A DNA stretch of 64,000 bases from contig NZ_CP137734.1 in NCBI RefSeq assembly GCF_033406955.1, positions 4,588,001 through 4,652,000 on the forward strand, read 5' to 3'. The notes under the pieces are model-generated. The model had not been told where the DNA came from. It ran no database searches and saw only the letters and a list, made by a program, of their open reading frames with translations. The DNA is from Streptomyces violaceoruber. GTDB lineage: Bacteria; Actinomycetota; Actinomycetes; Streptomycetales; Streptomycetaceae. This document shows, piece by piece, positions 1-64,000 of the stretch; position 1 is the stretch's first letter; every line of letters begins with the position of its first letter. A program made the position numbers and the translations under genes.

Positions 1-260
1 GACAGGTTGTCGCCGGTGTTGATCACGAAGTCGGGACGCAGCCCGGCCAGCGACCGCAGCCAGCGCTGCTTCTTGCGCTGACCGCCGACCATGTGGATGT
101 CGGAGACCTGGAGCATCCGCAGGGGACGCATCCCGGACGGGAGGACGGGGACCGTCACCCGTCGGAGGCGGAAGGAGCGGGGCTCGATCCCCGCCGCGTA
201 GACCAGACCGGCGGCGCCAACCGCCGTGACTCCCAGGGGTACTCCGTATCGCGCGCGCAT
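1..260 (-). CDS. Metallophosphoesterase, membrane-anchored (3' part cut off by window edge)
   Basis: The first 86 residues of a calcineurin-like metallophosphoesterase are visible; the rest lies before base 1. The start ATG at 260 is followed by a single hydrophobic segment (about residues 7-22), then an arginine-rich stretch. The domain opens with MLQVSDIHM, whose D-x-H pair is the first metal-binding motif, and continues to VINTGDNL, the GDN metal motif. Such proteins hydrolyse phosphoesters on a dinuclear metal centre, and the N-terminal segment suggests the enzyme faces the outside of the membrane. The substrate cannot be told. The gene diverges from the YqeY-like gene with about 120 bases between the starts. 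Confidence 0.85.
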   Translation of the reverse strand, partial: MRARYGVPLGVTAVGAAGLVYAAGIEPRSFRLRRVTVPVLPSGMRPLRMLQVSDIHMVGGQRKKQRWLRSLAGLRPDFVINTGDNL

Positions 261-380
261 ACGTCCATCGTGTCAGAAGCGGAGGGGGAAGCGGCGCCGG
301 GAGGCCGGCCGCGGTCGCCGTCACCGTGGGCGCGGAAATCGGCGGGCGCCGTTCCTCGCGTACCTGCGACAATCAGGTCC

Positions 381-845
381 ATGACCACGCTCAAGGCGAA
401 GCTGCACGACGACCTCAACTCCTCGATCAAGGAGCGCGACGAGCTCCGCTCCTCCACGCTCCGGCTGACGCTGGCCGCGATCACCAAGGAGGAGGTCGCG
501 GGGAAGGAGAAGCGCGAGCTCTCCGACGACGAGGTGCAGAAGGTGATCATCCGCGAGGCGAAGAAGCGCCGCGAGGCCGCCGAGGCCTTCGCACAGGGCG
601 GCCGCGCCGAGCAGGCCGAGCGGGAGAAGGCGGAGGGCGAGGTGCTCGCCGCCTACCTGCCGAAGCAGCTTTCCGACGACGAGCTGAACGCGATCGTCGC
701 GCAGGCCGTGCAGGAGGCGAAGGCGGCCGGCGCCGAGGGACCGCGGGCCATGGGCGCCGTGATGAAGATCGTGAACCCGAAGGTGGCCGGGCAGGCCGAG
801 GGCGGCCGGGTCGCCGCCGCGGTCAAGAAGCTCCTGGCCGGCTGA
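381..845 (+). CDS. GatB/YqeY-domain protein
   Basis: A 154-residue protein with the whole YqeY family pattern. It starts MTTLKAKLHDDLNSSIK, has the charged helical stretch rich in E/K/R (about residues 35-85, including EAKKRREAAEAFAQGGR), and ends with the typical MGAVMKIVNPKVAGQAEGGR segment. YqeY resembles the tail domain of the GatB amidotransferase subunit that contacts tRNA; its own role is not settled. The ATG at 381 is preferred over an upstream in-frame start because everything before it reads as low-complexity, non-conserved sequence. Divergent from the phosphoesterase and convergent with the PBP gene. Confidence 0.93.
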   Translation: MTTLKAKLHDDLNSSIKERDELRSSTLRLTLAAITKEEVAGKEKRELSDDEVQKVIIREAKKRREAAEAFAQGGRAEQAEREKAEGEVLAAYLPKQLSDDELNAIVAQAVQEAKAAGAEGPRAMGAVMKIVNPKVAGQAEGGRVAAAVKKLLAG

Positions 846-917
846 GCCGTCGCGGCGTCGTCCTTACGACGCTTACGACGCGGCCAAAGCCGGTCACGCC
901 GTGACGCCGGCAACACG

Positions 918-957
918 GGTGAGGGCCCTCTCCGCAGTCGCGGGGAGGGCCCTCACC
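918..957. terminator. Bidirectional terminator hairpin between yqeY-like gene and PBP gene
   Basis: An 18-bp stem (918-935 with 940-957, one G-T pair) closes on the tetraloop AGTC. It lies between two convergent gene ends (845 and 973). There is no T-run, as is common in actinobacteria. Confidence 0.8.
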
Positions 958-972
958 GGTGAAGGGAACGGG

Positions 973-3237
973 TCAGCGTCGTCCGCCGGGGCCGTTGCCC
1001 GGGCCCTGGATCAGGTTGCCCGGGAAGCCGCCGTCCCCGCCGCCGTCGCCGGTGCCGCCGTTGGTCAGGCCGGCGATGAAGCCGTCGTCGTCGCCGTTGT
1101 TGCCGTCGTCGGGCTTGTCCTCGTCGCGGCCCTTGTCCTTGTCCTTGTTCTTGTCCTTGTTCTTGTCGCCGTCCGGGATGTCGACGAGGTTGAACGAGGG
1201 GGAGTCCTTGCCCGACAGGGCGCCGGTCATGGCGTCCTTCCAGATCGGGCCCGGGACCGCGCCACCGAAGACGAGGGGGTGGTAGACGCCGCCGATCGTG
1301 ATGTCCTTCATCTCGACCTCCTGGCTGGCGCTGCCGACCCAGACGGCGCCCGACATGTTCGGCGTGTAGCCGACGAACCAGGCGTTCTTGCGCTCGTCGG
1401 TCGTACCCGTCTTGCCGGCGTTGGCGCGGTCGCTCAGACCGGCCGCCTTACCGGTACCGGAGTCGACCACGCCCTGCAGCAGGGTGTTCACGCTGTCCGC
1501 GGTCTTCTCCGTCATGGCGCGCGAGCACGTCGACTTCGGCACCTCGAGCGACTTCTGCTTGTTGCCGACCTTCTGGGTGATCGACTCGATCGCGACCGGC
1601 GTGCAGTACATGCCGCGCGAGGCGAAGGTCGCGTAGGCGCTCGCCATCGTCAGCGGGGACATACCGACCGAGCCGAGGGCGAGGGCCGAGGGGTTCTGCG
1701 GCAGCTTGTCCCCGTTGCCCTGGTGGACGTGGAGCTTGTCCGCCATGGACGCGACCGGGCACAGACCGATGTCGGCGAGCATCTGGACGAAGTAGGTGTT
1801 GACCGACTTGGCCATCGCCTCCTTCAGCCGGTACGGGCCGACCTCCGACTCGTTCTCGTTCTCGAGGCGGTAGCCCGAGTCGTTGATCCAGGGCTTGTCA
1901 CAGGTCTGGATGGGGCTCGGGTAGTCCATGTCGTACGGCGACGAGTACTCCTTCGTCGCCGGTACGTTCTCCTCCAGGGCCGCGGCCGCCAGGAACGGCT
2001 TGAACGTCGAACCCGTCGGGAAGCCGTAGTTGGAGCCGCCGACCGCGTGGTCGACCGAGTAGTTGATCTCGGTCTCGTTCTTGCCGTAGCCGTACGGCTT
2101 CGACTGGCCCATGGCGACGATCCGGCCGGTGCCGGGTTCGACCAGGGTGCTGGCCGCGGCGACCGAGTCCGACTTGTTGACGTGGTCCTTGAGGGACTGG
2201 TGCACCGACTCCTGGGCCTGCGGGTCGAGCGTCGTGCGGATGGTCAGGCCGCCCTGGTTCCAGACCTTGGCCCGGTCCTTGCGGGTCTTGCCGAAGACCG
2301 GTTCGCTCAGGAAGACCTCGCGCACGTAGTCGCAGAAGAAGCTCGCGTCGTTCACGGCCGTGATGCAGCCGTTCTTCGGCTTGCTGACCTTCAGCCCCAG
2401 CGGTGCCTTCTTCGCCTTCTCGGCCTGGGCCGGGGAGATGTCGCCGACCTGGGCCATGCGTGTCAGGACGACGTTGCGCCGCTTGGTGGCCTCCGCCTCG
2501 TCGTTGACCGGGTCGTACCGGCTCGGCGACTGGACGATGCCGGCCAGGAGGGCGGCCTCCTGGACGGTGAGGTCCTTGGCGTGCTTGGAGAAGTAGCGCT
2601 GCGAGGCGGCCTCGACCCCGTAGGCCTGCTGGCCGAAGAACGTGATGTTCAGGTAGTTCTCGAGGATCTTCTTCTTGCCCAGCTCCTCCTCGACCTGGAT
2701 CGCGAGCTTCAGCTCCTGGATCTTGCGGCCGATGGTCTGCTGGGTGGCCTGGGCGACCTTCGTCGGGTCGTCGCCAGCCTCCTCCACGAAGACGTTCTTG
2801 ACGTACTGCTGGGTGAGCGTGGAGGCGCCCTCGGAGACCCCGCCGCTGCGCGCGTTCTTGTTGAGGGCGCGCAGGACGCCCTTCAGGTCGACCGCGCCGT
2901 GCTCGTAGAAGCGCGAGTCCTCGATCGCGACGATCGCCTTCTGCATGTACGGCGAGATGTCCTTGAGGTCGACCACCGTGCGGTCGCGCGAGTAGACCGT
3001 GGCGATGGTGCCGCCCTCGGCGTCGAGGATGGCGGTGCGCTGGCTCAGCGGGGGAGTCTTCAAGTTGGCCGGGAGGGCGTCGAAGCTCTCCACCGACCCC
3101 TTGGCGGCCAGCCCCAGCGCGCCCACGGCGGGCAACGCGATGCCGGCCAGCACTGCTCCCGCGAGCACACTGACACCGAGGAACTTGGCGGCCTGCTGCG
3201 TTGGCGACAGACCACCGCCCGAGCGCTTCTTTGGCAT
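973..3237 (-). CDS. Bifunctional class A penicillin-binding protein
   Basis: This 754-residue protein polymerises and cross-links peptidoglycan at the outer face of the membrane. A cytoplasmic, basic N-terminus (MPKKRSGGG) precedes one transmembrane segment (about 17-45). The glycosyltransferase domain shows the catalytic glutamate in IEDSRFYEHG (E106). The transpeptidase domain has TGSTFKPF (nucleophile S410, K413), a SVN triad motif and KTGTT (609-613), so all catalytic boxes are intact. The tail after about residue 700 is an Asp/Lys/Asn repeat (NKDKNKDKNKDKDK) and then a glycine-rich end, probably disordered and wall-facing. It diverges from wblA, an arrangement also known in other Streptomyces. 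Start ATG 3237 gives the standard short basic leader. Confidence 0.95.
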   Translation of the reverse strand: MPKKRSGGGLSPTQQAAKFLGVSVLAGAVLAGIALPAVGALGLAAKGSVESFDALPANLKTPPLSQRTAILDAEGGTIATVYSRDRTVVDLKDISPYMQKAIVAIEDSRFYEHGAVDLKGVLRALNKNARSGGVSEGASTLTQQYVKNVFVEEAGDDPTKVAQATQQTIGRKIQELKLAIQVEEELGKKKILENYLNITFFGQQAYGVEAASQRYFSKHAKDLTVQEAALLAGIVQSPSRYDPVNDEAEATKRRNVVLTRMAQVGDISPAQAEKAKKAPLGLKVSKPKNGCITAVNDASFFCDYVREVFLSEPVFGKTRKDRAKVWNQGGLTIRTTLDPQAQESVHQSLKDHVNKSDSVAAASTLVEPGTGRIVAMGQSKPYGYGKNETEINYSVDHAVGGSNYGFPTGSTFKPFLAAAALEENVPATKEYSSPYDMDYPSPIQTCDKPWINDSGYRLENENESEVGPYRLKEAMAKSVNTYFVQMLADIGLCPVASMADKLHVHQGNGDKLPQNPSALALGSVGMSPLTMASAYATFASRGMYCTPVAIESITQKVGNKQKSLEVPKSTCSRAMTEKTADSVNTLLQGVVDSGTGKAAGLSDRANAGKTGTTDERKNAWFVGYTPNMSGAVWVGSASQEVEMKDITIGGVYHPLVFGGAVPGPIWKDAMTGALSGKDSPSFNLVDIPDGDKNKDKNKDKDKGRDEDKPDDGNNGDDDGFIAGLTNGGTGDGGGDGGFPGNLIQGPGNGPGGRR

Positions 3238-3697
3238 GGAGGCAGCCTACGTTCTCATTCGCCGGACACGCGTATATGCCTTGGCCTAAGCTGCACTCAA
3301 CTGTCACAGCAGTGAGGCCACGTATCAATACGTCCGGCGACCCCGAATCGTTCCGGATCCGCTCGATTTTTTTCCGAGGGGCCCCGCTGGGGGGCGCGTT
3401 GGTGTGTACCGGCGCGTGCCACGGCGTGTGGGGTACGTGTCCGAATCCGCCTCGTGTGTCAATCGGCGTCCGTTGTGGCGCAACAGAGATGACCTGAATG
3501 TCGGGATCGTCGCGCATGTCGCCAGCTCACTCCCCCGGGTGATCTGCCGCTTACCCATAGTCCGTTCGGGCCATTCAAGATTGGGCCCGAAGGGGGTGTT
3601 GCGCTGTGCCCACCTTCCGTAACGTCCTCAACTGGCGGCGGTGAATATGCCGCTGCCGCCGTGGGGGAGCCTCGATTCGGGAGAGGACGGCGCCGGT
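3238..3697. other. Divergent regulatory region between PBP gene and wblA
   Basis: About 460 bases without a convincing gene. It must hold the promoters for both the PBP gene and wblA. It contains a T-run at 3366-3372 followed by a GC-rich block, and an inverted repeat at 3565-3591 listed separately. No promoter could be assigned with confidence. Confidence 0.6.
3565..3591. promoter_or_regulatory. Inverted repeat upstream of wblA, possible operator
   Basis: Perfect 8-bp arms TTCGGGCC (3565-3572) and GGCCCGAA (3584-3591) are separated by 11 bases, so the half-site centres lie 19 bp apart, just under two helical turns. It lies 49 bp before the upstream possible start codon and about 106 bp before the preferred one. 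The binding protein is unknown. Confidence 0.4.
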
Positions 3698-4036
3698 ATG
3701 GGCTGGGTAACCGACTGGAGTGCGCAGGCCGCCTGCCGCACTACCGATCCGGACGAACTGTTCGTTCAGGGAGCAGCGCAGAACAGGGCCAAGGCGGTGT
3801 GCACCGGATGTCCGGTGCGGACCGAGTGCCTGGCCGACGCGCTCGACAACCGTGTCGAGTTCGGCGTGTGGGGAGGCATGACGGAGCGGGAACGCCGCGC
3901 GCTGCTGCGCAGGCGGCCCACCGTGACCTCTTGGCGCCGGCTCCTCGAGACGGCGCGGACGGAGTACGAACGAGGGGTCGGCATCGTCCCCCTCGACGAC
4001 GACGAGGTGTACGAGAACTACGCGGCCGTGGGCTGA
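3698..4036 (+). CDS. wblA: WhiB-like iron-sulfur regulator WblA
   Basis: WblA is a 4Fe-4S regulator that influences the switch from aerial growth to sporulation and represses antibiotic production in Streptomyces. From ATG 3698 the protein is 112 residues. It has the four cluster-binding cysteines C13, C35, C38 and C44, the GVWGG turn (56-60), and the basic stretch ERERRALLRRRP that contacts DNA or sigma factor. The start at 3698 is preferred because GGGAGAGGA lies about 10 bases upstream; in-frame starts at 3641 (GTG) and 3647 (ATG) would add 17-19 proline-rich residues. Identification as wblA rests on the sequence and on the PBP and ArsA-pair neighbours. Confidence 0.93.
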   Translation: MGWVTDWSAQAACRTTDPDELFVQGAAQNRAKAVCTGCPVRTECLADALDNRVEFGVWGGMTERERRALLRRRPTVTSWRRLLETARTEYERGVGIVPLDDDEVYENYAAVG

Positions 4037-4050
4037 GCCCCGAGGCCGGA

Positions 4051-5496
4051 TCAGGCGCCCGGCTCGGGCAGCTCGGGTCGGCCGGTGGCCAGGCGTGCCC
4101 CGATGTCCCGCAGGCCCGCGAGGTCGTGCACGTCGCCGGGCAGCGCGGCCACCTCGGTGACCGCGACCTCGGGATGACGCGCGGTGAAGCGGTCACGCGT
4201 GCGCTGCTCGCGGGCGAGCAGGTGCATGCGCTCCGCGTGCAGCCGCAGCAGGGCAGCGGCGAGCGCGTCGACCGACCGCTCCGCCGTGTCGGAAACCTCG
4301 GGTGAGGTGTCGGAAGCCTCGGGAGAGGCGGCGGAGGCCCCGGGTGAGGTGTCGGGGGCCGAGTCGCCGGGTTCGGAGTCGGCCGGTCCTGAACTGCCGT
4401 ACGTGTCGGGAGAGTTGCCGGAAGAGGTACGAAGTCCAGCTTTCCCGCCGTCCTGATCCACAATGCGGGGATCCTCAAGATTTTCCGCGGCGGCGAGTGC
4501 CCGCTCGGCCGACAGGCGGTCGGCGCCGCTGCCGTGGACCCGGTTGAGCACCAGACCGGCCAGCGGCATGTCCTCGGCCGCCAGCCGCTGAACGAAGTAC
4601 GCGGCCTCGCGCAGGGCGTCCCGCTCCGGGGCCGCGACCACCAGGAACGCCGTCCCGGGCGCCTGGAGCAGCTTGTACGTCGCGTCCGCGCGCGTCCGGA
4701 AGCCGCCGAACATCGAGTCCATCGCGGCCACGAAGGTCTGCACGTCCTTGAGGAACTGCCCGCCCAGCACCTTCCCCAGGACGCCGGTCATCATCGACAT
4801 GCCGACGTTCAGGAACTTCATCCCGGCCCGGCCGCCGACCTTCGCCGGGGCCAGCAGGACGCGGATCAGCTTGCCGTCCAGGAAGGAACCGAGACGCTTG
4901 GGGGCGTCCAGGAAGTCCAGCGCCGAGCGGGACGGCGGCGTGTCGACGACGATGAGGTCCCACTCGTCCCTCGACCGCAGCTGCCCCAGCTTCTCCATCG
5001 CCATGTACTCCTGCGTGCCCGCGAAGCCCGCCGAGAGCGACTGGTAGAAGGGGTTGCCCAGGATCGCCGCCGCCCGTTCGGGATCCGCGTGGGACTCGAC
5101 GATCTCGTCGAAGGTCCGCTTCATGTCGAGCATCATGGCGTGCAGCTCGCCGCCCGCCGAGTCGTCGACGCCCTTCACCCGGCGCGGGGTGTTGTCGAGC
5201 GAGTCGATGCCCATGGACTGCGCCAGCCGCCGGGCCGGGTCGATGGTGAGGACGACCACCTTGCGGCCGCGCTCGGCCGCCCGCAGGCCCAGGGCCGCGG
5301 CCGTGGTCGTCTTGCCGACCCCGCCCGAACCGCAGCACACCACGATGCGGTTGTGCGGGTCCTCCAGCAGGGCGTCGACGTCGAGCACGCGCGCGGGGGT
5401 CAGGCGGCGCGCGCCCTCCTGGTGGCGGGCCCGGTCGCCCTTCTGGTGGCCGGCCGGGCTGCCCTTCTGGTGGCGGGCCGGGTCGTCCGGACTCAT
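4051..5496 (-). CDS. ArsA-like P-loop ATPase, second of a pair
   Basis: A 481-residue ATPase of the ArsA/GET3 class with a complete deviant P-loop GSGGVGKTTT (near 56-65) and the Walker B-like LIVVDTPPS. ATG 5496 overlaps the TGA of the upstream ATPase (ATGA), so the two are translationally coupled and may act as a heterodimer. The N-terminus has three 8-residue repeats around HQKG/HQEG (residues 7-30). A Ser/Asp/Glu/Pro-rich linker (encoded around 4290-4420) interrupts the C-terminal part. Homologues are conserved next to wblA in actinobacteria; no substrate is established. An arsenite or tail-anchored-protein role is not implied, since no CxC-type metal site is seen. Confidence 0.9.
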   Translation of the reverse strand: MSPDDPARHQKGSPAGHQKGDRARHQEGARRLTPARVLDVDALLEDPHNRIVVCCGSGGVGKTTTAAALGLRAAERGRKVVVLTIDPARRLAQSMGIDSLDNTPRRVKGVDDSAGGELHAMMLDMKRTFDEIVESHADPERAAAILGNPFYQSLSAGFAGTQEYMAMEKLGQLRSRDEWDLIVVDTPPSRSALDFLDAPKRLGSFLDGKLIRVLLAPAKVGGRAGMKFLNVGMSMMTGVLGKVLGGQFLKDVQTFVAAMDSMFGGFRTRADATYKLLQAPGTAFLVVAAPERDALREAAYFVQRLAAEDMPLAGLVLNRVHGSGADRLSAERALAAAENLEDPRIVDQDGGKAGLRTSSGNSPDTYGSSGPADSEPGDSAPDTSPGASAASPEASDTSPEVSDTAERSVDALAAALLRLHAERMHLLAREQRTRDRFTARHPEVAVTEVAALPGDVHDLAGLRDIGARLATGRPELPEPGA

Positions 5497-6470
5497 GCGA
5501 TCCCCTGCTTCCGCAGCTCGGTGGCCAGCTCGTACAGGCCCGCCAGGTCCATGCCCTCCGCGAGCAGCGGCAGTTCGTGCGTCGGCAGGCCCAGCTCGCC
5601 GAGGACCGCCCGCTGCTCCTGCTCCAGCGCGTACCGCTCGGCGTACTCGCCGGCCTGGGCGAGGAGCGGGTCCACCAGCCGCTCGGCGTGCCCGCCCCGC
5701 CGTGCCCCGCCGAGTCCCGCCCCGGACAGGGACCGGGCCAGCGCCGTACGCGGTGTCTCCCGTACGAGCTCCAGGCCGGCGGCGTCCAGGACCTGGGGCC
5801 GGACCATGTTCACCACGACCCGGCCCACCGGGAGCCGTGCCGTCCGCAGCTCGGCGATGCCGTCCACGGTCTCCTGGACCGGCATCTCCTCCAGCAGCGT
5901 CACCAGGTGCACCGCGGTCTCCCGCGACTTCAGCACCCGCATCACGGCCTGCGCCTGATTGTGTATGGGGCCGACCTTCGCGAGCCCCGCCACCTCGTCG
6001 TTGACGTTGAGGAAGCGCGTGATGCGGCCGGTCGGCGGGGCGTCCATGACGACGTAGTCGTACACGAACCGCCCCTGCTTGTCCTTGCGCCGGACCGCCT
6101 CGCACGCCTTGCCGGTCAGCAGGACGTCCCTGACCCCCGGCGCGATGGTGGTCGCGAAGTCGATCGCGCCGAGCTTCTTCAGGGCCCGTCCGGCGCTGCC
6201 GAGCTTGTAGAACATCTGGAGATAGTCCAGAAGGGCCAGTTCGGCGTCGATGGCGAGGGCGTACACCTCCCCGCCCCCGGGAGCGACGGCGATCTTCCGC
6301 TCCTCATAAGGCAGCGCCTCCGTTTCGAAGAGCTGCGCGATGCCCTGGCGGCCCTCGACCTCGACGAGAAGCGCGCGCTTCCCCTCGGTGGCCAGGGCCA
6401 GCGCGAGGGCCGCGGCCACCGTGGTCTTGCCGGTACCGCCCTTGCCGCTGACGACCTGGAGCCTGCTCAC
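5493..6470 (-). CDS. ArsA-like P-loop ATPase, first of a pair
   Basis: A 325-residue ATPase beginning MSRLQVVSGKGGTGKTT, with the P-loop at residues 8-17 and VVMDAPPTGR as switch II. GTG 6470 is the start; no better upstream start keeps the P-loop near the N-terminus. It is shorter than its partner and lacks the low-complexity insert. The 4-base overlap with the next gene points to one transcript and paired function. The family is that of ArsA/MinD-type dimeric ATPases; the cargo is unknown. Confidence 0.9.
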   Translation of the reverse strand: MSRLQVVSGKGGTGKTTVAAALALALATEGKRALLVEVEGRQGIAQLFETEALPYEERKIAVAPGGGEVYALAIDAELALLDYLQMFYKLGSAGRALKKLGAIDFATTIAPGVRDVLLTGKACEAVRRKDKQGRFVYDYVVMDAPPTGRITRFLNVNDEVAGLAKVGPIHNQAQAVMRVLKSRETAVHLVTLLEEMPVQETVDGIAELRTARLPVGRVVVNMVRPQVLDAAGLELVRETPRTALARSLSGAGLGGARRGGHAERLVDPLLAQAGEYAERYALEQEQRAVLGELGLPTHELPLLAEGMDLAGLYELATELRKQGIA

Positions 6471-6622
6471 GTATTCGAGCGTAACCAGTCCGCGCGCGGA
6501 GTACGCCGGTGGCTGTGGACAACGTGGCCCCGGCCGGCGCCCGCGGGGGCCGGCCGGCGGCCGCGGACGGCCCCCGGACAGCGGCTGCGGAGGTGCCCCG
6601 GACAGCGGCTAGAGTCGGCCGC

Positions 6623-6784
6623 ATGACCAAGTGGGAATACGCAACCGTGCCGCTGCTCGTCCATGCCACGAAGCAGATTCTGGACACCTGGGGCGAGGAC
6701 GGCTGGGAGCTCGTCCAGGTCGTGCCCGGGCCGAACAACCCCGAGCAGCTCGTCGCCTACCTGAAGCGGGAGAAGCAGGCGTGA
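6623..6784 (+). CDS. DUF4177-family small protein
   Basis: A 53-residue protein with the DUF4177 pattern: KWEYATV at the start, DTWGEDGWELVQV in the middle and LVAYLKREK at the end. The function of the family is unknown. Its stop (6782-6784) overlaps the GTG start of the RidA gene, so the two are co-translated. Confidence 0.85.
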   Translation: MTKWEYATVPLLVHATKQILDTWGEDGWELVQVVPGPNNPEQLVAYLKREKQA

Positions 6785-7248
6785 GCGCCGTCGAGGCGAA
6801 GCTCGCCGAGCTCGGTCTGACGCTGCCCGAGGTCGTCCCGCCGCTGGCCGCATACCAGCCGGCCGTGCAGTCGGGCCCGTACGTCTACACGTCCGGCCAG
6901 CTGCCGATGCTGGGGGGCAAGCTCCCGGTCACCGGCAAGGTCGGTGCCGAGGTCACTCCGGACGAGGCGAAGGAACTGGCCCGCACCTGCGCGCTGAACG
7001 CCCTGGCCGCCGTGAAGTCCGTCGCCGGTGACCTCGACCGCGTCGCGCGTGTCGTCAAGGTCGTCGGCTTCGTCGCGTCCGCCGCCGACTTCACCGGCCA
7101 GCCCGGTGTGATCAACGGCGCCAGCGAACTCCTCGGCGAGGTCCTGGGCGACAAGGGCGTGCACGCCCGCAGCGCGGTCGGCGTGGCGGTCCTGCCGCTG
7201 GACGCGCCGGTGGAGGTCGAGATCCAGGTGGAGCTCGTCCAGCCGTAG
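6781..7248 (+). CDS. RidA-family protein (enamine/imine deaminase type)
   Basis: A 155-residue member of the YjgF/YER057c/UK114 superfamily, the long type seen in actinobacteria. RidA proteins hydrolyse reactive enamines and imines released by PLP enzymes. It shows the opening LAELGLTLPEVVPP, the GPYVYTSGQLP strand and the EVEIQVELV end. The short canonical arginine motif at the active site is not clearly present, so the actual activity is uncertain. Start GTG 6781 overlaps the preceding stop. Confidence 0.9.
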   Translation: MSAVEAKLAELGLTLPEVVPPLAAYQPAVQSGPYVYTSGQLPMLGGKLPVTGKVGAEVTPDEAKELARTCALNALAAVKSVAGDLDRVARVVKVVGFVASAADFTGQPGVINGASELLGEVLGDKGVHARSAVGVAVLPLDAPVEVEIQVELVQP

Positions 7249-7481
7249 CGGGCCGGGCGTCCGGTAGGCCGACGGAGCGGACTTCCCGCCGTACACCGAC
7301 GCAGCGGGGAGAACCGACGCCGGGTGCGGCGCGCGCGTTGCCAGGTCGGCAACAAACCTCGCGCCCGCCGCACCGCCCCCGCAGGATCGGTCCCGGTGCC
7401 CCGTACGGAGCGGGAGCCGGCCCAGGCCGGCCCTCCCGGTCCCGACCGGGGCCGTACCGACCGAATGCGCCAGGAGGAGCC

Positions 7482-8546
7482 ATGCCGCAGCCGCCCGTGA
7501 CCGACCAGCAGACCGGCGAACGAGACACCCGGCAGGACGGCAGGCCCGGACAGGCCGCCGGCCGGCCCGTGCACCGGCTGGTGCCCTCACCCGCCGGCCG
7601 GATCCACCTGGTGGAGCAGGGCAGCGGGCCGCTGGTCCTGCTCGTGCACGGCTTCCCCGAGTCCTGGTACTCCTGGCGCCACCAGCTGCCCGCACTGGCC
7701 GCCGCCGGGTTCCGCGCCGTCGCCCTCGACGTACGCGGCTACGGGCGCTCCTCGCGGCCGGACGCCGTCGAGGCGTACCGGATGCTGGACCTGGTGGCGG
7801 ACAACGTCGCCGTGGTGGAGGCGCTGGGAGAAAGCTCCGCCGTGGTCGTCGGCCACGACTGGGGCGCGAACATCGCCGCCCACTCCGCGCTGCTGCGGCC
7901 GGACGTGTTCCGCGCGGTGGGCCTGCTGAGCGTGCCGTACACGCCGCCGGGCGGACCGCGGCCCAGCGAGGCCTTCGCCGGTATGAGCGACCCGGCCGGG
8001 CCCTTCGCCGGGCAGGAGTTCTACGTCTCCTACTTCCAGGAGCCCGGCCGCGCCGAAGCCGAGATCGAGCCCGACGTACGCGGCTGGCTCGCCGGCCTCT
8101 ACGCCGCCCTGTCCGCCGGCACCATGCCCGGCCCCCAGGATCCCGACCCGCACTTCGTCGCCCCCGGCGGCCGGATGCGCGACCGGTTCCCGTCCGCCGG
8201 GCGGCTGCCCTCCTGGCTGACCGAGGAGGACCTGGACGTCTACGCCGGGGAGTTCGAGCGCACCGGCCTGACCGGCGCCCTGAACCGCTACCGCAACATG
8301 GACCGCGACTGGGCCGACCTGGCCGCGCACGAGGGCGCCCCGATCACCCAGCCGTCCCTGTTCCTCGGCGGCGCGCTGGACGCCTCCACCACCTGGCTGT
8401 CCGACGCGATCGAGGCGTATCCGGTCACCCTGCCCGGGCTGAGCGCCTCGCACCTTCTCGACGGCTGCGGCCACTGGCTCCAGCAGGAGCGCCCCGAGGA
8501 GACGAACCGGCTGCTCACCGAGTGGCTGACCGGCCTGCCCTCCTGA
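7482..8546 (+). CDS. Alpha/beta hydrolase, epoxide-hydrolase-like
   Basis: A 354-residue alpha/beta hydrolase. HGFPESWYSW is the oxyanion-hole segment typical of epoxide hydrolases, and VVGHDWGAN carries an aspartate nucleophile (D126) instead of serine. Downstream, the cap domain has tyrosines, and DGCGHWLQQERPEE supplies the catalytic histidine. Together these fit a soluble epoxide hydrolase; the substrate is unknown. ATG 7482 is chosen because CAGGAGGAGC lies just before it; the region before that is low-complexity. No clear operon partner. Confidence 0.88.
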   Translation: MPQPPVTDQQTGERDTRQDGRPGQAAGRPVHRLVPSPAGRIHLVEQGSGPLVLLVHGFPESWYSWRHQLPALAAAGFRAVALDVRGYGRSSRPDAVEAYRMLDLVADNVAVVEALGESSAVVVGHDWGANIAAHSALLRPDVFRAVGLLSVPYTPPGGPRPSEAFAGMSDPAGPFAGQEFYVSYFQEPGRAEAEIEPDVRGWLAGLYAALSAGTMPGPQDPDPHFVAPGGRMRDRFPSAGRLPSWLTEEDLDVYAGEFERTGLTGALNRYRNMDRDWADLAAHEGAPITQPSLFLGGALDASTTWLSDAIEAYPVTLPGLSASHLLDGCGHWLQQERPEETNRLLTEWLTGLPS

Positions 8547-8604
8547 CGCCCACCGGGCCCCGGCGCCACTCGAACATCCGCCCGTCACCGGATAGCCTCC
8601 GGCC

Positions 8605-9543
8605 ATGGCGAATGGTCAGGCGAATGGTCAGTGGTACCCACCGGAGTGGCCGGACCGCATCCGCGCGCTGGCGGCCGGCACCCTCACCCCGGTCACCCCG
8701 AAGCGCGCGGCCACCGTCATGCTCCTCAAGGACACCGGTAGCGGCACCGAGTCCACCGGGGCCGGGGCCGGTCCCGCCGTCCACATGCTGCGCCGCCGTA
8801 CCTCCATGGCGTTCGCCGGCGGCGCGTACGCCTATCCGGGCGGCGGGGTCGACCCGCGCGACGACGACCGCGCCGTCGGCTGGGCGGGCCCCACGCGCGC
8901 GTGGTGGGCGGACCGGCTGGGCGTGGACGAGGCGGGCGCCCAGGCGATCGTCTGCGCGGCCGTACGCGAGACGTACGAGGAGACCGGCGTCCTGCTCGCG
9001 GGTCCGACCGGTGACTCGGTGGTCGGCGACACGACGGGCGCGGACTGGGAGGCCGACCGGGCCGCCCTGGTCGACCGTGAGCTGTCCTTCGCGGAGTTCC
9101 TGGACCGCCGGGGCCTGGTCCTGCGGTCCGACCTGCTGGGGGCGTGGGCGCGCTGGATCACCCCGGAGTTCGAGTCCCGGCGCTACGACACCTGGTTCTT
9201 CGTGGCCGCGCTCCCCGCGGGGCAGCGCACCCGCAACGCCTCCACCGAGGCCGACCGCACGGTGTGGATCACACCGGCCGACGCGACCGCCGGGTACGAC
9301 AAGGGCGAGCTGCTGATGATGCCGCCCACCGTCGCGACCCTGCGCGGACTCGCCGGGTGCGCCTCGGCGGCCGAGGCGCTGGCGTCGGCGCCCGGCCGCG
9401 ACATGACGCCCGTGCTGGCGCGGGCACGGATCGTCGACGGCGAGATCGTCCTGTCCTGGCCGGGGCACGAGGAGTTCACCAAGCACGTCCCGAGCACGGC
9501 ACCGGCGACGCCCACCGACCCGACCGGGGGAGCCCCCGCATGA
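8605..9543 (+). CDS. NUDIX hydrolase
   Basis: A 312-residue NUDIX protein. The box is split: GGAYAYPGGGVDP is followed by about 35 extra residues before AAVRETYEETGVLL (RE..EE helix), which is typical of the larger RppH-unlike actinobacterial group acting on dinucleotides or CoA derivatives. The C-terminal half is helical. Its TGA overlaps the ATG of the metallo-beta-lactamase-fold gene (ATGA), indicating a two-gene operon. Confidence 0.88.
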   Translation: MANGQANGQWYPPEWPDRIRALAAGTLTPVTPKRAATVMLLKDTGSGTESTGAGAGPAVHMLRRRTSMAFAGGAYAYPGGGVDPRDDDRAVGWAGPTRAWWADRLGVDEAGAQAIVCAAVRETYEETGVLLAGPTGDSVVGDTTGADWEADRAALVDRELSFAEFLDRRGLVLRSDLLGAWARWITPEFESRRYDTWFFVAALPAGQRTRNASTEADRTVWITPADATAGYDKGELLMMPPTVATLRGLAGCASAAEALASAPGRDMTPVLARARIVDGEIVLSWPGHEEFTKHVPSTAPATPTDPTGGAPA

Positions 9544-10382
9544 CGGACGCAGCAGCACTGCCCGGACAGCCGCGCGGCGGCGTCCTGTCGGGACCGGCCA
9601 CCGCGCGCGCGGTGAACGTTCTCGCGCCCAACGCCTCCGCGATGACCCTGGACGGCACGAACACCTGGATCCTCGCCGAGCCCGACTCCGACCTGGCCGT
9701 CGTCGTCGACCCGGGCCCGCTGGACGACGTCCACCTGCGGCACGTCGTCGACACGGCCGAGCGGGCCGGCAAGCGGGTCGCGCTGACGCTGCTGACGCAC
9801 GGTCACCCGGACCACGCGGAGGGCGCCGCGCGCTTCGCCGAGCTGACCCGCACGAACGTACGGGCACTGGACCCGGCGCTGCGGCTGGGCGACGAGGGCC
9901 TGGCGGCCGGTGACGTGATCGGGGTCGGCGGCCTGGAGCTGAGGGTCGTGGCGACCCCGGGGCACACGGCGGACTCCCTGTGCTTCCACCTCCCGGCCGA
10001 CCGGGCCGTCCTGACGGGCGACACCGTCCTGGGCCGCGGCACGACGGTGGTGGCCCACCCGGACGGCCGTCTCGGCGACTACCTGGACTCGCTGCGCAGG
10101 CTCAGGTCGCTCACGGCCGACGACGGGGTGCACACGGTGCTTCCGGGGCACGGGCCCGTCCTCGAGGACGCCCAGGGTGCCGTGGAGTACTACCTCGCCC
10201 ATCGGGCCCACCGGCTCGCCCAGGTCGAGACGGCGGTGGAGGACGGCCACCGCACGCCGGGCGAGGTCGTCGCCCACGTGTACGCGGACGTCGACCGCTC
10301 CCTGTGGCCGGCGGCGGAGCTGTCGGTGCGGGCGCAGCTGGAGTACCTGGGCGAACACGGGATCGTCCAGCTGCCCGAGTAG
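9540..10382 (+). CDS. MBL-fold metallo-hydrolase
   Basis: A 280-residue metallo-beta-lactamase-fold hydrolase related to the LACTB2/glyoxalase II group. Metal ligands appear as THGHPDHAEG (HxHxDH), ATPGHTADS, LTGDTVLG and the final GHGPV. The C-terminal winged-helix-like tail (LAHRAHRLAQVETAVEDG onward) fits LACTB2-type endoribonucleases, though thioester or lactone hydrolysis is also possible. Start ATG 9540 overlaps the NUDIX stop. Confidence 0.9.
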   Translation: MTDAAALPGQPRGGVLSGPATARAVNVLAPNASAMTLDGTNTWILAEPDSDLAVVVDPGPLDDVHLRHVVDTAERAGKRVALTLLTHGHPDHAEGAARFAELTRTNVRALDPALRLGDEGLAAGDVIGVGGLELRVVATPGHTADSLCFHLPADRAVLTGDTVLGRGTTVVAHPDGRLGDYLDSLRRLRSLTADDGVHTVLPGHGPVLEDAQGAVEYYLAHRAHRLAQVETAVEDGHRTPGEVVAHVYADVDRSLWPAAELSVRAQLEYLGEHGIVQLPE

Positions 10383-10411
10383 GGCCTAGGTCGCAGGGAC
10401 ACCCAGGCGTC

Positions 10412-10443
10412 CAGGGACACCCCGGGCCCCAGAGATGTCCCTG
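10412..10443. terminator. Hairpin between convergent MBL-fold and crp genes
   Basis: CAGGGACA (10412-10419) pairs with TGTCCCTG (10436-10443). A second copy of CAGGGACACCC at 10394 lies 18 bp upstream. Its position between two converging stops supports a shared terminator. Confidence 0.6.
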
Positions 10444-10466
10444 CAACCCGGGGAGACCCCAGGGGG

Positions 10467-11141
10467 TCAGCGGGAGCGCTTGGCCAGTCGCTCCACGTCC
10501 AGGAGGATCACCGCGCGGGCCTCCAGGCGGAGCCAGCCGCGCTGGGCGAAGTCCGCCAGCGCCTTGTTGACCGTCTCGCGGGACGCGCCGACCAGCTGGG
10601 CCAGCTCCTCCTGCGTCAGGTCGTGCACCACGTGGATGCCCTCCTCCGACTGCACGCCGAAGCGGCGGGAGAGGTCGAGCAGGGCGCGGGCGACACGGCC
10701 GGGAACGTCCGAGAAGACCAGGTCCGACATGGCGTCGTTGGTCTTGCGCAGGCGGCGCGCGACGGCGCGCAGCAGCGCGGTGGCCACCTCGGGGCGGACG
10801 TTCAGCCAGGGCTGGAGGTCGCCGTGGCCGAGGGCGAGCAGCTTGACCTCGGTCAGCGCGGTGCCGGTCGCCGTGCGCGGGCCCGGGTCGAAGAGCGACA
10901 GCTCGCCGATCAGCTCGCTGGGGCCGACGACGGCCAGCATGTTCTCGCGCCCGTCGGGGGACGTGCGGTGGAGCTTGACCTTGCCTTCCGTGACCACGTA
11001 GAGGCGGTCTCCGGGGTCCCCCTCGTGGAACAGGGTGTCGCCGCGGGCGAGGGTCACCTCACTCATGGAGGCGCGGAGCTCCGCGGATTGCTCGTCGTCG
11101 AGCGCCGCGAAGAGCGGGTTGCGCCGCAGAACGTCGTCCAC
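10467..11141 (-). CDS. crp: Crp/Fnr-family regulator Crp
   Basis: A 224-residue regulator, the same length as S. coelicolor Crp. The cyclic-nucleotide domain covers about residues 1-115 (GDTLFHEGDPGDRLYVV, then GELSLFDPGPRTATGTAL, the phosphate-binding cassette with its conserved arginine). The winged HTH contains TQEELAQLVGASRETVNKAL. In Streptomyces, Crp controls germination and secondary metabolism. GTG 11141 is the start, preceded by AAGGAGA. A candidate Crp box lies about 90 bp upstream (11232-11245), suggesting autoregulation. It diverges from nth. Confidence 0.95.
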   Translation of the reverse strand: MDDVLRRNPLFAALDDEQSAELRASMSEVTLARGDTLFHEGDPGDRLYVVTEGKVKLHRTSPDGRENMLAVVGPSELIGELSLFDPGPRTATGTALTEVKLLALGHGDLQPWLNVRPEVATALLRAVARRLRKTNDAMSDLVFSDVPGRVARALLDLSRRFGVQSEEGIHVVHDLTQEELAQLVGASRETVNKALADFAQRGWLRLEARAVILLDVERLAKRSR

Positions 11142-11231
11142 GAGTTCTCTCCTTGTCGACCGGCTCAGAGGATCTTGTTCCCCCGGTGTACCAGGGGTCC
11201 GTGGTGCCCATTTTGCCGGACAGTCCAAACA

Positions 11232-11245
11232 GTGTGATCTGTCAC
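11232..11245. promoter_or_regulatory. Candidate Crp-binding site between crp and nth
   Basis: The sequence GTGTGATCTGTCAC matches GTG-N6-GNCAC, the form I recall for Streptomyces Crp. It lies in the divergent crp-nth region, 91 bp before crp and about 104 bp before nth, so it could serve either gene. Confidence 0.5.
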
Positions 11246-11348
11246 AAGGATGCCGCACTGATGTCCCGGGGTACGCGGCAGGGGTCCAATTGGGCGCCGG
11301 TCTTCGAGGTCCGGGGCGGATGTCCGTGCCGGGTCGTAGGCTGGCCGG

Positions 11349-12617
11349 GTGTCCAAATCGCCGGTGAGAGCACAGGCCGAGGGGGCTGCGCGGGTGAGTG
11401 CACGTCACGATTCCGCTGTGGGCGAACAGGGTCCCGATGGCGGTAGGAAAACGGCGAAAGCGACAAAGAAGGCAGTGCCTGCCAAGAGGGTGACTGCGGA
11501 GAAGGGTGCCGTGGAGAAGAGCGCCGCGAGTAAGAAGACCGCCGCGAACGCGAGTAGGAAGTCCGACGCGAAGAAGAGCGCCGTGAAGAAGACGGCGGCC
11601 AAGGAGACCGAGGCGAAGGAGACGGCGGCGAAGGAGACGGCGGCGAAGAAGACGGCGGCGGCCAGGAAGACCGCGGCCGGGAAGACCGCCGGCAAGACGG
11701 GCGCCAAGTCGGCCGCCGCGAAGCAGGTCCCGCCCCTCAAGAGGCAGGCGCCTGCCAAGAAGCCGGCCATCGCCCCGAAGAAGGCCACCGCCGCCGTCAA
11801 GGGCGTCGCCCCGGCGAAGACCGTCGCCCCCAAGCCGCCGCGCGGCGAGTCGCGCACCGCGCTGGTGCGCCGCGCCCGCCGTATCAACCGCGAGCTCGCC
11901 GAGGTCTACCCGTACGCCCACCCGGAGCTGGACTTCGAGAACCCGTTCCAGCTGGTCGTGGCCACGGTGCTGTCCGCCCAGACCACCGACCTCAGGGTCA
12001 ACCAGACGACGCCCGCCCTCTTCGCCAAGTACCCGACCCCCGAGGACCTGGCCGCCGCCGTCCCCGAGGAGGTCGAGGAGATCCTGCGTCCGACCGGCTT
12101 CTTCCGGGCCAAGACCAAGTCGGTCATAGGGCTGTCCAAGGCGCTCACGGAGGACTTCGGCGGCGAGGTCCCCGGGCGCCTCGAAGACCTCGTCAAGCTG
12201 CCCGGCGTCGGCCGCAAGACCGCCTTCGTCGTGCTCGGCAACGCCTTCGGCCGCCCCGGCATCACCGTGGACACGCACTTCCAGCGCCTGGTGCGCCGCT
12301 GGCGGTGGACCGAGGAGACCGACCCGGACAAGATCGAGGCCGCCGTCGGTGCGCTCTTCCCGAAGAGCGACTGGACCGACCTCTCCCACCACGTCATCTG
12401 GCACGGCCGCCGCATCTGCCACGCCCGCAAGCCGGCCTGCGGCGCCTGCCCCATCGCCCCGCTGTGCCCGGCGTACGGCGAGGGCGAGACGGACCCGGAG
12501 AAGGCGAAGAAGCTGCTGAAGTACGAGAAGGGCGGCTTCCCGGGGCAGCGGCTGAAGCCCCCGCAGGCCTACCTGGACGCGGGCGGGAAGCCGGCGCCGC
12601 CGCTGGGGGCCGGGTGA
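11349..12617 (+). CDS. nth: Endonuclease III with a long Lys/Ala-rich N-terminal tail
   Basis: A base-excision-repair glycosylase/AP lyase for oxidised pyrimidines. The enzyme core starts near residue 167 and has the HhH motif LPGVGRKTA with catalytic K290, the VDTHFQR aspartate D308 (18 residues later, as in E. coli Nth), and an FeS site of pattern C-x6-C-x2-C-x5-C ([17 protein letters not shown]). Before it stands a tail of about 165 residues, very rich in K, A and T ([10 protein letters not shown] units), like a histone H1 tail. The tail reads in frame with Streptomyces codon use from GTG 11349; shorter starts exist but the K/A tail is continuous. It diverges from crp. Confidence 0.92.
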
Positions 12618-12669
12618 CGGAACGATCTCGGGAGCTCGGGGCGTTGGACTCTGCAGGACGGGGGTGGAG

Positions 12670-13413
12670 ATGACACGGGCGAGTGACACTCAGGGTCCCG
12701 CGAGGGACCGCACTCGGGGCGCGATGCTCAGCAAGGAGGGTCTGCCGGGCTGGCTGGACCCGGTGGTGCGGGCCGTCGAGACCATCCGGCCGACCCAGCT
12801 GAGCCGCTTCCTGCCGCCGGCGGACGGCGCCGGCCGCCAGTCCGCCGTCCTGATCCTCTTCGGCGACGGCACGCGCGCGGGCGAGGGCGGCGAGGAGGCC
12901 GGCCGGGGCCCGGAGCTGCTGCTCATGGAGCGGGCCGGCTCGCTGCGCTCCCACCCCGGCCAGCCCGCCTTCCCGGGCGGCGCCCTCGATCCCGAGGACG
13001 GTGATCCGCGCGGTGACGGCCCGTTGCGGGCCGCCCTGCGTGAGGCGGAGGAGGAGACCGGACTCGACCCGGCGGGCGTCCAGCTCTTCGGGGTGCTGCC
13101 CAAGCTCTACATCCCGGTGAGCGGTTTCGTCGTCTCCCCGGTGCTGGCCTGGTGGCGCGAACCCACCCCGGTCGGTGTCGTGGACCCGGCCGAGACCGCA
13201 CGCGTCTTCACGGTCCCCGTGGCCGATCTCACGGATCCCGCCAACAGGGTGACGACCATCCATCCCAGCGGTCACCGAGGTCCGGCATTCCTGGTCGAAT
13301 CGGCACTCGTGTGGGGCTTCACCGCCGGCATCATCGACCGGCTGCTGCACTTCGCGGGCTGGGAGCGGCCCTGGGACCGGGAGAAGCAGGTCCCGCTGGA
13401 CTGGCGCGCATGA
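12670..13413 (+). CDS. NUDIX hydrolase, CoA-pyrophosphatase-like
   Basis: A protein of about 247 residues. It carries SHPGQPAFPGGALDPED followed by LREAEEETGLDP, i.e. the NUDIX box preceded by the HPGQ(x)FPGG signature of CoA diphosphatases (NudL type), which cleave CoA to phosphopantetheine and 3',5'-ADP. The start is either ATG 12670 or GTG 12664, two codons upstream; AGGA at 12655-12658 allows either. It stands between nth and the MarP-type protease in one orientation, and the three may be co-transcribed. Confidence 0.88.
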   Translation: MTRASDTQGPARDRTRGAMLSKEGLPGWLDPVVRAVETIRPTQLSRFLPPADGAGRQSAVLILFGDGTRAGEGGEEAGRGPELLLMERAGSLRSHPGQPAFPGGALDPEDGDPRGDGPLRAALREAEEETGLDPAGVQLFGVLPKLYIPVSGFVVSPVLAWWREPTPVGVVDPAETARVFTVPVADLTDPANRVTTIHPSGHRGPAFLVESALVWGFTAGIIDRLLHFAGWERPWDREKQVPLDWRA

Positions 13414-13458
13414 CAGGGTGGCCTGCGTACCGCAGACGACAAGGCGAGGCCTGAATCA

Positions 13459-14664
13459 GTGAACGTGCTGGACATCCTGTTGCTGCTGGCCGCCGTCTGG
13501 TTCGCGATCGTCGGCTTCCGGCAGGGCTTCGTCGTCGGCATCCTGTCGGTGATCGGCTTCCTCGGCGGCGGTCTCGTCGCCGTCTATCTGCTGCCGGTGA
13601 TCTGGGACGCGCTGACGGACAACGCGGAGGTGAGTCAGACCGCCGCCGTCGTCGCGGTCGTCATCGTCATCGTGTGCGCCTCCGTCGGCCAGGCACTGAC
13701 GACCCATCTGGGCAACAAGCTGCGCCGCTTCATCACGTGGTCCCCGGCCCGCGCCCTGGACGCCACCGGCGGCGCCCTGGTCAACGTCGTGGCCATGCTC
13801 CTGGTCGCCTGGCTGCTCGGCTCCGCCCTCGCCCGGACCACGATGCCGACGGTCGGCAAGGAGGTGCGGCAGTCCACGGTGCTGGCGGGGGTGCAGGAGG
13901 TGCTGCCCGCGCAGGCCGACACCTGGTTCGACAGCTTCACCTCGGTCCTCGCGGAGAACGGCTTCCCGCAGGTCTTCAGCCCGTTCTCCAACGAGCCGGT
14001 CCTCGACACGCCGCCGCCCGACCCCGCGCTGGTGAACAGCCGGGTCGCCGTCACCGCCAAGCGCTCCATCGTCAAGGTCATGGGCACCGCCCCCGACTGC
14101 GGCAAGGTCCTCGAGGGCACCGGGTTCGTCTTCGCCGACCGCCGGGTCATGACCAACGCGCATGTCGTGGGCGGCGTCGACGAGCCCACGGTGCAGATAG
14201 GCGGCGAGGGCCGGAAGTACGACGCGACGGTCGTCCTCTACGACTGGCGGCGCGACATCGCCGTACTGGACGTGCCGGAACTGGACGCGCCCGCGCTGCG
14301 GTTCACCGACGAGGACGAGGACGCGCGGGGCGACGACGACGCGATCGTCGCGGGCTTCCCGGAGAACGGGGCGTACGACGTCCGTGCCGCGCGGGTCCGC
14401 GGGCGCATCACGGCCAACGGACCGGACATCTACCACCGCGACACCGTCCGCCGGGACGTCTACTCGCTGTACGCGACCGTCCGTCAGGGCAACTCCGGTG
14501 GCCCGCTGCTGACGCCGGAGGGCGAGGTGTACGGCGTGGTCTTCGCCAAGTCCCTGGACGACCCCGACACCGGTTACGCGCTCACCGCGGACGAGATCCG
14601 CGAGGACATCGGCAAGGGCCGCACCGCCAGCCAGCAGGTGGACAGCGACAGCTGCGCGCTCTAG
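13459..14664 (+). CDS. Membrane serine protease, CvpA plus trypsin-like domain (MarP type)
   Basis: A 401-residue protein. The first about 160 residues form a CvpA-like domain with four hydrophobic helices (opening MNVLDILLLLAAVWFAIVG). The periplasmic-side trypsin-like domain has H235 (TNAHVVGG), D266 (RRDIAVL) and S346 (RQGNSGGPL), a full catalytic triad. The same layout is found in mycobacterial MarP (Rv3671c), which protects cells from acid and oxidative stress. Two cysteines, C214 (PDCGK) and one four residues from the C-terminus, could form a redox-sensitive disulfide as in MarP. GTG 13459 is the start. Confidence 0.92.
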   Translation: MNVLDILLLLAAVWFAIVGFRQGFVVGILSVIGFLGGGLVAVYLLPVIWDALTDNAEVSQTAAVVAVVIVIVCASVGQALTTHLGNKLRRFITWSPARALDATGGALVNVVAMLLVAWLLGSALARTTMPTVGKEVRQSTVLAGVQEVLPAQADTWFDSFTSVLAENGFPQVFSPFSNEPVLDTPPPDPALVNSRVAVTAKRSIVKVMGTAPDCGKVLEGTGFVFADRRVMTNAHVVGGVDEPTVQIGGEGRKYDATVVLYDWRRDIAVLDVPELDAPALRFTDEDEDARGDDDAIVAGFPENGAYDVRAARVRGRITANGPDIYHRDTVRRDVYSLYATVRQGNSGGPLLTPEGEVYGVVFAKSLDDPDTGYALTADEIREDIGKGRTASQQVDSDSCAL

Positions 14665-15058
14665 CCCCGCGTCCGGGCAGGCCCGTGCACGGGGGCGCCG
14701 GTGCGGTGTGTCTCAGGTCCGTGGATGGCGCAGGCGTACGGAGACCCAGCGGGCCCTGCGGCGCAGGATGCGCGGAATACCCACCCGAAGGTCCGCACCC
14801 GCGAGTTGCGGGGTGCCGCCGCGTCGGTGGGTGCTGCTCACGCCGCTCGTGGAGCGGCCGTCGCGTGCTACGTCACTGTAGTCGTGCGTCCAGCCCATAC
14901 CCGGACGTGTGCCCCCGCCCCAAGGTCGATAACCGTTCCCGGCGCCCCCAATTGGCCTATGCGCCGGGCAAGTGGCCGTTCATAGGACAAGCGTTCCGGT
15001 TCGGATACCGGGTGCTTCCGTTCGGTGACCGAACGCTGACCCAACGGCCGTCGAACCG
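14665..15058. other. Convergent intergenic region, possible small ORF and palindrome
   Basis: About 390 bases between the MarP-type protease and the alpha/beta hydrolase, which converge. A 61-codon ORF on the minus strand (14713-14898, arginine-rich C-terminus ending LRRRARWVSVRLRHPRT) has no good ribosome site and is doubtful. A perfect 17-bp palindrome with 8-bp arms (CGTTCGGT-G-ACCGAACG, 15019-15035) lies 24 bases past the hydrolase stop and may be its terminator or an operator. Confidence 0.5.
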
Positions 15059-16033
15059 TCATCGATCGGGTTCGGGATCCTTCAGCCAGTTGATCAGTTC
15101 GGTCGAGAAGGCGACCGGATCCTCTTCGTGCGGGAAGTGCCCGAGCCCGTCGAACAGCCGCCAGCGGTACGGCGCTTCGACGTACTGCCCCGACCCCGCC
15201 GCGCTCCGGGTCCGCATCACGGGGTCCAGGGAGCCGTGCAGGTGCAGGGTCGGCACGCGCACCGGCCGCTTCATCCGGCGGTAGAACTGGATGCCGTCCG
15301 GACGGGCCAGGGAGCGCACCAGCCAGCGGTACGGCTCGACCGAGCAGTGCGCCGTGGAGGGGATGCACATGGCGCGCCGGTACGCCGTCACCGCGTCGTC
15401 GTCGAGCAGCCGTGGCCCGGACCAGTCGTGGAGCAGCCGGCCGACCAGCGCGCCGTCGTCCGCGGTCAGTTGACGCTCCGGCACCCAGGGCCGCTGGAAA
15501 CCCCAGATGTAGGAGCCCGCCCGGCTCTGGCGGACGTCCCCGAGCATGGCCGAGCGCCAGCGCCTGGGGTGCGGCATCGAGGACACCGCGAGCCGTCGTA
15601 CGAGCTTGGGCCGCATCGCGGCGGCCGTCCAGGCCAGGTAGCCGCCGAGGTCGTGACCGACCAGCGCGGCGTCCGGCTCGCCGAGGGAGCGGATCACGCC
15701 GGTGATGTCGAGGGCGAGGCCCGCGGGGTCGTAACCGCGCGGGGTGCGGTCGCTGCCGCCGACGCCGCGCAGGTCCATGGCGACCGCGCGGAAGCCGGCG
15801 TCGGCGAGCGCCACCAGCTGGTGCCGCCAGGTCCACCAGAACTGCGGGAAGCCGTGCAGCAGCAGCACCAGCGGCCCGTCGCCCAGCTCGGCGATGTGGA
15901 AGCGGGCGCCGTTGGCCGCGACGTCCCGGTGGGTCACCTCGGGTCCGCCCGGGATGCCGAGGCGCACGACCGAGGTGGGGTTGGGGTGCTGCGGCGAGGG
16001 GGATTGCCCCGGAGATGTGCTGGAGCCCGTCAT
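15059..16033 (-). CDS. Alpha/beta hydrolase
   Basis: A 324-residue alpha/beta hydrolase of the epoxide hydrolase/haloalkane dehalogenase type: LLHGFPQFWWTWRHQL, then ALVGHDLGGYLAW with an aspartate in the nucleophile elbow, and DGLGHFPHEEDP with the histidine. Start ATG 16033 overlaps the stop of the holin-like gene (16030-16032), so the longer reading frame upstream is a shadow. It is the third gene in a minus-strand run after nhaA and the holin-like gene. Confidence 0.9.
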   Translation of the reverse strand: MTGSSTSPGQSPSPQHPNPTSVVRLGIPGGPEVTHRDVAANGARFHIAELGDGPLVLLLHGFPQFWWTWRHQLVALADAGFRAVAMDLRGVGGSDRTPRGYDPAGLALDITGVIRSLGEPDAALVGHDLGGYLAWTAAAMRPKLVRRLAVSSMPHPRRWRSAMLGDVRQSRAGSYIWGFQRPWVPERQLTADDGALVGRLLHDWSGPRLLDDDAVTAYRRAMCIPSTAHCSVEPYRWLVRSLARPDGIQFYRRMKRPVRVPTLHLHGSLDPVMRTRSAAGSGQYVEAPYRWRLFDGLGHFPHEEDPVAFSTELINWLKDPEPDR

Positions 16034-16518
16034 GAGGACGAGCGTGCCACAGCCTCGATCGCTTCGGGGGACCGGTCCGCGGGCAGTTCCGGGCGGGGGT
16101 GCGGCTTGGCGTTCTGGAGCAAGCCCGCCGACTGCTTCACCGAGGCGGCGACCTTCTGCGGGCCGCGGCCCTTCTTGGCCTTCTTCGCGAAGACGATGCC
16201 GATGAGCGCGAGGAGGCCCGCGACCAGCACGTTCGCGGCGAAGGACAGCAGGAAGCAGACGGCCATGTTCCAGCCGCTCCAGGTCCGGATGCCGTAGGCC
16301 AGCGCGAAGCTCAGCATCGGCAGGGAGAAGAGCAGGAGCAGGCCCGCGGCGGAGAACGCGCCGCCGCTCGTCGCCCCGCGCTTGACGTCCTGCTTCAGCT
16401 GCGCCTTCGCCAGCGCGATCTCGTCGTGCACGAGCGCCGACATTTCGGTGGTCGCCGAGGCGAACAGCTGGCCGATGCTGCGTTCGGTGCCGACCGGGCT
16501 GCCGTCGGGTGCGCTCAT
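16030..16518 (-). CDS. Phage-holin-family (DUF1469-like) membrane protein
   Basis: A 162-residue protein. A soluble N-terminal helix (SIGQLFASATTEMSALVHDEIALAKAQLKQDV) gives the typical actinobacterial holin-superfamily (PF07332-like) start. Two transmembrane segments follow, around GGAFSAAGLLLLFSLPMLSF and the next hydrophobic stretch VCFLLSFAANVLVAGLLALI. The tail is basic. Despite the family name these are ordinary chromosomal membrane proteins of unknown role, not lysis proteins. It overlaps the hydrolase by 4 bases. Confidence 0.85.
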   Translation of the reverse strand: MSAPDGSPVGTERSIGQLFASATTEMSALVHDEIALAKAQLKQDVKRGATSGGAFSAAGLLLLFSLPMLSFALAYGIRTWSGWNMAVCFLLSFAANVLVAGLLALIGIVFAKKAKKGRGPQKVAASVKQSAGLLQNAKPHPRPELPADRSPEAIEAVARSSS

Positions 16519-16652
16519 CGCGGTCTCCCTCTTCTGCTGGCTCTTCTGCGTACGGTTCCGTGGCGTCGCGTCGTCCTCGGCCCGGCCGTGTCCGGCCCGG
16601 CCCGTGTCCGCTCGACTGCGTACGGCCCCGTCTCTTGTACCGTCTCGTCAGA

Positions 16653-18077
16653 TCATGCCGGACCGTCGCCCTCATCGCCTGCCCCGCCCGCCACTTCGGC
16701 AAGCCGCGCCGACTCCATCTCCTCGGCGATCCGGCGGTGCTCGGCGGCCTTCTTCTCGTAGATGGCGGCCACCCGCAGGTGGTACGCGGGGTCGTCCTCC
16801 TCGTAGATGTCGGGGACACCGCTGAGGTCGTCGTCGCGCTCCTCCTCCGCGACCATCCCCCGGTACTTCGCGTTCCGTATCTTCAGCAGCACCGTGGCCA
16901 GGGCCGCCGCGATCAGCGAGCCGGTCAGGACGGCGGCCTTGACCTCGCTCGTCATCGTCGCGTCGTTCTCGAAGGCCAGCTCGCCGATCAGCAGCGAGAC
17001 GGTGAACCCGATACCGGCCAGGGTCGCCACCGCGAACACGTCGGCCCACTGGAGGTCATCGCTGAGCGAAGCCCTGGTGAAGCGCGAGGTCAGCCAGGTG
17101 CCGCCGAAGATGCCCAGCGTCTTGCCGACGACGAGCCCGAGTACGACACCGAGGGTCTCCGGCTTGGTGAACACGTCGGCCAGCGCCCCGCCGGTGATGG
17201 CCACACCCGCGCTGAACAGCGCGAACAGCGGCACGGCCAGGCCCGCCGACAGCGGGCGCACCAGGTGTTCGATGTGCTCGCCGGGGGAGTGGTCCTCGCC
17301 CTCGCGCCGGTGGCAGCGCAGCATCAGGCCCATCGCGACGCCGGCGATGGTGGCGTGGACGCCGCTGTTGTACATGAGGGCCCAGATCACCAGGCCGAGC
17401 GGGACGTACACGTACCAGCCGCGCACCCCCTTGCGCAGCAGCAGCCAGAAGACCGCGAGGCCGACGACCGCGCCGCCCAGCGCGGCGAAGTTCAGGGTCT
17501 CGGTGAAGAAGACCGCGATGATCAGGATGGCGAACAGGTCGTCGACGACGGCGAGCGTCAGCAGGAAGGCGCGCAGCGCGCTCGGCAGCGACGTGCCGAT
17601 GACGGCGAGTACGGCGAGCGCGAAGGCGATGTCGGTGGCGGTCGGTACGGCCCAGCCGGACAGGGAGCCGCCGCCCGCGGTGCTGGTGACGGTGTAGACG
17701 AGAGCCGGTGCGACCATGCCGCACAGCGCCGCCACCACCGGGAGCGCGGCGGCCTTGGGGTCCTTCAGCTCACCGGCGACCAGTTCGCGTTTGAGTTCGA
17801 TGCCGGCGACGAAGAAGAAGATCGCCAGGAGCCCGTCGGCGGCCCAGTGTGCGACCGACAGGTTCAGACCGAGGGCCGCGGGACCGAAGTGGAAGTGGCT
17901 GACGCTCTCGTAGCTGTCGTGCAGCGCCGGTATGTTCGCCCACACCAGGGCGGCGATCGCGGCGACGAGCAGCAGGACGCCGCCGACGGTCTCGGTGCGC
18001 AGCGCGTCCGTGAGGTAGGTGCGCTCCGGCAAGGACAGCCGTCCGAAGGCTTTGCGGGGGGTGCGGGGCGCGGTCAC
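16653..18077 (-). CDS. nhaA: Na+/H+ antiporter NhaA
   Basis: A 474-residue NhaA antiporter exchanging internal Na+ for external protons. The ion-binding aspartate pair is seen in LAVVDDLFAILI (D179-D180), with IPTATDIAFAL-type sequence WAVPTATDIAFALAVLAV before it and GFTVSLLIGELAF near the end. GTG 18077 is preferred over the in-frame ATG at 18113 because GGAGG lies 8 bases before it. A hydrophilic tail of about 80 residues after the last helix (DLSGVPDIYEEDDP, then a charged helix) is longer than in E. coli NhaA. Confidence 0.94.
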   Translation of the reverse strand: MTAPRTPRKAFGRLSLPERTYLTDALRTETVGGVLLLVAAIAALVWANIPALHDSYESVSHFHFGPAALGLNLSVAHWAADGLLAIFFFVAGIELKRELVAGELKDPKAAALPVVAALCGMVAPALVYTVTSTAGGGSLSGWAVPTATDIAFALAVLAVIGTSLPSALRAFLLTLAVVDDLFAILIIAVFFTETLNFAALGGAVVGLAVFWLLLRKGVRGWYVYVPLGLVIWALMYNSGVHATIAGVAMGLMLRCHRREGEDHSPGEHIEHLVRPLSAGLAVPLFALFSAGVAITGGALADVFTKPETLGVVLGLVVGKTLGIFGGTWLTSRFTRASLSDDLQWADVFAVATLAGIGFTVSLLIGELAFENDATMTSEVKAAVLTGSLIAAALATVLLKIRNAKYRGMVAEEERDDDLSGVPDIYEEDDPAYHLRVAAIYEKKAAEHRRIAEEMESARLAEVAGGAGDEGDGPA

Positions 18078-18187
18078 GAGGAAAACCTCCGGTCGGTGGG
18101 CAGCACGGAACACATGCCGACCAGACTTCCCGGCGCACCATGAGGATCTTGATGATTCGCTTACGTTCCGTCCAGCTTACCCGGGCT

Positions 18188-18217
18188 CCGGGTGCCGCAC
18201 AGGGCGAGGGCACCCGG
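18188..18217 (-). terminator. Terminator hairpin after acs
   Basis: CCGGGTGCC (18188-18196) pairs with GGCACCCGG (18209-18217) through an 11-12 base loop, 45 bases past the acs stop. A third copy of CCGGGTGCC follows at 18231. Confidence 0.65.
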
Positions 18218-18261
18218 CGCGCGTCCGGCTCCGGGTGCCTCTCGGTGTGCCTGTGGCAGGC

Positions 18262-20216
<1,955 letters not shown>

Positions 20217-20220
<4 letters not shown>

Positions 20221-20267
20221 CGTCCCATCTCCTCCCTGAGCAGGTTGGCCAAGGATTCGTTGCTCAC
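20217..20267 (-). CDS. 16-codon upstream mini-ORF, partial copy of the acs 5' end
   Basis: GTG 20267 follows the ribosome site GGGAGA and opens the peptide [16 protein letters not shown]; its TGA (20217-20219) overlaps the acs ATG. Acs itself begins [17 protein letters not shown]. Ten of sixteen positions agree or are conservative, and the DNA stretch CCAACCTGCTCA is identical in both, so this looks like a tandem duplication of the acs initiation region that has become a leader ORF. A translational coupling role is inferred. No homology search was done, so some relatives may start the gene here. Confidence 0.5.
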
Positions 20268-20528
20268 GACATCTCCCTTTCTCAGGGTTGTCCGTTGTGT
20301 CCCAGGCCACAGCTCATCAGACCCGGGGGGCCGATGACAAGGGTCGACGGGCAAATGGTTTAGACCTGTTCTGGTCGCCGCCTGCCTGCTGTGTCTCGTC
20401 CGTGGCTCTGTGGTCCGTGGTCACCCGTACCCACGGACGCCGACGGCGCGGGGTTCAGGGTGTGTAACGCCGCTCACACCCGCCCGCGCCGCGGCTCCCG
20501 GGACCGCTCGGACGGTCCTGCCGGGCGG

Positions 20529-23012
20529 TCAGGCGGTCAGGTTCGTCTCCCGCACCAGCTCGAACACGCTGCCTTCCGCGTCCTCGGACAGCAGGTACGA
20601 CTGGGCCTCGCCCACGTGGAAGTACATGCCGTGCAGCTCCAGGTCTCCGGCGCCCAGCGCCCGGGCCACCGAGTCGTGGGCGCGCAGGTGCTCCAACTGC
20701 TGGACCACGTTGGCCAGGCACAGCCGCTCGGCCGTGTCGGCGGCCCCGCGTCCGGCCAGCCGGGGGCGGGCGCGACCGGCCCCACGCTTCTGCTCCTGCT
20801 CGTTCAAGTCCACGTCCACGTCTACGTCCGGCAGGGCGCGCTCCAGGCTGGGCAGCCCGTGCCGCAGCCACCGCTGGAGGGGCGTGTGCGCACCACCGGG
20901 TTCGGCGGCGAGCAGTGCCTGCATCGCCCCGCACCCGGAGTGCCCGCACACCGTGATGGAGCGCACCTTCAGTACGTCCACGGCGTACTCGATCGCCGCG
21001 GCCACCGAGTCGTCGCCGCTCTCCTCGCCGGGCAGCGGTACGAAGTTGCCGACGTTGCGCACCACGAACAGATCGCCGGGACCGCTGGAGGTGATCATCG
21101 ATGTGACCACCCGCGAGTCTGCGCAGGTCAGGAAGAGCTGGGAGGGCTGCTGTCCCTCCCGGGCCAGCCGGGCCAGCTCACGGCGCATCAGTGGGCCGGT
21201 GTTGCGGTGGAACGCGCTGATGCCACGGGCGAGTTCGTGTCCGGTGGGCCCGTCGGGGGCGCCGGACCCGCCTGTTGCGCCTGTTGCGTCTCTCGTGCCG
21301 GGTGTGTTCGGGCCGGTCGCGGTGCCGAGGTTCCCGGCCGGGGATCCGTCGGTGGCCGACCGCCCGGCCGTGCCGCGTGGTGGGGCCGTCGGCGGGCGTT
21401 CGCACTGGTGGTTGCGCCAGGGCGTCCAAGGACGGCAGCGGCAGCCGTCCTCCTCGGCCGGTTCGGAGATCCGGGTGCCGGGCCGGCGGCCGGTGATGTC
21501 GACGGAGCCGCCCTGCGCGGTGTGCGTCTTCTGCCAGTCCTGCAGCGTCTCGTACGCCGCGTGGTCCATGAACGACCCGTCCAGCTCGACGACGGCGTCC
21601 GCTCCGTGGGGCACCTGGTGCAGGACCCGGCTGAGCCGCGGCACGGCGAGGAAGGTCAACTGGCCGCGTACATGGACGTGATGGACTCCCTCCGTCTCGT
21701 CATGAGTGATCCGGGTGCGGGTGAGCCGGTGCAGGGCGACGCCGACGGCGACGGCGATGCCCAGTGCGACGCCCTCCAGGACGCCGAGGAACACCACGCC
21801 GCAGGTGGTGACCGCGTAGACCAGCACCTCACGGTGGCGGGTCACCGTACGGATGTGGTTCAGCGACACCATCTTGAGGCCGACGGCCATGACCAGGGCG
21901 GCGAGCGAGGCGAGCGGGATGAGCTCCAGGGCCGGGACCATCAGCAGTGCGGCGATCACTACGAGAACGCCGTGCAGCATCGTGGAGTTCCGGCTGACGG
22001 CGCCCGCCGCCACGTTCGCGGAACTGCGCACGGCCACACCGGCGATGGGCAGTCCGCCGAGCGACCCGGAGACGATGTTGGCGGCTCCCTGACCGAGCAG
22101 TTCCCGGTCGAGGTCGGAGCGCTTGACGCGGCCGGTCAGGGAGGGTCGGGCGGCGACCAGTTTGTCGACGGCGACCGCGCCGAGCAGGGACTGCACGCTG
22201 CACACCAGCGTGGTGGTGAGGACAGCGGCGACGAGACCCAGTACCGGGCCGTCGGGCAGCGAGGCCAGGGCGTGGCTGCTCCAGGACGGCAGGTCGACCT
22301 TGGGCAGGCGAAGCCCGGTAAGGGCGGCGACCGCGGTGGCACCCGCGACGGCGATCAGGGCGGCGGGCAGCTTGCCCAGGGCCTGGCCCGCCCGGCCGGG
22401 GATGCGGGGCCAGAGCAGCAGCAGGGTGAGGGTCAGCACGCTCACGGCCAGGTCCGCCGGGTGGAGGTTCGCCAACTGGGCGGGCAGCGCGACCAGGTTG
22501 TCGGGCACGGAGCTCTGGGGGGTGCCGCCGAGGACGATGTGCAGCTGGGCGACGGCGATGGTGACGCCGATGCCGGCGAGCATGCCGTGCACGATGGCGG
22601 GGCTCACGGCGAGCGCCGAGCGTGCCACGCGCAGGCAGCCCAGCCCCAGCTGGGCGATCCCGGCGAAGACGGTGATGGCGCAGGTCGTACGCCACCCGTA
22701 GTGCTGGATGAGGTCGGCGGTGACCACGGTGAGCCCGGCGGCGGGGCCGCTGACCTGGAGTGGGCAGCCGCCGATCCGTCCGGCGACGATCCCGCCCACG
22801 GCGGCGGCGACGAGGCCGGCCTGGAGGGGGGCGCCGGTGGCGAGGGCGATGCCCAGGGAGAGGGGGAGGGCGATCAGGAAGACCGCGATCGCGGCCGAGA
22901 CGTCGGCACCCGCGACGCGGAAGCGCCGGGGGCCGTGGGGCGGCGGGCTGTGGGGTGGGTGGACGTGCTTGGTCCGGGCCGAATCGGCGCGGGCGGGGAC
23001 GCAGGCTGACAT
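20529..23012 (-). CDS. SulP transporter fused to a beta-carbonic anhydrase
   Basis: An 827-residue fusion. Residues about 35-430 form the SulP membrane part (10-12 hydrophobic segments, starting VSAAIAVFLIALPLSLGIAL), followed by a STAS-like domain (about 440-510) and a Pro/Gly/Thr-rich linker. The C-terminal 230 residues are a beta-class carbonic anhydrase with zinc ligands C630, H691 and C694 and the D632/R634 dyad (LTCADSRV, CGHSGCGAM). The likely role is bicarbonate uptake coupled to CO2 hydration. ATG 23012 follows CAGGAGA. An array of GAGTAA repeats lies directly upstream. Confidence 0.93.
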   Translation of the reverse strand: MSACVPARADSARTKHVHPPHSPPPHGPRRFRVAGADVSAAIAVFLIALPLSLGIALATGAPLQAGLVAAAVGGIVAGRIGGCPLQVSGPAAGLTVVTADLIQHYGWRTTCAITVFAGIAQLGLGCLRVARSALAVSPAIVHGMLAGIGVTIAVAQLHIVLGGTPQSSVPDNLVALPAQLANLHPADLAVSVLTLTLLLLWPRIPGRAGQALGKLPAALIAVAGATAVAALTGLRLPKVDLPSWSSHALASLPDGPVLGLVAAVLTTTLVCSVQSLLGAVAVDKLVAARPSLTGRVKRSDLDRELLGQGAANIVSGSLGGLPIAGVAVRSSANVAAGAVSRNSTMLHGVLVVIAALLMVPALELIPLASLAALVMAVGLKMVSLNHIRTVTRHREVLVYAVTTCGVVFLGVLEGVALGIAVAVGVALHRLTRTRITHDETEGVHHVHVRGQLTFLAVPRLSRVLHQVPHGADAVVELDGSFMDHAAYETLQDWQKTHTAQGGSVDITGRRPGTRISEPAEEDGCRCRPWTPWRNHQCERPPTAPPRGTAGRSATDGSPAGNLGTATGPNTPGTRDATGATGGSGAPDGPTGHELARGISAFHRNTGPLMRRELARLAREGQQPSQLFLTCADSRVVTSMITSSGPGDLFVVRNVGNFVPLPGEESGDDSVAAAIEYAVDVLKVRSITVCGHSGCGAMQALLAAEPGGAHTPLQRWLRHGLPSLERALPDVDVDVDLNEQEQKRGAGRARPRLAGRGAADTAERLCLANVVQQLEHLRAHDSVARALGAGDLELHGMYFHVGEAQSYLLSEDAEGSVFELVRETNLTA

Positions 23013-23025
23013 GTTCCCGTCTCCT

Positions 23026-23073
23026 GAGTATCCGTTCGATTACAGCGAGTAAATAGAGAGTAATTCAGAGTAA
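23026..23073. repeat. Helically phased GAGTAA direct repeats upstream of sulP-CA
   Basis: GAGTAT at 23026 and GAGTAA at 23047, 23058 and 23068 lie 21, 11 and 10 bp apart, so all face one side of the helix; a further GAGTAA is at 23103. The 120-base stretch is unusually AT-rich for this genome. This is the layout of an OmpR-type regulator box array. It is 14-60 bp before the sulP-CA start and could also act on the divergent lipoprotein gene. Confidence 0.5.
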
Positions 23074-23267
23074 AGAAGAGGCATAGGTTTTTAGCGCGAA
23101 CGGAGTAACGCCCCGCGCATTCGGGTGGAGCAGTTATTTCATCGGCTTGTCGTACTAATTCCTTCTCATTTCCGTGTCACCTTGACGGCGCTGACGGCAC
23201 GGCCCGGCTCAGCACCCGACATCGCCTAGTCGGCGTTGGCCCGAGAGAAGGAAGAAGGTGGGCGGAC

Positions 23268-24563
23268 ATGGCCGCCACTCGCAGGATGGCCTCCCGCAAG
23301 ACGGCCGCGCGCGCCGTGGTCGCCGCGGTCTGCGCCGCGTCGCTGGCCGGTTGCGCGATCGACAACGGCACCGGTTCCGGCGAAGGGACCCAAGGCCCGG
23401 GAAAAGAGAAGGGGAAGGCGGCACCGGCGCCCAAGAACGCGGTCCGGCTGATCGGTGACGGTTCCACCGCGTACACCGGGGCTCAGCCGCACCTGCCCCG
23501 GCCCGAACGTCTCAAGCCCGGTCAGAAGCCCCCGCAGTTCGTGGTGTTCTCGTGGGACGGCGCGGGTGAGGACAGCCAGAAGTTGTTCTCGCACTTCCGC
23601 GAAGTGGCCAAGGAGAACAACGCCACCATGACGTACTTCCTGAGCGGCGTGTACATGCTGCCGACCGAGAAGCGGGACCTGTACAACCCGCCCCAGCACT
23701 CCCCGGGCCGCTCCGACATCGGCTTCAACGACGAACAGGGCATCGCCGACACCGTCAAGCAGCTGCGGCTGGCGTGGCAGGAGGGCAACGAGATCGGCAC
23801 CCACTTCAACGGGCACTTCTGCGGCGCCGGCGGTGGGGTCGGCGAGTGGTCCGTCGAGGAGTGGAAGGAGGAGATCAGCCAGGCCAAGCAGTTCGTGAAG
23901 ACCTGGAAGACCAACACCGGGATGAAGAACGCGGCGCCCCTGCCCTTCGACTACGAGAAGGAGTTGATCGGCGCCCGCACTCCGTGCCTGGAGGGCCAGA
24001 AGAACTTCATGAAGGCGGCGAGCCAGATGGGCTTCCGCTACGACAGCAGCGGGGTGAACAACCAGGTCTGGCCGTCGAAGAAGGAGGGCCTGTGGGACCT
24101 GTCGATGCAGCTCGTGCCGTTCCCCGGCCACTCCTACGAGCAGCTCACCATGGACTACAACTACATGGTCAACCAGTCGGGCACCGCCACCCAGGGCGAC
24201 CCCGCCAAGCGCGAGTTCTGGGGCGACCAGATGCGTGACAGCCTGCTGAAGGGCTTCGAGCGGGCCTACGACGGGAACCGCGCGCCGCTGATCATCGGCA
24301 ACCACTTCGAGTCCTGGAACGGCGGCACCTACATGCGCGCCGTGGAGGAGGTCGTCGAGACGGTGTGCACCAAGGAGGAGGTGCGCTGCGTCTCCTTCCG
24401 GCAGCTCGCGGACTGGCTGGACGCCCAGGACCCCAAGGTCCTGAAGAAGCTGCGCACCCTCGGCGTCGGTGAGACTCCGAAGAAGGGCTGGGCGTCCTTC
24501 CTGTCGGCCGCGCCCGCACCGGCGCCCAAGGGTGTGCCCGGGGCGCCGGCCGCCAAGCAGTAG
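23268..24563 (+). CDS. Secreted lipoprotein, polysaccharide-deacetylase-like
   Basis: A 431-residue exported protein. The signal sequence with lipobox SLAGC (cysteine about residue 28) precedes a Gly/Lys/Pro linker. The domain matches divergent NodB-type deacetylases: VVFSWDGAGED in place of the TFDDGP box, EIGTHFNGHFCG with the H-x3-H metal site, and late PLIIGNHFESWNGG. It may remove acetyl groups from a cell-wall or exopolysaccharide. The altered first motif leaves the catalytic activity open. It diverges from sulP-CA across a 255-base AT-rich gap. Confidence 0.85.
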   Translation: MAATRRMASRKTAARAVVAAVCAASLAGCAIDNGTGSGEGTQGPGKEKGKAAPAPKNAVRLIGDGSTAYTGAQPHLPRPERLKPGQKPPQFVVFSWDGAGEDSQKLFSHFREVAKENNATMTYFLSGVYMLPTEKRDLYNPPQHSPGRSDIGFNDEQGIADTVKQLRLAWQEGNEIGTHFNGHFCGAGGGVGEWSVEEWKEEISQAKQFVKTWKTNTGMKNAAPLPFDYEKELIGARTPCLEGQKNFMKAASQMGFRYDSSGVNNQVWPSKKEGLWDLSMQLVPFPGHSYEQLTMDYNYMVNQSGTATQGDPAKREFWGDQMRDSLLKGFERAYDGNRAPLIIGNHFESWNGGTYMRAVEEVVETVCTKEEVRCVSFRQLADWLDAQDPKVLKKLRTLGVGETPKKGWASFLSAAPAPAPKGVPGAPAAKQ

Positions 24564-24614
24564 GGCCCGGCCGCCGGCCGCTCCGAGGCGTACGAGGTCG
24601 CGGGGGCCGGCGGG

Positions 24615-25595
24615 TCACGCGAGGGTGGCGACCTCCTCGCCGAGGACGAAACCGGGGTCGACCTGCGCCGCCAGGTCGTCCCCGGTGCGCTCGTTGCCCC
24701 AGCTGTGGGCGTTCTTCAGATGGAAGTGGACCATCTGCTGGGTGTAACGCGCCCAGTCCCGCAGCTCGTACGTCGCGTCGACGGCCGTGCGCAGCGTGCG
24801 CAGCGCCCGGCTGTTGGTCTCCTCCAGGAGCTCGAACCGTGGCGGGCGGCCCTTCTCCATGGCGCGCACCCAGTCCGAGTGCCCGACGGTGACCAGCAGG
24901 TCGTCCCCCACCTCGTCGTGCAGGAAGTCGAGGTCGTCCTGCCCCTGCACCTTGTTGCCGACGACCTTCAGGGTGACGCCGAAGTCGCGGGCGTACTCCT
25001 TGTACTGGCGGTAGACGGAGACCCCCTTGCGGGTCGGCTCGGCGACGAGGAACGTGATGTCGAAACGGGTGAACATGCCGGAGGCGAACGAGTCGGAGCC
25101 GGCGGTCATGTCCACCACGACGTACTCGTCACGCGCGTCGACCAGGTGGTTCAGGCACAGCTCCACGGCTCCGGTCTTGGAGTGGTAGCAGGCGACCCCC
25201 AGGTCGGCGTCCGTGAAAGGCCCGGTGACCATCAAACGGACGGTCCCGCCGTCGAGTTCCACCGGCCGGGCGCAGGCGTCGTAGACCGGGTTGTCCTCGC
25301 GCACGCGCAGCAGGCGCGAGCCCTCGCCGGGCGGCGTCGTTTTGATCATTTTCTCGGTGGAGGCGATGCGCGGGTTGGTGCCGCGCAGGTGGTCCTTGAT
25401 CAGCGAAAGGTGCTCGCCCATCGCGGGCAGCCCGGCCGCCTCCGCGTCGTCGAGGCCCAGCGCTGCCCCCAGGTGCTGGTTGATGTCGGCGTCGATCGCG
25501 ACGACGGGCGCGCCGGTGGCGGCGAGGTGGCGGACGAACAGGGAGGACAGGGTGGTCTTGCCGCTGCCGCCCTTCCCGACGAAAGCAATTTTCAT
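24615..25595 (-). CDS. CooC/MinD-like P-loop ATPase
   Basis: A 326-residue ATPase with MKIAFVGKGGSGKTTL (deviant Walker A at the extreme N-terminus), AIDADINQHLG (switch I) and VVVDMTAGSDSF (switch II). This is closest in layout to CooC and other nickel- or cofactor-insertion ATPases, but no partner enzyme is nearby, so the role is unassigned. ATG 25595 is chosen; GTG 25601 two codons upstream is possible. Divergent from the Fic-like gene. Confidence 0.88.
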   Translation of the reverse strand: MKIAFVGKGGSGKTTLSSLFVRHLAATGAPVVAIDADINQHLGAALGLDDAEAAGLPAMGEHLSLIKDHLRGTNPRIASTEKMIKTTPPGEGSRLLRVREDNPVYDACARPVELDGGTVRLMVTGPFTDADLGVACYHSKTGAVELCLNHLVDARDEYVVVDMTAGSDSFASGMFTRFDITFLVAEPTRKGVSVYRQYKEYARDFGVTLKVVGNKVQGQDDLDFLHDEVGDDLLVTVGHSDWVRAMEKGRPPRFELLEETNSRALRTLRTAVDATYELRDWARYTQQMVHFHLKNAHSWGNERTGDDLAAQVDPGFVLGEEVATLA

Positions 25596-25706
25596 GTTCA
25601 CCAAGAGTAGTGGCTCGATAGCTGTACGTGGCACGGGAGGCGGGCCGGGGGTGAAGAAGACCACTCGTTCGTGGGGCACGGCGCCGGGTTGCGTAGGGTC
25701 TTACTC

Positions 25707-26531
25707 ATGAGTACGACAGGCGCGAACGCCGATCCGCTCGCGGCCCTGGGCGCCCTGCCCGGTGTGGCCGAGTCCGTGGAGTCCGTACGCAAGGCCGTGG
25801 ACCGTGTCTACGGCCACCGGATCATGCGGCGCCGCAGCAACGAGATCACCTCCGAGGCGGCACTGCGCGGCGCCCGGGGTTCGGCGGCACTGTCCGGGGC
25901 GGACTGGGCCCTGGAGGAGGTGCGCCGGCGGAGCGACTTCAGTGGCGACGTCGAGGCCCGCGCGGTGGGCGCCGCGTTGCGGCTGACCGCCGAGGCGGGG
26001 CAGCTGCTGTCCATCTGGCGACAGTCGCCGCTGCGCGTGCTGGCCCGGCTGCACCTGGTGGCGGCCGCGGACAACGCCGACCAGGTGGGGCGGCCCCGCC
26101 AGAACGGCGAGCCGGTGGACGAACCGCTCGTCGAGCTGCCGCTGCCCGACGCCCAGGAGGCGCACGGCCGCCTGGACGGGCTGGCCGCGCTGGTCGCGGC
26201 CGGCGGTTCCGCACCGGCGCTGGTGACGGCTGCGGTGGTGCACGGGGAACTGCTGGCGCTGCGCCCCTTCACCTCCGACAACGGCCTGGTCGCGCGCGCG
26301 GCGGAGCGCATCGTCCTGGTCGGCAGCGGACTGGACCCCAAGTCGGTGTGCCCGGCCGAGGTCGGTCACGCGGAGCTGGGGCGCGCGGCCTACCTGGCGG
26401 CGCTCGACGGCTATGTCTCCGGAACCCCGGAGGGCATGGCCGCCTGGATCGCCCATTGCGGCAAGGCGGTCGCCCTCGGTGCCCGCGAGTCGACGGCGGT
26501 GTGCGAGGCGCTCCAGCGCGGGGCGGCGTAG
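25707..26531 (+). CDS. Degenerate Fic-family protein
   Basis: A 274-residue protein whose helical core aligns by eye with Fic AMP-transferases, but both key motifs are broken. The catalytic HPFxxGNGR loop reads LRPFTSDNGLVAR, so arginine (R186) replaces the catalytic histidine. The inhibitory SxxxEG helix reads SAALSG, with serine (S63) for the glutamate. It is therefore unlikely to transfer AMP in the usual way and may be a binding protein. Streptomyces homologues are often labelled oxidoreductase without evidence. ATG 25707; a strong terminator hairpin and a probable 6S-like RNA follow it. Confidence 0.75.
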   Translation: MSTTGANADPLAALGALPGVAESVESVRKAVDRVYGHRIMRRRSNEITSEAALRGARGSAALSGADWALEEVRRRSDFSGDVEARAVGAALRLTAEAGQLLSIWRQSPLRVLARLHLVAAADNADQVGRPRQNGEPVDEPLVELPLPDAQEAHGRLDGLAALVAAGGSAPALVTAAVVHGELLALRPFTSDNGLVARAAERIVLVGSGLDPKSVCPAEVGHAELGRAAYLAALDGYVSGTPEGMAAWIAHCGKAVALGARESTAVCEALQRGAA

Positions 26532-26594
26532 GGCCCGTGCGCGCCTGTCCGCGCTTGTTCGCCGGACAGGGGCCGGGGCAGACGCCACAGGAAT

Positions 26595-26622
26595 GCGGCG
26601 GTACGAATGCTCGTACCGCCGC
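26595..26622. terminator. Strong hairpin after the Fic-like gene
   Basis: A perfect 12-bp stem GCGGCGGTACGA/TCGTACCGCCGC closes on the loop ATGC. It is 63 bases past the Fic-like stop and just before the candidate 6S-like RNA. Confidence 0.85.
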
Positions 26623-26669
26623 TGGCATGACCACCCGGTTACCAAGCGTCCTCGATATGTGCCCATCAG

Positions 26670-26868
26670 GCCGGGAACTTCGCCCGTGACCTGGTGCGGC
26701 TGGCCCGTAATCGACGGGTCGACGTCGCGTGGGTGCCCGGTGTCCATGCTCGGTCCGTTGGGCCATATGCGTGTTTAAGGTGATCCTTTCGGATGTCCTT
26801 GGTCTCGCGGGCCGTTGAGTCCTTTGTACTACCGGTCCCGAGTAAGCGGAAGTGCTCGCCGCACTTCT
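26670..26868 (+). ncRNA. Candidate 6S-like RNA
   Basis: The 420-base gap between the Fic-like and HAD genes is less GC-rich than its surroundings and can fold as a long rod. ACTTCGC (26677) pairs with GCgGAAGT (about 26847-26854), GACCtGGT pairs with ACCGGTC, and the tip is ATCC-TTTC-GGAT flanked by AAGG/CCTT. A side hairpin CCCGT-AATCG-ACGGG sits in a large asymmetric bubble. A 6S RNA has this form: closing stem, central bubble, terminal stem, about 190 nt. From memory, the S. coelicolor 6S-like RNA (scr3559) lies between the same two orthologues. The plus strand is chosen because of the T-rich hairpin at its 3' end; the opposite strand is not excluded. Confidence 0.5.
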
Positions 26869-26878
26869 TTACTTTTGC
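26850..26878 (+). terminator. T-rich terminator hairpin at 3' end of candidate 6S-like RNA
   Basis: GAAGTGC (26850-26856), loop TCGCC, GCACTTC (26862-26868), followed by TTTACTTTTG. It competes with the RNA's closing stem for the same GAAGT bases. Confidence 0.6.
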
Positions 26879-26950
26879 GGTCATACGCGGGTGAAAGCGC
26901 TGATCCGGCCGACGGGGCGAACCGACGACCGATCGGCCCGAGGGCGCCGG

Positions 26951-27808
26951 TCAGGCCGCCGGGGACCGTCGTCGGCTCGCGTACCAGACGAGACCCGCGG
27001 TCGCCGCCGCGGCGCCTATCGCGGCGGCCGCGACGAGGGCGGGACGCGGGGGCACGGAGAATCCACCGATCCGCTGCTTGAGCCGCACCGGGCGATGGAA
27101 ATCGAGAATCGGCCACTCGCGCGCGAGGGCTTCCCGGCGCAGCGCCCGGTCCGGGTTGACCGCGTGCGGGTGGCCGACGGCCTCCAGCATCGGCAGGTCG
27201 GTCGCCGAGTCGCTGTAGGCGTAGCAGCGGGACAGGTCGTACCCCTCGGACCCGGCCAGCTCCCGGATCGCCTCCGCCTTGGTCGGGCCGTACGCGTAGT
27301 ACTCCACCTCTCCGGTGAAGCAGCCGTCCTCACCGACGATCATGCGGGTCGCCACCACCCGGTCGGCGCCGAGCAGCTCGCCGATCGGCTCGACCACCTC
27401 GGCGCCCGAGGTCGAGACGATCACGACGTCGCGACCGGCGGTGTGGTGCTCCTCGATCAGGGAGGCCGCCTCGTCGTAGATGATCGGGTCGATCAGGTCG
27501 TGCAGGGTCTCGGCGACGAGTTCCTTGACCAGCTGGACGTTCCACCCGCGGCACAGTGCGGAGAGGTACTCGCGCATCCGCTCCATCTGGTCGTGGTCGG
27601 CGCCGCCGGCGAGGAACACGAACTGGGCATATGCGGTACGCAGCACGGCCCTGCGGTTGATCAGCCCGCCTTGGTAGAACGACTTGCTGAACGTGAGCGT
27701 GCTCGACTTCGCAATGACCGTCTTGTCCAGGTCAAAGAAGGCCGCCGTGCGGGGCATGGAGTGAGACGCGGAGTGGGGCGAGGGGTGGTTTTCCACAACC
27801 CTGAGCAT
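26951..27808 (-). CDS. HAD-IB family phosphatase with C-terminal membrane anchor
   Basis: A 285-residue HAD hydrolase (SerB-like subclass IB). Motif I is FFDLDKT (D26, D28), motif II IVSTSG, and the late YAYSDSATDLPML carries the metal-binding aspartates. A hydrophobic segment near the C-terminus (PALVAAAAIGAAAATAGLVW) followed by RRR anchors it to the membrane. Homologues are often called morphological-differentiation-related proteins in Streptomyces. The start could be ATG 27808 or ATG 27757 (MPRTAAFFDLDKT); neither has a clear ribosome site. Confidence 0.88.
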   Translation of the reverse strand: MLRVVENHPSPHSASHSMPRTAAFFDLDKTVIAKSSTLTFSKSFYQGGLINRRAVLRTAYAQFVFLAGGADHDQMERMREYLSALCRGWNVQLVKELVAETLHDLIDPIIYDEAASLIEEHHTAGRDVVIVSTSGAEVVEPIGELLGADRVVATRMIVGEDGCFTGEVEYYAYGPTKAEAIRELAGSEGYDLSRCYAYSDSATDLPMLEAVGHPHAVNPDRALRREALAREWPILDFHRPVRLKQRIGGFSVPPRPALVAAAAIGAAAATAGLVWYASRRRSPAA

Positions 27809-27840
27809 AGGCGCAGCCCATTCGGCGTAAGCTGTGGCGC

Positions 27841-27906
27841 GTGGGTTTGCCTGAGAGGGCTCTCGGGTACACCATGGAAGTCACGGATCGTTCGCGACCG
27901 TGCTAA
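27841..27906 (+). CDS. Candidate leaderless 21-residue ORF
   Basis: GTG 27841 opens MGLPERALGYTMEVTDRSRPC and ends at TAA 27906. TAAGCT (27828-27833), a fair -10 box, lies 7 bases before the GTG, which fits a leaderless transcript; the -35 is weak. Two hairpins follow directly (27913-27979), where none is expected because the flanking genes diverge. The RNA also forms an internal hairpin CCTGAGA/TCTCGGG. It could be a small protein, a leader peptide or simply an sRNA. Confidence 0.35.
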   Translation: MGLPERALGYTMEVTDRSRPC

Positions 27907-27912
27907 CCCGGT

Positions 27913-27979
27913 CCGACTCCTCCCCCCCCCGAGTCGGCCGTGGAGACGACCCCCGCTCTCCCCCCCGGCGGGGGTCGTC
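27913..27979. terminator. Tandem terminator hairpins in a divergent intergenic region
   Basis: Stem 1 is CCGACTC/GAGTCGG (27913-27937, C-rich loop). Stem 2 is the perfect 12-bp GACGACCCCCGC/GCGGGGGTCGTC (27945-27979). They lie between two divergent genes, so they imply a short transcript of their own. Confidence 0.7.
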
Positions 27980-28420
27980 GCATGTCCGGGTGGGTTTTCC
28001 GCACTTCTTACGATCTGGGCCCCGTGCCGTTGCGGCGCGGGGCCCAGGCGTTGTCGCGACCACGGTCCGCTACACAGCGTAGCGACCGGACTGCTCTGCG
28101 GCATTCGCACGCGGGGTGGAGCGGAACCGGAGGAGGGTCACCGGTTCGAGTGAGTCGATATTCACAACCATCGAGTTGTCCACAGTTTTTGACCAAGATC
28201 CACACGATTTCCCGGATCGCTGCACCGTGATTCCCATGCGTCCGGGCCGTGCCGAGTTCCTTGGCCGGATCTGTTTGCCGGACGCGTGATGTGGGCCGCT
28301 CGTGCGGGGACCGCTTTCCGGTTCTTCACGCGGCCGCAAATCGCGGGGCCGCGGCGGCTGCGCGAGAGACCACGAGACACGGGGCGCGCCTGCGGTAGCC
28401 GCGCCGAAGGGGGAAAGACC
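27980..28420. other. Upstream region of the Tad operon with a DnaA-box match
   Basis: About 440 bases without a supported gene. It contains TTGTCCACA at 28176-28184, an exact match to the Streptomyces DnaA box I know, within an AT-richer stretch (28155-28235) that probably carries the Tad operon promoter. No further boxes cluster here. Confidence 0.5.
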
Positions 28421-29611
28421 ATGACTGGAACGATCACGCACGACCCGCCGTCCGCCGCCGGAGGGCGACAGGGTGGACCCCTGATCGTCACCGAGGACAC
28501 GGAGCTCCTCGACGACCTGCTGCGCCTGTGCGCGGCCGCGGGCGCCACGCCGGAGGTGCACCACTCGGTGCCCGTGACGCCTCCTTCGGCGCCTTCGGCA
28601 CTGACGGCGGTGGCTTCCTCGGCGTCTCCCGCACCCGCGGCGGCCGGGAGGCGGACCGGATGGGAGACCGCGCCCCTGGTCCTCGTCGGGGACGACGCGG
28701 CGCGGCGGGTGCGGGGAGCGGTGCGGAGACGGGGAGTGGTCCTCGTGGGCCGCGATCAGGACGACTCGGGGATCTGGCAGCGGGCCGTCGAGATCGGCGC
28801 CGACCACGTCCTGATGCTGCCCGACGGTGAACAGTGGCTGGTCGACCGCATCGCCGACGTCGCCGAGGGCGTCGGCCGTCCGGCCCTCACCGTCGGCGTC
28901 ATCGGCGGCCGGGGCGGCGCCGGAGCGTCCACACTGGCCTGCGCGCTCGCCGTCACCTCCGCGCGGGAGGGGTTGCGCAGTCTCCTGGTGGACGCCGATC
29001 CCCTGGGCGGCGGCCTCGACGTCCTGCTCGGCGGTGAGACGGCCGAGGGGCTGAGGTGGCCGGCGTTCGCGGCATCGCGAGGGCGGGTCGGCGGCGGTGC
29101 ACTGGAGGAGTCGCTGCCCCAGTTGCATTCGCTGCGGGTGCTGAGCTGGGACCGGGGCGACTGCGTCGCGGTACCGCCGCAGGCCGTTCGAGCGGTGCTC
29201 GCGGCGGCCCGGCGAAGGGGCGGCACGGTCGTCGTCGACCTGCCTCGCCGGATCGACGACGGGGTCGCCGAGGTCCTCGCGCAACTCGACATCGGGCTCC
29301 TCGTCGTCCCCGCCGAGCTGCGGGCCGTCGCGGCGGCGGGCCGGGTGGCGGCGGCGGTGGGCATGGTGCTGCGCGACCTTCGGGTCGTGGTGCGCGGACC
29401 CTACGGCTCCGGACTCGACGACCGTGAGGTGGCCCGGTTGCTCGACCTTCCCCTGGCCGGCGAGGTGCCGGTGGAGTCCGGCCTGCTGCGGGCCACGGAG
29501 AGCAGACGCCCCCCGGGCACACCCGCCCGCGGCCCGCTGGCGCGCTTCTGCCGTGGGTTCTGGGAGCGGGCGCTGGCGGAGACGGACGGGCGGGGCGGGA
29601 GCGGTTCGTGA
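28421..29611 (+). CDS. CpaE/TadZ-like ATPase (septum-site-determining-like)
   Basis: A 396-residue protein and the first gene of the Tad operon. The N-terminal half is receiver-like and variable (Pro/Ala-rich insert about residues 48-75). The second half is a MinD/ParA-type ATPase with VGVIGGRGGAGAST (P-loop about 162-170), LLVDADPLGGGLDVLL and VVVDLPRR. The first lysine of the deviant Walker motif is arginine here (GGRGG), so hydrolysis may be weak, as in other TadZ proteins that act mainly as polar localisers. ATG 28421 follows AAGGGGGAAAG. Its TGA overlaps the TadA start. Confidence 0.88.
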   Translation: MTGTITHDPPSAAGGRQGGPLIVTEDTELLDDLLRLCAAAGATPEVHHSVPVTPPSAPSALTAVASSASPAPAAAGRRTGWETAPLVLVGDDAARRVRGAVRRRGVVLVGRDQDDSGIWQRAVEIGADHVLMLPDGEQWLVDRIADVAEGVGRPALTVGVIGGRGGAGASTLACALAVTSAREGLRSLLVDADPLGGGLDVLLGGETAEGLRWPAFAASRGRVGGGALEESLPQLHSLRVLSWDRGDCVAVPPQAVRAVLAAARRRGGTVVVDLPRRIDDGVAEVLAQLDIGLLVVPAELRAVAAAGRVAAAVGMVLRDLRVVVRGPYGSGLDDREVARLLDLPLAGEVPVESGLLRATESRRPPGTPARGPLARFCRGFWERALAETDGRGGSGS

Positions 29612-31188
29612 GGGGCGTGACCGGGTCGGTGGTGAGCGGTGGAAGGCGGGTCGGGATGGACGAGGTGGCGGCGGGAGCGCAGGGCGGGATTGCGGGGGCG
29701 GCTGGGGGAGCGGGGACGGGAGGCCGGTCGCTCGGGGCCCAGGGGACCCACGACGGACTGGACACGCGGGTGGCGCCGGGCTGGGTGATCCGTCAGCCCG
29801 CCAGGACGCCTACGGGATCGTTGTCGCCTGCCGATGGTGCTGGGCGCCGGGACTCCGGAGCATCGGGGGGCTCGGCGACCACGACATGGCTGGGCTCGGC
29901 GCCCGCTGGGCTGACGGGACCGGCTCCCGGGCCCGCGCCGGCACGGACGCAGGCGCAGGGCTCTCTGCGGTCTCCGGCGCCGGTCGCACAGAACGGCCTC
30001 GGCGCCGCGCCCGGCATGCTCGACGGTGTGCGGCGGTGGCTCGCCGAGAGCGGGGCGGAGCCGACGCCCGCGCGAGTGGCGCAGGCACTTCGGGAGCAGG
30101 GGCGGGTGCTCGGGGACGCCGAGATCCTCGGTGCCGCCGAACAGCTCAGGTCGGAACTGGTCGGCAGCGGACCACTCGAGCCGCTGCTCGCCGACCCCTC
30201 GGTGACCGACGTGCTGGTCTCCGCACCGGACCGGGTCTGGGTGGACCGGGGCGGCGGCCTGGAGCTGGCACCGGTCTCCTTCCCCGACGCGGCGGCGGTG
30301 CGGCGGCTCGCGCAGCGCCTCGCGACCGTCGCTGGGCGACGGCTCGACGACGCCCGGCCCTGGGTGGACGCCAGGCTGCCCGACGGCACCCGGCTGCACG
30401 CGGTGCTGCCACCGGTCGCCGTCGACTGCACCTGCCTCGCGCTGCGAGTGGTACGGCCGCGCGCCTTCACCCTCCGCGAGTTGGCTGCGGCGGGCACCGT
30501 GCCGCCCGGCGGTGACCGCGTGCTGCGCGCCCTGCTGCGGGCCCGGCTGTCCTTCCTCGTCAGCGGCGGTACCGGCAGTGGCAAGACGACGCTGCTCAGC
30601 GCCCTGCTCGGTCTGGTCGGACCGGACGAGCGCATCGTGCTGGCCGAGGACTCGGCGGAACTGCGACCCGACCATCCGCACGTCGTCCGTCTGGAGACGA
30701 GACCGGCCAATCAGGAGGGCGCCGGTCTGGTCACCCTGGAGGACCTGGTGCGCCAGGCGCTGCGCATGCGGCCGGACCGGCTGGTCGTGGGTGAGGTGCG
30801 GGGTCCCGAAGTGGTCCATCTGCTCGCCGCGTTGAACACGGGCCACGAGGGCGGGTGCGGAACGGTGCACGCCAATGCCGCCGCCGACGTACCGGCGCGG
30901 CTGGAGGCGCTCGGCACGACCGCGGGCCTGAACCGCGCGGCTCTGCACAGTCAGCTCGCGGCGGCCCTCTCGGTCGTCCTCCACCTGGTCCGCGACCGCG
31001 CGGGACGGCGCCGGATCGCCGAGGTGCACGTACTGGAGCGGGACCCCTCGGGGCTGGTGCGGACAGTGCCGGCGCTGCGATGGGGGACGGAGGCGTTCGT
31101 GGCCGAACGCGGCTGGCAGCGGCTGCGGGAGCTGTTGCGCGGTGCGGGGGTCGAAGAGCAGGCGGTCGGACGGGAGGCGGGGAGGTGA
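29608..31188 (+). CDS. tadA: TadA-type secretion ATPase
   Basis: A type II/IV secretion-family ATPase that powers Tad/Flp pilus assembly. The conserved domain starts near residue 137 (MLDGVRRWLAESG). Walker A is SGGTGSGKTT (S319-K326), Walker B LVVGEVRGPEV, and the His box NTGHEGGCGTVHANA. From GTG 29608, which overlaps the upstream stop, the protein is 526 residues; the first about 130 are Gly/Ala/Pro-rich and poorly conserved, so a later start such as ATG 29656 is possible. It ends in a TGATG overlap with the tadB-like gene. Confidence 0.9.
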   Translation: MRGVTGSVVSGGRRVGMDEVAAGAQGGIAGAAGGAGTGGRSLGAQGTHDGLDTRVAPGWVIRQPARTPTGSLSPADGAGRRDSGASGGSATTTWLGSAPAGLTGPAPGPAPARTQAQGSLRSPAPVAQNGLGAAPGMLDGVRRWLAESGAEPTPARVAQALREQGRVLGDAEILGAAEQLRSELVGSGPLEPLLADPSVTDVLVSAPDRVWVDRGGGLELAPVSFPDAAAVRRLAQRLATVAGRRLDDARPWVDARLPDGTRLHAVLPPVAVDCTCLALRVVRPRAFTLRELAAAGTVPPGGDRVLRALLRARLSFLVSGGTGSGKTTLLSALLGLVGPDERIVLAEDSAELRPDHPHVVRLETRPANQEGAGLVTLEDLVRQALRMRPDRLVVGEVRGPEVVHLLAALNTGHEGGCGTVHANAAADVPARLEALGTTAGLNRAALHSQLAAALSVVLHLVRDRAGRRRIAEVHVLERDPSGLVRTVPALRWGTEAFVAERGWQRLRELLRGAGVEEQAVGREAGR

Positions 31189-32159
31189 TGAGCATGACGG
31201 TGGCCGGCACTCCGGTGACGGGCATGCCGGGGACGGGCGAGCTGTCGACGGGCGTGGTCCTGGTGTGCCTGGGCGCGGCCGTCTGGCTGGCAGGAGGGTG
31301 GCACTCAGGCGTACGGCGAGCGCGGACGGTCCTCGCCGAAGGCCGGACGCTCGCGCCCGGTGGGCCGAGTGGGACTGACGGTTCTGGTGGGTCTGACAGG
31401 CCTGGTGGGGCGTGCGCCGCCGGGCTGCCTGCGGCGGGTCGGACGACGGAGGAGTTGCGGCGTCTCAGGGGCCGCCTGAGGCCCGAGTGGTGGTCGCTGG
31501 CCGCCGGGCTGGTGCTGGCGATCCTGGGCACCTCGGTGCTGCCGGCCGTCGCGGGGGCGGCCGGAGTGCCGGTACTGCGGCGCGTGCGGCTGGCCGGTCG
31601 GGAGCGGCGGGCCAAGGAGCGCAGGCAGGACGCGGTGATCGCCCTGTGCGGGACGCTCGCCGGGGAGGTGCGGGCGGGGCGGCAACCGGGCGAGGCGCTC
31701 CTGTGCGCCGCACAGGACTCCGCCGGGCTCGGTGAGGCGCAGGCGGCGGTGCTCGCGGCGGCCCGGTTCGGCGGGGACGTCCCCGGCGCGCTGGCGTTGG
31801 CGGCCGGGCAGCCCGGCGCCGAGGGACTGCGCGGTCTCGCGGCGTGCTGGCGAGTCGCGGTCGACCAGGGCGCGGGGCTCGCGGCCGGTCTCGACCGGCT
31901 GGAGGGCGCGCTGCGTGCCGAGCGGGACCAGCGCTCGGACCTGCGCGCCCAACTGGCCGGCGCCCGGGCCACCGCCGTGATGCTCGCCGGCCTTCCGGTC
32001 CTGGGCCTGCTGCTCGGCGTCGCCCTCGGGTCCGACCCCCTGCACGTGCTGCTGCACACCGGTGCCGGGGTGGGCTGTCTGCTGGCCGGCGGGGCTCTGG
32101 AGAGCCTGGGCGTGTGGTGGGTGACGCGGATCGTGCGCGGAGCGGAGGCGACTTCGTGA
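31188..32159 (+). CDS. Type II secretion F-family membrane protein (TadB-like)
   Basis: A protein of about 323 residues forming part of the inner-membrane platform for the pilus. There is one N-terminal transmembrane helix (LSTGVVLVCLGAAVWLAG), a second near WWSLAAGLVLAILG, the cytoplasmic F domain with AGEVRAGRQPGEAL, and two C-terminal helices. ATG 31188 overlaps the tadA stop; ATG 31194 is equally good because GGGGAGG lies 8 bases before it. It ends in a GTGA overlap with the next gene. Confidence 0.87.
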   Translation: MSMTVAGTPVTGMPGTGELSTGVVLVCLGAAVWLAGGWHSGVRRARTVLAEGRTLAPGGPSGTDGSGGSDRPGGACAAGLPAAGRTTEELRRLRGRLRPEWWSLAAGLVLAILGTSVLPAVAGAAGVPVLRRVRLAGRERRAKERRQDAVIALCGTLAGEVRAGRQPGEALLCAAQDSAGLGEAQAAVLAAARFGGDVPGALALAAGQPGAEGLRGLAACWRVAVDQGAGLAAGLDRLEGALRAERDQRSDLRAQLAGARATAVMLAGLPVLGLLLGVALGSDPLHVLLHTGAGVGCLLAGGALESLGVWWVTRIVRGAEATS

Positions 32160-32959
32160 ACGGCGACTTTGTCCACAGGCTGGGGGCCGTGGTGGCGATG
32201 GTGCTGGTCGCCGGCCGACTGGCGCGCGGTCTTGGAACCGCGCGGCGGGGCCGGGCGCTGCGCAGGCGCCTCAGGGGCCTACTGGCACCGCAGTCGGCGC
32301 CGGTCCGCTCCGCCGGGCGACGCGCCGAAGCGCTGAGCACCCTGCGCCCGTGGCTGCCGCTGGCCGGCACGGTGGGCGCCGGCTGGGCCCTGGTCGGCGG
32401 TGCGGTCGGGGTCCTGGTGGGGCTGGTGGGCGCGGCCGCACTGTGGCGTTGGAGTGCCAGGCGTTCGGCCGCGGGCACGGAGGCGGCGCAGGTTGCTGCC
32501 GCGCAAGCCGCTCGCCAACTGCCTTTGGCGGCCGATCTGCTGGCGGCCTGCATCGCGGCGGGCGCGAGTCCGGTGGCGGCGGCGCGGGCGGTCGGCGAGG
32601 CCCTGGGCGGACCGGTCGGGGACGCGCTGGGGCGCGGTGCCGCGGAGGTGCGCCTCGGCGGCGAACCGGCAGGTGCCTGGCGGGGGTTGGCCGCCGTCCC
32701 GGGGGCCGTGCCGCTGGCGCGGCTGCTGGAGCGGGCCGAGGTGTCCGGCCTGCCCGCGGCGGGCCCGGTCGCCCGCCTGGCCGCCCAGGCCCGTGCCGAC
32801 TGGGCCCGCACCACGACGGTCCGGGCCCGTCGAGCGGCCGTCATGGTCACCGCGCCGGTGGGGCTGTGCTTTCTGCCCGCGTTCATCGCGGTGGGCGTAC
32901 TGCCGGTGGTCATCGGACTGGCCGGCGGGGTGCTGGGTCGCGGGGGAGGCGGTGGCTGA
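32156..32959 (+). CDS. Type II secretion F-family membrane protein (TadC-like)
   Basis: A 267-residue second platform protein. It has an N-terminal helix, an adjacent helical pair (LPLAGTVGAGWALVGGAVG), the F domain (QLPLAADLLAACIAAGASPV) and a C-terminal helix (LCFLPAFIAVGVLPVVIGLA). GTG 32156 overlaps the upstream stop. Confidence 0.87.
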   Translation: MNGDFVHRLGAVVAMVLVAGRLARGLGTARRGRALRRRLRGLLAPQSAPVRSAGRRAEALSTLRPWLPLAGTVGAGWALVGGAVGVLVGLVGAAALWRWSARRSAAGTEAAQVAAAQAARQLPLAADLLAACIAAGASPVAAARAVGEALGGPVGDALGRGAAEVRLGGEPAGAWRGLAAVPGAVPLARLLERAEVSGLPAAGPVARLAAQARADWARTTTVRARRAAVMVTAPVGLCFLPAFIAVGVLPVVIGLAGGVLGRGGGGG

Positions 32960-33039
32960 CGGATCGGGGCGTCGGACGAGCAGCAGTCGAGCTACGGATG
33001 AGCAAGCGGGCAACGGAATCGAACCTTACGGGGGTTGCG

Positions 33040-33267
33040 ATGTATCAGATGGTGCGGGAACGGCTGGGTGCCCTGGTGGGCGGAGTACTCGGGGCGGTGC
33101 GACGGCGGGCCGCGCGGCGGGACGCGGGAATGGTCACCTCCGAGTACGCGATGGGGATCGTCGCGGCGGTGGCCTTCGCCGTGGTTCTGTACAAGGTCGT
33201 CACGAGCGGCACGGTCAGTGCGGAGTTGCAGGGCATCGTGAAGGGGGCTCTCGATGCGCGGATGTGA
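33040..33267 (+). CDS. DUF4244 pilin-like protein (Flp-type)
   Basis: A 75-residue protein. A basic N-terminus (RRRAARRDAG) is followed by MVTSEYAMGIVAAVAFAVVL: a Flp/type IV-like cleavage site after glycine with glutamate at +4/+5 and then a hydrophobic pilin helix. It is probably the structural pilin subunit of this locus. ATG 33040 follows GGGGG; ATG 32998 would add 14 residues but has no ribosome site. Its 3' end overlaps the TadE gene by 14 bases. Confidence 0.8.
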   Translation: MYQMVRERLGALVGGVLGAVRRRAARRDAGMVTSEYAMGIVAAVAFAVVLYKVVTSGTVSAELQGIVKGALDARM

Positions 33268-33727
33268 AAGGGCGGTGAGAGACGGGACCCGGGTCCGCGG
33301 TGCGTCCGGACGCCGTCTGCGCGAAGCTCCGGCCGCCGGGGCGGGCACCGGGCCGGACAGCGGATTCGTGACGGCGGAGGCTGCCGTGGTGCTTCCCGTG
33401 CTGGTGGTGTTCGCGATGGCGCTCGTGTGGGGGCTGCTCGTGGTGGCCGCTCAGATCCAGTGCGTGGACGCGGCCCGGGCGGGGGCCCGTGCGGCGGCAC
33501 GACAGGACCCGGAGGATGCGGTGGTGGAGCTCGCCCGTGCGGCGGCACCACGAGGAGCACGGGTCACGGTGCACCGGGAGGCGGGCCTGGTCCGTGTCGT
33601 CGTGGTGGCCGAGCCACCGGCTCTGCACGGACTGCCCTTCGAAGTACGGGAGGAGGCCGTGGCTTCGGCGGAGCAGACGGTGGGCACTGGGCCGACGGCG
33701 GCGGAACCGGTGGGGGTCGATCCGTGA
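33254..33727 (+). CDS. TadE-family pseudopilin
   Basis: A 157-residue protein. After a basic leader, GFVTAEAAVVLPVLVVFAMALVWG is the TadE signature of a glycine, T/S-E-A and one hydrophobic helix (split in reading at residue 20). The remaining domain (about 95 residues) faces outward. The last residues EPVGVDP are encoded by the first unit of the 30-bp minisatellite that extends downstream, so the gene end and the repeat share an origin. Confidence 0.85.
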   Translation: MRGCERAVRDGTRVRGASGRRLREAPAAGAGTGPDSGFVTAEAAVVLPVLVVFAMALVWGLLVVAAQIQCVDAARAGARAAARQDPEDAVVELARAAAPRGARVTVHREAGLVRVVVVAEPPALHGLPFEVREEAVASAEQTVGTGPTAAEPVGVDP

Positions 33728-33970
33728 GGGACCGAACTGGTGGGGGTCGATCCGTGAGGGGCCGAACCGGTGGGGGTCGATCCGCGAGGGCCGCAACCGG
33801 TGGGGGCCGGGCCGTGAGGGGCCGAACCGGTGGGGGTCGAGCCGTGAAGGACCGAACCGGTGGAGGCCGGGCCGTGAGGGCCGCAACCGGTGGAGGCCGA
33901 CCCCCGGGGGACGCAACCGGTGAGGGCGGTGCCGTGAGGGACGGCGCCGGTGGGAGTCGGGCCATGAACG
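33701..33970 (+). repeat. 30-bp minisatellite, nine units, across the tadE stop
   Basis: Nine 30-bp units in register run without gaps from 33701 to 33970; a typical unit has the core CCGGTGGGGGTCGA then CCGTGAGGG. The first unit is the true end of tadE including its stop; the last leads into ATG 33964. Nearly every unit carries a GGTGGGGG ribosome-like site 7-8 bases before a GTG start, so the array repeats the stop-start junction. In one frame it encodes 10-residue repeats like RTGGGRSVRG. Copy number probably varies between strains. Confidence 0.9.
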
Positions 33971-34401
33971 CCTCCGACCGGGGGTCGGCGACCGTGTGGA
34001 GCGTGGCCGCCATCGCCGTTCTGTGTTTCGTGTTCGGCATCGTGCTGGCCCTGGGGCAGGCCGTCGTGGCCCGGCACCGCGCGGCGGGCGGCGCCGATCT
34101 GGCGGCGCTCGCCGCGGCGGACGACTGGGCGCAGGGCGCCACCGCGGCGTGCGAGAGGGCGGGGCGGGTCGCGCGGGCGCAGGAGGTGCGGTTGGTGCGC
34201 TGCGTGCTCACCGGGCAGATCTCGGACGTGACGGCGGCGTCGGGCAGCGGGCCGTTCACGGCGGAGGTTAGGGCGAGGGCGGGCCCCGCCCCGCTCGAAA
34301 CGCCCGCGCCCGCACCACCCCTGCCCTCTGCGCGGTCCCTCCCGCCTACCCCGCCTGCTGCGCCGGCCCCGCCTCCGCCGCCCCCCGCAGCAGCACCGTG
34401 A
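33964..34401 (+). CDS. TadE-like membrane protein (Rv3654c type)
   Basis: A 145-residue protein. It opens MNASDRGSATVW and has one hydrophobic helix (AAIAVLCFVFGIVLALGQAV), then the HRAAGGADLAALAAAD segment typical of the small TadE-like protein of actinobacterial Tad loci; the tail is Pro/Ala-rich. The start ATG 33964 with GGGAG before it is preferred. If GTG 33724 (overlapping the tadE stop) is used instead, the protein gains 80 residues of Gly/Arg repeats. Its last 56 bases overlap the convergent helicase gene. Confidence 0.8.
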   Translation: MNASDRGSATVWSVAAIAVLCFVFGIVLALGQAVVARHRAAGGADLAALAAADDWAQGATAACERAGRVARAQEVRLVRCVLTGQISDVTAASGSGPFTAEVRARAGPAPLETPAPAPPLPSARSLPPTPPAAPAPPPPPPAAAP

Positions 34402-36820
34402 GGAGTCGTACCGCGCCCCGCTTGTGCAGCGGATCGTTGCCGTTGCCGCACTTGGGGGACTGGATGCAGGACGGACAGCCCGCGTCGCACTCGCAGGAGG
34501 CGATGGCCTCGCGGGTTGCGGTCAGCCAGTCGCGGGCCGTGTGGAAGGCCCGCTCGGCGAAGCCCGCGCCGCCGGGGTGGCCGTCGTACACGAAGACCGT
34601 CGGCAGCAGCGTGTCCGGGTGCAGGGGGACCGACACGCCGCCGATGTCCCAGCGGTCGCAGGTCGCGAACAGGGGCAGCATGCCGATCGAGGCGTGCTCG
34701 GCGGCGTGCAGGGCCCCGCCGAGGATCTCCGGGTTGATCCGGGCCGCGTCCAACTGGTCCTCGGTGACGGTCCACCACACCGCGCGGGTGCGCAGCGTAC
34801 GAGGAGGGAGGTCGAGCTTCGTCTCGCCCAGGACCTCGCCGGTGATCAGGCGCCGGCGCAGGAAGGAGACCACCTGGTTGGTGACCTCGACGGAGCCGTA
34901 GCAGAGGCGCCCGTCGCCCCAGGGGACCTCGATGTCGGTCTCCAGCACCGAGATCGCCGTGGTGTCGCGGGCCACCGTCGAGTAGGCGGGGGTGGCCTGC
35001 TCGACCAGCGCGACGGAGTCCTCCAGGTCCAGGGAGCGGACGAGGTACGTGCGCCCCTGGTGGAGGTGCACGGCGCCCTCGTGGACGGTCGTGTGGGCGG
35101 CACCGGCGTCCACGGTGCCCAGCAGCCTGCCCGTGCCATCCTCGACGACCTGGACCGGACGTCCGCCCTCGCCCCGGATGTCCGTCAGGTCGGCGGCCCG
35201 CTCGCGGCGGGTCCAGTGCCAGGCCCGGGTCCGGCGGCGCAGCAGCTTCGCCGCCTCCAGTTGGGGCAGCAGTTCCTCGCAGGCGGGACCGAAGAGCTTC
35301 AGGTCCTCCTCGGTCAGGGGAAGTTCCGCCGCTGCCGCACACAGGTGGGGGGCGAGGACGTACGGGTTGTCCGGGTCGAGGACGGTGGACTCCACCGGCT
35401 GGTCGAAGAGGGCCTCCGGGTGGTGGACGAGGAAGGTGTCCAGCGGGTCGTCACGGGCCACCAGCACGGCCAGCGCCCCCTGCCCGGCCCGCCCTGCCCG
35501 GCCCGCCTGCTGCCACAGCGAGGCCCGTGTGCCCGGGTACCCGGCGATCACCACGGCGTCCAGACCGGAGATGTCGAGGCCGAGTTCGAGGGCGTTCGTC
35601 GCCGCGAGGCCGAGGAGGTCGCCGGAGTGCAGGGCGCGTTCCAGGGCACGGCGCTCCTCGGGGAGGTAACCGCCCCGGTACGCCGCCACCCGCCCGGCCA
35701 GGGAGCGGTCGACCTCGGCCAGACGCTCCTGGGCGATCACCGAGATCAGCTCCGCGCCACGCCGGGAGCGGACGAAGGTGATCGAGCGCATGCCCTGCAC
35801 CGTGAGGTCGGTGAGCAGGTCGGCGGCTTCCGCGGTGGCCGTCCGGCGGACCGGTGCGCCCTTCTCGCCCTCCAGTTCGGTCAGCGGCGGTTCCCACAGA
35901 GCGAACACCAGTTCACCGCGGGGTGACGCGTCGTCGGCGACCTCGATCACCGGGAGCCCGGTGAGCCGGCGGGCCGCCACCGAGGGCTCGGCGGCGGTGG
36001 CGGAGGCGAGCAGGAACACCGGCGACGCGCCGTAGCGCGCACACAGTCTGCGCAGTCTGCGCAGCACCTGGGCGACGTGGGAGCCGAAGACGCCCCGGTA
36101 GGTGTGGCACTCGTCGATCACGACGTACTTCAGTGCCTTCAGGAACGACGACCAGCGGGGGTGGGAGGGCAGGATGCCGCGGTGCAGCATGTCCGGATTG
36201 GTCAGGACGTACGTTCCGTACTGGCGGATCCACTCGCGTTCCTCGAACGGAGTGTCGCCGTCGTAGACCGCGGCCCGCACGGAGGTTCCGAGAGGTTGTG
36301 AAAGTTCTTTCACCGACCGGCACTGGTCGGCCGCCAGCGCCTTGGTGGGGGCCAGGTAGAGGGTCGTGGCGCCGCGTCCGTTGGGCGCCTCGGAGCCGTC
36401 CACGAGGGCCGACAGGACCGGCACCAGATAGGCCAGGGACTTGCCCGACGCGGTGCCGGTGGCGACGACCACCGAGTCGCCGTCCAGGGCGTGCTCGGCC
36501 ACGCGTGCCTGGTGGGCCCAGGGATGTTCGATGCCCGCGGCCCGTACCGCGGCCAGGACCTCCGGCCGAATCCGGTCCGGCCAGACGGCATGACGGCCCG
36601 CACGCGGGGGCAAGTGCTCCGTATGAGTGATGCGCGCAGCCCGGCTCGGTCCCGCGGCGAGCCGGTCCAGGAGCATGCCCGGTTCCGGCCGGGAGCCGGG
36701 CTCCGCCGGGGATCGATCGGGTCGGTGATTCTTGGCCATCGGCACCGAGTCTGTCACTGGCGTGACGGACAATGGGACCAAGGCGTCGTGCACGCCTGCC
36801 GGTAAGTGATTGAATGCCAT
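34346..36820 (-). CDS. DEAD/DEAH-box helicase with DUF1998 zinc domain (MrfA-like)
   Basis: An 824-residue superfamily 2 helicase. VVATGTASGKS is Walker A, VVIDECHTYRGVFGSH the DECH Walker B, LLASATAAEP motif III and LGLDISGLDAVV/QQAGRAGRAGQ motifs V and VI. The C-terminal DUF1998 region holds a cysteine cluster (CECDAGCPSCIQSPKCGNG) that binds zinc. B. subtilis MrfA of this type repairs mitomycin-type DNA lesions, so a repair role is likely. The start is ATG 36820, although ATG 36739 is possible. Convergent 3' overlap with the TadE-like gene. Confidence 0.92.
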   Translation of the reverse strand: MAFNHLPAGVHDALVPLSVTPVTDSVPMAKNHRPDRSPAEPGSRPEPGMLLDRLAAGPSRAARITHTEHLPPRAGRHAVWPDRIRPEVLAAVRAAGIEHPWAHQARVAEHALDGDSVVVATGTASGKSLAYLVPVLSALVDGSEAPNGRGATTLYLAPTKALAADQCRSVKELSQPLGTSVRAAVYDGDTPFEEREWIRQYGTYVLTNPDMLHRGILPSHPRWSSFLKALKYVVIDECHTYRGVFGSHVAQVLRRLRRLCARYGASPVFLLASATAAEPSVAARRLTGLPVIEVADDASPRGELVFALWEPPLTELEGEKGAPVRRTATAEAADLLTDLTVQGMRSITFVRSRRGAELISVIAQERLAEVDRSLAGRVAAYRGGYLPEERRALERALHSGDLLGLAATNALELGLDISGLDAVVIAGYPGTRASLWQQAGRAGRAGQGALAVLVARDDPLDTFLVHHPEALFDQPVESTVLDPDNPYVLAPHLCAAAAELPLTEEDLKLFGPACEELLPQLEAAKLLRRRTRAWHWTRRERAADLTDIRGEGGRPVQVVEDGTGRLLGTVDAGAAHTTVHEGAVHLHQGRTYLVRSLDLEDSVALVEQATPAYSTVARDTTAISVLETDIEVPWGDGRLCYGSVEVTNQVVSFLRRRLITGEVLGETKLDLPPRTLRTRAVWWTVTEDQLDAARINPEILGGALHAAEHASIGMLPLFATCDRWDIGGVSVPLHPDTLLPTVFVYDGHPGGAGFAERAFHTARDWLTATREAIASCECDAGCPSCIQSPKCGNGNDPLHKRGAVRLLTVLLRGAAEAGPAQQAG

Positions 36821-36902
36821 CGCGGCTGGCGAACCGTCCTGGGGGCTTCAAGCCGAGGTGTCCCGAGGGACGACCGCTCGATAGCAAGGTGCTGGAGGAT
36901 CC

Positions 36903-37244
36903 GTGGACCTGTCCCTGTCGACCCGTACCGTCGGCGATCGTACGGTCGTCGAGGTCGGTGGCGAAATTGACGTATACACCGCGCCCAAGCTGCGTGAGCA
37001 GCTGGTCGAGCTCGTGAACGACGGGAGTTTCCACCTCGTCGTCGACATGGAGGGCGTGGACTTCCTCGACTCCACAGGGCTCGGCGTGCTGGTGGGTGGA
37101 CTGAAGCGGGTGCGTGCCCATGAGGGCTCGCTGCGGCTGGTCTGCAACCAGGAGCGCATTCTCAAGATCTTCCGTATCACCGGCCTCACCAAGGTGTTCC
37201 CCATTCACACCTCGGTCGAGGAAGCGGTGGCGGCCACCGACTGA
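36903..37244 (+). CDS. bldG: Anti-sigma factor antagonist BldG
   Basis: A 113-residue STAS protein required for aerial hyphae and antibiotics in Streptomyces. The phosphorylation site is [12 protein letters not shown] with S57. When dephosphorylated it binds anti-sigma factors and frees their sigma factor. GTG 36903 follows GGAGGA closely. The partner ATP-binding protein gene is 109 bases downstream in the same direction, as in S. coelicolor where the two are co-transcribed. Divergent from the helicase gene across about 80 bases that must hold its promoters. Confidence 0.96.
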
Positions 37245-37353
37245 CGACCGGTTCCGGGCCTCTCGGGGCCCGGGACGCAAGTAGAACAAGGGGGGTCCGG
37301 GCTGGCGGCAGCCCGGACCCTCGAAAGCACGCCCGCAGTTCCGAGGGGGATGC

Positions 37354-37785
37354 ATGGCCACCGTCGAACTCCGTTTCAGCGCGCTGCCCGAGCACGTCCG
37401 TACCGCCCGTCTGGTGGCGGCCGCGGTGGCGCGCAGGGCCGGAGTGGACGAGGCCGTCCTCGACGAGGTCAGGCTCGCCGTCGGCGAGGCCTGTACCCGG
37501 GCCGTGGGCCTGCATCAGCACGTCGGCATCACGGCGCCGGTCAAGGTGTCGCTGATCGAGGAGGAGAAGCAGTTCTCCATCGAGGTCGGTGACGAGGCGC
37601 CGCACGCGGTCCCCGGGGTCAAGACCTCGGGGGACGCCGTCGACGAGCTGGAGGCCGAGGAGGACGAGATGGGCCTCGCGGTGATCAGCGGACTCGTGGA
37701 CGACGTGGAGGTCTCGGCGGGCGAGGACGGCGGACTGATCCGCATGACCTGGCCCACCGCGTCGGCGGTGCTGCCACCGATCTGA
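37354..37785 (+). CDS. RsbW-like ATP-binding anti-sigma factor, partner of BldG
   Basis: A 143-residue GHKL-fold protein expected to bind BldG and a sigma factor. The fold is clear: N-terminal strand VELRFSALPEHVRTARL, the N-box helix EVRLAVGEACTRAV, and EMGLAVISGLVDDVEV. In the N-box, arginine (R49) stands where RsbW proteins have the Mg-chelating asparagine (EACTNAV), so kinase activity is doubtful. ATG 37354 follows GAGGGGG. The terminator is at 37838-37861. Confidence 0.92.
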   Translation: MATVELRFSALPEHVRTARLVAAAVARRAGVDEAVLDEVRLAVGEACTRAVGLHQHVGITAPVKVSLIEEEKQFSIEVGDEAPHAVPGVKTSGDAVDELEAEEDEMGLAVISGLVDDVEVSAGEDGGLIRMTWPTASAVLPPI

Positions 37786-37837
37786 CCCCCCGCGTCACCC
37801 CCGCCCGACCCCCGCATTCACCCATGTGTCACCCGGA

Positions 37838-37861
37838 GGGCCCCACCTGGTGGGGCCCTTT
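37838..37861 (+). terminator. Terminator of the bldG operon
   Basis: GGGCCCCAC-CTG-GTGGGGCCC followed by TTT, 53 bases past the anti-sigma factor stop. Confidence 0.85.
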
Positions 37862-37887
37862 GCCATGGGCGGACATACATTGGTGCC

Positions 37888-38025
37888 GTGCGGACGTTAA
37901 GTGAATTCATTCACGATCAATGGCATGGGAAATTGATCACCAAGCTGTTCGTGAAACGGATCATCGAGCGGATCACGGAATTAATGCCGGAGGGCCATTA
38001 CTACTTCCGGTGCCCTTGTGGTTGA
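37888..38025 (+). CDS. Candidate 45-residue ORF with two TTA codons
   Basis: GTG 37888 opens MRTLSEFIHDQWHGKL and ends HYYFRCPCG at TGA 38025. TTA, the rare leucine codon read by bldA tRNA, occurs at codons 4 and 32. TACATT (37876-37881) 6 bases before the GTG fits a leaderless start. The base composition is AT-rich for this genome, so it may be non-coding, but an open frame this long with a sensible amphipathic sequence (KRIIERITEL) is notable. No family recognised. Confidence 0.35.
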   Translation: MRTLSEFIHDQWHGKLITKLFVKRIIERITELMPEGHYYFRCPCG

Positions 38026-38054
38026 CAGGGTAATTCCTTTTGTCGTGCACTGTT

Positions 38055-38079
38055 TTGATCGGCTTCCGGTACCTACAAT
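38055..38079 (+). promoter_or_regulatory. Candidate hppA promoter
   Basis: TACAAT (38074-38079) is a good -10 box 44 bases before the hppA start. The best -35-like match, TTGATC at 38055, is spaced only 13 bp; a perfect TTGACA lies at 38022-38027 but lacks a matching -10. The exact element is uncertain. Confidence 0.3.
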
Positions 38080-38122
38080 CCCGTCCACATCTTGAGCTCA
38101 GCCCAAGCGTCAAGGAGGACGA

Positions 38123-40507
38123 ATGGCGGAGCTTCCTACCTCTCATCTCGCGGCTGCCGTGCTGACCGACGGAAACCGCGCGCTGGTCGCGGTCATCGCG
38201 GTCGTCGCGCTGGCAGCGCTGGTGCTCGCGGGTGTCCTGGTGCGCCAGGTGCTCGCGGCGGGCGAGGGAACCGACAGCATGAAGAAGATCGCGGCGGCCG
38301 TCCAGGAAGGCGCGAACGCGTACCTGGCCCGGCAGTTGCGCACGCTCGGCGTATTCGCCGTCGTCGTGTTCTTCCTGCTCATGCTGCTGCCCGCGGACGA
38401 CTGGAATCAACGTGCCGGACGTTCGATCTTCTTCCTGATCGGCGCGGCCTTCTCGGCGGCCACCGGCTATATCGGCATGTGGCTCGCCGTGCGCAGCAAT
38501 GTGCGCGTCGCCGCGGCGGCCCGGGAAGCGACACCGGCCCCCGGCGAACCGGAAAAGGATCTCGCTCTCGTCTCGCACAAAGCGACGAAGATCGCGTTTC
38601 GCACGGGCGGCGTCGTCGGCATGTTCACGGTGGGCCTGGGCCTGCTGGGCGCCTGCTGCGTGGTGCTGGTGTACGCGGCCGACGCGCCGAAGGTCCTGGA
38701 GGGCTTCGGCCTCGGTGCCGCGCTGATCGCGATGTTCATGCGCGTCGGCGGCGGCATCTTCACCAAGGCCGCCGACGTCGGCGCCGACCTGGTCGGCAAG
38801 GTCGAACAGGGCATCCCGGAGGACGATCCGCGCAACGCCGCGACCATCGCCGACAACGTGGGCGACAACGTCGGCGACTGCGCGGGCATGGCGGCCGACC
38901 TCTTCGAGTCGTACGCCGTCACCCTGGTGGCCGCGCTGATCCTCGGCAAGGTGGCGTTCGGCGACTCCGGGCTGGCGTTCCCGCTGCTGGTCCCGGCGAT
39001 CGGCGTGCTCACGGCCATGGTCGGCATCTTCGCGGTGGCGCCCCGGCGCTCCGACCGCAGCGGCATGAGCGCGATCAACCGGGGCTTCTTCATCTCCGCG
39101 GTGATCTCGCTGGTGCTGGTGGCGGTCGCCGTCTTCGTCTACCTGCCGGGCAAGTACGCCGACCTCGACGGTGTCACCGACGCGGCGATCGCGGGCAAGA
39201 GCGGCGACCCGCGGATCCTCGCGCTGGTCGCCGTCGCGATCGGCATCGTGCTCGCCGCCCTGATCCAGCAGCTCACCGGATACTTCACCGAGACCACCAG
39301 GCGCCCGGTCAAGGACATCGGCAAGTCCTCGCTCACCGGGCCCGCCACCGTCGTCCTCGCCGGGATCTCGCTCGGTCTCGAATCCGCCGTCTACACCGCC
39401 CTGTTGATCGGCCTCGGCGTCTACGGGGCCTTCCTGCTCGGCGGTACGTCGATCATGCTGGCGCTGTTCGCGGTGGCGCTGGCCGGCACCGGTCTGCTCA
39501 CCACGGTCGGTGTGATCGTCGCCATGGACACCTTCGGGCCGGTCTCCGACAACGCGCAGGGCATCGCCGAGATGTCCGGCGACGTCGAGGGCGCCGGCGC
39601 CCAGGTGCTCACCGACCTGGACGCCGTCGGCAACACCACCAAGGCCATCACCAAGGGCATCGCCATCGCCACCGCCGTACTGGCCGCCGCGGCCCTCTTC
39701 GGGTCGTACCGCGACGCCATCACCACCGGCGCGGCGGACGTGGGCGAGAAACTCAGCGGCGAGGGCGCGCCGATGACTTTGATGATGGACATCTCACAGC
39801 CCAACAACCTCGTCGGGCTCATCGCCGGTGCGGCGGTCGTCTTCCTCTTCTCGGGGCTGGCGATCAACGCGGTGTCGCGGTCGGCGGGCGCGGTGGTCTA
39901 CGAGGTGCGGCGGCAGTTCCGGGAACGGCCCGGAATCATGGACTACAGCGAGAAACCCGAGTACGGCAAGGTCGTCGACATCTGCACCAGGGACGCCCTG
40001 CGGGAGCTCGCCACGCCCGGACTGCTCGCCGTGATGGCGCCCATCTTCATCGGGTTCACGCTCGGCGTCGGCGCGCTCGGCGCGTTCCTGGCGGGCGCGA
40101 TCGGCGCCGGGACGCTGATGGCGGTGTTCCTCGCCAACTCCGGTGGTTCCTGGGACAACGCCAAGAAACTCGTCGAGGACGGCCACCACGGCGGCAAGGG
40201 CAGCGAGGCCCATGCCGCCACCGTGATCGGCGACACGGTAGGCGACCCGTTCAAGGACACCGCGGGTCCGGCGATCAACCCGCTGCTGAAGGTCATGAAC
40301 CTGGTGGCGCTGCTCATCGCGCCGGCGGTCATCAAGTTCTCCTACGGAGCCGACAAGAGCGTGGTCGTGCGGGTGCTGATCGCGGTCGTCGCGTTCGCCG
40401 TCATCGCGGCGGCCGTCTACGTGTCCAAGCGGCGCGGGATCGCCATGGGCGACGAGGACGACGCCGACCCGGAACCCAAGTCGGCCGATCCGGCCGTGGT
40501 TTCGTAG
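38123..40507 (+). CDS. hppA: H+-translocating pyrophosphatase
   Basis: A 794-residue membrane pyrophosphatase that pumps protons using PPi hydrolysis. The catalytic loop contains DVGADLVGKVEQGIPEDDPR and then NVGDNVGDCAGMAADLFESY; a second acidic cluster is GDTVGDPFKDTAGPA. The GNTTKAITKG segment has lysine at the position that makes the enzyme potassium-independent (alanine in potassium-dependent forms). About 15-16 hydrophobic helices. ATG 38123 follows AAGGAGGACGA. It is downstream of the bldG operon with its own terminator at 40558-40597. Confidence 0.96.
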   Translation: MAELPTSHLAAAVLTDGNRALVAVIAVVALAALVLAGVLVRQVLAAGEGTDSMKKIAAAVQEGANAYLARQLRTLGVFAVVVFFLLMLLPADDWNQRAGRSIFFLIGAAFSAATGYIGMWLAVRSNVRVAAAAREATPAPGEPEKDLALVSHKATKIAFRTGGVVGMFTVGLGLLGACCVVLVYAADAPKVLEGFGLGAALIAMFMRVGGGIFTKAADVGADLVGKVEQGIPEDDPRNAATIADNVGDNVGDCAGMAADLFESYAVTLVAALILGKVAFGDSGLAFPLLVPAIGVLTAMVGIFAVAPRRSDRSGMSAINRGFFISAVISLVLVAVAVFVYLPGKYADLDGVTDAAIAGKSGDPRILALVAVAIGIVLAALIQQLTGYFTETTRRPVKDIGKSSLTGPATVVLAGISLGLESAVYTALLIGLGVYGAFLLGGTSIMLALFAVALAGTGLLTTVGVIVAMDTFGPVSDNAQGIAEMSGDVEGAGAQVLTDLDAVGNTTKAITKGIAIATAVLAAAALFGSYRDAITTGAADVGEKLSGEGAPMTLMMDISQPNNLVGLIAGAAVVFLFSGLAINAVSRSAGAVVYEVRRQFRERPGIMDYSEKPEYGKVVDICTRDALRELATPGLLAVMAPIFIGFTLGVGALGAFLAGAIGAGTLMAVFLANSGGSWDNAKKLVEDGHHGGKGSEAHAATVIGDTVGDPFKDTAGPAINPLLKVMNLVALLIAPAVIKFSYGADKSVVVRVLIAVVAFAVIAAAVYVSKRRGIAMGDEDDADPEPKSADPAVVS

Positions 40508-40557
40508 CCCCGCCCTCCGGACCACCGCACGGATTCGGTCCGGACCTCGCTCAAGGG

Positions 40558-40597
40558 ACGGGCGGACGGCGCGTGTTGACGCGTCGTCCGCCCGTTT
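40558..40597 (+). terminator. Long-stem terminator after hppA
   Basis: A 17-bp stem (40558-40574 with 40579-40595, one G-T pair) with tetraloop GTTG and a short TTT end, 50 bases past the stop. Confidence 0.9.
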
Positions 40598-40743
40598 CGC
40601 GCCCGCGCGCGCCGTCTCACCGTGAGCCTTCTCTCTCTTGGTGCAAATGGCTTCAATACCGTCATAACGGATGTTCGTCCGGTGGATGTCCCCCATCCGG
40701 CGTGTATGTTCCGGGGCCGAGAGCCATGGAAGGGACCAATCCG

Positions 40744-41316
40744 GTGAACAAGAAGCTCGCGGCCGCACTGTCCGGCGGTGCGGTACTGGTACTGGCGCTG
40801 ACGGGATGCAGCAGCAGCGACGACAACGAGAAGCTGGACTCCTGGGCCAAGGACGTCTGCGAGGGGGTGCAGCCGCAGGCCAAGAAGATCGAGGCGGCCA
40901 ACGCGGCCATCCAGAAGGAGACCTCGGACAACAGCACTCCCGCCGAGGTCCAGAAGACCGACGCCAAGGCGTTCCAGGACATGTCCGACGCCTACAAGGC
41001 GATGGGCGCCACCGTCCAGAAGGCCGGCCCCCCGGACGTCGACGACGGCGAGAAGAAGCAGAAGGACGCGGTCACCGAGCTGAACGGCCTCTCCGCCTCG
41101 TACGCCTCCCTGCGCAAGCAGGTGGAGGAGCTCGACACCAAGGACCAGGCCAAGTTCGCCGACGGCCTCAAGGACATCGCCACCGAGCTGAACAAGCTCA
41201 GCAAGAGCGGCAGCAACGCGCTGAAGACCCTGGAGGAGGGCGACGTCGGCCAGGCGATGGCCAAGCAGCCCAGTTGCAAGTCGGCCTCGGTGACCCCGTC
41301 GGCCGCAGAGGGCTGA
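40744..41316 (+). CDS. Small exported lipoprotein
   Basis: A 190-residue lipoprotein. The signal MNKKLAAALSGGAVLVLALTGC ends in the lipobox LTGC (cysteine near 22), followed by SSSDDNE. The mature part is highly helical and charged, with two later cysteines (DVCEG and PSCKS) that may pair outside the cell. No enzyme motif is seen; conserved in Streptomyces next to hppA. GTG 40744 is preferred (AAGGGA about 9 bases before); ATG 40726 in frame is possible. Confidence 0.82.
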   Translation: MNKKLAAALSGGAVLVLALTGCSSSDDNEKLDSWAKDVCEGVQPQAKKIEAANAAIQKETSDNSTPAEVQKTDAKAFQDMSDAYKAMGATVQKAGPPDVDDGEKKQKDAVTELNGLSASYASLRKQVEELDTKDQAKFADGLKDIATELNKLSKSGSNALKTLEEGDVGQAMAKQPSCKSASVTPSAAEG

Positions 41317-41321
41317 CCGGG

Positions 41322-41374
41322 CCGGTCTCCCCACACGCGGACGCGGGCCCGGTCTCCCCACGCGGACGCGGGGC
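41322..41374. repeat. Imperfect 26-bp direct repeat before methyltransferase gene
   Basis: Two tandem copies of CCGGTCTCCCCAC(AC)GCGGACGCGGG (41322-41347, 41349-41374), differing by one AC pair, lie just before the methyltransferase start. Confidence 0.7.
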
Positions 41375-41405
41375 GGGGTGTGGACCGCAGGGCCACAATG
41401 GGGGT

Positions 41406-42923
41406 GTGAGTAACGCCAGCCTGTCCCCCCTGCCCTCCGCCGACCGCCCCGACGTCGCCACCCGGCTGCGGGACGCCTTGCTCGGGGCGTCCTTCACCGC
41501 CGACGGACTGCTGGAGCTGCTCGGCGCCCCCGCCTACGCGGCGCTGTCGCGCAGCGAGACCGTGCCCGCGCTCCGGGCGACCCGCGGCGACACGCCGCTG
41601 GAACTGCTCGTCCGGCTGTTCCTGCTCCAGCAACCCGTCCCCCACGCGCGCGTGGCGGACGTCCTGCCCGTCGACGCCTGCCTGGAGAGCGGCTGGCTCG
41701 ACCACGCGGGCGACGACGAGGTGACGGCCACCGTGGACGTACGGCCCTACGGCGGGCCCGGTGGCGAGGACTGGTTCGTCGTCTCCGACCTCGGCTGCGC
41801 GGTCGGCGGCGCCGGCGGCATCGGCAACCACGCCGAGGGCGTCGTCCTCGGCGTGGGCGGCGCCTCCACGACCCTGGCCGGCCTCACCGTCCGTACGCCC
41901 GTCTCCGCCGCCCTCGACCTCGGCACCGGCTCCGGCATCCAGGCGCTGCACGCCGCCGCGCACGCCACACGTGTGACGGCCACCGACGTCAATCCGCGCG
42001 CGCTGCACATCACCGCGCTCACCCTGGCGCTGTCCGGCGCTCCGGCCGCCGACCTGCGCGAGGGCTCCCTCTACGAGCCGGTCGCCGACGACGAGACGTA
42101 CGACCTGATCGTCTCCAACCCGCCGTTCGTGATCTCGCCCGGTGCCCGACTCACCTACCGCGACGGCGGGATGGGCGGGGACGATCTGTGCCGCTCGCTC
42201 GTTCAGCAGACGGGGGAGCGCCTGAACGAGGGCGGGTTCGCGCACTTCCTCGCCAACTGGCAGCACGTGGAGGGGGAGGAGTGGACGGACCGGCTGCGCT
42301 CCTGGGTGCCGCACGGCTGCGACGCCTGGATCGTCCAGCGCGAGGTGCAGGACGTCACCCAGTACGCCGAGCTGTGGCTGCGGGACGCGGGCGACCACCG
42401 CGGTGATCCCGCCGACTACCAGGCGCGGTACGACGCCTGGCTGGACGAGTTCGAGGCGCGCAAGGTCAAGGCCGTCGGCTTCGGCTGGATCACGCTGCGC
42501 CGGACCGGGGCCGCGGACCCCTCGGTCGTCGCCGAGGAGTGGCCGCACCCGGTCGAGCAGCCGCTCGGCGAGACCGTGCGCGCCCACTTCGACCGCGTCG
42601 ACTACCTGCGCTCCCACGACGACGCGGCCCTGCTGGAGGCGCACTTCACGCTGTCCGGCGAGGTCGTCCAGGAACAGGTCGGACTGCCCGGCGCCGAGGA
42701 CCCGGAGCACGTCGTCCTGCGCCAGAACCGCGGGATGCGCCGGGCCACCCGGGTCGACACCGTCGGCGCCGGTTTTGCGGGCGTCTGCGACGGCACCATG
42801 AGCGCGGGCCGCATCCTGGACGCCATCGCGCAGCTGGTCGGCGAGGACCCGGTGGCCCTGCGCGACCGCACGCCCGCGCAGATCCGTCTGCTGGTGGAGC
42901 AGGGCTTCCTCGAACCGGCGTAG
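41406..42923 (+). CDS. SAM-dependent methyltransferase, NPPF type
   Basis: A 505-residue class I methyltransferase. An N-terminal domain of about 160 residues precedes LDLGTGSGIQAL (SAM loop), TATDVNPRAL, and LIVSNPPFVIS, the NPPF motif used to methylate amide or base nitrogens (PrmC, RlmG or N6-adenine enzymes). The flanking domains match an actinobacterial family (DUF7059/DUF7782-like) with no tested substrate. GTG 41406 is the start; the low-complexity frame upstream is not coding. Confidence 0.88.
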   Translation: MSNASLSPLPSADRPDVATRLRDALLGASFTADGLLELLGAPAYAALSRSETVPALRATRGDTPLELLVRLFLLQQPVPHARVADVLPVDACLESGWLDHAGDDEVTATVDVRPYGGPGGEDWFVVSDLGCAVGGAGGIGNHAEGVVLGVGGASTTLAGLTVRTPVSAALDLGTGSGIQALHAAAHATRVTATDVNPRALHITALTLALSGAPAADLREGSLYEPVADDETYDLIVSNPPFVISPGARLTYRDGGMGGDDLCRSLVQQTGERLNEGGFAHFLANWQHVEGEEWTDRLRSWVPHGCDAWIVQREVQDVTQYAELWLRDAGDHRGDPADYQARYDAWLDEFEARKVKAVGFGWITLRRTGAADPSVVAEEWPHPVEQPLGETVRAHFDRVDYLRSHDDAALLEAHFTLSGEVVQEQVGLPGAEDPEHVVLRQNRGMRRATRVDTVGAGFAGVCDGTMSAGRILDAIAQLVGEDPVALRDRTPAQIRLLVEQGFLEPA

Positions 42924-43143
42924 GGCGGCCCGGCCACCGGGCGTGGGTGCGCGCACCCATTTCTTTTCCCGTGTTCGTCCGCGTCGCCCGCCCCACCCGG
43001 TGTACGGGGGCCGGCCCCGCGCGACGGCACCCGGCGGATCCGTCGGCTCCCCGTTCACCTCGGGTTCGCCTGCCCGCCGCCCGTGCGTGACAGCCTCCCG
43101 GAGGCTGGACACGCGCGGGCTGGAGAAAAGGGGCACGGGGACC

Positions 43144-43341
43144 ATGGAGAGCGGGTCGGCGATCTTCGCGGGAGTGGTGTTCGCCCTGTTCGGGGCCGGT
43201 CTGCTGGTGTGGACCACGACGCGGGTGCGGCACGGCCGGCCCGTCGCGCTCGGTGTGAGCCCCGTCGCATCGGCGACCGTCGCGAGCGTCGCCGCCGTGG
43301 TCGCGCTGGGCCTCGGGGCCTGGTGCCTGACCCAGGTGTGA
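43144..43341 (+). CDS. Small two-helix membrane protein
   Basis: A 65-residue protein with two hydrophobic helices (AIFAGVVFALFGAGLLVW and SATVASVAAVVALGLGAW) joined by a basic loop (RVRHGRP), giving a hairpin topology. Function unknown. ATG 43144 is preceded by GGGGCACGGGGACC, a loose ribosome site. Confidence 0.7.
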   Translation: MESGSAIFAGVVFALFGAGLLVWTTTRVRHGRPVALGVSPVASATVASVAAVVALGLGAWCLTQV

Positions 43342-43610
43342 GGAGCCGGTTGCGCACCCCGGCCGGGGCGCCGCCCGAGTAACCGGGGGATCGCACTCCG
43401 GATACCCGTGTCGGAGCGGGTCAGCACTCCGGGCGGCAGGAACGGGGTTCGTCGGGTTACCGTTCGAGTGGCCGTTGCGGGCTTTTCCCGTTTGACACGG
43501 GGGCGGGAGGTACCGTCACACTCCGCAGCGTCACGATCGAAACACAGAACGACCCGACCCCGGGACCACGGCCTGGGGAGGCCCAGCGTCGACCGGAGAG
43601 AAGAGCGAAG

Positions 43611-46469
43611 TTGTCCCCGACCAGCGAGACCGCGAAGGGCGGCCGACGACTCGTCATCGTCGAGTCGCCCGCCAAGGCGAAGACGATCAAGGGCTATCTC
43701 GGCCCTGGCTACGTCGTCGAGGCGAGCGTCGGGCACATCCGCGACCTTCCCAGCGGCGCGGCGGAGGTGCCGGAGAAGTACACCGGCGAGGTCCGCCGCC
43801 TCGGTGTGGACGTCGAACACGACTTCCAGCCGATCTATGTGGTCAACGCGGACAAGAAGTCCCAGGTCAAGAAGCTCAAGGACCTCCTGAAGGAGTCCGA
43901 CGAACTCTTCCTCGCCACCGATGAGGACCGCGAGGGCGAGGCCATCGCCTGGCACCTCCAGGAAGTCCTCAAGCCGAAGATCCCGGTCAAGCGCATGGTG
44001 TTCCACGAGATCACCAAGGACGCGATCCGCGCCGCCGTCGCCAACCCGCGCGAGCTGAACCAGAAGCTCGTCGACGCCCAGGAGACCCGCCGCATCCTCG
44101 ACCGCCTCTACGGCTACGAGGTCTCGCCGGTCCTGTGGAAGAAGGTCATGCCGCGCCTGTCGGCCGGCCGCGTCCAGTCCGTCGCCACCCGCCTCGTCGT
44201 CGAGCGGGAACGCGAGCGCATCGCCTTCCGCTCCGCCGAGTACTGGGACCTCACCGGCACCTTTGCGACGGGCCGCGCGGGAGACGCCTCCGACCCTTCG
44301 TCGCTGGTCGCCCGCCTCCAGACGGTCGACGGGCGGCGGGTCGCCCAGGGCCGCGACTTCGACTCCCTGGGGCAGCTCAAGAGCGCGAACACCCTCCACC
44401 TCGACGAGGCGAACGCCCGCGCGCTCGCCGCCGCCCTGGAGAACACGCGCTTCGCCGTCCGCTCCGTCGAGTCCAAGCCGTACCGCCGCTCGCCGTACGC
44501 CCCGTTCCGTACGACGACGCTTCAGCAGGAGGCCTCGCGCAAGCTCGGCTTCGGTGCGAAGTCGACCATGCAGGTCGCCCAGAAGCTGTACGAGAACGGC
44601 TACATCACCTACATGCGTACGGACTCCACGACCCTGAGCGACACGGCGGTCTCCGCCGCCCGCGCCCAGGTGACGCAGCTGTACGGCGCCGACTACCTGC
44701 CGCCCCAGCCGCGCACGTACGCCGGCAAGGTCAAGAACGCGCAGGAGGCGCACGAGGCGATCCGCCCCTCCGGCGACCGCTTCCGCACGCCCGCCGAGAC
44801 CGGCCTGACCGGCGACCAGTTCAAGCTGTACGAGCTGATCTGGAAGCGGACCGTCGCCTCCCAGATGAAGGACGCGACCGGCAACAGCATCACCGTGAAG
44901 ATCGGCGGCGCCGCCTCCGACGGCCGGGACGTCGAGTTCAGCGCCTCCGGCAAGACCATCACCTTCCACGGCTTCCTCAAGGCCTACGTCGAGGGTGCCG
45001 ACGACCCGAACGCCGAGCTGGACGACCGCGAGCGGCGCCTGCCGCAGGTCGCCGAGGGCGACGCGCTGACGGCCGAGGAGATCACGGTCGACGGCCACGC
45101 CACCAAGCCCCCGGCCCGCTACACCGAGGCGTCGCTGGTCAAGGAGCTGGAAGAGCGCGAGATCGGCCGCCCGTCGACGTACGCGTCGATCATCGGCACC
45201 ATCCTGGACCGCGGCTACGTCTTCAAGAAGGGCACGGCCCTCGTCCCGTCCTTCCTCTCCTTCGCCGTGGTCAACCTCCTGGAGAAGCACTTCGGGCGGC
45301 TCGTCGACTACGACTTCACCGCCAGGATGGAGGACGACCTCGACCGCATCGCCCGCGGCGAGGCCCAGTCGGTGCCGTGGCTGCGCCGCTTCTACTTCGG
45401 CGAGGGCGACGGCACGGGCGGCGGCGGCGCGGCCGACGCGGGCAACGGGGACGGCGACCACCTCGGCGGCCTGAAGGAGCTGGTGACCGACCTCGGCGCG
45501 ATCGACGCGCGCGAGGTGTCGTCCTTCCCCGTCGGCAACGACATCAAGCTGCGCGTCGGCCGCTACGGCCCCTACGTCGAGCGCGGCGAGAAGGACGCCG
45601 AGAACCACCAGCGCGCCGACGTCCCCGAGGACCTGGCGCCCGACGAGCTGTCCGTGGAACTGGCGGAGGAACTGCTCGCCAAGCCGAGCGGCGACTTCGA
45701 GCTGGGCACCGACCCGGCCACCGGCCACGCCATCGTCGCCAAGGACGGCCGCTACGGCCCGTACGTCACCGAGGTGCTCCCCGAGGGCACCCCGAAGACC
45801 GGCAAGAACGCCGTGAAGCCGCGCACCGCCTCGCTGTTCAAGTCGATGTCGCTGGACACGGTGACCCTCGACGACGCCCTGAAGCTCATGTCGCTGCCGC
45901 GGGTCGTCGGCGCCGACGCGGAGGGCGTGGAGATCACCGCGCAGAACGGCCGCTACGGCCCGTACCTGAAGAAGGGCACGGACTCGCGGTCCCTCCAGAC
46001 CGAGGATCAGCTCTTCGAGATCACGCTGGAGGAGGCGCTGGCGATCTACGCCCAGCCCAAGCAGCGTGGCCGGGCCGCGGCCAAGCCGCCGCTGAAGGAG
46101 CTGGGCACCGACCCGGTCAGCGAGAAGCCGGTCGTGGTGAAGGACGGCCGCTTCGGCCCGTACGTCACCGACGGCGAGACCAACGCGACCCTGCGCTCCG
46201 ACGACAGCGTCGAGGAGATCACCCCCGAGCGGGGCTACGAGCTGCTCGCCGAGAAGCGTGCCAAGGGGCCCGCCAAGAAGACGGCGAAGAAGGCCGTGAA
46301 GAAGACGGCCGCCAAGAAGGCCCCGGCCAAGAAGGCGGCGGCGACCAAGAAGACGGCCGCCGCGAAGACCATGGCGGCCAAGAAGACCGCCGCCAAGAGC
46401 ACCGCGAAGAAGACGACCGCCAAGACGGCGGCGAAGAAGGCGACCGCGTCGAAGACGTCGGAGGACTGA
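43611..46469 (+). CDS. topA: DNA topoisomerase I
   Basis: A 952-residue type IA topoisomerase that relaxes negative supercoils. The Toprim domain (LVIVESPAKAKTI, then ATDEDREGEAIAW) is followed by the cleavage domain with active-site Y334 (GYITYMRTDSTTL). The C-terminus lacks zinc fingers; it has about four copies of a GRYGPYV/GRFGPYV repeat (TopoI C-terminal domain) and ends in a 70-residue Lys/Ala tail (KKTAAKKAPAKKAAATKK) like a histone tail. TTG 43611 is the start: it gives the length known for Streptomyces TopA and stands 12 bases after GGAGAG. TTGACA at 43492 may be part of its promoter. Confidence 0.95.
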   Translation: MSPTSETAKGGRRLVIVESPAKAKTIKGYLGPGYVVEASVGHIRDLPSGAAEVPEKYTGEVRRLGVDVEHDFQPIYVVNADKKSQVKKLKDLLKESDELFLATDEDREGEAIAWHLQEVLKPKIPVKRMVFHEITKDAIRAAVANPRELNQKLVDAQETRRILDRLYGYEVSPVLWKKVMPRLSAGRVQSVATRLVVERERERIAFRSAEYWDLTGTFATGRAGDASDPSSLVARLQTVDGRRVAQGRDFDSLGQLKSANTLHLDEANARALAAALENTRFAVRSVESKPYRRSPYAPFRTTTLQQEASRKLGFGAKSTMQVAQKLYENGYITYMRTDSTTLSDTAVSAARAQVTQLYGADYLPPQPRTYAGKVKNAQEAHEAIRPSGDRFRTPAETGLTGDQFKLYELIWKRTVASQMKDATGNSITVKIGGAASDGRDVEFSASGKTITFHGFLKAYVEGADDPNAELDDRERRLPQVAEGDALTAEEITVDGHATKPPARYTEASLVKELEEREIGRPSTYASIIGTILDRGYVFKKGTALVPSFLSFAVVNLLEKHFGRLVDYDFTARMEDDLDRIARGEAQSVPWLRRFYFGEGDGTGGGGAADAGNGDGDHLGGLKELVTDLGAIDAREVSSFPVGNDIKLRVGRYGPYVERGEKDAENHQRADVPEDLAPDELSVELAEELLAKPSGDFELGTDPATGHAIVAKDGRYGPYVTEVLPEGTPKTGKNAVKPRTASLFKSMSLDTVTLDDALKLMSLPRVVGADAEGVEITAQNGRYGPYLKKGTDSRSLQTEDQLFEITLEEALAIYAQPKQRGRAAAKPPLKELGTDPVSEKPVVVKDGRFGPYVTDGETNATLRSDDSVEEITPERGYELLAEKRAKGPAKKTAKKAVKKTAAKKAPAKKAAATKKTAAAKTMAAKKTAAKSTAKKTTAKTAAKKATASKTSED

Positions 46470-46530
46470 GCCCGGCTCAGACCCGCCCGCTCCTCCGCAC
46501 GTCTCCACGCGCGCGCTCTTCGCAAAACGA

Positions 46531-46561
46531 ACGCCCCGGCATCATTTCGGTGTCGGGGCGT
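46531..46561 (+). terminator. Terminator after topA
   Basis: ACGCCCCGGCA (46531-46541) pairs with TGTCGGGGCGT (46551-46561) through a 9-base loop, 62 bases past the topA stop. Confidence 0.75.
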
Positions 46562-46616
46562 GCGTACGTTCGGCCGGGCGCACCGGACTGTCGGCGGCGA
46601 CCGATAGGCTGAACGC

Positions 46617-49600
46617 ATGACGCGAGCCGAGCAGCCAACGGCCCCTCACCCCGCCCCGGACGACGCCCTGGTCGCGGACTCCCGCGAGCGCGCCGTCCGC
46701 GCCCTGCTGCGCCGCCCGCAGCTGAGGCGTTTGTGGAGCGCACAGCTCGTGGGGGGTGTCGGCGACATCCTCGCCCTGCTGGTGCTGGTCCTCCTCACGG
46801 TCCAGGCCGCGATCGGCGCGGGCTCCTTCGGCGGGGGCTACCGCGGCGTGGCGTTCGCAGTGGCGACCGTTTTCGGCGTCCGCATCCTGGCGACGCTGCT
46901 CTTCGGCGCCGTCCTGCTCGGGCCCCTGACCTCCCTCACCTCGCAGGACGGCCCGCTCGACCGGCGCTGGACCATGGTCGGCGCCGACGGGCTGCGGGCC
47001 GCCCTGCTGATCGTCGCGCCCCTGTGGATCGACTGGATGCCCGACGACGCGCTCGCCTACCTCCTGGTGACCGCCTTCGTCACCGGGGTCGCCGAGCGCT
47101 TCTGGACGGTGTGCCGGGAGAGCGCGGCCCCCGCGCTGCTGCCCGCCCCGCCCCTGGAGGGCGCCACGGTACGGCCGCTGCCGGACCACATGGACGCGCT
47201 GCGCCGCCTGTCGCTGCGCACGAGCTTCGTGGCGATCCCCCTCGCGGCCGCCGTACTGGTCGTCGCGGGGCTCCTGAACAACCTTCTGGGCGCCGGCGTC
47301 GACTGGTTCGCCGAGCACCAGGCGGCACTCGGCTCGTACGTCGCGGCCGGGCTGTTCGCCGCGTCCCTGTCCGTGGTGAGCATCCTGGAGCTGCCCGCGA
47401 TGCGCACCCCGCGCGCGCGGTCGCCGCTGGAGGGCCTGCGCCGCCCCAGGAGCGGCGGCGGCGTCGACAAGGGCCGCACCGGAGCGCTTCCGCTGCTGGT
47501 GTGCGCCTGCGCCGCGGTCGCCGCGGTGGTGGCCGCCACGGTCGCCGTGGCCGTGCTGCACGCCAAGGACCTGGGCGGCGGCCCCGTGCTGTACGGGCTG
47601 ACGGCGGGCGCGCTGACCGGCGGCGTCGTCGTCGGCATCCGCACCGCCCCCGCCCTGCTGCCCTCCCTGTCCCGCCGGCGGCTGCTCGCCCTGGCGATCG
47701 CCTTCGTCGGCGTCACCCTGCTGGCCGCCGGTCTCGTCCCGGACGACACCACCGTGCTGCTGCTCCTCGCGCTGTCCGGCGTCGGCGCGGGCGTGGCCGC
47801 GAACACCGGGCACGCGCTGCTCGACCAGGAGACCGAGGACCACCGCCGGGCCCGGACCACCGAGCACCTGCACGCCGTCGTCCGGGTCTGCGTGGCGCTC
47901 GGCGCGGTCGTCGGGCCCGTGCTGGCCGCGGCGATCGGACCGCACCGGCTGGAGAACGGCAGGTTCGTCTTCGCCCACGGTGGCGCCGCGTTCGTCCTGA
48001 TGCTGCTCGGCGCCCTGCTGCTGCCGCTGGCCGCGCTGGTACTCGCCAAGGTCGACGACCGCTCCGGCGTGCCGCTGCGCCACGACCTGCGGGACGCGCT
48101 GCTCGGCGGCGACGACCCGGTGCCGACGTCGGCTGCGACAGGCTTCTTCATCGCCCTGGAGGGCGGCGACGGCGCCGGAAAGTCCACCCAGGCCGAGGCC
48201 CTCGCCGAGTGGATCCGCGGCAAGGGGCACGAGGTCGTGCTCACCCGAGAGCCCGGCGCGACCCCGGTCGGCAAGCGCCTGCGCTCCATCCTGCTGGACG
48301 TCTCCAGCGCCGGACTGTCGCACCGCGCGGAGGCCCTGCTGTACGCCGCCGACCGCGCGGAGCACGTCGACACCGTGGTGCGGCCCGCCCTGGAGCGCGG
48401 CGCCGTGGTCGTCTCCGACCGCTACATCGACTCCTCGGTCGCCTACCAGGGCGCAGGACGCGACCTGTCGCCGACCGAGATCGCCCGCATCAACCGCTGG
48501 GCCACCAACGGGCTCGTACCGCACCTGACCGTCCTGCTGGACGTGGCGCCGGAGGCCGCCCGCGAGCGGTTCACCGAGGCACCGGACCGTCTCGAGTCGG
48601 AGCCCGCCGAGTTCCACGCGCGCGTGCGCTCCGGGTTCCTCACCCTGGCCGCCGCCGACCCCGGGCGCTACCTCGTCGTGGACGCCGGTCAGGAGCCGGA
48701 GGCCGTCACCACCGTCGTACGCCACCGGCTGGACCAGGTGCTGCCGCTGTCCGAGGCCGAGATCAAGGCCCGGGAGGAGGCGCGCCGCAAGGCGGAGGAG
48801 GAAGCCCGCCGCAAGGCCGAGGAAGAGGCGGCCCGCAAGGCCGAGGAGGAGCGCCTGGAGCGCGAGCGCCTCGAAGAAGAGGCGCGGGTGCGCGCCGAGG
48901 AGGAGGAGCGCAAGCGCCGCGAGCTGGAGGAGGCGCAGCGGCGCGAGGCCGAGCGGCAGGCCGAGGAGGCCAGGCAGCGGGCCGAGGAAGCGCGCCGCAA
49001 GGCCGAGGAGGAGCGGGCCCGGCTCCTGGCCGAGGAGAAGGCGCGCGCCGAGGAGGAGGCACGGCTGCGGGCCGAGCAGGAGCGGCGCCGCAAGCAGGCC
49101 GAGGAGGAGGAGCGGCTGCGGGCCGAGGCCGAGGCCCGGCGCCTGGAGAAGCAGCGCAAGGCCGAGGAGGCCCTGCTGCGCGCCGAGGAGGCGCGCCGGG
49201 CGGCGGAGGAGGCCGCGGCCGCGGCCGCGGCCGGTCCCAAGTCGGCGGCCCCCGCGGCGGCGGACGCCCCCCGTCCGAAGCCGGCCGCCTCGGCCCCCAC
49301 CGACGCGGCGACCGTGCCGACCCCGATCGTGACCCCGACCAACGCCTCCGGCGGGCCGGTGGAGGACACGGCGGTCCTGCGGCCGGTGCGGGACACGCCC
49401 GACGACGACCGTACCGACGACGCCGAGGGCGGCACCGACGGCCGGGGTGCTCGCGGCGACGGCGGCCGGGCGTCCGGCGAGTCCGAGTCCGAGGTGACGA
49501 CCGAACTGCCCAAGCCGCCGGTGCCGTCCGGCGCGGCGGACGAGACGGCGGTGCTTCCGGCGGTGCAGCCGCGGGACGCCGACGAGACGGCGGTCCTGCC

Positions 49601-49925
49601 GCCCGTGACGCCGCCGGGAGCCGCCGACGAGACGGCCGTCCTGCCGCCCGTGCGCGGGGACGACCCCGCCGACCGGGTCCCGCCGGGCTACTTCCGGGAG
49701 GAGAGCCCCGCCGAGGAGGCCCAGGACCGCACGCGGGAGCTGCCCCAGATCGACCCCGACCAGGCACCGCCGTCCCGCCGGCGCCGCTCGGACTGGGCCG
49801 AGGAGACCCCGCTGGACGACCTGCCGACGCTGGCGGACGAGCTGCTCGGGCCGCACGACGAGGACGAGGGCGGCCGGGACGACGAGGGCCGCGGCGGCCG
49901 GGGCAGGGGCCGGGGACGACGCTGA
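46617..49925 (+). CDS. tmk: Membrane-anchored thymidylate kinase fusion (MFS-like domain plus dTMP kinase)
   Basis: A 1102-residue fusion. Residues about 30-490 form a 10-12 helix transporter-like (MFS fold) domain. Thymidylate kinase follows at about 507-705: EGGDGAGKST (P-loop from G516), SDRYIDSSVAYQGAGRD and LDQVLPLSEAE. The kinase is intact and makes dTDP from dTMP. Next is an unbroken Glu/Arg/Lys/Ala coil (about 715-870), then a disordered acidic tail with four DETAVLPPV-type repeats. In most bacteria Tmk is a 210-residue soluble protein; here it is tethered to the membrane. The organisation is conserved in Streptomyces. holB follows in the same direction. Confidence 0.93.
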   Translation: MTRAEQPTAPHPAPDDALVADSRERAVRALLRRPQLRRLWSAQLVGGVGDILALLVLVLLTVQAAIGAGSFGGGYRGVAFAVATVFGVRILATLLFGAVLLGPLTSLTSQDGPLDRRWTMVGADGLRAALLIVAPLWIDWMPDDALAYLLVTAFVTGVAERFWTVCRESAAPALLPAPPLEGATVRPLPDHMDALRRLSLRTSFVAIPLAAAVLVVAGLLNNLLGAGVDWFAEHQAALGSYVAAGLFAASLSVVSILELPAMRTPRARSPLEGLRRPRSGGGVDKGRTGALPLLVCACAAVAAVVAATVAVAVLHAKDLGGGPVLYGLTAGALTGGVVVGIRTAPALLPSLSRRRLLALAIAFVGVTLLAAGLVPDDTTVLLLLALSGVGAGVAANTGHALLDQETEDHRRARTTEHLHAVVRVCVALGAVVGPVLAAAIGPHRLENGRFVFAHGGAAFVLMLLGALLLPLAALVLAKVDDRSGVPLRHDLRDALLGGDDPVPTSAATGFFIALEGGDGAGKSTQAEALAEWIRGKGHEVVLTREPGATPVGKRLRSILLDVSSAGLSHRAEALLYAADRAEHVDTVVRPALERGAVVVSDRYIDSSVAYQGAGRDLSPTEIARINRWATNGLVPHLTVLLDVAPEAARERFTEAPDRLESEPAEFHARVRSGFLTLAAADPGRYLVVDAGQEPEAVTTVVRHRLDQVLPLSEAEIKAREEARRKAEEEARRKAEEEAARKAEEERLERERLEEEARVRAEEEERKRRELEEAQRREAERQAEEARQRAEEARRKAEEERARLLAEEKARAEEEARLRAEQERRRKQAEEEERLRAEAEARRLEKQRKAEEALLRAEEARRAAEEAAAAAAAGPKSAAPAAADAPRPKPAASAPTDAATVPTPIVTPTNASGGPVEDTAVLRPVRDTPDDDRTDDAEGGTDGRGARGDGGRASGESESEVTTELPKPPVPSGAADETAVLPAVQPRDADETAVLPPVTPPGAADETAVLPPVRGDDPADRVPPGYFREESPAEEAQDRTRELPQIDPDQAPPSRRRRSDWAEETPLDDLPTLADELLGPHDEDEGGRDDEGRGGRGRGRGRR

Positions 49926-49993
49926 GAGCACCGAGGCCGCCGCGTTGTCAGTGCCGCCCCGCACAATGGAGGGCGCGCCGCGGATCAACGCGG

Positions 49994-50045
49994 CGGCTCG
50001 GTGTCACGGCTCGGTGTGACGGCTCTGTGTAAGGGCTCGGTGTGA
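49994..50045 (+). repeat. Four 13-bp tandem repeats before holB
   Basis: CGGCTCGGTGTCA, CGGCTCGGTGTGA, CGGCTCTGTGTAA and GGGCTCGGTGTGA follow one another without gaps, ending 19 bases before the holB ATG, next to its ribosome site AAAGGA. Confidence 0.9.
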
Positions 50046-50064
50046 GGAAAGGACGGCGTGACCC

Positions 50065-51270
50065 ATGACCGTGTGGGACGACCTCGTCGGGCAGGAGAAG
50101 GTGTGCGAGCCGCTCGCCGCCGCAGCCCGGGACGCCGACGCCTTCGTCACCGCCGCCGCGACCGCGGGCCCGCTGCCGCAGTCGACGAGCATGACGCACG
50201 CCTGGCTGTTCACCGGTCCGCCCGGCTCCGGCGTGGCCCGGACGGCCCGGGCGTTCGCCGCCGCGCTGCAGTGCGTGAGCCCCGACCGTGCCCTCGGCGG
50301 GGTCCCCGGCTGCGGCTTCTGCGACGGCTGCCACACCGCACTGGTCGGCACCCACGCGGACGTCAGCACCGTGGTCGCCATGGGCGCCGAGATCCGCGCC
50401 CAGGACATGCGGGACACCGTCCGCAAGTCGTTCACCTCACCCGCGAACGGCCGCTGGCAGATCATCCTCGTCGAGGAGGCCGAGCGGCTGAACGAGAAGT
50501 CGGCCAACGCCGTCCTGAAGGCCGTGGAGGAACCGGCGCCGCGGACCGTGTGGCTGCTGTGCGCCCCCTCCGTCGAGGACGTCCTGCCCACGATCCGCTC
50601 CCGCTGCCGCCACCTGAACCTGCGCACGCCGTCCGTCGAGGCCGTCGCCGACATGCTCGTACGGCGCGAGGGCATCGAACCGGACGTCGCCGCCGCGGCG
50701 GCCCGCGCCACCCAGGGCCACATCGACCGCGCCCGCCGCCTGGCCACCGACAAGGCCGCCCGGGACCGCCGGGCCGCCGTGCTGAAGCTGCCGCTGCGGG
50801 TGGAGGACGTCGGTGGCGCCCTCAGGGCGGCCCAGGAGCTGGTCGACGCCGCGGCGGAGGACGCCAAGCAGCTCGCCGAGGAGATGGACGCCAAGGAGAC
50901 CGAGGAGCTGAAGGCCGCACTCGGCGCCGCCCAGGGCGGCCGGCTCCCGCGCGGCACGGCCGGCGTGATCAAGGACCTGGAGGCCGACCAGAAACGCCGC
51001 AAGGCGCGCACCCAGCGCAACAGCCTCGACCTCGCCCTCAGCGAGCTGACCGGTTTCTACCGCGACGTCCTCGCGCTCCAGCTCGGTTCCCGCGTGGCCA
51101 TCGCCAACGCCGACGCGGAGGACGCCCTGGAGCGGCTCGCCCGCGGCAGCACCCCCGAGTCCACGCTGCGCCGGATCGAGGCGGTCGCCGCCTGCGGAGA
51201 GGCTCTGGACCGCAATGTGCCCCCGCTGCTGGCGGTGGAGGCGATGACGATGGCCCTCAGATCGGGCTGA
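50065..51270 (+). CDS. holB: DNA polymerase III delta-prime subunit
   Basis: A 401-residue clamp-loader subunit. It shows the AAA+ core (LFTGPPGSGVARTARAFAAAL), in which the Walker A lysine is lost (GSGVART), as usual for the non-hydrolysing delta-prime subunit. It has a zinc module (CGFCDGC), the SRC motif (IRSRCRHL) and ILVEEAERLNEKSANAVLK. ATG 50065. Downstream of tmk in the same direction. Confidence 0.95.
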   Translation: MTVWDDLVGQEKVCEPLAAAARDADAFVTAAATAGPLPQSTSMTHAWLFTGPPGSGVARTARAFAAALQCVSPDRALGGVPGCGFCDGCHTALVGTHADVSTVVAMGAEIRAQDMRDTVRKSFTSPANGRWQIILVEEAERLNEKSANAVLKAVEEPAPRTVWLLCAPSVEDVLPTIRSRCRHLNLRTPSVEAVADMLVRREGIEPDVAAAAARATQGHIDRARRLATDKAARDRRAAVLKLPLRVEDVGGALRAAQELVDAAAEDAKQLAEEMDAKETEELKAALGAAQGGRLPRGTAGVIKDLEADQKRRKARTQRNSLDLALSELTGFYRDVLALQLGSRVAIANADAEDALERLARGSTPESTLRRIEAVAACGEALDRNVPPLLAVEAMTMALRSG

Positions 51271-51382
51271 GCCCGCGAGCCCGGGCCCGCGCCGGAGTCA
51301 TGACCGGTTGACGCCGTAACACGTACGGGGCACGCGCACCACGCACCGCAACTGCTTCGTCGCGGAGAGTTACGCTCGCTGA

Positions 51383-53002
51383 ATGGACACAAGGCGCACT
51401 CACCGCAGGACCCGCACCGGCGGCACCCGTTTCCGGGCCACGCTGCTCACCGCCGCGCTGCTCGCCACCGCCTGCTCGGCCGGGGGCGCGTCGACGTCCG
51501 CCGGATCCCCCGCGGCCAAGGCGGCCGGCGCGACGGAGGCGGCCACGGCGACCCTGACCCCCCTGCCGAAGGCCACGCCCGCCGAGCTGTCGCCGTACTA
51601 CGAGCAGAAGCTCGGCTGGCGCGACTGCGGCGTCCCGGGCTTCCAGTGCGCCACCATGAAGGCCCCGCTCGACTACGCCAAGCCCGCCGACGGCGACGTC
51701 CGGCTCGCGGTGGCCCGCAAGAAGGCCACGGGGCCGGGCAAGCGCCTCGGCTCGCTGCTGGTCAACCCGGGCGGACCGGGCGGCTCGGCGATCGGCTACC
51801 TCCAGCAGTACGCGGGCATCGGCTACCCGGCGAAGGTCCGCGCCCAGTACGACATGGTGGCGGTCGACCCCCGGGGCGTGGCCCGCAGTGAACCCGTCGA
51901 GTGCCTGGACGGGCGCGAGATGGACGCGTACACGCGCACCGACGTCACCCCGGACGACGCGGGCGAGACGGACGAGCTGGTCGACGCCTACAAGGAGTTC
52001 GCCGAGGGCTGCGGGGCGGAGGCGCCGAAGCTGCTGCGCCACGTCTCCACGGTCGAGGCGGCACGCGACATGGACGTCCTGCGCGCGGTGCTGGGCGACG
52101 AGAAGCTGACGTACGTGGGAGCGTCGTACGGCACCTTCCTGGGCGCGACCTACGCCGGTCTGTTCCCCGACCGGACGGGCCGCCTGGTCCTGGACGGCGC
52201 GATGGACCCCTCGCTGCCCGCCCGCCGCCTGAACCTGGAGCAGACGGAGGGCTTCGAGACGGCGTTCCAGTCCTTCGCGAAGGACTGCGTGAAGCAGCCG
52301 GACTGCCCCCTCGGCGACAAGGACACCACCCCCGACCAGGTCGGCAAGAACCTCAAGTCCTTCTTCGACGACCTGGACGCGAAGCCCCTGCCCGCCGGCG
52401 ACGCCGACGGCCGCAAGCTCACCGAATCCCTCGCCACCACCGGCGTGATCGCCGCGATGTACGACGAGGGCGCCTGGCAGCAGCTGCGCGAGTCCCTCAC
52501 CTCGGCGATCAAGGAGAAGGACGGTGCGGGCCTGCTGATCCTCTCCGACAGCTACTACGAGCGCGAGGCCGACGGCGGCTACAGCAACCTGATGTTCGCC
52601 AACGCCGCCGTGAACTGCCTCGACCTCCCCGCCGCCTTCTCCTCCCCGGACGAGGTGCGCGACGCCCTCCCCGACTTCGAGAAGGCGTCCCCGGTCTTCG
52701 GCGAGGGCCTCGCCTGGTCCTCCCTGAACTGCGCGTACTGGCCGGTGAAGCCCACGGGGGAGCCGCACCGCATCGAGGCGGCCGGCGCCACCCCGATCGT
52801 CGTGGTCGGCACCACCCGCGACCCGGCCACCCCCTACCGCTGGGCCGAGGCCCTCTCCGACCAGCTCACCTCCGGCCACCTCCTCACCTACGAGGGAGAC
52901 GGCCACACCGCGTACGGCCGCGGCAGCTCCTGCATCGACTCCGCGATCAACACGTACCTGCTGACCGGCACCGCCCCGGAGGACGGCAAGCGCTGCTCGT
53001 AA
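51383..53002 (+). CDS. Secreted tripeptidyl-aminopeptidase-like lipoprotein (S33 family)
   Basis: A 539-residue exported serine hydrolase. The signal region has a lipobox-like LLATAC. The alpha/beta fold has LLVNPGGPGGS (oxyanion hole), GASYGTFLG with nucleophile S248, D480 in GTTRDPATP and H508 in GDGHTAYG; the C-terminal TAP-like domain is complete. This is the layout of Streptomyces SlpD/SlpE and tripeptidyl aminopeptidases that trim N-terminal tripeptides from secreted proteins. ATG 51383. The terminator is at 53013-53043. Confidence 0.92.
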   Translation: MDTRRTHRRTRTGGTRFRATLLTAALLATACSAGGASTSAGSPAAKAAGATEAATATLTPLPKATPAELSPYYEQKLGWRDCGVPGFQCATMKAPLDYAKPADGDVRLAVARKKATGPGKRLGSLLVNPGGPGGSAIGYLQQYAGIGYPAKVRAQYDMVAVDPRGVARSEPVECLDGREMDAYTRTDVTPDDAGETDELVDAYKEFAEGCGAEAPKLLRHVSTVEAARDMDVLRAVLGDEKLTYVGASYGTFLGATYAGLFPDRTGRLVLDGAMDPSLPARRLNLEQTEGFETAFQSFAKDCVKQPDCPLGDKDTTPDQVGKNLKSFFDDLDAKPLPAGDADGRKLTESLATTGVIAAMYDEGAWQQLRESLTSAIKEKDGAGLLILSDSYYEREADGGYSNLMFANAAVNCLDLPAAFSSPDEVRDALPDFEKASPVFGEGLAWSSLNCAYWPVKPTGEPHRIEAAGATPIVVVGTTRDPATPYRWAEALSDQLTSGHLLTYEGDGHTAYGRGSSCIDSAINTYLLTGTAPEDGKRCS

Positions 53003-53012
53003 CCCCCGCCTG

Positions 53013-53043
53013 CCCGCCCCGGGACCCACGCCTCCGGGGCGGG
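53013..53043 (+). terminator. Terminator after the peptidase gene
   Basis: CCCGCCCCGG (53013-53022) and CCGGGGCGGG (53034-53043) form a 10-bp stem 10 bases past the stop. Confidence 0.85.
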
Positions 53044-53073
53044 TTCGGAGCACCCCGGGAAACTGTGTAGACT
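53044..53073 (+). promoter_or_regulatory. Putative tRNA-Thr promoter
   Basis: TTCGGA (53044-53049), an 18-bp spacer and TAGACT (53068-53073) give a fair sigma-HrdB-like promoter 38 bases before the tRNA. The -35 is weak. Confidence 0.35.
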
Positions 53074-53110
53074 TGCCGACGTTGCTGATCGCACCATGGG
53101 TGCACAGCGC

Positions 53111-53184
53111 GCCGCCTTAGCTCAGATGGCCAGAGCAACGCACTCGTAATGCGTAGGTCTCGGGTTCGAATCCCGAAGGCGGCT
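53111..53184 (+). tRNA. tRNA-Thr (anticodon CGT)
   Basis: A 74-base cloverleaf. The acceptor stem GCCGCCT/AGGCGGC is perfect, the anticodon stem ACGCA/TGCGT frames loop CTCGTAA with anticodon CGT (reads ACG), and the T-arm is CGGGTTCGAATCCCG. CCA is not encoded. An integrase gene pointing back toward it lies 98 bases downstream, so its 3' half is the likely integration site of the mobile element. Confidence 0.97.
53144..53184. other. Inferred left attachment site (attL) in tRNA-Thr
   Basis: Tyrosine integrases commonly recombine in the anticodon-to-3'-end part of a tRNA gene and rebuild it. The integrase gene is adjacent and in the usual orientation. No second copy of GTTCGAATCCCGAAGG was found up to 64000, so attR must lie beyond the window and the exact core is unknown. 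Confidence 0.45.
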
Positions 53185-53219
53185 CAGAGATAAACCCGCT
53201 GGTCAACGGCGGTACGCGA

Positions 53220-53252
53220 CAGGCCCCCTCCAAGATCGCTGGAGGGGGCCTG
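53220..53252. terminator. Hairpin between tRNA-Thr and integrase
   Basis: CAGGCCCCCTCCA (53220-53232) and TGGAGGGGGCCTG (53240-53252) form a perfect 13-bp stem. It can stop transcripts from either side. Confidence 0.85.
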
Positions 53253-53281
53253 TACGCATTTAGTACACGCTGGTTTGATCA

Positions 53282-54481
53282 CTAGGCGTCGGTGAGCGAC
53301 GCATCCGCAAGCGCCAGTGCGACCTTCCGTCCGGCGTCGAGCGCATCCGCGACCTCGTCCAGCCGATCCGGGAACAGGTGCCCGTAGATGTTCAGCGTCA
53401 TCGACGCATCCTTGTGCCCGAGCATCAGCTGAACGACCTTCACGTCCGCGCCGGCCGCGATCGCCAGGGACGCGGCCGTGTGCCGCAGCTTGTGCGGCGT
53501 GATGCCCAGTCCGGACAGCCCCGCCTCCTTCACCGCGGGATCGAACACCCGCGAGCGGAAGTTGGCGTACCTGAGCGGCCCGCCCTCCGGCGCCGTGAAC
53601 AGCAGCCCGTCAGACAGCTTGCCTTGGGCGAGCGTGCCCAGCTCGTCGGCAAACGACCGGGGGAGCGGCACAGAGCGCTTCTCGTGGTTCTTCACTGGCC
53701 CCAGCGCGAGCACGCCGGAGACGTCGGTGTAGTTCTGCACGATCCGGATGCGCCGCTTCGGCACCGACAACCGGCCCGCTTTCACCGCGGACGCCTCCGC
53801 CCAGCGGATCCCGCAGTACCCCAGGGTGAGGATCAGCAGCCGATACTCGCCGGCCGCCAGGGCGAGCCGCTCCAGCTGGTCGTAGGTGAGGTAGACGTGC
53901 TCGTCCTCGTCGTCCGGCCGAGGCAGCTCGTGGTCGTGGCACGGGCTGACGGCTGCACGCTTGGAGAACACGGCGTGTTTCATCACCATCGCCAGCACCC
54001 GGTAGGCCTTGATGATGCGGGCCGCGCCCAGCGTGCGGCCGGACTTTCCCGGCTTCGTCTCCAGCTCGGTGAGCCACGTGTTCACGTCCTCCCACTGGAC
54101 GGCCGCGACCTGCCAATCCCCCCACTTCGGGATCACGTAGTTGTCGAGCAGATCGCGGTAGTCCCGCTTCGTGGTCCGGCCGATCTTGCGTTTCGACTCG
54201 TACCACTCCTCAGCGACGATTCGCACGGCCGTCTTCCCCGACCTCGGGTCACGGTAAGAGCCCTTGTCGAGTCGCGCGGTGATCGCGTCCTTCTCCGCCT
54301 CGGCCCGCGGCAGCTTCCCGAAGGTCTTCGCCTTCGGCTTTCCGTCGGGCCCGTACCAGCGGACCCGCCACCGGCCGGGCGCCTGCCGCTTACTGCCCTC
54401 GCGCTTCGCTGCCTGCCAGCGCTCCATCGCCTCCCGGTAGTCGGCGTGGTTCGCCCGGTCCTCAATCCACACTCGGGCCAT
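53282..54481 (-). CDS. Tyrosine integrase of the mobile element
   Basis: A 399-residue phage-type recombinase. An N-terminal arm-binding part is followed by a SAM-like core-binding domain (KRDYRDLLDNYVIPKWGDW) and a catalytic domain with R226 (GIRWAE), H330 and R333 (PHKLRH), H356 (LGHKDAS) and Y366 (LNIYGH), so all residues for recombination are present. ATG 54481 lies inside the end of the XRE gene (20-base overlap), so the two are co-expressed. Target inferred as the adjacent tRNA-Thr. Confidence 0.96.
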   Translation of the reverse strand: MARVWIEDRANHADYREAMERWQAAKREGSKRQAPGRWRVRWYGPDGKPKAKTFGKLPRAEAEKDAITARLDKGSYRDPRSGKTAVRIVAEEWYESKRKIGRTTKRDYRDLLDNYVIPKWGDWQVAAVQWEDVNTWLTELETKPGKSGRTLGAARIIKAYRVLAMVMKHAVFSKRAAVSPCHDHELPRPDDEDEHVYLTYDQLERLALAAGEYRLLILTLGYCGIRWAEASAVKAGRLSVPKRRIRIVQNYTDVSGVLALGPVKNHEKRSVPLPRSFADELGTLAQGKLSDGLLFTAPEGGPLRYANFRSRVFDPAVKEAGLSGLGITPHKLRHTAASLAIAAGADVKVVQLMLGHKDASMTLNIYGHLFPDRLDEVADALDAGRKVALALADASLTDA

Positions 54482-54992
54482 CTGTGTGTCCCTCCTCGTC
54501 CTTCAAGCGGTACTGCCTGAGCAGCGCCTCCATCTCGCGCAGCCCACGTCGGGGCGGCCTGGCGTTCTGGATGAACTCTCGCTGCGCCTGGAAGTCGTCT
54601 TCAGCCTTCGGGGCGCTGAATAGCTGTACCTCTCCGTCGGCCCACTCCCAGAGCCGCGAGGCGGTCATGCGCACCTCGCCGCCGTCTGTGTGCTTGCCCG
54701 GCATGAGGTCCACGATCGTGGTCGGTGAGTCGTCCCGTGGCAGCAGCAGCGCCGACGGGTTCACGTTGAGGACGACGGACAGGGCAACCAAGTCGCCGGC
54801 GTCTACGCGCCGTTCTTCCCTCTCCACCTTGGCCACGGCCGACGGGCTGATCGGCCGGCCAGCCTCTTTGAGCTTTCGCGCGAGGTCGTAGGTGGACCAC
54901 CCGTGCGCTTCTCGGATGCGTCGGACGTTGGCGGCCACGTTGCGCCCCGCCAGGTCGGTGATCTGCGTTTTCGGTCGGGTCTCGTCGCTCAT
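54462..54992 (-). CDS. XRE-family regulator, probable element repressor
   Basis: A 176-residue DNA-binding protein. The N-terminal HTH is VAANVRRIREAHGWSTYDLARKL, then PISPSAVAKVEREER; the C-terminal 90 residues are not recognised. ATG 54992 is preferred because the HTH then starts about residue 18; the longer frame upstream enters the promoter region. It precedes and overlaps int and diverges from the xis-like gene, the layout of a lysogeny switch. GCGAGTC direct repeats just upstream may be its operators. Confidence 0.88.
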   Translation of the reverse strand: MSDETRPKTQITDLAGRNVAANVRRIREAHGWSTYDLARKLKEAGRPISPSAVAKVEREERRVDAGDLVALSVVLNVNPSALLLPRDDSPTTIVDLMPGKHTDGGEVRMTASRLWEWADGEVQLFSAPKAEDDFQAQREFIQNARPPRRGLREMEALLRQYRLKDEEGHTDGPSVD

Positions 54993-55056
54993 GCGAGTCA
55001 CTTTACGACACAAGCGAGTCGTCAACATTCCCGCGCTGTCTGCTACTGTCCTGCTC
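54993..55056. promoter_or_regulatory. Divergent switch region between XRE regulator and xis-like gene
   Basis: GCGAGTC occurs at 54993-54999 and 55014-55020, exactly 21 bp (two turns) apart. TACTGT (55044-55049) is a good plus-strand -10 box 7 bases before an in-frame ATG at 55057, so the xis transcript may be leaderless from that ATG. Confidence 0.4.
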
Positions 55057-55110
55057 ATGGCTCTACTATCGGGTCGTTCGAATCGGAAAGCAACTCAAAC
55101 GAGGTGCGAA

Positions 55111-55317
55111 GTGACCAGCGATCTGCTCACACCGAGGCAGGTGCAGACGGAGTACGGGTTCTCCCCGCAGACGCTTGCGAACTGGCGTTGGAGCGGTACC
55201 GGCCCCGACTACATCAAGACCAGCCCCGGCCGCGGCGGGCGCATCAGGTACAGGCGCAGCCGCATCGAAGCGTGGCTGTCCGCGCAGTCGGTGACCGTCG
55301 GAGGCAACGCGGCATGA
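55111..55317 (+). CDS. Excisionase-like HTH protein
   Basis: A 68-residue winged-helix protein of the HTH_17/AlpA-Xis type: LLTPRQVQTEYGFSPQTLANW, then GRGGRIRYRRSRIEAWL, with the sequence order expected of element excisionases. GTG 55111 follows GAGG; ATG 55057 would add 18 residues and fits a leaderless start. Its stop overlaps the ATG of the next gene. It opens the plus-strand operon that runs to the helicase. Confidence 0.85.
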   Translation: MTSDLLTPRQVQTEYGFSPQTLANWRWSGTGPDYIKTSPGRGGRIRYRRSRIEAWLSAQSVTVGGNAA

Positions 55318-55580
55318 ACGGAAACGACGAGACCCGCCAGGGGCAAACTGGCGGGTCTCAGAAGAAGCTCGCTGCGGGCGAGGCTGCCGCCATCGTGGCA
55401 CAGCCAACGATGCCGTGCTACGCCGACCCACAGCGCAAGCCACTGACCTGCGGCACCTACGGGCTCTCGTCGTGGGAGCTGCGGGCCGAAGCGCGGCGCC
55501 TGCTCTTCGAGCGTGGCTGGCAGCTCTGGGAGGTCGCCGCGCGGCTGGCCCTCCCTCGCCCGGGACGGGGGCGGTCGTGA
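55314..55580 (+). CDS. Hypothetical 88-residue element protein
   Basis: No known family. It has a Gln/Gly-rich start (MNGNDETRQGQTGGSQKK), a PCYADPQRKPLTCGTYG segment with two cysteines, and a helical C-terminus (WELRAEARRLLFERGWQL). ATG and GTG overlaps tie it on both sides to the xis-like and prim-pol genes, so it is very probably translated. Confidence 0.65.
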   Translation: MNGNDETRQGQTGGSQKKLAAGEAAAIVAQPTMPCYADPQRKPLTCGTYGLSSWELRAEARRLLFERGWQLWEVAARLALPRPGRGRS

Positions 55581-56464
55581 GCGACTGGAACGACGCGCTC
55601 AACGGAGCGCTGCAGGCCGCCGAGATGCTCGGCTTCGAGGTCATCCCGCTGTCCGTGCGCAAGCTGCCCGCCATCCGTTCGCCGCACCAGGCTGGGCACG
55701 GGTGCCGGGGCGAGTGCGGCCAGCTCGGGCACGGCATCCACGATGCCAGCGCCGACCCCGACCGCATCCGAGCCATGTTCAACATGGTCCGTCACGCCAC
55801 CGGCTACGGCATCGCCTGCGGTCGGCCGCCGTGGCACCTGATCGGCCTTGACCTCGACCGGAAGAACGGCATCGATGGTGTGTGGGAGCTGCGCAAGCTG
55901 GCTGCGCAGCATCGCATCACCCTGCCTCGCACGGTCATCATCGCCACTCCGTCCGGCGGCTACCACGCGTGGTGGACGGGCCCGGCCGGGGTCAAGGTCC
56001 CGAACCGCGCGGGGCACATGGCCCGTGGCGTCGACGTCCGCGGGTCTGGCGGGTATCTCGTCGGCCCGGGCTCCCGCAGCACCCGCGGGTTGTACACCCT
56101 CGCCTCCGACCCGGACAACGTCAGCGTGCAGCCGGTGCCCGACAAGCTGCTGCAGCTCATGACCGCTGGGAAGGACCGGCCCGCGCGACGTCCGGTCACA
56201 GCTCGGAGCGGGCGGGCGGCCAGTGGCGGGCAGCTGCTCGTCGGCCTGGTCACGTTCGTCCTTGACTCCGGGCAGGGACAGCGGAACGACCGTCTGTTCT
56301 GGGCCGCGTGCAAGGCGTTCGAGCATGCGGCGGCCGGCCGTCTCGACGCGGACTCGGCAGAGAACGCACTCATGCAGGCCGCCGCCGTGGTCGGCCTGCC
56401 CGACAGGGAAGCCGAGGCCACCGTTCGGTCGGCCCGCGGCGACGTACTGGGAGCCGCGAAGTGA
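55577..56464 (+). CDS. Bifunctional DNA primase/polymerase (prim-pol)
   Basis: A 295-residue archaeo-eukaryotic-type primase. The catalytic acids are in GLDLDRKNG (D92, D94), followed by TPSGGYHAWW and the RGSGGYLVGPGS strand, the standard prim-pol triad. These proteins start and extend DNA for plasmid-like or viral replication. GTG 55577 overlaps the upstream stop. The last four bases overlap the helicase gene, so both form one replication module. Confidence 0.93.
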   Translation: MSDWNDALNGALQAAEMLGFEVIPLSVRKLPAIRSPHQAGHGCRGECGQLGHGIHDASADPDRIRAMFNMVRHATGYGIACGRPPWHLIGLDLDRKNGIDGVWELRKLAAQHRITLPRTVIIATPSGGYHAWWTGPAGVKVPNRAGHMARGVDVRGSGGYLVGPGSRSTRGLYTLASDPDNVSVQPVPDKLLQLMTAGKDRPARRPVTARSGRAASGGQLLVGLVTFVLDSGQGQRNDRLFWAACKAFEHAAAGRLDADSAENALMQAAAVVGLPDREAEATVRSARGDVLGAAK

Positions 56465-58284
56465 CGACCAGCAAGGACCAGGCCCGCGAGATCGTCGAAG
56501 GTGCGGGCGTTGAGGTGGAGAAGGGCCGTGGCCCCTCGCAGGCCTCACAGCTCGTCGCCCTCGCACGCGAGCGATACGACCTGTTCATGTCGGAGGACGG
56601 CCGCCCCTACGGCGTGAAACAGGACGGCGCGAACATCGCCCTCCCCCTGCGCGGAAAGGCCGGCCTGCGTTCGCAGCTGGCCCGCATCTTCACCGACAGC
56701 AACAACGGTTCGGTGCCCTCCCAGTCGGCCCTCGCCGACGCCATGACCGTACTGGAAGGTGTCGCGCAGGACGCTGACCCGCGCGTTCCGCACGTTCGCG
56801 TGGCCCGTGACGGCGCCCGGATCGTCGTCGACCTGGCGGACGCCGACGGTCGGTGCGTCGTCATCGGCCCCGATGGCTGGGAGCGAGCCGCGCGCTCCCC
56901 GGTCCTGTTCCGCCGCTCCGGCGCCATGAAACCGCTGCCCGCGCCAGTCCGCGACGGCGACGGCCTGGCCAACCTCCGCGGCATGCTCAACACCGACGAC
57001 GAGGGGTTCCGCCTCCTCGTCGGCTGGCTCGTCGCCGCGTTCATCCCCGACCTGCCGCACCCCATCCTCACCTTCCGGGGCGAGCAGGGCACCGGCAAGT
57101 CGTACTCCGCGAAGATGGTCATCGGAATCGTCGACCCGTCCGGCGCACCGAAGCGGACCGCGCCCCGGGACATCAAGTCGTGGGCCACGCAGGCCTTCAA
57201 CTCGTGGGCACTCTGCCTCGACAACGTGTCGATCATCGCCGACTGGCTGTCCGATGCACTGTGCCGGGCGGTCACCGGTGACGGCATCGTCGACCGCGCC
57301 CTGTACACCGACGATGACGTCGTCGTCCTTGAGTTCCGCCGCGTTCTCGCCATGACGACGATCGACGCCGGAGCGCTCGCCGGGGACCTCGCCGAGCGGC
57401 TGCTGACCATCGAACTCCACACGATCCCGGACCGCCGGCGCCGCGAGGAAGCCGAGTTGGACGCGGCCTACGCCGACGCTCACCCCGGCATCCTCGCCTC
57501 CCTCTTCGACCTGCTCGCCGAAGTCCTCCGCGTCCTGCCCGACGTGCAGCTGGAAGAACGGCCCCGCATGGCCGACTTCGCCCGAGTCCTCGCCGCCGTC
57601 GACAAGGTCCAGGGCTGGAACACCCTGGAGAGCTACAAGGCAACGGCCCGGGACGCGGTCGCCGACGTCCTCGAAGGTGAGCCGTTCGCCCAGGCCGTCG
57701 TCGCGCTTGTCGACCGAGCGGGTGCGGACGGGCTCACCCTCACGGCTTCGGAGCTGCTGGAGCGTGTGGTCACTCCGGACCGGCTGCCGAAGAAGTGGCC
57801 GAAGGACCCGACGCGGGCAGGCGGGCAGCTCAAGCGCCTCGCCCCGGCGCTGAGGACGATCGGGATTGAGGTCGACGACAGCAAGCGCGGGCCGAAGCCG
57901 AAGAAGCAGCGGCTGTACACGCTGACAGCGTCAGCGGAGAGAAGGTACGAAACAGCGTCCCCAGCGTCCCCCAACACCTCCGAAACCCACGCTGACGTGC
58001 AGGAACAAGGGGGACGCTACAGGGGGGACGCTAGCGGTCCCCCGTCCGCTCGGGGGGACGCTGGGACCGCTCGGGGGGACGCTGCCCCGACGACAGCGTC
58101 CCCCCAGCGCATCGCCTCTGACCTGCGCGGACCCTCACGGGGGACCGCTGGGACCGCTGGGACCGCTGGAATGCACCCACTCTCGCCTGACGCCCATCCC
58201 AAGACGCCGTGCGCCGACTGCGGCCGCATGCAGTGGAACGCGCTCGGCTCCCCCCTCTGCCTCGACTGCCGCGACGCGGCCTAG
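56461..58284 (+). CDS. Replication helicase/ATPase with C-terminal zinc ribbon
   Basis: A 607-residue protein. The central ATPase has FRGEQGTGKS (Walker A, K213) and LCLDNVS as Walker B, in the style of phage D5/SF3 or DUF927-type replicative helicases paired with prim-pol. The N-terminal 150 residues resemble the domain that recruits the primase. A disordered Gly/Ala/Thr/Pro linker (encoded 57950-58170) carries iteron-like DNA repeats. It ends with a zinc ribbon CADCGRM...CLDC. GTG 56461 overlaps the primase stop. Confidence 0.88.
   Translation: MTTSKDQAREIVEGAGVEVEKGRGPSQASQLVALARERYDLFMSEDGRPYGVKQDGANIALPLRGKAGLRSQLARIFTDSNNGSVPSQSALADAMTVLEGVAQDADPRVPHVRVARDGARIVVDLADADGRCVVIGPDGWERAARSPVLFRRSGAMKPLPAPVRDGDGLANLRGMLNTDDEGFRLLVGWLVAAFIPDLPHPILTFRGEQGTGKSYSAKMVIGIVDPSGAPKRTAPRDIKSWATQAFNSWALCLDNVSIIADWLSDALCRAVTGDGIVDRALYTDDDVVVLEFRRVLAMTTIDAGALAGDLAERLLTIELHTIPDRRRREEAELDAAYADAHPGILASLFDLLAEVLRVLPDVQLEERPRMADFARVLAAVDKVQGWNTLESYKATARDAVADVLEGEPFAQAVVALVDRAGADGLTLTASELLERVVTPDRLPKKWPKDPTRAGGQLKRLAPALRTIGIEVDDSKRGPKPKKQRLYTLTASAERRYETASPASPNTSETHADVQEQGGRYRGDASGPPSARGDAGTARGDAAPTTASPQRIASDLRGPSRGTAGTAGTAGMHPLSPDAHPKTPCADCGRMQWNALGSPLCLDCRDAA
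57954..58103. repeat. Seven GGGGACGCT repeats in both orientations, iteron-like
   Basis: AGCGTCCCC at 57954, 57963 and 58095; its complement GGGGACGCT at 58010, 58024, 58054 and 58075. They lie inside the linker-coding part of the helicase gene. Three further tandem GGGACCGCT units are at 58141-58167. Confidence 0.75.
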
Positions 58285-58293
58285 GAGACGCGC

Positions 58294-58482
58294 ATGCCGA
58301 CGACCCCGACCCCGATCCGGGCGCACTGCCCGTCCTGCCGCGGCCCGCGGCCTGTCCGCCGGGTCGGCACGGCCACTGTCCGGGGCGAGCAGCGCGACCT
58401 CCTGGAGTGCCGCGACACGGCGTGCGAACTCGTCTGGGCCCACCGCGCCGACCCCCGACCGGCCGCCAACCCGGCGGCCTAG
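58294..58482 (+). CDS. Small zinc-ribbon-like protein
   Basis: A 62-residue protein with C-P-S-C (HCPSCRG) and, 24 residues later, LECRDTACELVW, giving four cysteines for zinc. AGGAGACGC stands just before ATG 58294. Such small ribbons are common in phage-like regions; no function can be assigned. Confidence 0.7.
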   Translation: MPTTPTPIRAHCPSCRGPRPVRRVGTATVRGEQRDLLECRDTACELVWAHRADPRPAANPAA

Positions 58483-58490
58483 GAGACAAC

Positions 58491-58811
58491 ATGGAGAACA
58501 CCCGTACACCCAACGAGCCACCGGCAGGCGTCGCCCTCGACAGCGACGCAGTCCGCCGGGTGGCCGCCCTGATCACCGCCGGACTACACGCGCCGACCGC
58601 ACCCGACCAGCGGCGCACCGACCCCGTGCTGCGGGCCGCCTACGGCGACGCCCTGTTCCGGGCGACCGCGTGCGTGCCGGTCCTCGTCCACCTGGTCGGC
58701 GTGCTGCTGCACGACCTGGCCGCCGCCCGGCAGACGACGGCGGCCGAGCTGTGGGCGTCGCGCGCCGTCGGCACGGCCGCGCTCCTGGAGGAAGGGGGGC
58801 CCCGTGGCTGA
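58491..58811 (+). CDS. Hypothetical 106-residue protein before the tape measure gene
   Basis: An all-helical protein with a hydrophobic stretch (ACVPVLVHLVGVLLHDLAAA). AGGAG lies before ATG 58491 and the 3' end overlaps the tape-measure start by 8 bases, so translation is coupled. In tailed phages this place is held by the tail assembly chaperones, but no resemblance or slippery frameshift site is visible. Confidence 0.65.
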   Translation: MENTRTPNEPPAGVALDSDAVRRVAALITAGLHAPTAPDQRRTDPVLRAAYGDALFRATACVPVLVHLVGVLLHDLAAARQTTAAELWASRAVGTAALLEEGGPRG

Positions 58812-61713
58812 GCGCCTCACCTTCACCCTCACGGGCCGCGACGAACTGTCGCGCGTCCTCAACGGCACCGGCGACAGCGCCGACCGGCTCCGGCTCCGGC
58901 TGTCCGGGATCACCCAGGACGCCGACGGCAACCTGCGCGACTTTCAGGGTCGCCTGCTCACCGTGGACGAGGCGCAGCGCCGTCTCCTGTCCACCACCGA
59001 GGGCACCCGCGACGCCTTCGGCCGCCTCCGCGACGAGACCGACAAGGTCGGCGAGTCCCTCCGAGCGAACCTGATCAGCCTGCTGCCCGCCGCGATCCCG
59101 GCCGCCGCTGGGCTGGCGTCGTCGGCCGCCGCCGTCGCTGCCCAGTTCGGGGCGGTTGCCGTGGCGGCCGGCGCCTACGCTCTCGCCCTCGGGCCGCAGA
59201 TCGGGAAGATCGGCGAGGCTGCGGACGCGCAGGCGAAGTACGAGGATGCGCTGCGCACCTCCGGCTCGGGCAGCGCCGAGGCCGGAGCCGCCGCCCTGGA
59301 GTACGAGCGGCAACTGGCCGGGCTGCCGCCCGCCACCCGGGAGGCCGCGGTTGCGGTCGGCCTGCTCAAGGACTCCTCCCAGGAGTGGTCGGACAGCCTG
59401 TCCGGCGACGTGATGGGCCCGTTCATCAAGGGCGTCGGCGTCACCAACGCGCTACTCCCGAAGACGACAGGGCTCGTGAAGGGGGCGAGCAGCCAGTTCG
59501 ACCGGCTCATCACCATGGTGGCCGGCGGTATCAGTACGCCCGGGTTCGACGCGATGAACCAGCGGTTCACCAACTTCGCGAACGACACCCTCGACAACGG
59601 CATCGACAAGCTGGCTCTGTTCCTGGCCAAGCTGGACGCTGGCGAGTTCAACGGTGGTGGCGTAGCCGAGTTCTTCGACTGGGCACAGGAGCAGGGCCCG
59701 GTCGTGTGGGACACGCTGGAGAACGTGGGCGACGCCCTGCTCAACGTCCTCGAAGCCGGGGCCGACGTCGGCGTCGGCATGCTGGACGTGGTCAACGTGT
59801 TGTCCGACATCGTGAGCGCGGTACCGCCCGACGCGATCGCCACGATCCTGCAGCTGGCCATCGCCATCAAGGCCGTGCGCCTGGCGGCGGCCGGCGGTGC
59901 GGCGGCCAGTGCGGGGATCGCCGCGATCGCCACGCAGGTCGGTGCGATGCGCGTCGCAGCGAGCGGTGCACCCGGTGTGCTCGCCGGAACCGCTGCCGCG
60001 ATCGGTACCCTGTCCCGCACCGCCAAGCTGGCCGTCGCGGGGACCGGGATCGGCCTCCTCGTCCTTGCCCTCACCGAGCTGTCCGACATCGGCGAACCGG
60101 CGTCGCTGGACGTCGACAAGCTCACCACCTCCCTCGGCGAACTCGGACGCACAGGCAAGGCCACCGGCTACGTGGCCAGCCAGTTCGGCGACGACTTCGG
60201 GAAGCTGCGCGAGCAGATCCAGAAGGTCATCGATCCCAGCGTGGCCGAGAGCGTCAACAACTGGGGCGCCGACATCACCAACGGTCTCCTGGATGCCGGC
60301 GACGCCACCGAGACGTTCACCAAGAGCGTCGATGCCATCGACGAGGGCCTGGCCGATCTGGTCAGCGGCGGCAAGGCCGAGCAGGCGGCGGCGGCGCTGG
60401 AGGCGATGAAGGAGGGCATGAGCCCCGAGCAGGTGGAGAAGTTCACCGGCTCCCTGGACAACTACCGGGAAGCCCTCGCCGCGCAGGCTTTCGAGCAGCG
60501 GCTGGCCGCCGACAGCATGGGCATCTTCGGGGACCAGGCCCTCGAAGTGCAGGCCCAGCTCGACGCGCAGAAGCAGAGCGCCGACGGACTGCGGCAGAGC
60601 ATCCTCGCCCTCAACGACGCCAACCGGTCGGCGTATGACGCGCAGATCGGGTTCGAGGCCAGCATCGACGCGCTCACCGAGAGCTTCAAGGAGAACGGGG
60701 CGACGCTCGATCTGAACTCGGAGAAGGGCCGCGAGAACGGCCAGGCCATGTCGGCGGCGGCGAAGGCGCACGACGAGATGCTTGCGTCCGGGCTGGCGGC
60801 CGGCGAGTCGCTGGGGTCGATGACGGCGAAGTCGGAGCAGCTCCGGGCGAAGATGGTGGAGCTGGCCTCGCAGACCGGCATGACCGACGCCGAGGCCCGC
60901 GAGTACGTCAGCACGCTGCTCGGCACGCCGGACAGCATCCGGACCACGGTGGAGCTGGAGAAGCAGGAGGCGATCGAGGGCCTGGTCGCTGTCCAGACCG
61001 AGATCGACCGGACGCCGAACAGTCACACGGTCACCGTGGACACCCTGAACGCCGCGGCGATCCGAGCCCTGGAAGCGGTCGGGCTCAAGACGAGGCGGCT
61101 GCCTGACGGGCGCACCGAGGTGTTCACGGCGAACAAGTCGGCGCTCGGCAACATCGGCGCCGTCGACAAGGCGCTGCGTGAGCTGGACGGGAACAACGCG
61201 ACCACCACGATCACGACGATTCGCATGACGATCTTCAAGCAGGTTCAGGCTGCGGGCGGCTCCAACCAGGCAGCGAAGAACGCGGCCGAGCTGGGCTACG
61301 CCGGGGGCGGCCTGATCCGGCGGGCGCAGGGCGGGCCCATCCCAGGCTTCCCCAGCGGAGGACGTCTGTACGGGCCGGGGACACCGACCTCGGACAGCAT
61401 GCTGCTCTGGGGGTCGACCGGTGAGTACATGGTGCGGGCGTCGGCCGTCGACGAGTACGGCCAGGCGGTCTTCGACGCGCTCAACGACCGGCAGCTGGAC
61501 GCGTCAGCGCTGGCTGCTCTCGTCGCGCCCTCGGGCCGGGCCGCAGTGACACCGGGCAGGCCAGCCGAGGGGGCCGGCCGGGGCCGCGTTGACCAGCCCA
61601 GCGTGACGAACAACTACACCTACAACGTCCGCAAGTCCGTCATCGACCTCCAGGACCTGCGGCTGCTGCAGCGGCAGGAAGAGGCCCGCATGCGCGTCGG
61701 CCGGCCCCGGTAG
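58804..61713 (+). CDS. Phage tail tape-measure protein
   Basis: A 969-residue protein that sets tail length in siphophages and helps eject DNA. Coiled-coil segments at the start (residues 1-85) are followed by hydrophobic stretches (LLPAAIPAAAGLASSAAAVA; ATILQLAIAIKAVRLAAAGG; KLAVAGTGIGLLVLALTEL), long helical coils, and the C-terminal tape-measure signature FPSGGRLYGPGTPTSDSMLL with GEYMVRASAVDEYG. By the family rule of about 0.15 nm per residue it would match a tail near 145 nm. It is intact. No other tail, portal or capsid gene is visible in this element. Confidence 0.9.
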   Translation: MAERLTFTLTGRDELSRVLNGTGDSADRLRLRLSGITQDADGNLRDFQGRLLTVDEAQRRLLSTTEGTRDAFGRLRDETDKVGESLRANLISLLPAAIPAAAGLASSAAAVAAQFGAVAVAAGAYALALGPQIGKIGEAADAQAKYEDALRTSGSGSAEAGAAALEYERQLAGLPPATREAAVAVGLLKDSSQEWSDSLSGDVMGPFIKGVGVTNALLPKTTGLVKGASSQFDRLITMVAGGISTPGFDAMNQRFTNFANDTLDNGIDKLALFLAKLDAGEFNGGGVAEFFDWAQEQGPVVWDTLENVGDALLNVLEAGADVGVGMLDVVNVLSDIVSAVPPDAIATILQLAIAIKAVRLAAAGGAAASAGIAAIATQVGAMRVAASGAPGVLAGTAAAIGTLSRTAKLAVAGTGIGLLVLALTELSDIGEPASLDVDKLTTSLGELGRTGKATGYVASQFGDDFGKLREQIQKVIDPSVAESVNNWGADITNGLLDAGDATETFTKSVDAIDEGLADLVSGGKAEQAAAALEAMKEGMSPEQVEKFTGSLDNYREALAAQAFEQRLAADSMGIFGDQALEVQAQLDAQKQSADGLRQSILALNDANRSAYDAQIGFEASIDALTESFKENGATLDLNSEKGRENGQAMSAAAKAHDEMLASGLAAGESLGSMTAKSEQLRAKMVELASQTGMTDAEAREYVSTLLGTPDSIRTTVELEKQEAIEGLVAVQTEIDRTPNSHTVTVDTLNAAAIRALEAVGLKTRRLPDGRTEVFTANKSALGNIGAVDKALRELDGNNATTTITTIRMTIFKQVQAAGGSNQAAKNAAELGYAGGGLIRRAQGGPIPGFPSGGRLYGPGTPTSDSMLLWGSTGEYMVRASAVDEYGQAVFDALNDRQLDASALAALVAPSGRAAVTPGRPAEGAGRGRVDQPSVTNNYTYNVRKSVIDLQDLRLLQRQEEARMRVGRPR

Positions 61714-61754
61714 ACCACCCCACCCGACCAGCACTCACAGAACGGAACCACCAC

Positions 61755-62540
61755 ATGACCGAGAACCGAGCAGGGCGAGGCACCTTCGGCAACCGCGGTG
61801 CCCGCGAGTACGCCGCCCCCGGCGACCAGCGCGACCAACACGTGCCCGCCGGAGCATGCGGTGCCGTCTTCGACCGCCCCGCCGCTCTCCGCGACGCCCG
61901 CTCACAGGTCCCCTGCACCCGGCCCAAGGGCCACACCGGCACCCACGAGAACGACCGCGGCATGTCCTGGGGCGCCCGCACCACCACAACACCCACCCGC
62001 CGCACTACCCCGAACAGGAGCACCCCCATGAACGTCACCCAGCTCAGGGCCCGCATGCGCCAGCTCGAAGCCACCCACATCAACCCCACGCCCACCCGGA
62101 GCGGGGCGCCGACGGCCGTCAGCCGCCCGGTCAACGGCCCCCTCGCCCAGGCCCGTCGCGCGGTCACCCTGGCCCGCAAGGTGCCCTACGGCGGGTTCCT
62201 CCCCAGCCAGGCCGACCGCGGCCTGCGCGACCTGGCCAACGCGGCCAGCGAACTCCTGCGGCTTGCCGACACCAAGTGGGGCAGTGGCGGGCCCAGCTGC
62301 CGGCAGACCCGCGTCTACCTCGCGAACCGCGTCGCCAGCCTCCGCTCAGTCTGGGCAGTCCCGAGCACCACGCCCCCCGCCTTCCGCCACGAGGACGTGC
62401 AGGAGATGGCGTCGGCCGTCAGCGACCTCCTCGAAGCCCTGGAGAGCCAGCACCGCGTCGACAGCCTCGCCCGCACGCGACTCACCGAGTCGGTGACCGC
62501 CGGGCCCGACCCCGTCCCGGCCCTGCACCCCTGGGGCTGA
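61755..62540 (+). CDS. Hypothetical protein with CTRPKGHTGTH zinc-like motif
   Basis: A 261-residue protein in two parts. The first about 85 residues include CGAVF and CTRPKGHTGTHEN, a C/H pattern seen in short Streptomyces zinc motifs, then a Thr/Pro-rich linker. The rest is helical (LAQARRAVTLARKV; LRDLANAASELLRL; EDVQEMASAVSDLLEALES). No known function. ATG 61755, 41 bases after the tape-measure stop; the terminator at 62562 ends the operon. Confidence 0.65.
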   Translation: MTENRAGRGTFGNRGAREYAAPGDQRDQHVPAGACGAVFDRPAALRDARSQVPCTRPKGHTGTHENDRGMSWGARTTTTPTRRTTPNRSTPMNVTQLRARMRQLEATHINPTPTRSGAPTAVSRPVNGPLAQARRAVTLARKVPYGGFLPSQADRGLRDLANAASELLRLADTKWGSGGPSCRQTRVYLANRVASLRSVWAVPSTTPPAFRHEDVQEMASAVSDLLEALESQHRVDSLARTRLTESVTAGPDPVPALHPWG

Positions 62541-62561
62541 GGGACCAGGCGTAACGCTGGA

Positions 62562-62589
62562 GGGCTGGCCGCACGGTAGCGGCCAGCCC
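62562..62589 (+). terminator. Terminator after the element's late operon
   Basis: GGGCTGGCCGC-ACGGTA-GCGGCCAGCCC, an 11-bp stem 22 bases past the stop. Confidence 0.85.
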
Positions 62590-62838
62590 TTCGGCATGCC
62601 CGCACCGGCACCAGTGTGGCGGACGCCGACCCGATGCCACCCGTCTCGGAGGGGCCGCCATGGGAGAGGACCGTAGCCCCGTCGCCCGCGGGCACGGCCC
62701 ACACCGGAGCCGCGGGCCTGGTGACACAGCGTCGCTGAGCGCTGCGAACGCAGCGTGAACAACGCTCGCGAACGCTCGTCGGCGCGGCTCCGATCATGAT
62801 CAACAGGGGGAGAGTGGGTCCAAAGTCCGGCGTCTGCC

Positions 62839-62873
62839 CGGGCGACCCAAAAGCCCTTGTCGCCCGTTTTTTT
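62839..62873 (+). terminator. Classical intrinsic terminator with seven Ts
   Basis: CGGGCGAC (62839-62846), a 12-base loop, GTCGCCCG (62859-62866), then TTTTTTT. A full U-tract is rare in Streptomyces. No gene stands directly before it, so it implies an unannotated plus-strand transcript. Confidence 0.8.
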
Positions 62874-62890
62874 GCGCGGCTTCGATTCAA

Positions 62891-62971
62891 GATCACTTCA
62901 CGCGAACCGAGTTCGACCCATTTAGCGATGGTTACGCTGCGTTACGTCACCCTGCGTGAAGGGAAGTGATC
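62891..62971. repeat. Long inverted repeat with inner GTTACG repeats
   Basis: GATCACTTCACGC (62891-62903) is matched by GCGTGAA-GGG-AAGTGATC (62954-62971), the right arm carrying 5 extra bases. Between them GTTACG occurs at 62931 and 62941, 10 bp apart. Confidence 0.6.
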
Positions 62972-63421
62972 ACTGGCGCCCGAGTGGCGCGATCACGGTC
63001 GAGCTTGTCAAGCTCGGCGCCGACGATACCGCCCCTGGCCTCGGAGAACTAGCCCTAGACGTCGCCCGGTTCACGCTGGGAGCGGCCCTGCGGCCTCCAG
63101 GGCGGCGGCCTGCCGAGGCTACACGCAGTGACGGGCGGTCTCAACGGTCCAGCTGCCGCCGGCGCTGCGGCCCGCCGTGCCCGTCCCTGCGGTGGCCGGA
63201 CGCGGGCCTGCCCCGAGCACGCTGGCTCGCTGCCACAGACCCCCCCTACGGCGAGGCTGGGTACGGTCCGTGCGGTGCGCGGGCGCCGCCGATCACCCTG
63301 GGGTGTCAGGACCCGACGGTGCCGGGGCCGTCATGCCCGATGTCAGGCTGCGTGACACCCGCTCCCGCCTAGGGGGATGGGTGTCACGGCTCGCCTGACG
63401 TCAGTCAGTGGAGCGCCCTCC

Positions 63422-63495
63422 GTAGAGGGGCCCCTCTACCCCGGTAGCGGGGCGGGTAGTGCCCTCCAGCCTGCGGAGTAGAGGGGGTAGAGGGG
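63422..63495. repeat. GTAGAGGGG repeats including a perfect 18-bp palindrome
   Basis: GTAGAGGGG-CCCCTCTAC (63422-63439) is a perfect palindrome; two more direct copies of GTAGAGGGG follow at 63478 and 63487. No protein coding is seen here. Confidence 0.7.
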
Positions 63496-63617
63496 GTCCG
63501 GCCTGGGCCTACGAAACCCGAAACTGCGCAGGCCAGCCCCGACATCGGGGGCGAAACCGGTTTCGGCCGGAGGCGATACCGGCTCGCCTGCCGAACCCGG
63601 CCTGCAGCACGGTGTGC

Positions 63618-64000
63618 TCACGCCGTGCAGGCGGCGCTCCTGGCCTTCCGGTAGGCGTCGTGCAGGTGGTCGCGCGTCCCGCAGGAGACGCCGGCGTTGC
63701 GGCCCGTCTCGTCGACGGCCCGGCAGGACGCGCAGGCGGCCCCGTGCTCGAGGAGCCGCCGGTACGCGGTGTCCGGGTCCGGCTCGTCGCACGGCGGCGT
63801 GAGGCTGACGTAGTGGTCGCAGAGCGCGGCGAGGGACCGGGCGAGCTTGTGCGCGTACCGCAGGGCGGCGTCCTGCCCGGTGCCCGGTCCGGCCCGGAGC
63901 TTCCCGCCGGCCTCGCCGACGCAGGCGAGTGCGCAGTACCGGGGCACGTCGTCTTCGGGGAGCCGGGCGGCGAGCGCGGCGACGTCGGGGGCGAGGACGG
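63618..64000 (-). CDS. Cysteine-rich hypothetical protein, 5' end outside the window
   Basis: The reading frame is open from 64000 down to the stop at 63618; the GTG at 63947 is probably internal. Visible: an ALAARLPEDDVPRYCALACV segment like Streptomyces DUF6415 proteins, a helical core (HKLARSLAALCDHYVSL), and four cysteines in the tail (ACASC, SCGT and the C-terminal AACTA) that may bind metal. Orientation is opposite to the element's late genes. The DUF6415 likeness is from memory. Confidence 0.6.
   Translation of the reverse strand, partial: VLAPDVAALAARLPEDDVPRYCALACVGEAGGKLRAGPGTGQDAALRYAHKLARSLAALCDHYVSLTPPCDEPDPDTAYRRLLEHGAACASCRAVDETGRNAGVSCGTRDHLHDAYRKARSAACTA

Follow-up and report, generated by a model that had tools for sequence, protein, structure and literature searches.

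Genes and limits of the element

The window analysed here, a 64,000-nucleotide stretch of the Streptomyces violaceoruber genome (NZ_CP137734.1, positions 4,588,001 to 4,652,000), contains at its right end most of an integrative element, L009, that begins at a tRNA-Thr gene. Its features are given below by window position and strand.

53111..53185, +: tRNA-Thr(CGT), intact, the attachment site gene (ARAGORN)
53143..53185, +: attL, 43-bp core equal to the tRNA-Thr 3' end (identical copy at attR)
53282..54481, -: tyrosine integrase, 399 aa (PF00589, 7.7e-21; phrog_1, 1.5e-57)
54462..54992, -: XRE-type regulator overlapping the integrase gene, start codon picked by eye (HTH_3, 5.9e-8)
55111..55317, +: excisionase-like HTH_17 protein, 68 aa (PF12728, 2.3e-9; phrog_66, 9.4e-10)
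55314..55580, +: g4, 88 aa (83% in L011)
55415..56464, +: prim-pol ORF, longest frame, Prim-Pol domain at residues 65-243 (PF09250, 2.2e-30)
56461..58284, +: P-loop ATPase, probable replicative helicase, 607 aa (P-loop by eye; 42% to plasmid proteins)
58294..58482, +: g7, 62 aa, zinc-ribbon-like by eye (90% in L011)
58491..58811, +: g8, 106 aa, overlapping the start of the next gene by 8 bp (92% in L011)
58804..61713, +: tape measure protein (TMP), 969 aa (four tape-measure PHROGs, best 4.9e-9)
61755..62540, +: g10, 261 aa (170 aa if the inner start is used), no significant family match
62702..63137, +: 440-bp block shared with prophage L013 (81% identity), proposed cos region
62839..62866, +: candidate cos core CGGGCGACCCAAAAGCCCTTGTCGCCCG, shared with phage packaging regions
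62983..63069, +: start-less small-terminase gene fragment (residues 5-33 of L013 TerS, 69%)
63618..64000, -: g11, DUF6415 protein, continuing past the window (L009 11119-11661; PF19979, 4.3e-30)
L009 11844-15421, outside the window: the remaining genes up to attR

A preliminary description of the window had proposed looking past position 64000 for a second copy of the tRNA-Thr 3' end and listing all genes up to it. This copy, attR, was found 4.2 kb beyond the window end (G000:C1:4656199-4656241) and is identical at 43/43 positions, giving an element of 15,099 bp from attL to attR. The right part contains two HTH genes and genes for DUF6415, HNH and DUF6907 proteins; neither Pfam or PHROG profiles nor tblastn revealed a virion gene there.

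Most of the genes named in that description were borne out. The integrase beside the tRNA-Thr gene matches PF00589, and its translation shows by eye the R, HxxR, H and Y residues that we take to be the catalytic motif; the overlapping XRE gene matches HTH_3, and the divergent excisionase-like gene, on the strand opposite to both, matches PF12728 and phrog_66. The proposed coupling of a prim-pol with a helicase held in part: the Prim-Pol domain was found and the ATPase gene, with the start chosen here, shares 4 bp with the end of the prim-pol gene, but the 56461-58284 ORF gave no significant Pfam or PHROG match that would identify a helicase. Its product is 42% identical to "ATP-binding proteins" of Streptomyces plasmids. 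The Prim-Pol protein and the P-loop ATPase make up a replication module of the element's own, as is usual for a phage satellite.

The TMP gene is likewise intact, as described, and matches annotated actinophage tape measures by tblastn as well as the four PHROGs; its product is 75% identical to the TMP of prophage L013 and is the only virion protein recognised in L009. Searches with Pfam, PHROG and tblastn gave no match to TerL, portal, capsid, distal tail or tail tube proteins, and no intact gene for any terminase or for FtsK; when reference virion proteins were compared by tblastn, only the TMP and the start-less 29-aa small-terminase fragment were matched. The preliminary description had seen no terminase, portal or capsid gene in 10.8 kb, and no intact one was recognised here in the whole of L009, which, with its att repeats and integrase, is a mobile element with an incomplete set of virion genes. 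No tail chaperone homologue was found next to the TMP gene in L009, L011, L066, L058 or L059 with three phage chaperone references named by position. The product of g8, all-helical in a low-confidence structural model, could be an unrecognised or divergent tail chaperone.

A cos-like site

The 440-bp block lies between the TMP gene and the right-hand genes and is 81% identical to DNA preceding the terminase genes of the S. tendae prophage L013. From their place, the block and its core are read as the cos site of a helper phage, which would give L009 the helper-type packaging handle of a phage satellite such as a cos SaPI or PICI. The site lies inside the window and is absent from the preliminary description.

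Among 46 phage loci with the core, which are not independent, the TerL start was estimated to lie 316-582 bp downstream in 45 and 1,023 bp downstream in the remaining one. L060 has the core between genes annotated as HNH and terminase, and in the viral contig L097 the core 18-mer is present with no TerL match. The chance expectation for the core was 0.00-0.01 in L009, L011 and L066, and it was found in 18 of 295 genomes of the genus, compared with 0 for a reversed-pattern control; it offers a simple probe for further Streptomyces satellites.

The genomes of two named Arthrobacter phages end at the corresponding place, with an end sequence that differs from the core. Among the 25 rows listed for TerL relatives, only three records (two phages) have TerL less than 0.5 kb from the left end of a full genome; in the others the distance is 2-7 kb, or 29.5 kb in REQ1. 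One search of the phage collection gave no record matching the cos region, and another gave two partial, chance-level matches away from genome ends. These points weigh against the cos reading, which depends on place. We also considered the core as a mere terminator, and rejected this since L011 has lost the 3' arm of the hairpin and kept the core.

Related elements and the evolution of the TMP

Elements related to L009 combine a putative packaging handle with a single recognised virion gene: the cos core with a TMP in L011 (14.8 kb) and L066 (15.3 kb), the cos core with a capsid protein in L130-132, a small terminase with a TMP in L165 (16.0 kb), and a small terminase with a capsid protein in L163 (15.3 kb). 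None of those examined was found to have both a TMP and a capsid protein. L163 belongs to the same integrase family as L009, and its capsid protein presumably serves to change the head; the Ccm-type capsid homologue present in L130-132 and L163 had no match in L009. The preliminary description had suggested that the gene order might recur in other Streptomyces. The order int-xre-xis-g4-primpol...g7-g8-TMP...g11-g12-g13-HNH is indeed kept in L011, in a second strain and at a different tRNA, but two members of the integrase family, L162 and L164, showed neither a virion gene nor a packaging handle in the subset of ORFs scanned. Thus, the TMP is not fixed in this integrase family.

The TMPs of L009 and L011 are 83% identical, with a dN/dS of 0.29 over 963 codons and no stops; by 100-codon window, dN/dS was 0.08-0.20 in the first seven and 0.51-0.86 in the last three. 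With the gene order kept in a second strain, these values give no sign of the decay that had been named as a possible refutation. In five pairs of putative satellite and phage TMPs, dN/dS was 0.28, 0.29, 0.36, 0.36 and 0.43, and in the phage-phage pair L012/L013 it was 0.41, all being pairwise values in which satellite and phage branches are not separated. The satellite TMPs are 67-84% identical to the nearest phage TMP, and in four of the five pairs their length is within 4 aa of it (969/968, 964/968, 872/876 and 1361/1362). The exception is L059 against L063, at 1367 (annotated) or 1440 (ORF) versus 1221 aa, with uncertain starts. In the TMP tree, satellite sequences fall among those of phages at three or more points.

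A satellite and the phage with the best-matching TMP were found together in one genome (G034) and in one strain (S. chartreusis NBC_00851). In G034 the satellite TMP is 75% identical to that of the co-resident prophage, the next phage by score being at 38%, and no other helper pair seen had a cos core in common. In the S. chartreusis pair about 300 TMP codons are identical with dS near 0, which indicates recent exchange. The plasmid pairs L058/L061 and L059/L063 share a TMP, and no cos-like site was found in them. The search of the window's own genome found only the element's own cos core and TMP, and thus no such helper. These pairs in single strains, like the cos-like site, lie beyond the evidence of the preliminary description.

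A probable satellite with its own tape measure

Our results indicate that L009 is probably a cos-type phage satellite that integrates at a tRNA gene, uses helper particles and supplies its own TMP. The preliminary description had proposed a satellite, to be refuted by terminase, portal and capsid genes, by FtsK-like Tra genes or by decay; each was looked for in L009 and none was upheld, so at the level of sequence the proposal is supported. The integrase and excisionase would excise the element from tRNA-Thr, and the prim-pol and P-loop ATPase would replicate the excised circle. If a cos phage related to prophage L013 were growing in the same cell, its terminase could cut the copied site, which the two share, and fill phage-made heads with satellite DNA. 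By analogy with the PLE of Vibrio, the satellite TMP would then be built into the tails of satellite particles in place of the phage TMP. Since it keeps the length of the phage TMP, tail length should stay unchanged; the difference would be in which protein occupies the tail tube and passes into the next cell. An own TMP may in this way free the satellite from TMP-directed blocks and allow it to compete with the phage.

Alternatively, the TMP might be a weapon that enters the tail assembly of the phage and ruins it, as other inhibitors of tail assembly do, and so shields the host, whether or not the element is a satellite. Satellites are known to direct defences at tail assembly, as the reports on Tai (PMC11364771) and Rta of PLE11 (PMC12987554) show, and the lack of a chaperone homologue found beside the TMP gene would fit. 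So would the divergence of the TMP C-terminus in the plasmid lineage, where the last 80 residues of satellite and co-resident phage are 51% identical (84% overall) in one pair and 46% (69% overall) in the other while the two phages agree there at 90%, and where dN/dS in the last window is about 1.1 in both L058/L061 and L059/L063. However, a spoiler need not keep the length that is kept in four of five pairs at dN/dS 0.28-0.43, a nearby cos site would serve transfer rather than defence, and the TMP ends of cos-type satellites (last 80 residues minus overall, -0.04 to -0.11) fall within the range of phage-phage pairs of the same type (-0.15 to +0.10). We consider this explanation unlikely.

Much less probable is a decayed prophage that lost its virion genes and kept the TMP and packaging region by accident. 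The start-less small-terminase fragment adjoins the cos-like site like a deletion scar, and L162 and L164 showed no virion gene; but the order is the same in L011 at a different tRNA, with the TMP conserved, the att repeats are perfect in both L009 and L011, and one virion gene was found in each of several element types. Furthermore, the ATPase belongs to a kind that Streptomyces plasmids often carry, satellite TMPs are placed among phages at least three times in the tree, and the terminase, portal, capsid and tail genes of a prophage are represented between attL and attR only by the TMP and the terS fragment.

AICEs such as pSAM2 have a tRNA site, int/xis genes and plasmid-type replication, as L009 does, and prim-pol replication modules occur in AICEs. 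It is nevertheless very improbable that L009 is an AICE or conjugative plasmid in which the phage gene is cargo: no FtsK-like TraB/TraSA was found in L009 (no Pfam match among 20 ORFs scanned, no tblastn match to four FtsK references), in agreement with the preliminary description, nor was FtsK matched in L011 or L058, and L009 has a virion gene and a cos-like site, for which we know of no role in conjugation. FtsK_SpoIIIE was found above the Pfam cut-off in the relative L066, together with DUF2637, and in plasmid L059, so that part of the satellite group may also conjugate. However, loci with phage terminase genes of the same cos type likewise contain DUF2637 proteins and FtsK-like ones (24-30% identity), and these are therefore no marker of conjugation here.

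Returning to the satellite reading, we propose tentatively that the group shares one interchangeable cassette. It would join a packaging handle, which is either a cos site of the helper type or a small terminase of the element's own, to one and only one virion gene (TMP or major capsid protein), taken from the current helper and kept matched to it, so that one essential part, tail core or head shell, might suffice to claim particles. In the phage-plasmid branch, a satellite-type TMP C-terminus may decide which TMP enters which tail. The occurrence of a TMP and a capsid gene within the same integrase family suggests such a rule, that one part suffices.

The closest precedents, by analogy, are PLE and the cos SaPIs with Ccm. 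According to PMC12987554, PLE of Vibrio cholerae is a small integrative satellite whose own TMP, conserved across PLE variants, is used for chimeric tails with phage parts, and deletion of its tmp cuts transduction by 96-99.9%. All PLEs also encode a tail chaperone and some a baseplate hub, whereas the TMP is the only virion protein recognised in L009; the PLE TMP is 20% identical to that of the phage and differs by 95 aa in length, and the PLE phage, ICP1, has a contractile tail and is lytic. The phages of the present elements are prophages or phage-plasmids, probably with non-contractile tails, and L009, L011 and L066 have a phage-type cos-like site, a difference from PLE as described. SaPIbov5 (PMC5052747) is a cos-packaged element of ~14 kb with a helper about three times larger, in which Ccm, one HK97-type capsid homologue, redirects heads; it is closest to L130-132 and differs from L009 in its capsid gene and Staphylococcus host.

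Other satellites are less similar. Putative tmp genes are noted in some cf-PICIs (PMC12987554), which carry a whole head and packaging set (PMC10690885); in L009, tblastn found no capsid, portal, protease or terminases, and all that was found of this set is the small-terminase fragment and an HNH gene. The Streptomyces phage satellites MulchRoom and MiniFlayer share an HNH gene with L009 but have terminase, portal and capsid genes, no primase and virulent helpers, and a tail fibre gene is present in MiniFlayer; the text of the paper that describes them (PMC10690885) contains no mention of "tape measure". TMP-carrying elements are now seen in a phylum other than that of PLE, with a TMP that is nearly the phage's own and mostly matched in length. 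In two cases the phage whose TMP matches best shares a genome or strain with the satellite, and with such near-identical, co-resident natural pairs the TMP segment that decides incorporation is directly testable.

Ends and gene content of the element at tRNA-Thr

The window is part of a genome of 8.63 Mb in one contig. We found that the last 43 bp of tRNA-Thr (window 53143-53185) have an exact second copy at C1:4656199-4656241, and therefore that the whole element is contained in the locus L009 (C1:4640500-4659500; an L009 position is the window position minus 52499), in which it spans 644-15742, i.e., 15,099 bp. The left-hand tRNA gene is unbroken by the element, and in relatives the synteny of the tRNA-Thr right flank was insufficient to read an empty site. 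The features of the element are as follows.

Left end of the element, minus strand: int and the overlapping XRE gene
Left to right, plus strand: xis-like gene, g4, prim-pol, P-loop ATPase, g7, g8, TMP (tape measure protein), g10
After g10 and before g11: gap of 1.1 kb
Right of the gap, in this order: g11 (DUF6415), g12 (HTH), g13 (HTH), HNH and DUF6907 genes

In Pfam and PHROG scans of 20 ORFs of the element, virion and packaging families other than the TMP were all within noise. We also ran tblastn against the element with a reference set that covered packaging (terminase, small terminase), the head (portal, protease, capsid), the tail (tail tube, chaperone, distal tail) and FtsK. In the Streptomyces prophages L012-L014, reference genes took their names from gene order and from matches to two annotated records, the plasmid prophage L060 and the phage-plasmid L061; not all were family-scanned, and the chaperone and distal tail names were given by position. 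In L009, this set matched only the TMP and 29 residues of a small terminase lacking its start (L009 10484-10570). For g8 as a tail chaperone, the AlphaFold model was too poor to judge (mean pLDDT 63.8); no g8 homologue was found among the viral contigs, and 121 genus genomes yielded its own copy only. The possibility that g13 is a small terminase was ruled out, its relatives in two prophages lying ~2.8-4.2 kb upstream of the cos-like motif described below.

A cos-like site shared with prophages

Within the 1.1-kb gap, L009 10203-10638 is 81% identical to L013 1095-1532, from an S. tendae prophage, where the block begins before the small terminase gene (1364-1642) and extends into it, and where the large terminase (TerL) starts at 1578. 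Five prophage loci (L012, L013, L014, L041 and L042) have a 28-mer identical to that of L009; of these, L014 and L041, whose contigs are both 16,770 bp long, are probably one contig. A 20-mer of this motif (hereafter the core), allowing up to 3 mismatches, occurred as a single copy in L009 (0 mismatches) and in the satellite-like elements L011 (1) and L066 (1), with chance expectations of 0.01, 0.00 and 0.00, respectively. When 295 genus genomes were searched with a 24-mer at up to 2 mismatches, 18 carried it, at 20 places, and a reversed-pattern control gave none. TerL was downstream of the core at 15 of the 20 places; at the other five, the element gave no TerL match (G000, the genome studied here, G034:C48, G248, G111 and G106).

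The estimated TerL start was downstream of the core in all 46 chosen phage loci, which are not independent, at 316-582 bp in 45 and at 1,023 bp in one. This count took 28 of the 36 viral contigs carrying the core. We dropped L111 and L114, whose contigs are those of L042 and L041, respectively (the L114 core also being near its end), and L096, L105, L116, L125 and L126 (core near the stretch end, no TerL match); the count was also made without L097, a viral contig with a core 18-mer at 2543-2560 and no TerL match, and without L136, the second prophage of G134, though TerL was found there. The two cores of G134 (C1:8778103 and 8818983) are 40.9 kb apart with TerL after each, and probably mark two related prophages. 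In L060, the core is located between the HNH and terminase genes.

The Arthrobacter phages CallinAllBarbz and BaileyBlu (TerL ~40% identical) have linear genomes in which HNH lies at the right end and, past the cut, a small gene at 115-117 is followed by TerL at 464-466; in the other TerL relatives listed, the distance from the left end to TerL is 2-7 kb or greater. The end sequences of these two phages differed from the core, so the L009 site is argued to be a putative cos from its place and conservation rather than from a mapped end. In the phage collection, no named phage record matched this region beyond chance. With an inverted 3' arm and a T-run, the core appeared terminator-like by eye in most phage rows. 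An ordinary terminator was nevertheless rejected, because L011 is without the 3' arm and T-run yet keeps the core, and several phages vary there too.

The tape measure protein and the proposed satellite cycle

The L009 TMP matched four tape-measure PHROGs and 108 records of the phage collection. The longest match was to a Streptomyces phage ZL12 protein that is uncharacterised (37% over 68% of the query), and many of the shorter matches are annotated as tape measures. In L012, L013 and L014, close relatives lie downstream of terminase, portal, protease and capsid genes; another was found in L011, from Streptomyces sp. CCM_MD2014. The L009 and L011 proteins are 83% identical, with a dN/dS of 0.29 and no stops. 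Over residues 1-600, L009 resembles L011 (88-97% per 100-residue window), whereas the windows from 600, 700 and 800 are 93, 96 and 85% identical to L013 vs 88, 66 and 54% to L011. Both TMPs are mosaics. Per 100-codon window, L009/L011 dN/dS was 0.08-0.20 in the first seven and 0.51-0.86 in the last three; overall TMP dN/dS was 0.28-0.43 in five satellite-phage pairs and 0.41 in one phage-phage pair.

A TMP ORF was recovered from 31 of 36 loci (none from L137, L138, L140, L141 and L144). Seven of these belong to the five satellites with a TMP and to L064 and L015, which are unclear, and the ranking used the remaining 24, from phages or viral contigs, some of these contigs giving no match to the virion references. 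In a tree of 27 rows, from which L068, L069, L128 and L143 are absent, satellite TMPs branched among those of phages at least three times, with program warnings of long-branch joins for L066/L065 with L060 and for the L058 group with L015.

Our observations are that the integrated element has exact att repeats, that its gene order is kept in another strain, that its TMP is intact, of phage length and for the most part constrained, that it shares a block with the packaging region of phages, and that satellites and phages with paired TMPs occur in the same strain. The element is, in our assessment, probably a cos-type satellite using a helper terminase and its own TMP. It would excise and replicate, a helper terminase would package it, and its TMP may be used in the satellite's own tails. 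Support for use in tails comes by analogy from PLE, where particles contained the satellite TMP and deletion of tmp decreased transduction by 96-99.9% (PMC12987554). The main rival, in which the TMP would instead poison tail assembly, seems to us rather unlikely, and a decayed prophage less likely still. The one pair with a dN/dS of 0.43, C-terminal TMP windows near 1.1 (see below) and the other TerL relatives listed above lower our confidence in the satellite reading slightly and raise it by as little for these two rivals. Cos SaPIs, with the capsid homologue Ccm, are described in PMC5052747. Searches of open-licence PMC papers listed no earlier account of a TMP-carrying satellite in Streptomyces.

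Related integrative elements and plasmids

L011 is located at tRNA-Arg(CCT) between copies of its own 43-bp repeat (4482-4524 and 19259-19301), and keeps the order int-xre-xis-g4-primpol...g7-g8-TMP...g11-g12-g13-HNH-g15-g16 with changed replication proteins. L066, the 15,270-bp contig G034:C48, has the same 43-bp tRNA-Thr repeat on either side and encodes int (89-90%), xis, xre, prim-pol, a D5-type helicase, FtsK and DUF2637 proteins and an 872-aa TMP, in addition to the core. G034 also has, on C18, a prophage (L065, L145) that carries the core along with genes for TerL, portal, capsid and tail; its 876-aa TMP is 75% identical to that of L066, and the next phage TMP by score is 38% identical. 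FtsK was rejected as proof of conjugation because FtsK-like and DUF2637 proteins are also present in prophage loci of the same type.

An int-anchored search (E ≤1e-120) retrieved seven of 101 genomes, own included; ends were found for six of the seven elements, L166 being without an att repeat. The six carry the following.

L009, L066: TMP and core
L163: small terminase (PF05119) and capsid protein (PF05065)
L165: small terminase (phrog_1496) and 1470-aa TMP
L162, L164: neither packaging handle nor virion gene found

No single named helper was evident for L163 or L165. Three elements with a distant integrase (29-33% to L009 int), L130-L132, each have a replication module and a major capsid protein shortly before the core (PHROG 1.2e-42 to 9.7e-62; PF05065 in L131 and L132). 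L130 (~9.0 kb) and L132 (~10.0 kb) lie between repeats at the 3' end of a probable glnA, named by eye; L131 is similar, its ends not found. None of the elements examined with the reference set and scanned ORFs had both a TMP and a capsid gene.

Further tRNA-Thr 3'-end pairs at G011:C3:116803-133765 (~17 kb) and G003:C21:30714-50555 (~20 kb) are other integrative elements at the same site. A second G000 integrase (51% to L009 int), with xis- and xre-like genes, was observed near tRNA-Arg(CCT), the tRNA used by L011, at C1 ~4851286-4853327 (L010 11287-13328); the reference set found no virion genes nearby.

In S. chartreusis NBC_00851, the 21.6-kb plasmid L058 encodes a 1361-aa TMP, other virion genes not being found, and the 91.6-kb phage-plasmid L061 encodes a 1362-aa TMP together with terminase and capsid proteins. 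Identity between the two TMPs is 84%, with ~300 codons (windows 900-1200) the same in both and dS near zero there; between the genes (L058 8306-12391 and L061 19353-23441), ~900 bp are identical including synonymous sites, against a dS of 0.3-0.8 elsewhere. We take this block to be recent exchange between the two, or else an assembly effect. A similar pair, L059/L063, occurs in Streptomyces sp. JCM17656 (TMP 69%, lengths differing, starts uncertain); the L059 TMP scored slightly better in bits against L061, from the other strain, than against L063, and L059 also has an FtsK protein. The last 80 TMP residues of L058 and L059 are 46-51% identical to those of their own phages, vs 90% there between L061 and L063; L058 and L059 are ~79% identical in the last full window, and C-terminal windows of the plasmid pairs gave a dN/dS of ~1.1. 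C-terminal divergence was rejected as a general satellite mark, since it was seen in the plasmid branch (two satellites) only and was absent from the cos branch.

No cos-like site was found in L058 or L059, which shared only scattered 15-18-mers with the phage-plasmids and had no copy of the phage-plasmid motif AGGGCGACCCTCCGCCC. A short motif is common to the ZL12-type phages L061 (30791), L036 (21178) and L063 (12904), where it falls in a gap of the gene annotation; with up to 2 mismatches allowed, the small plasmids had no copy. The chromosomal locus L064 (G013:C1:4241000-4260900), with no virion reference match and ends not found, encodes a TMP of 932 aa, an ATPase related to the L058 ATPase and a protein with weak similarity to FtsK.
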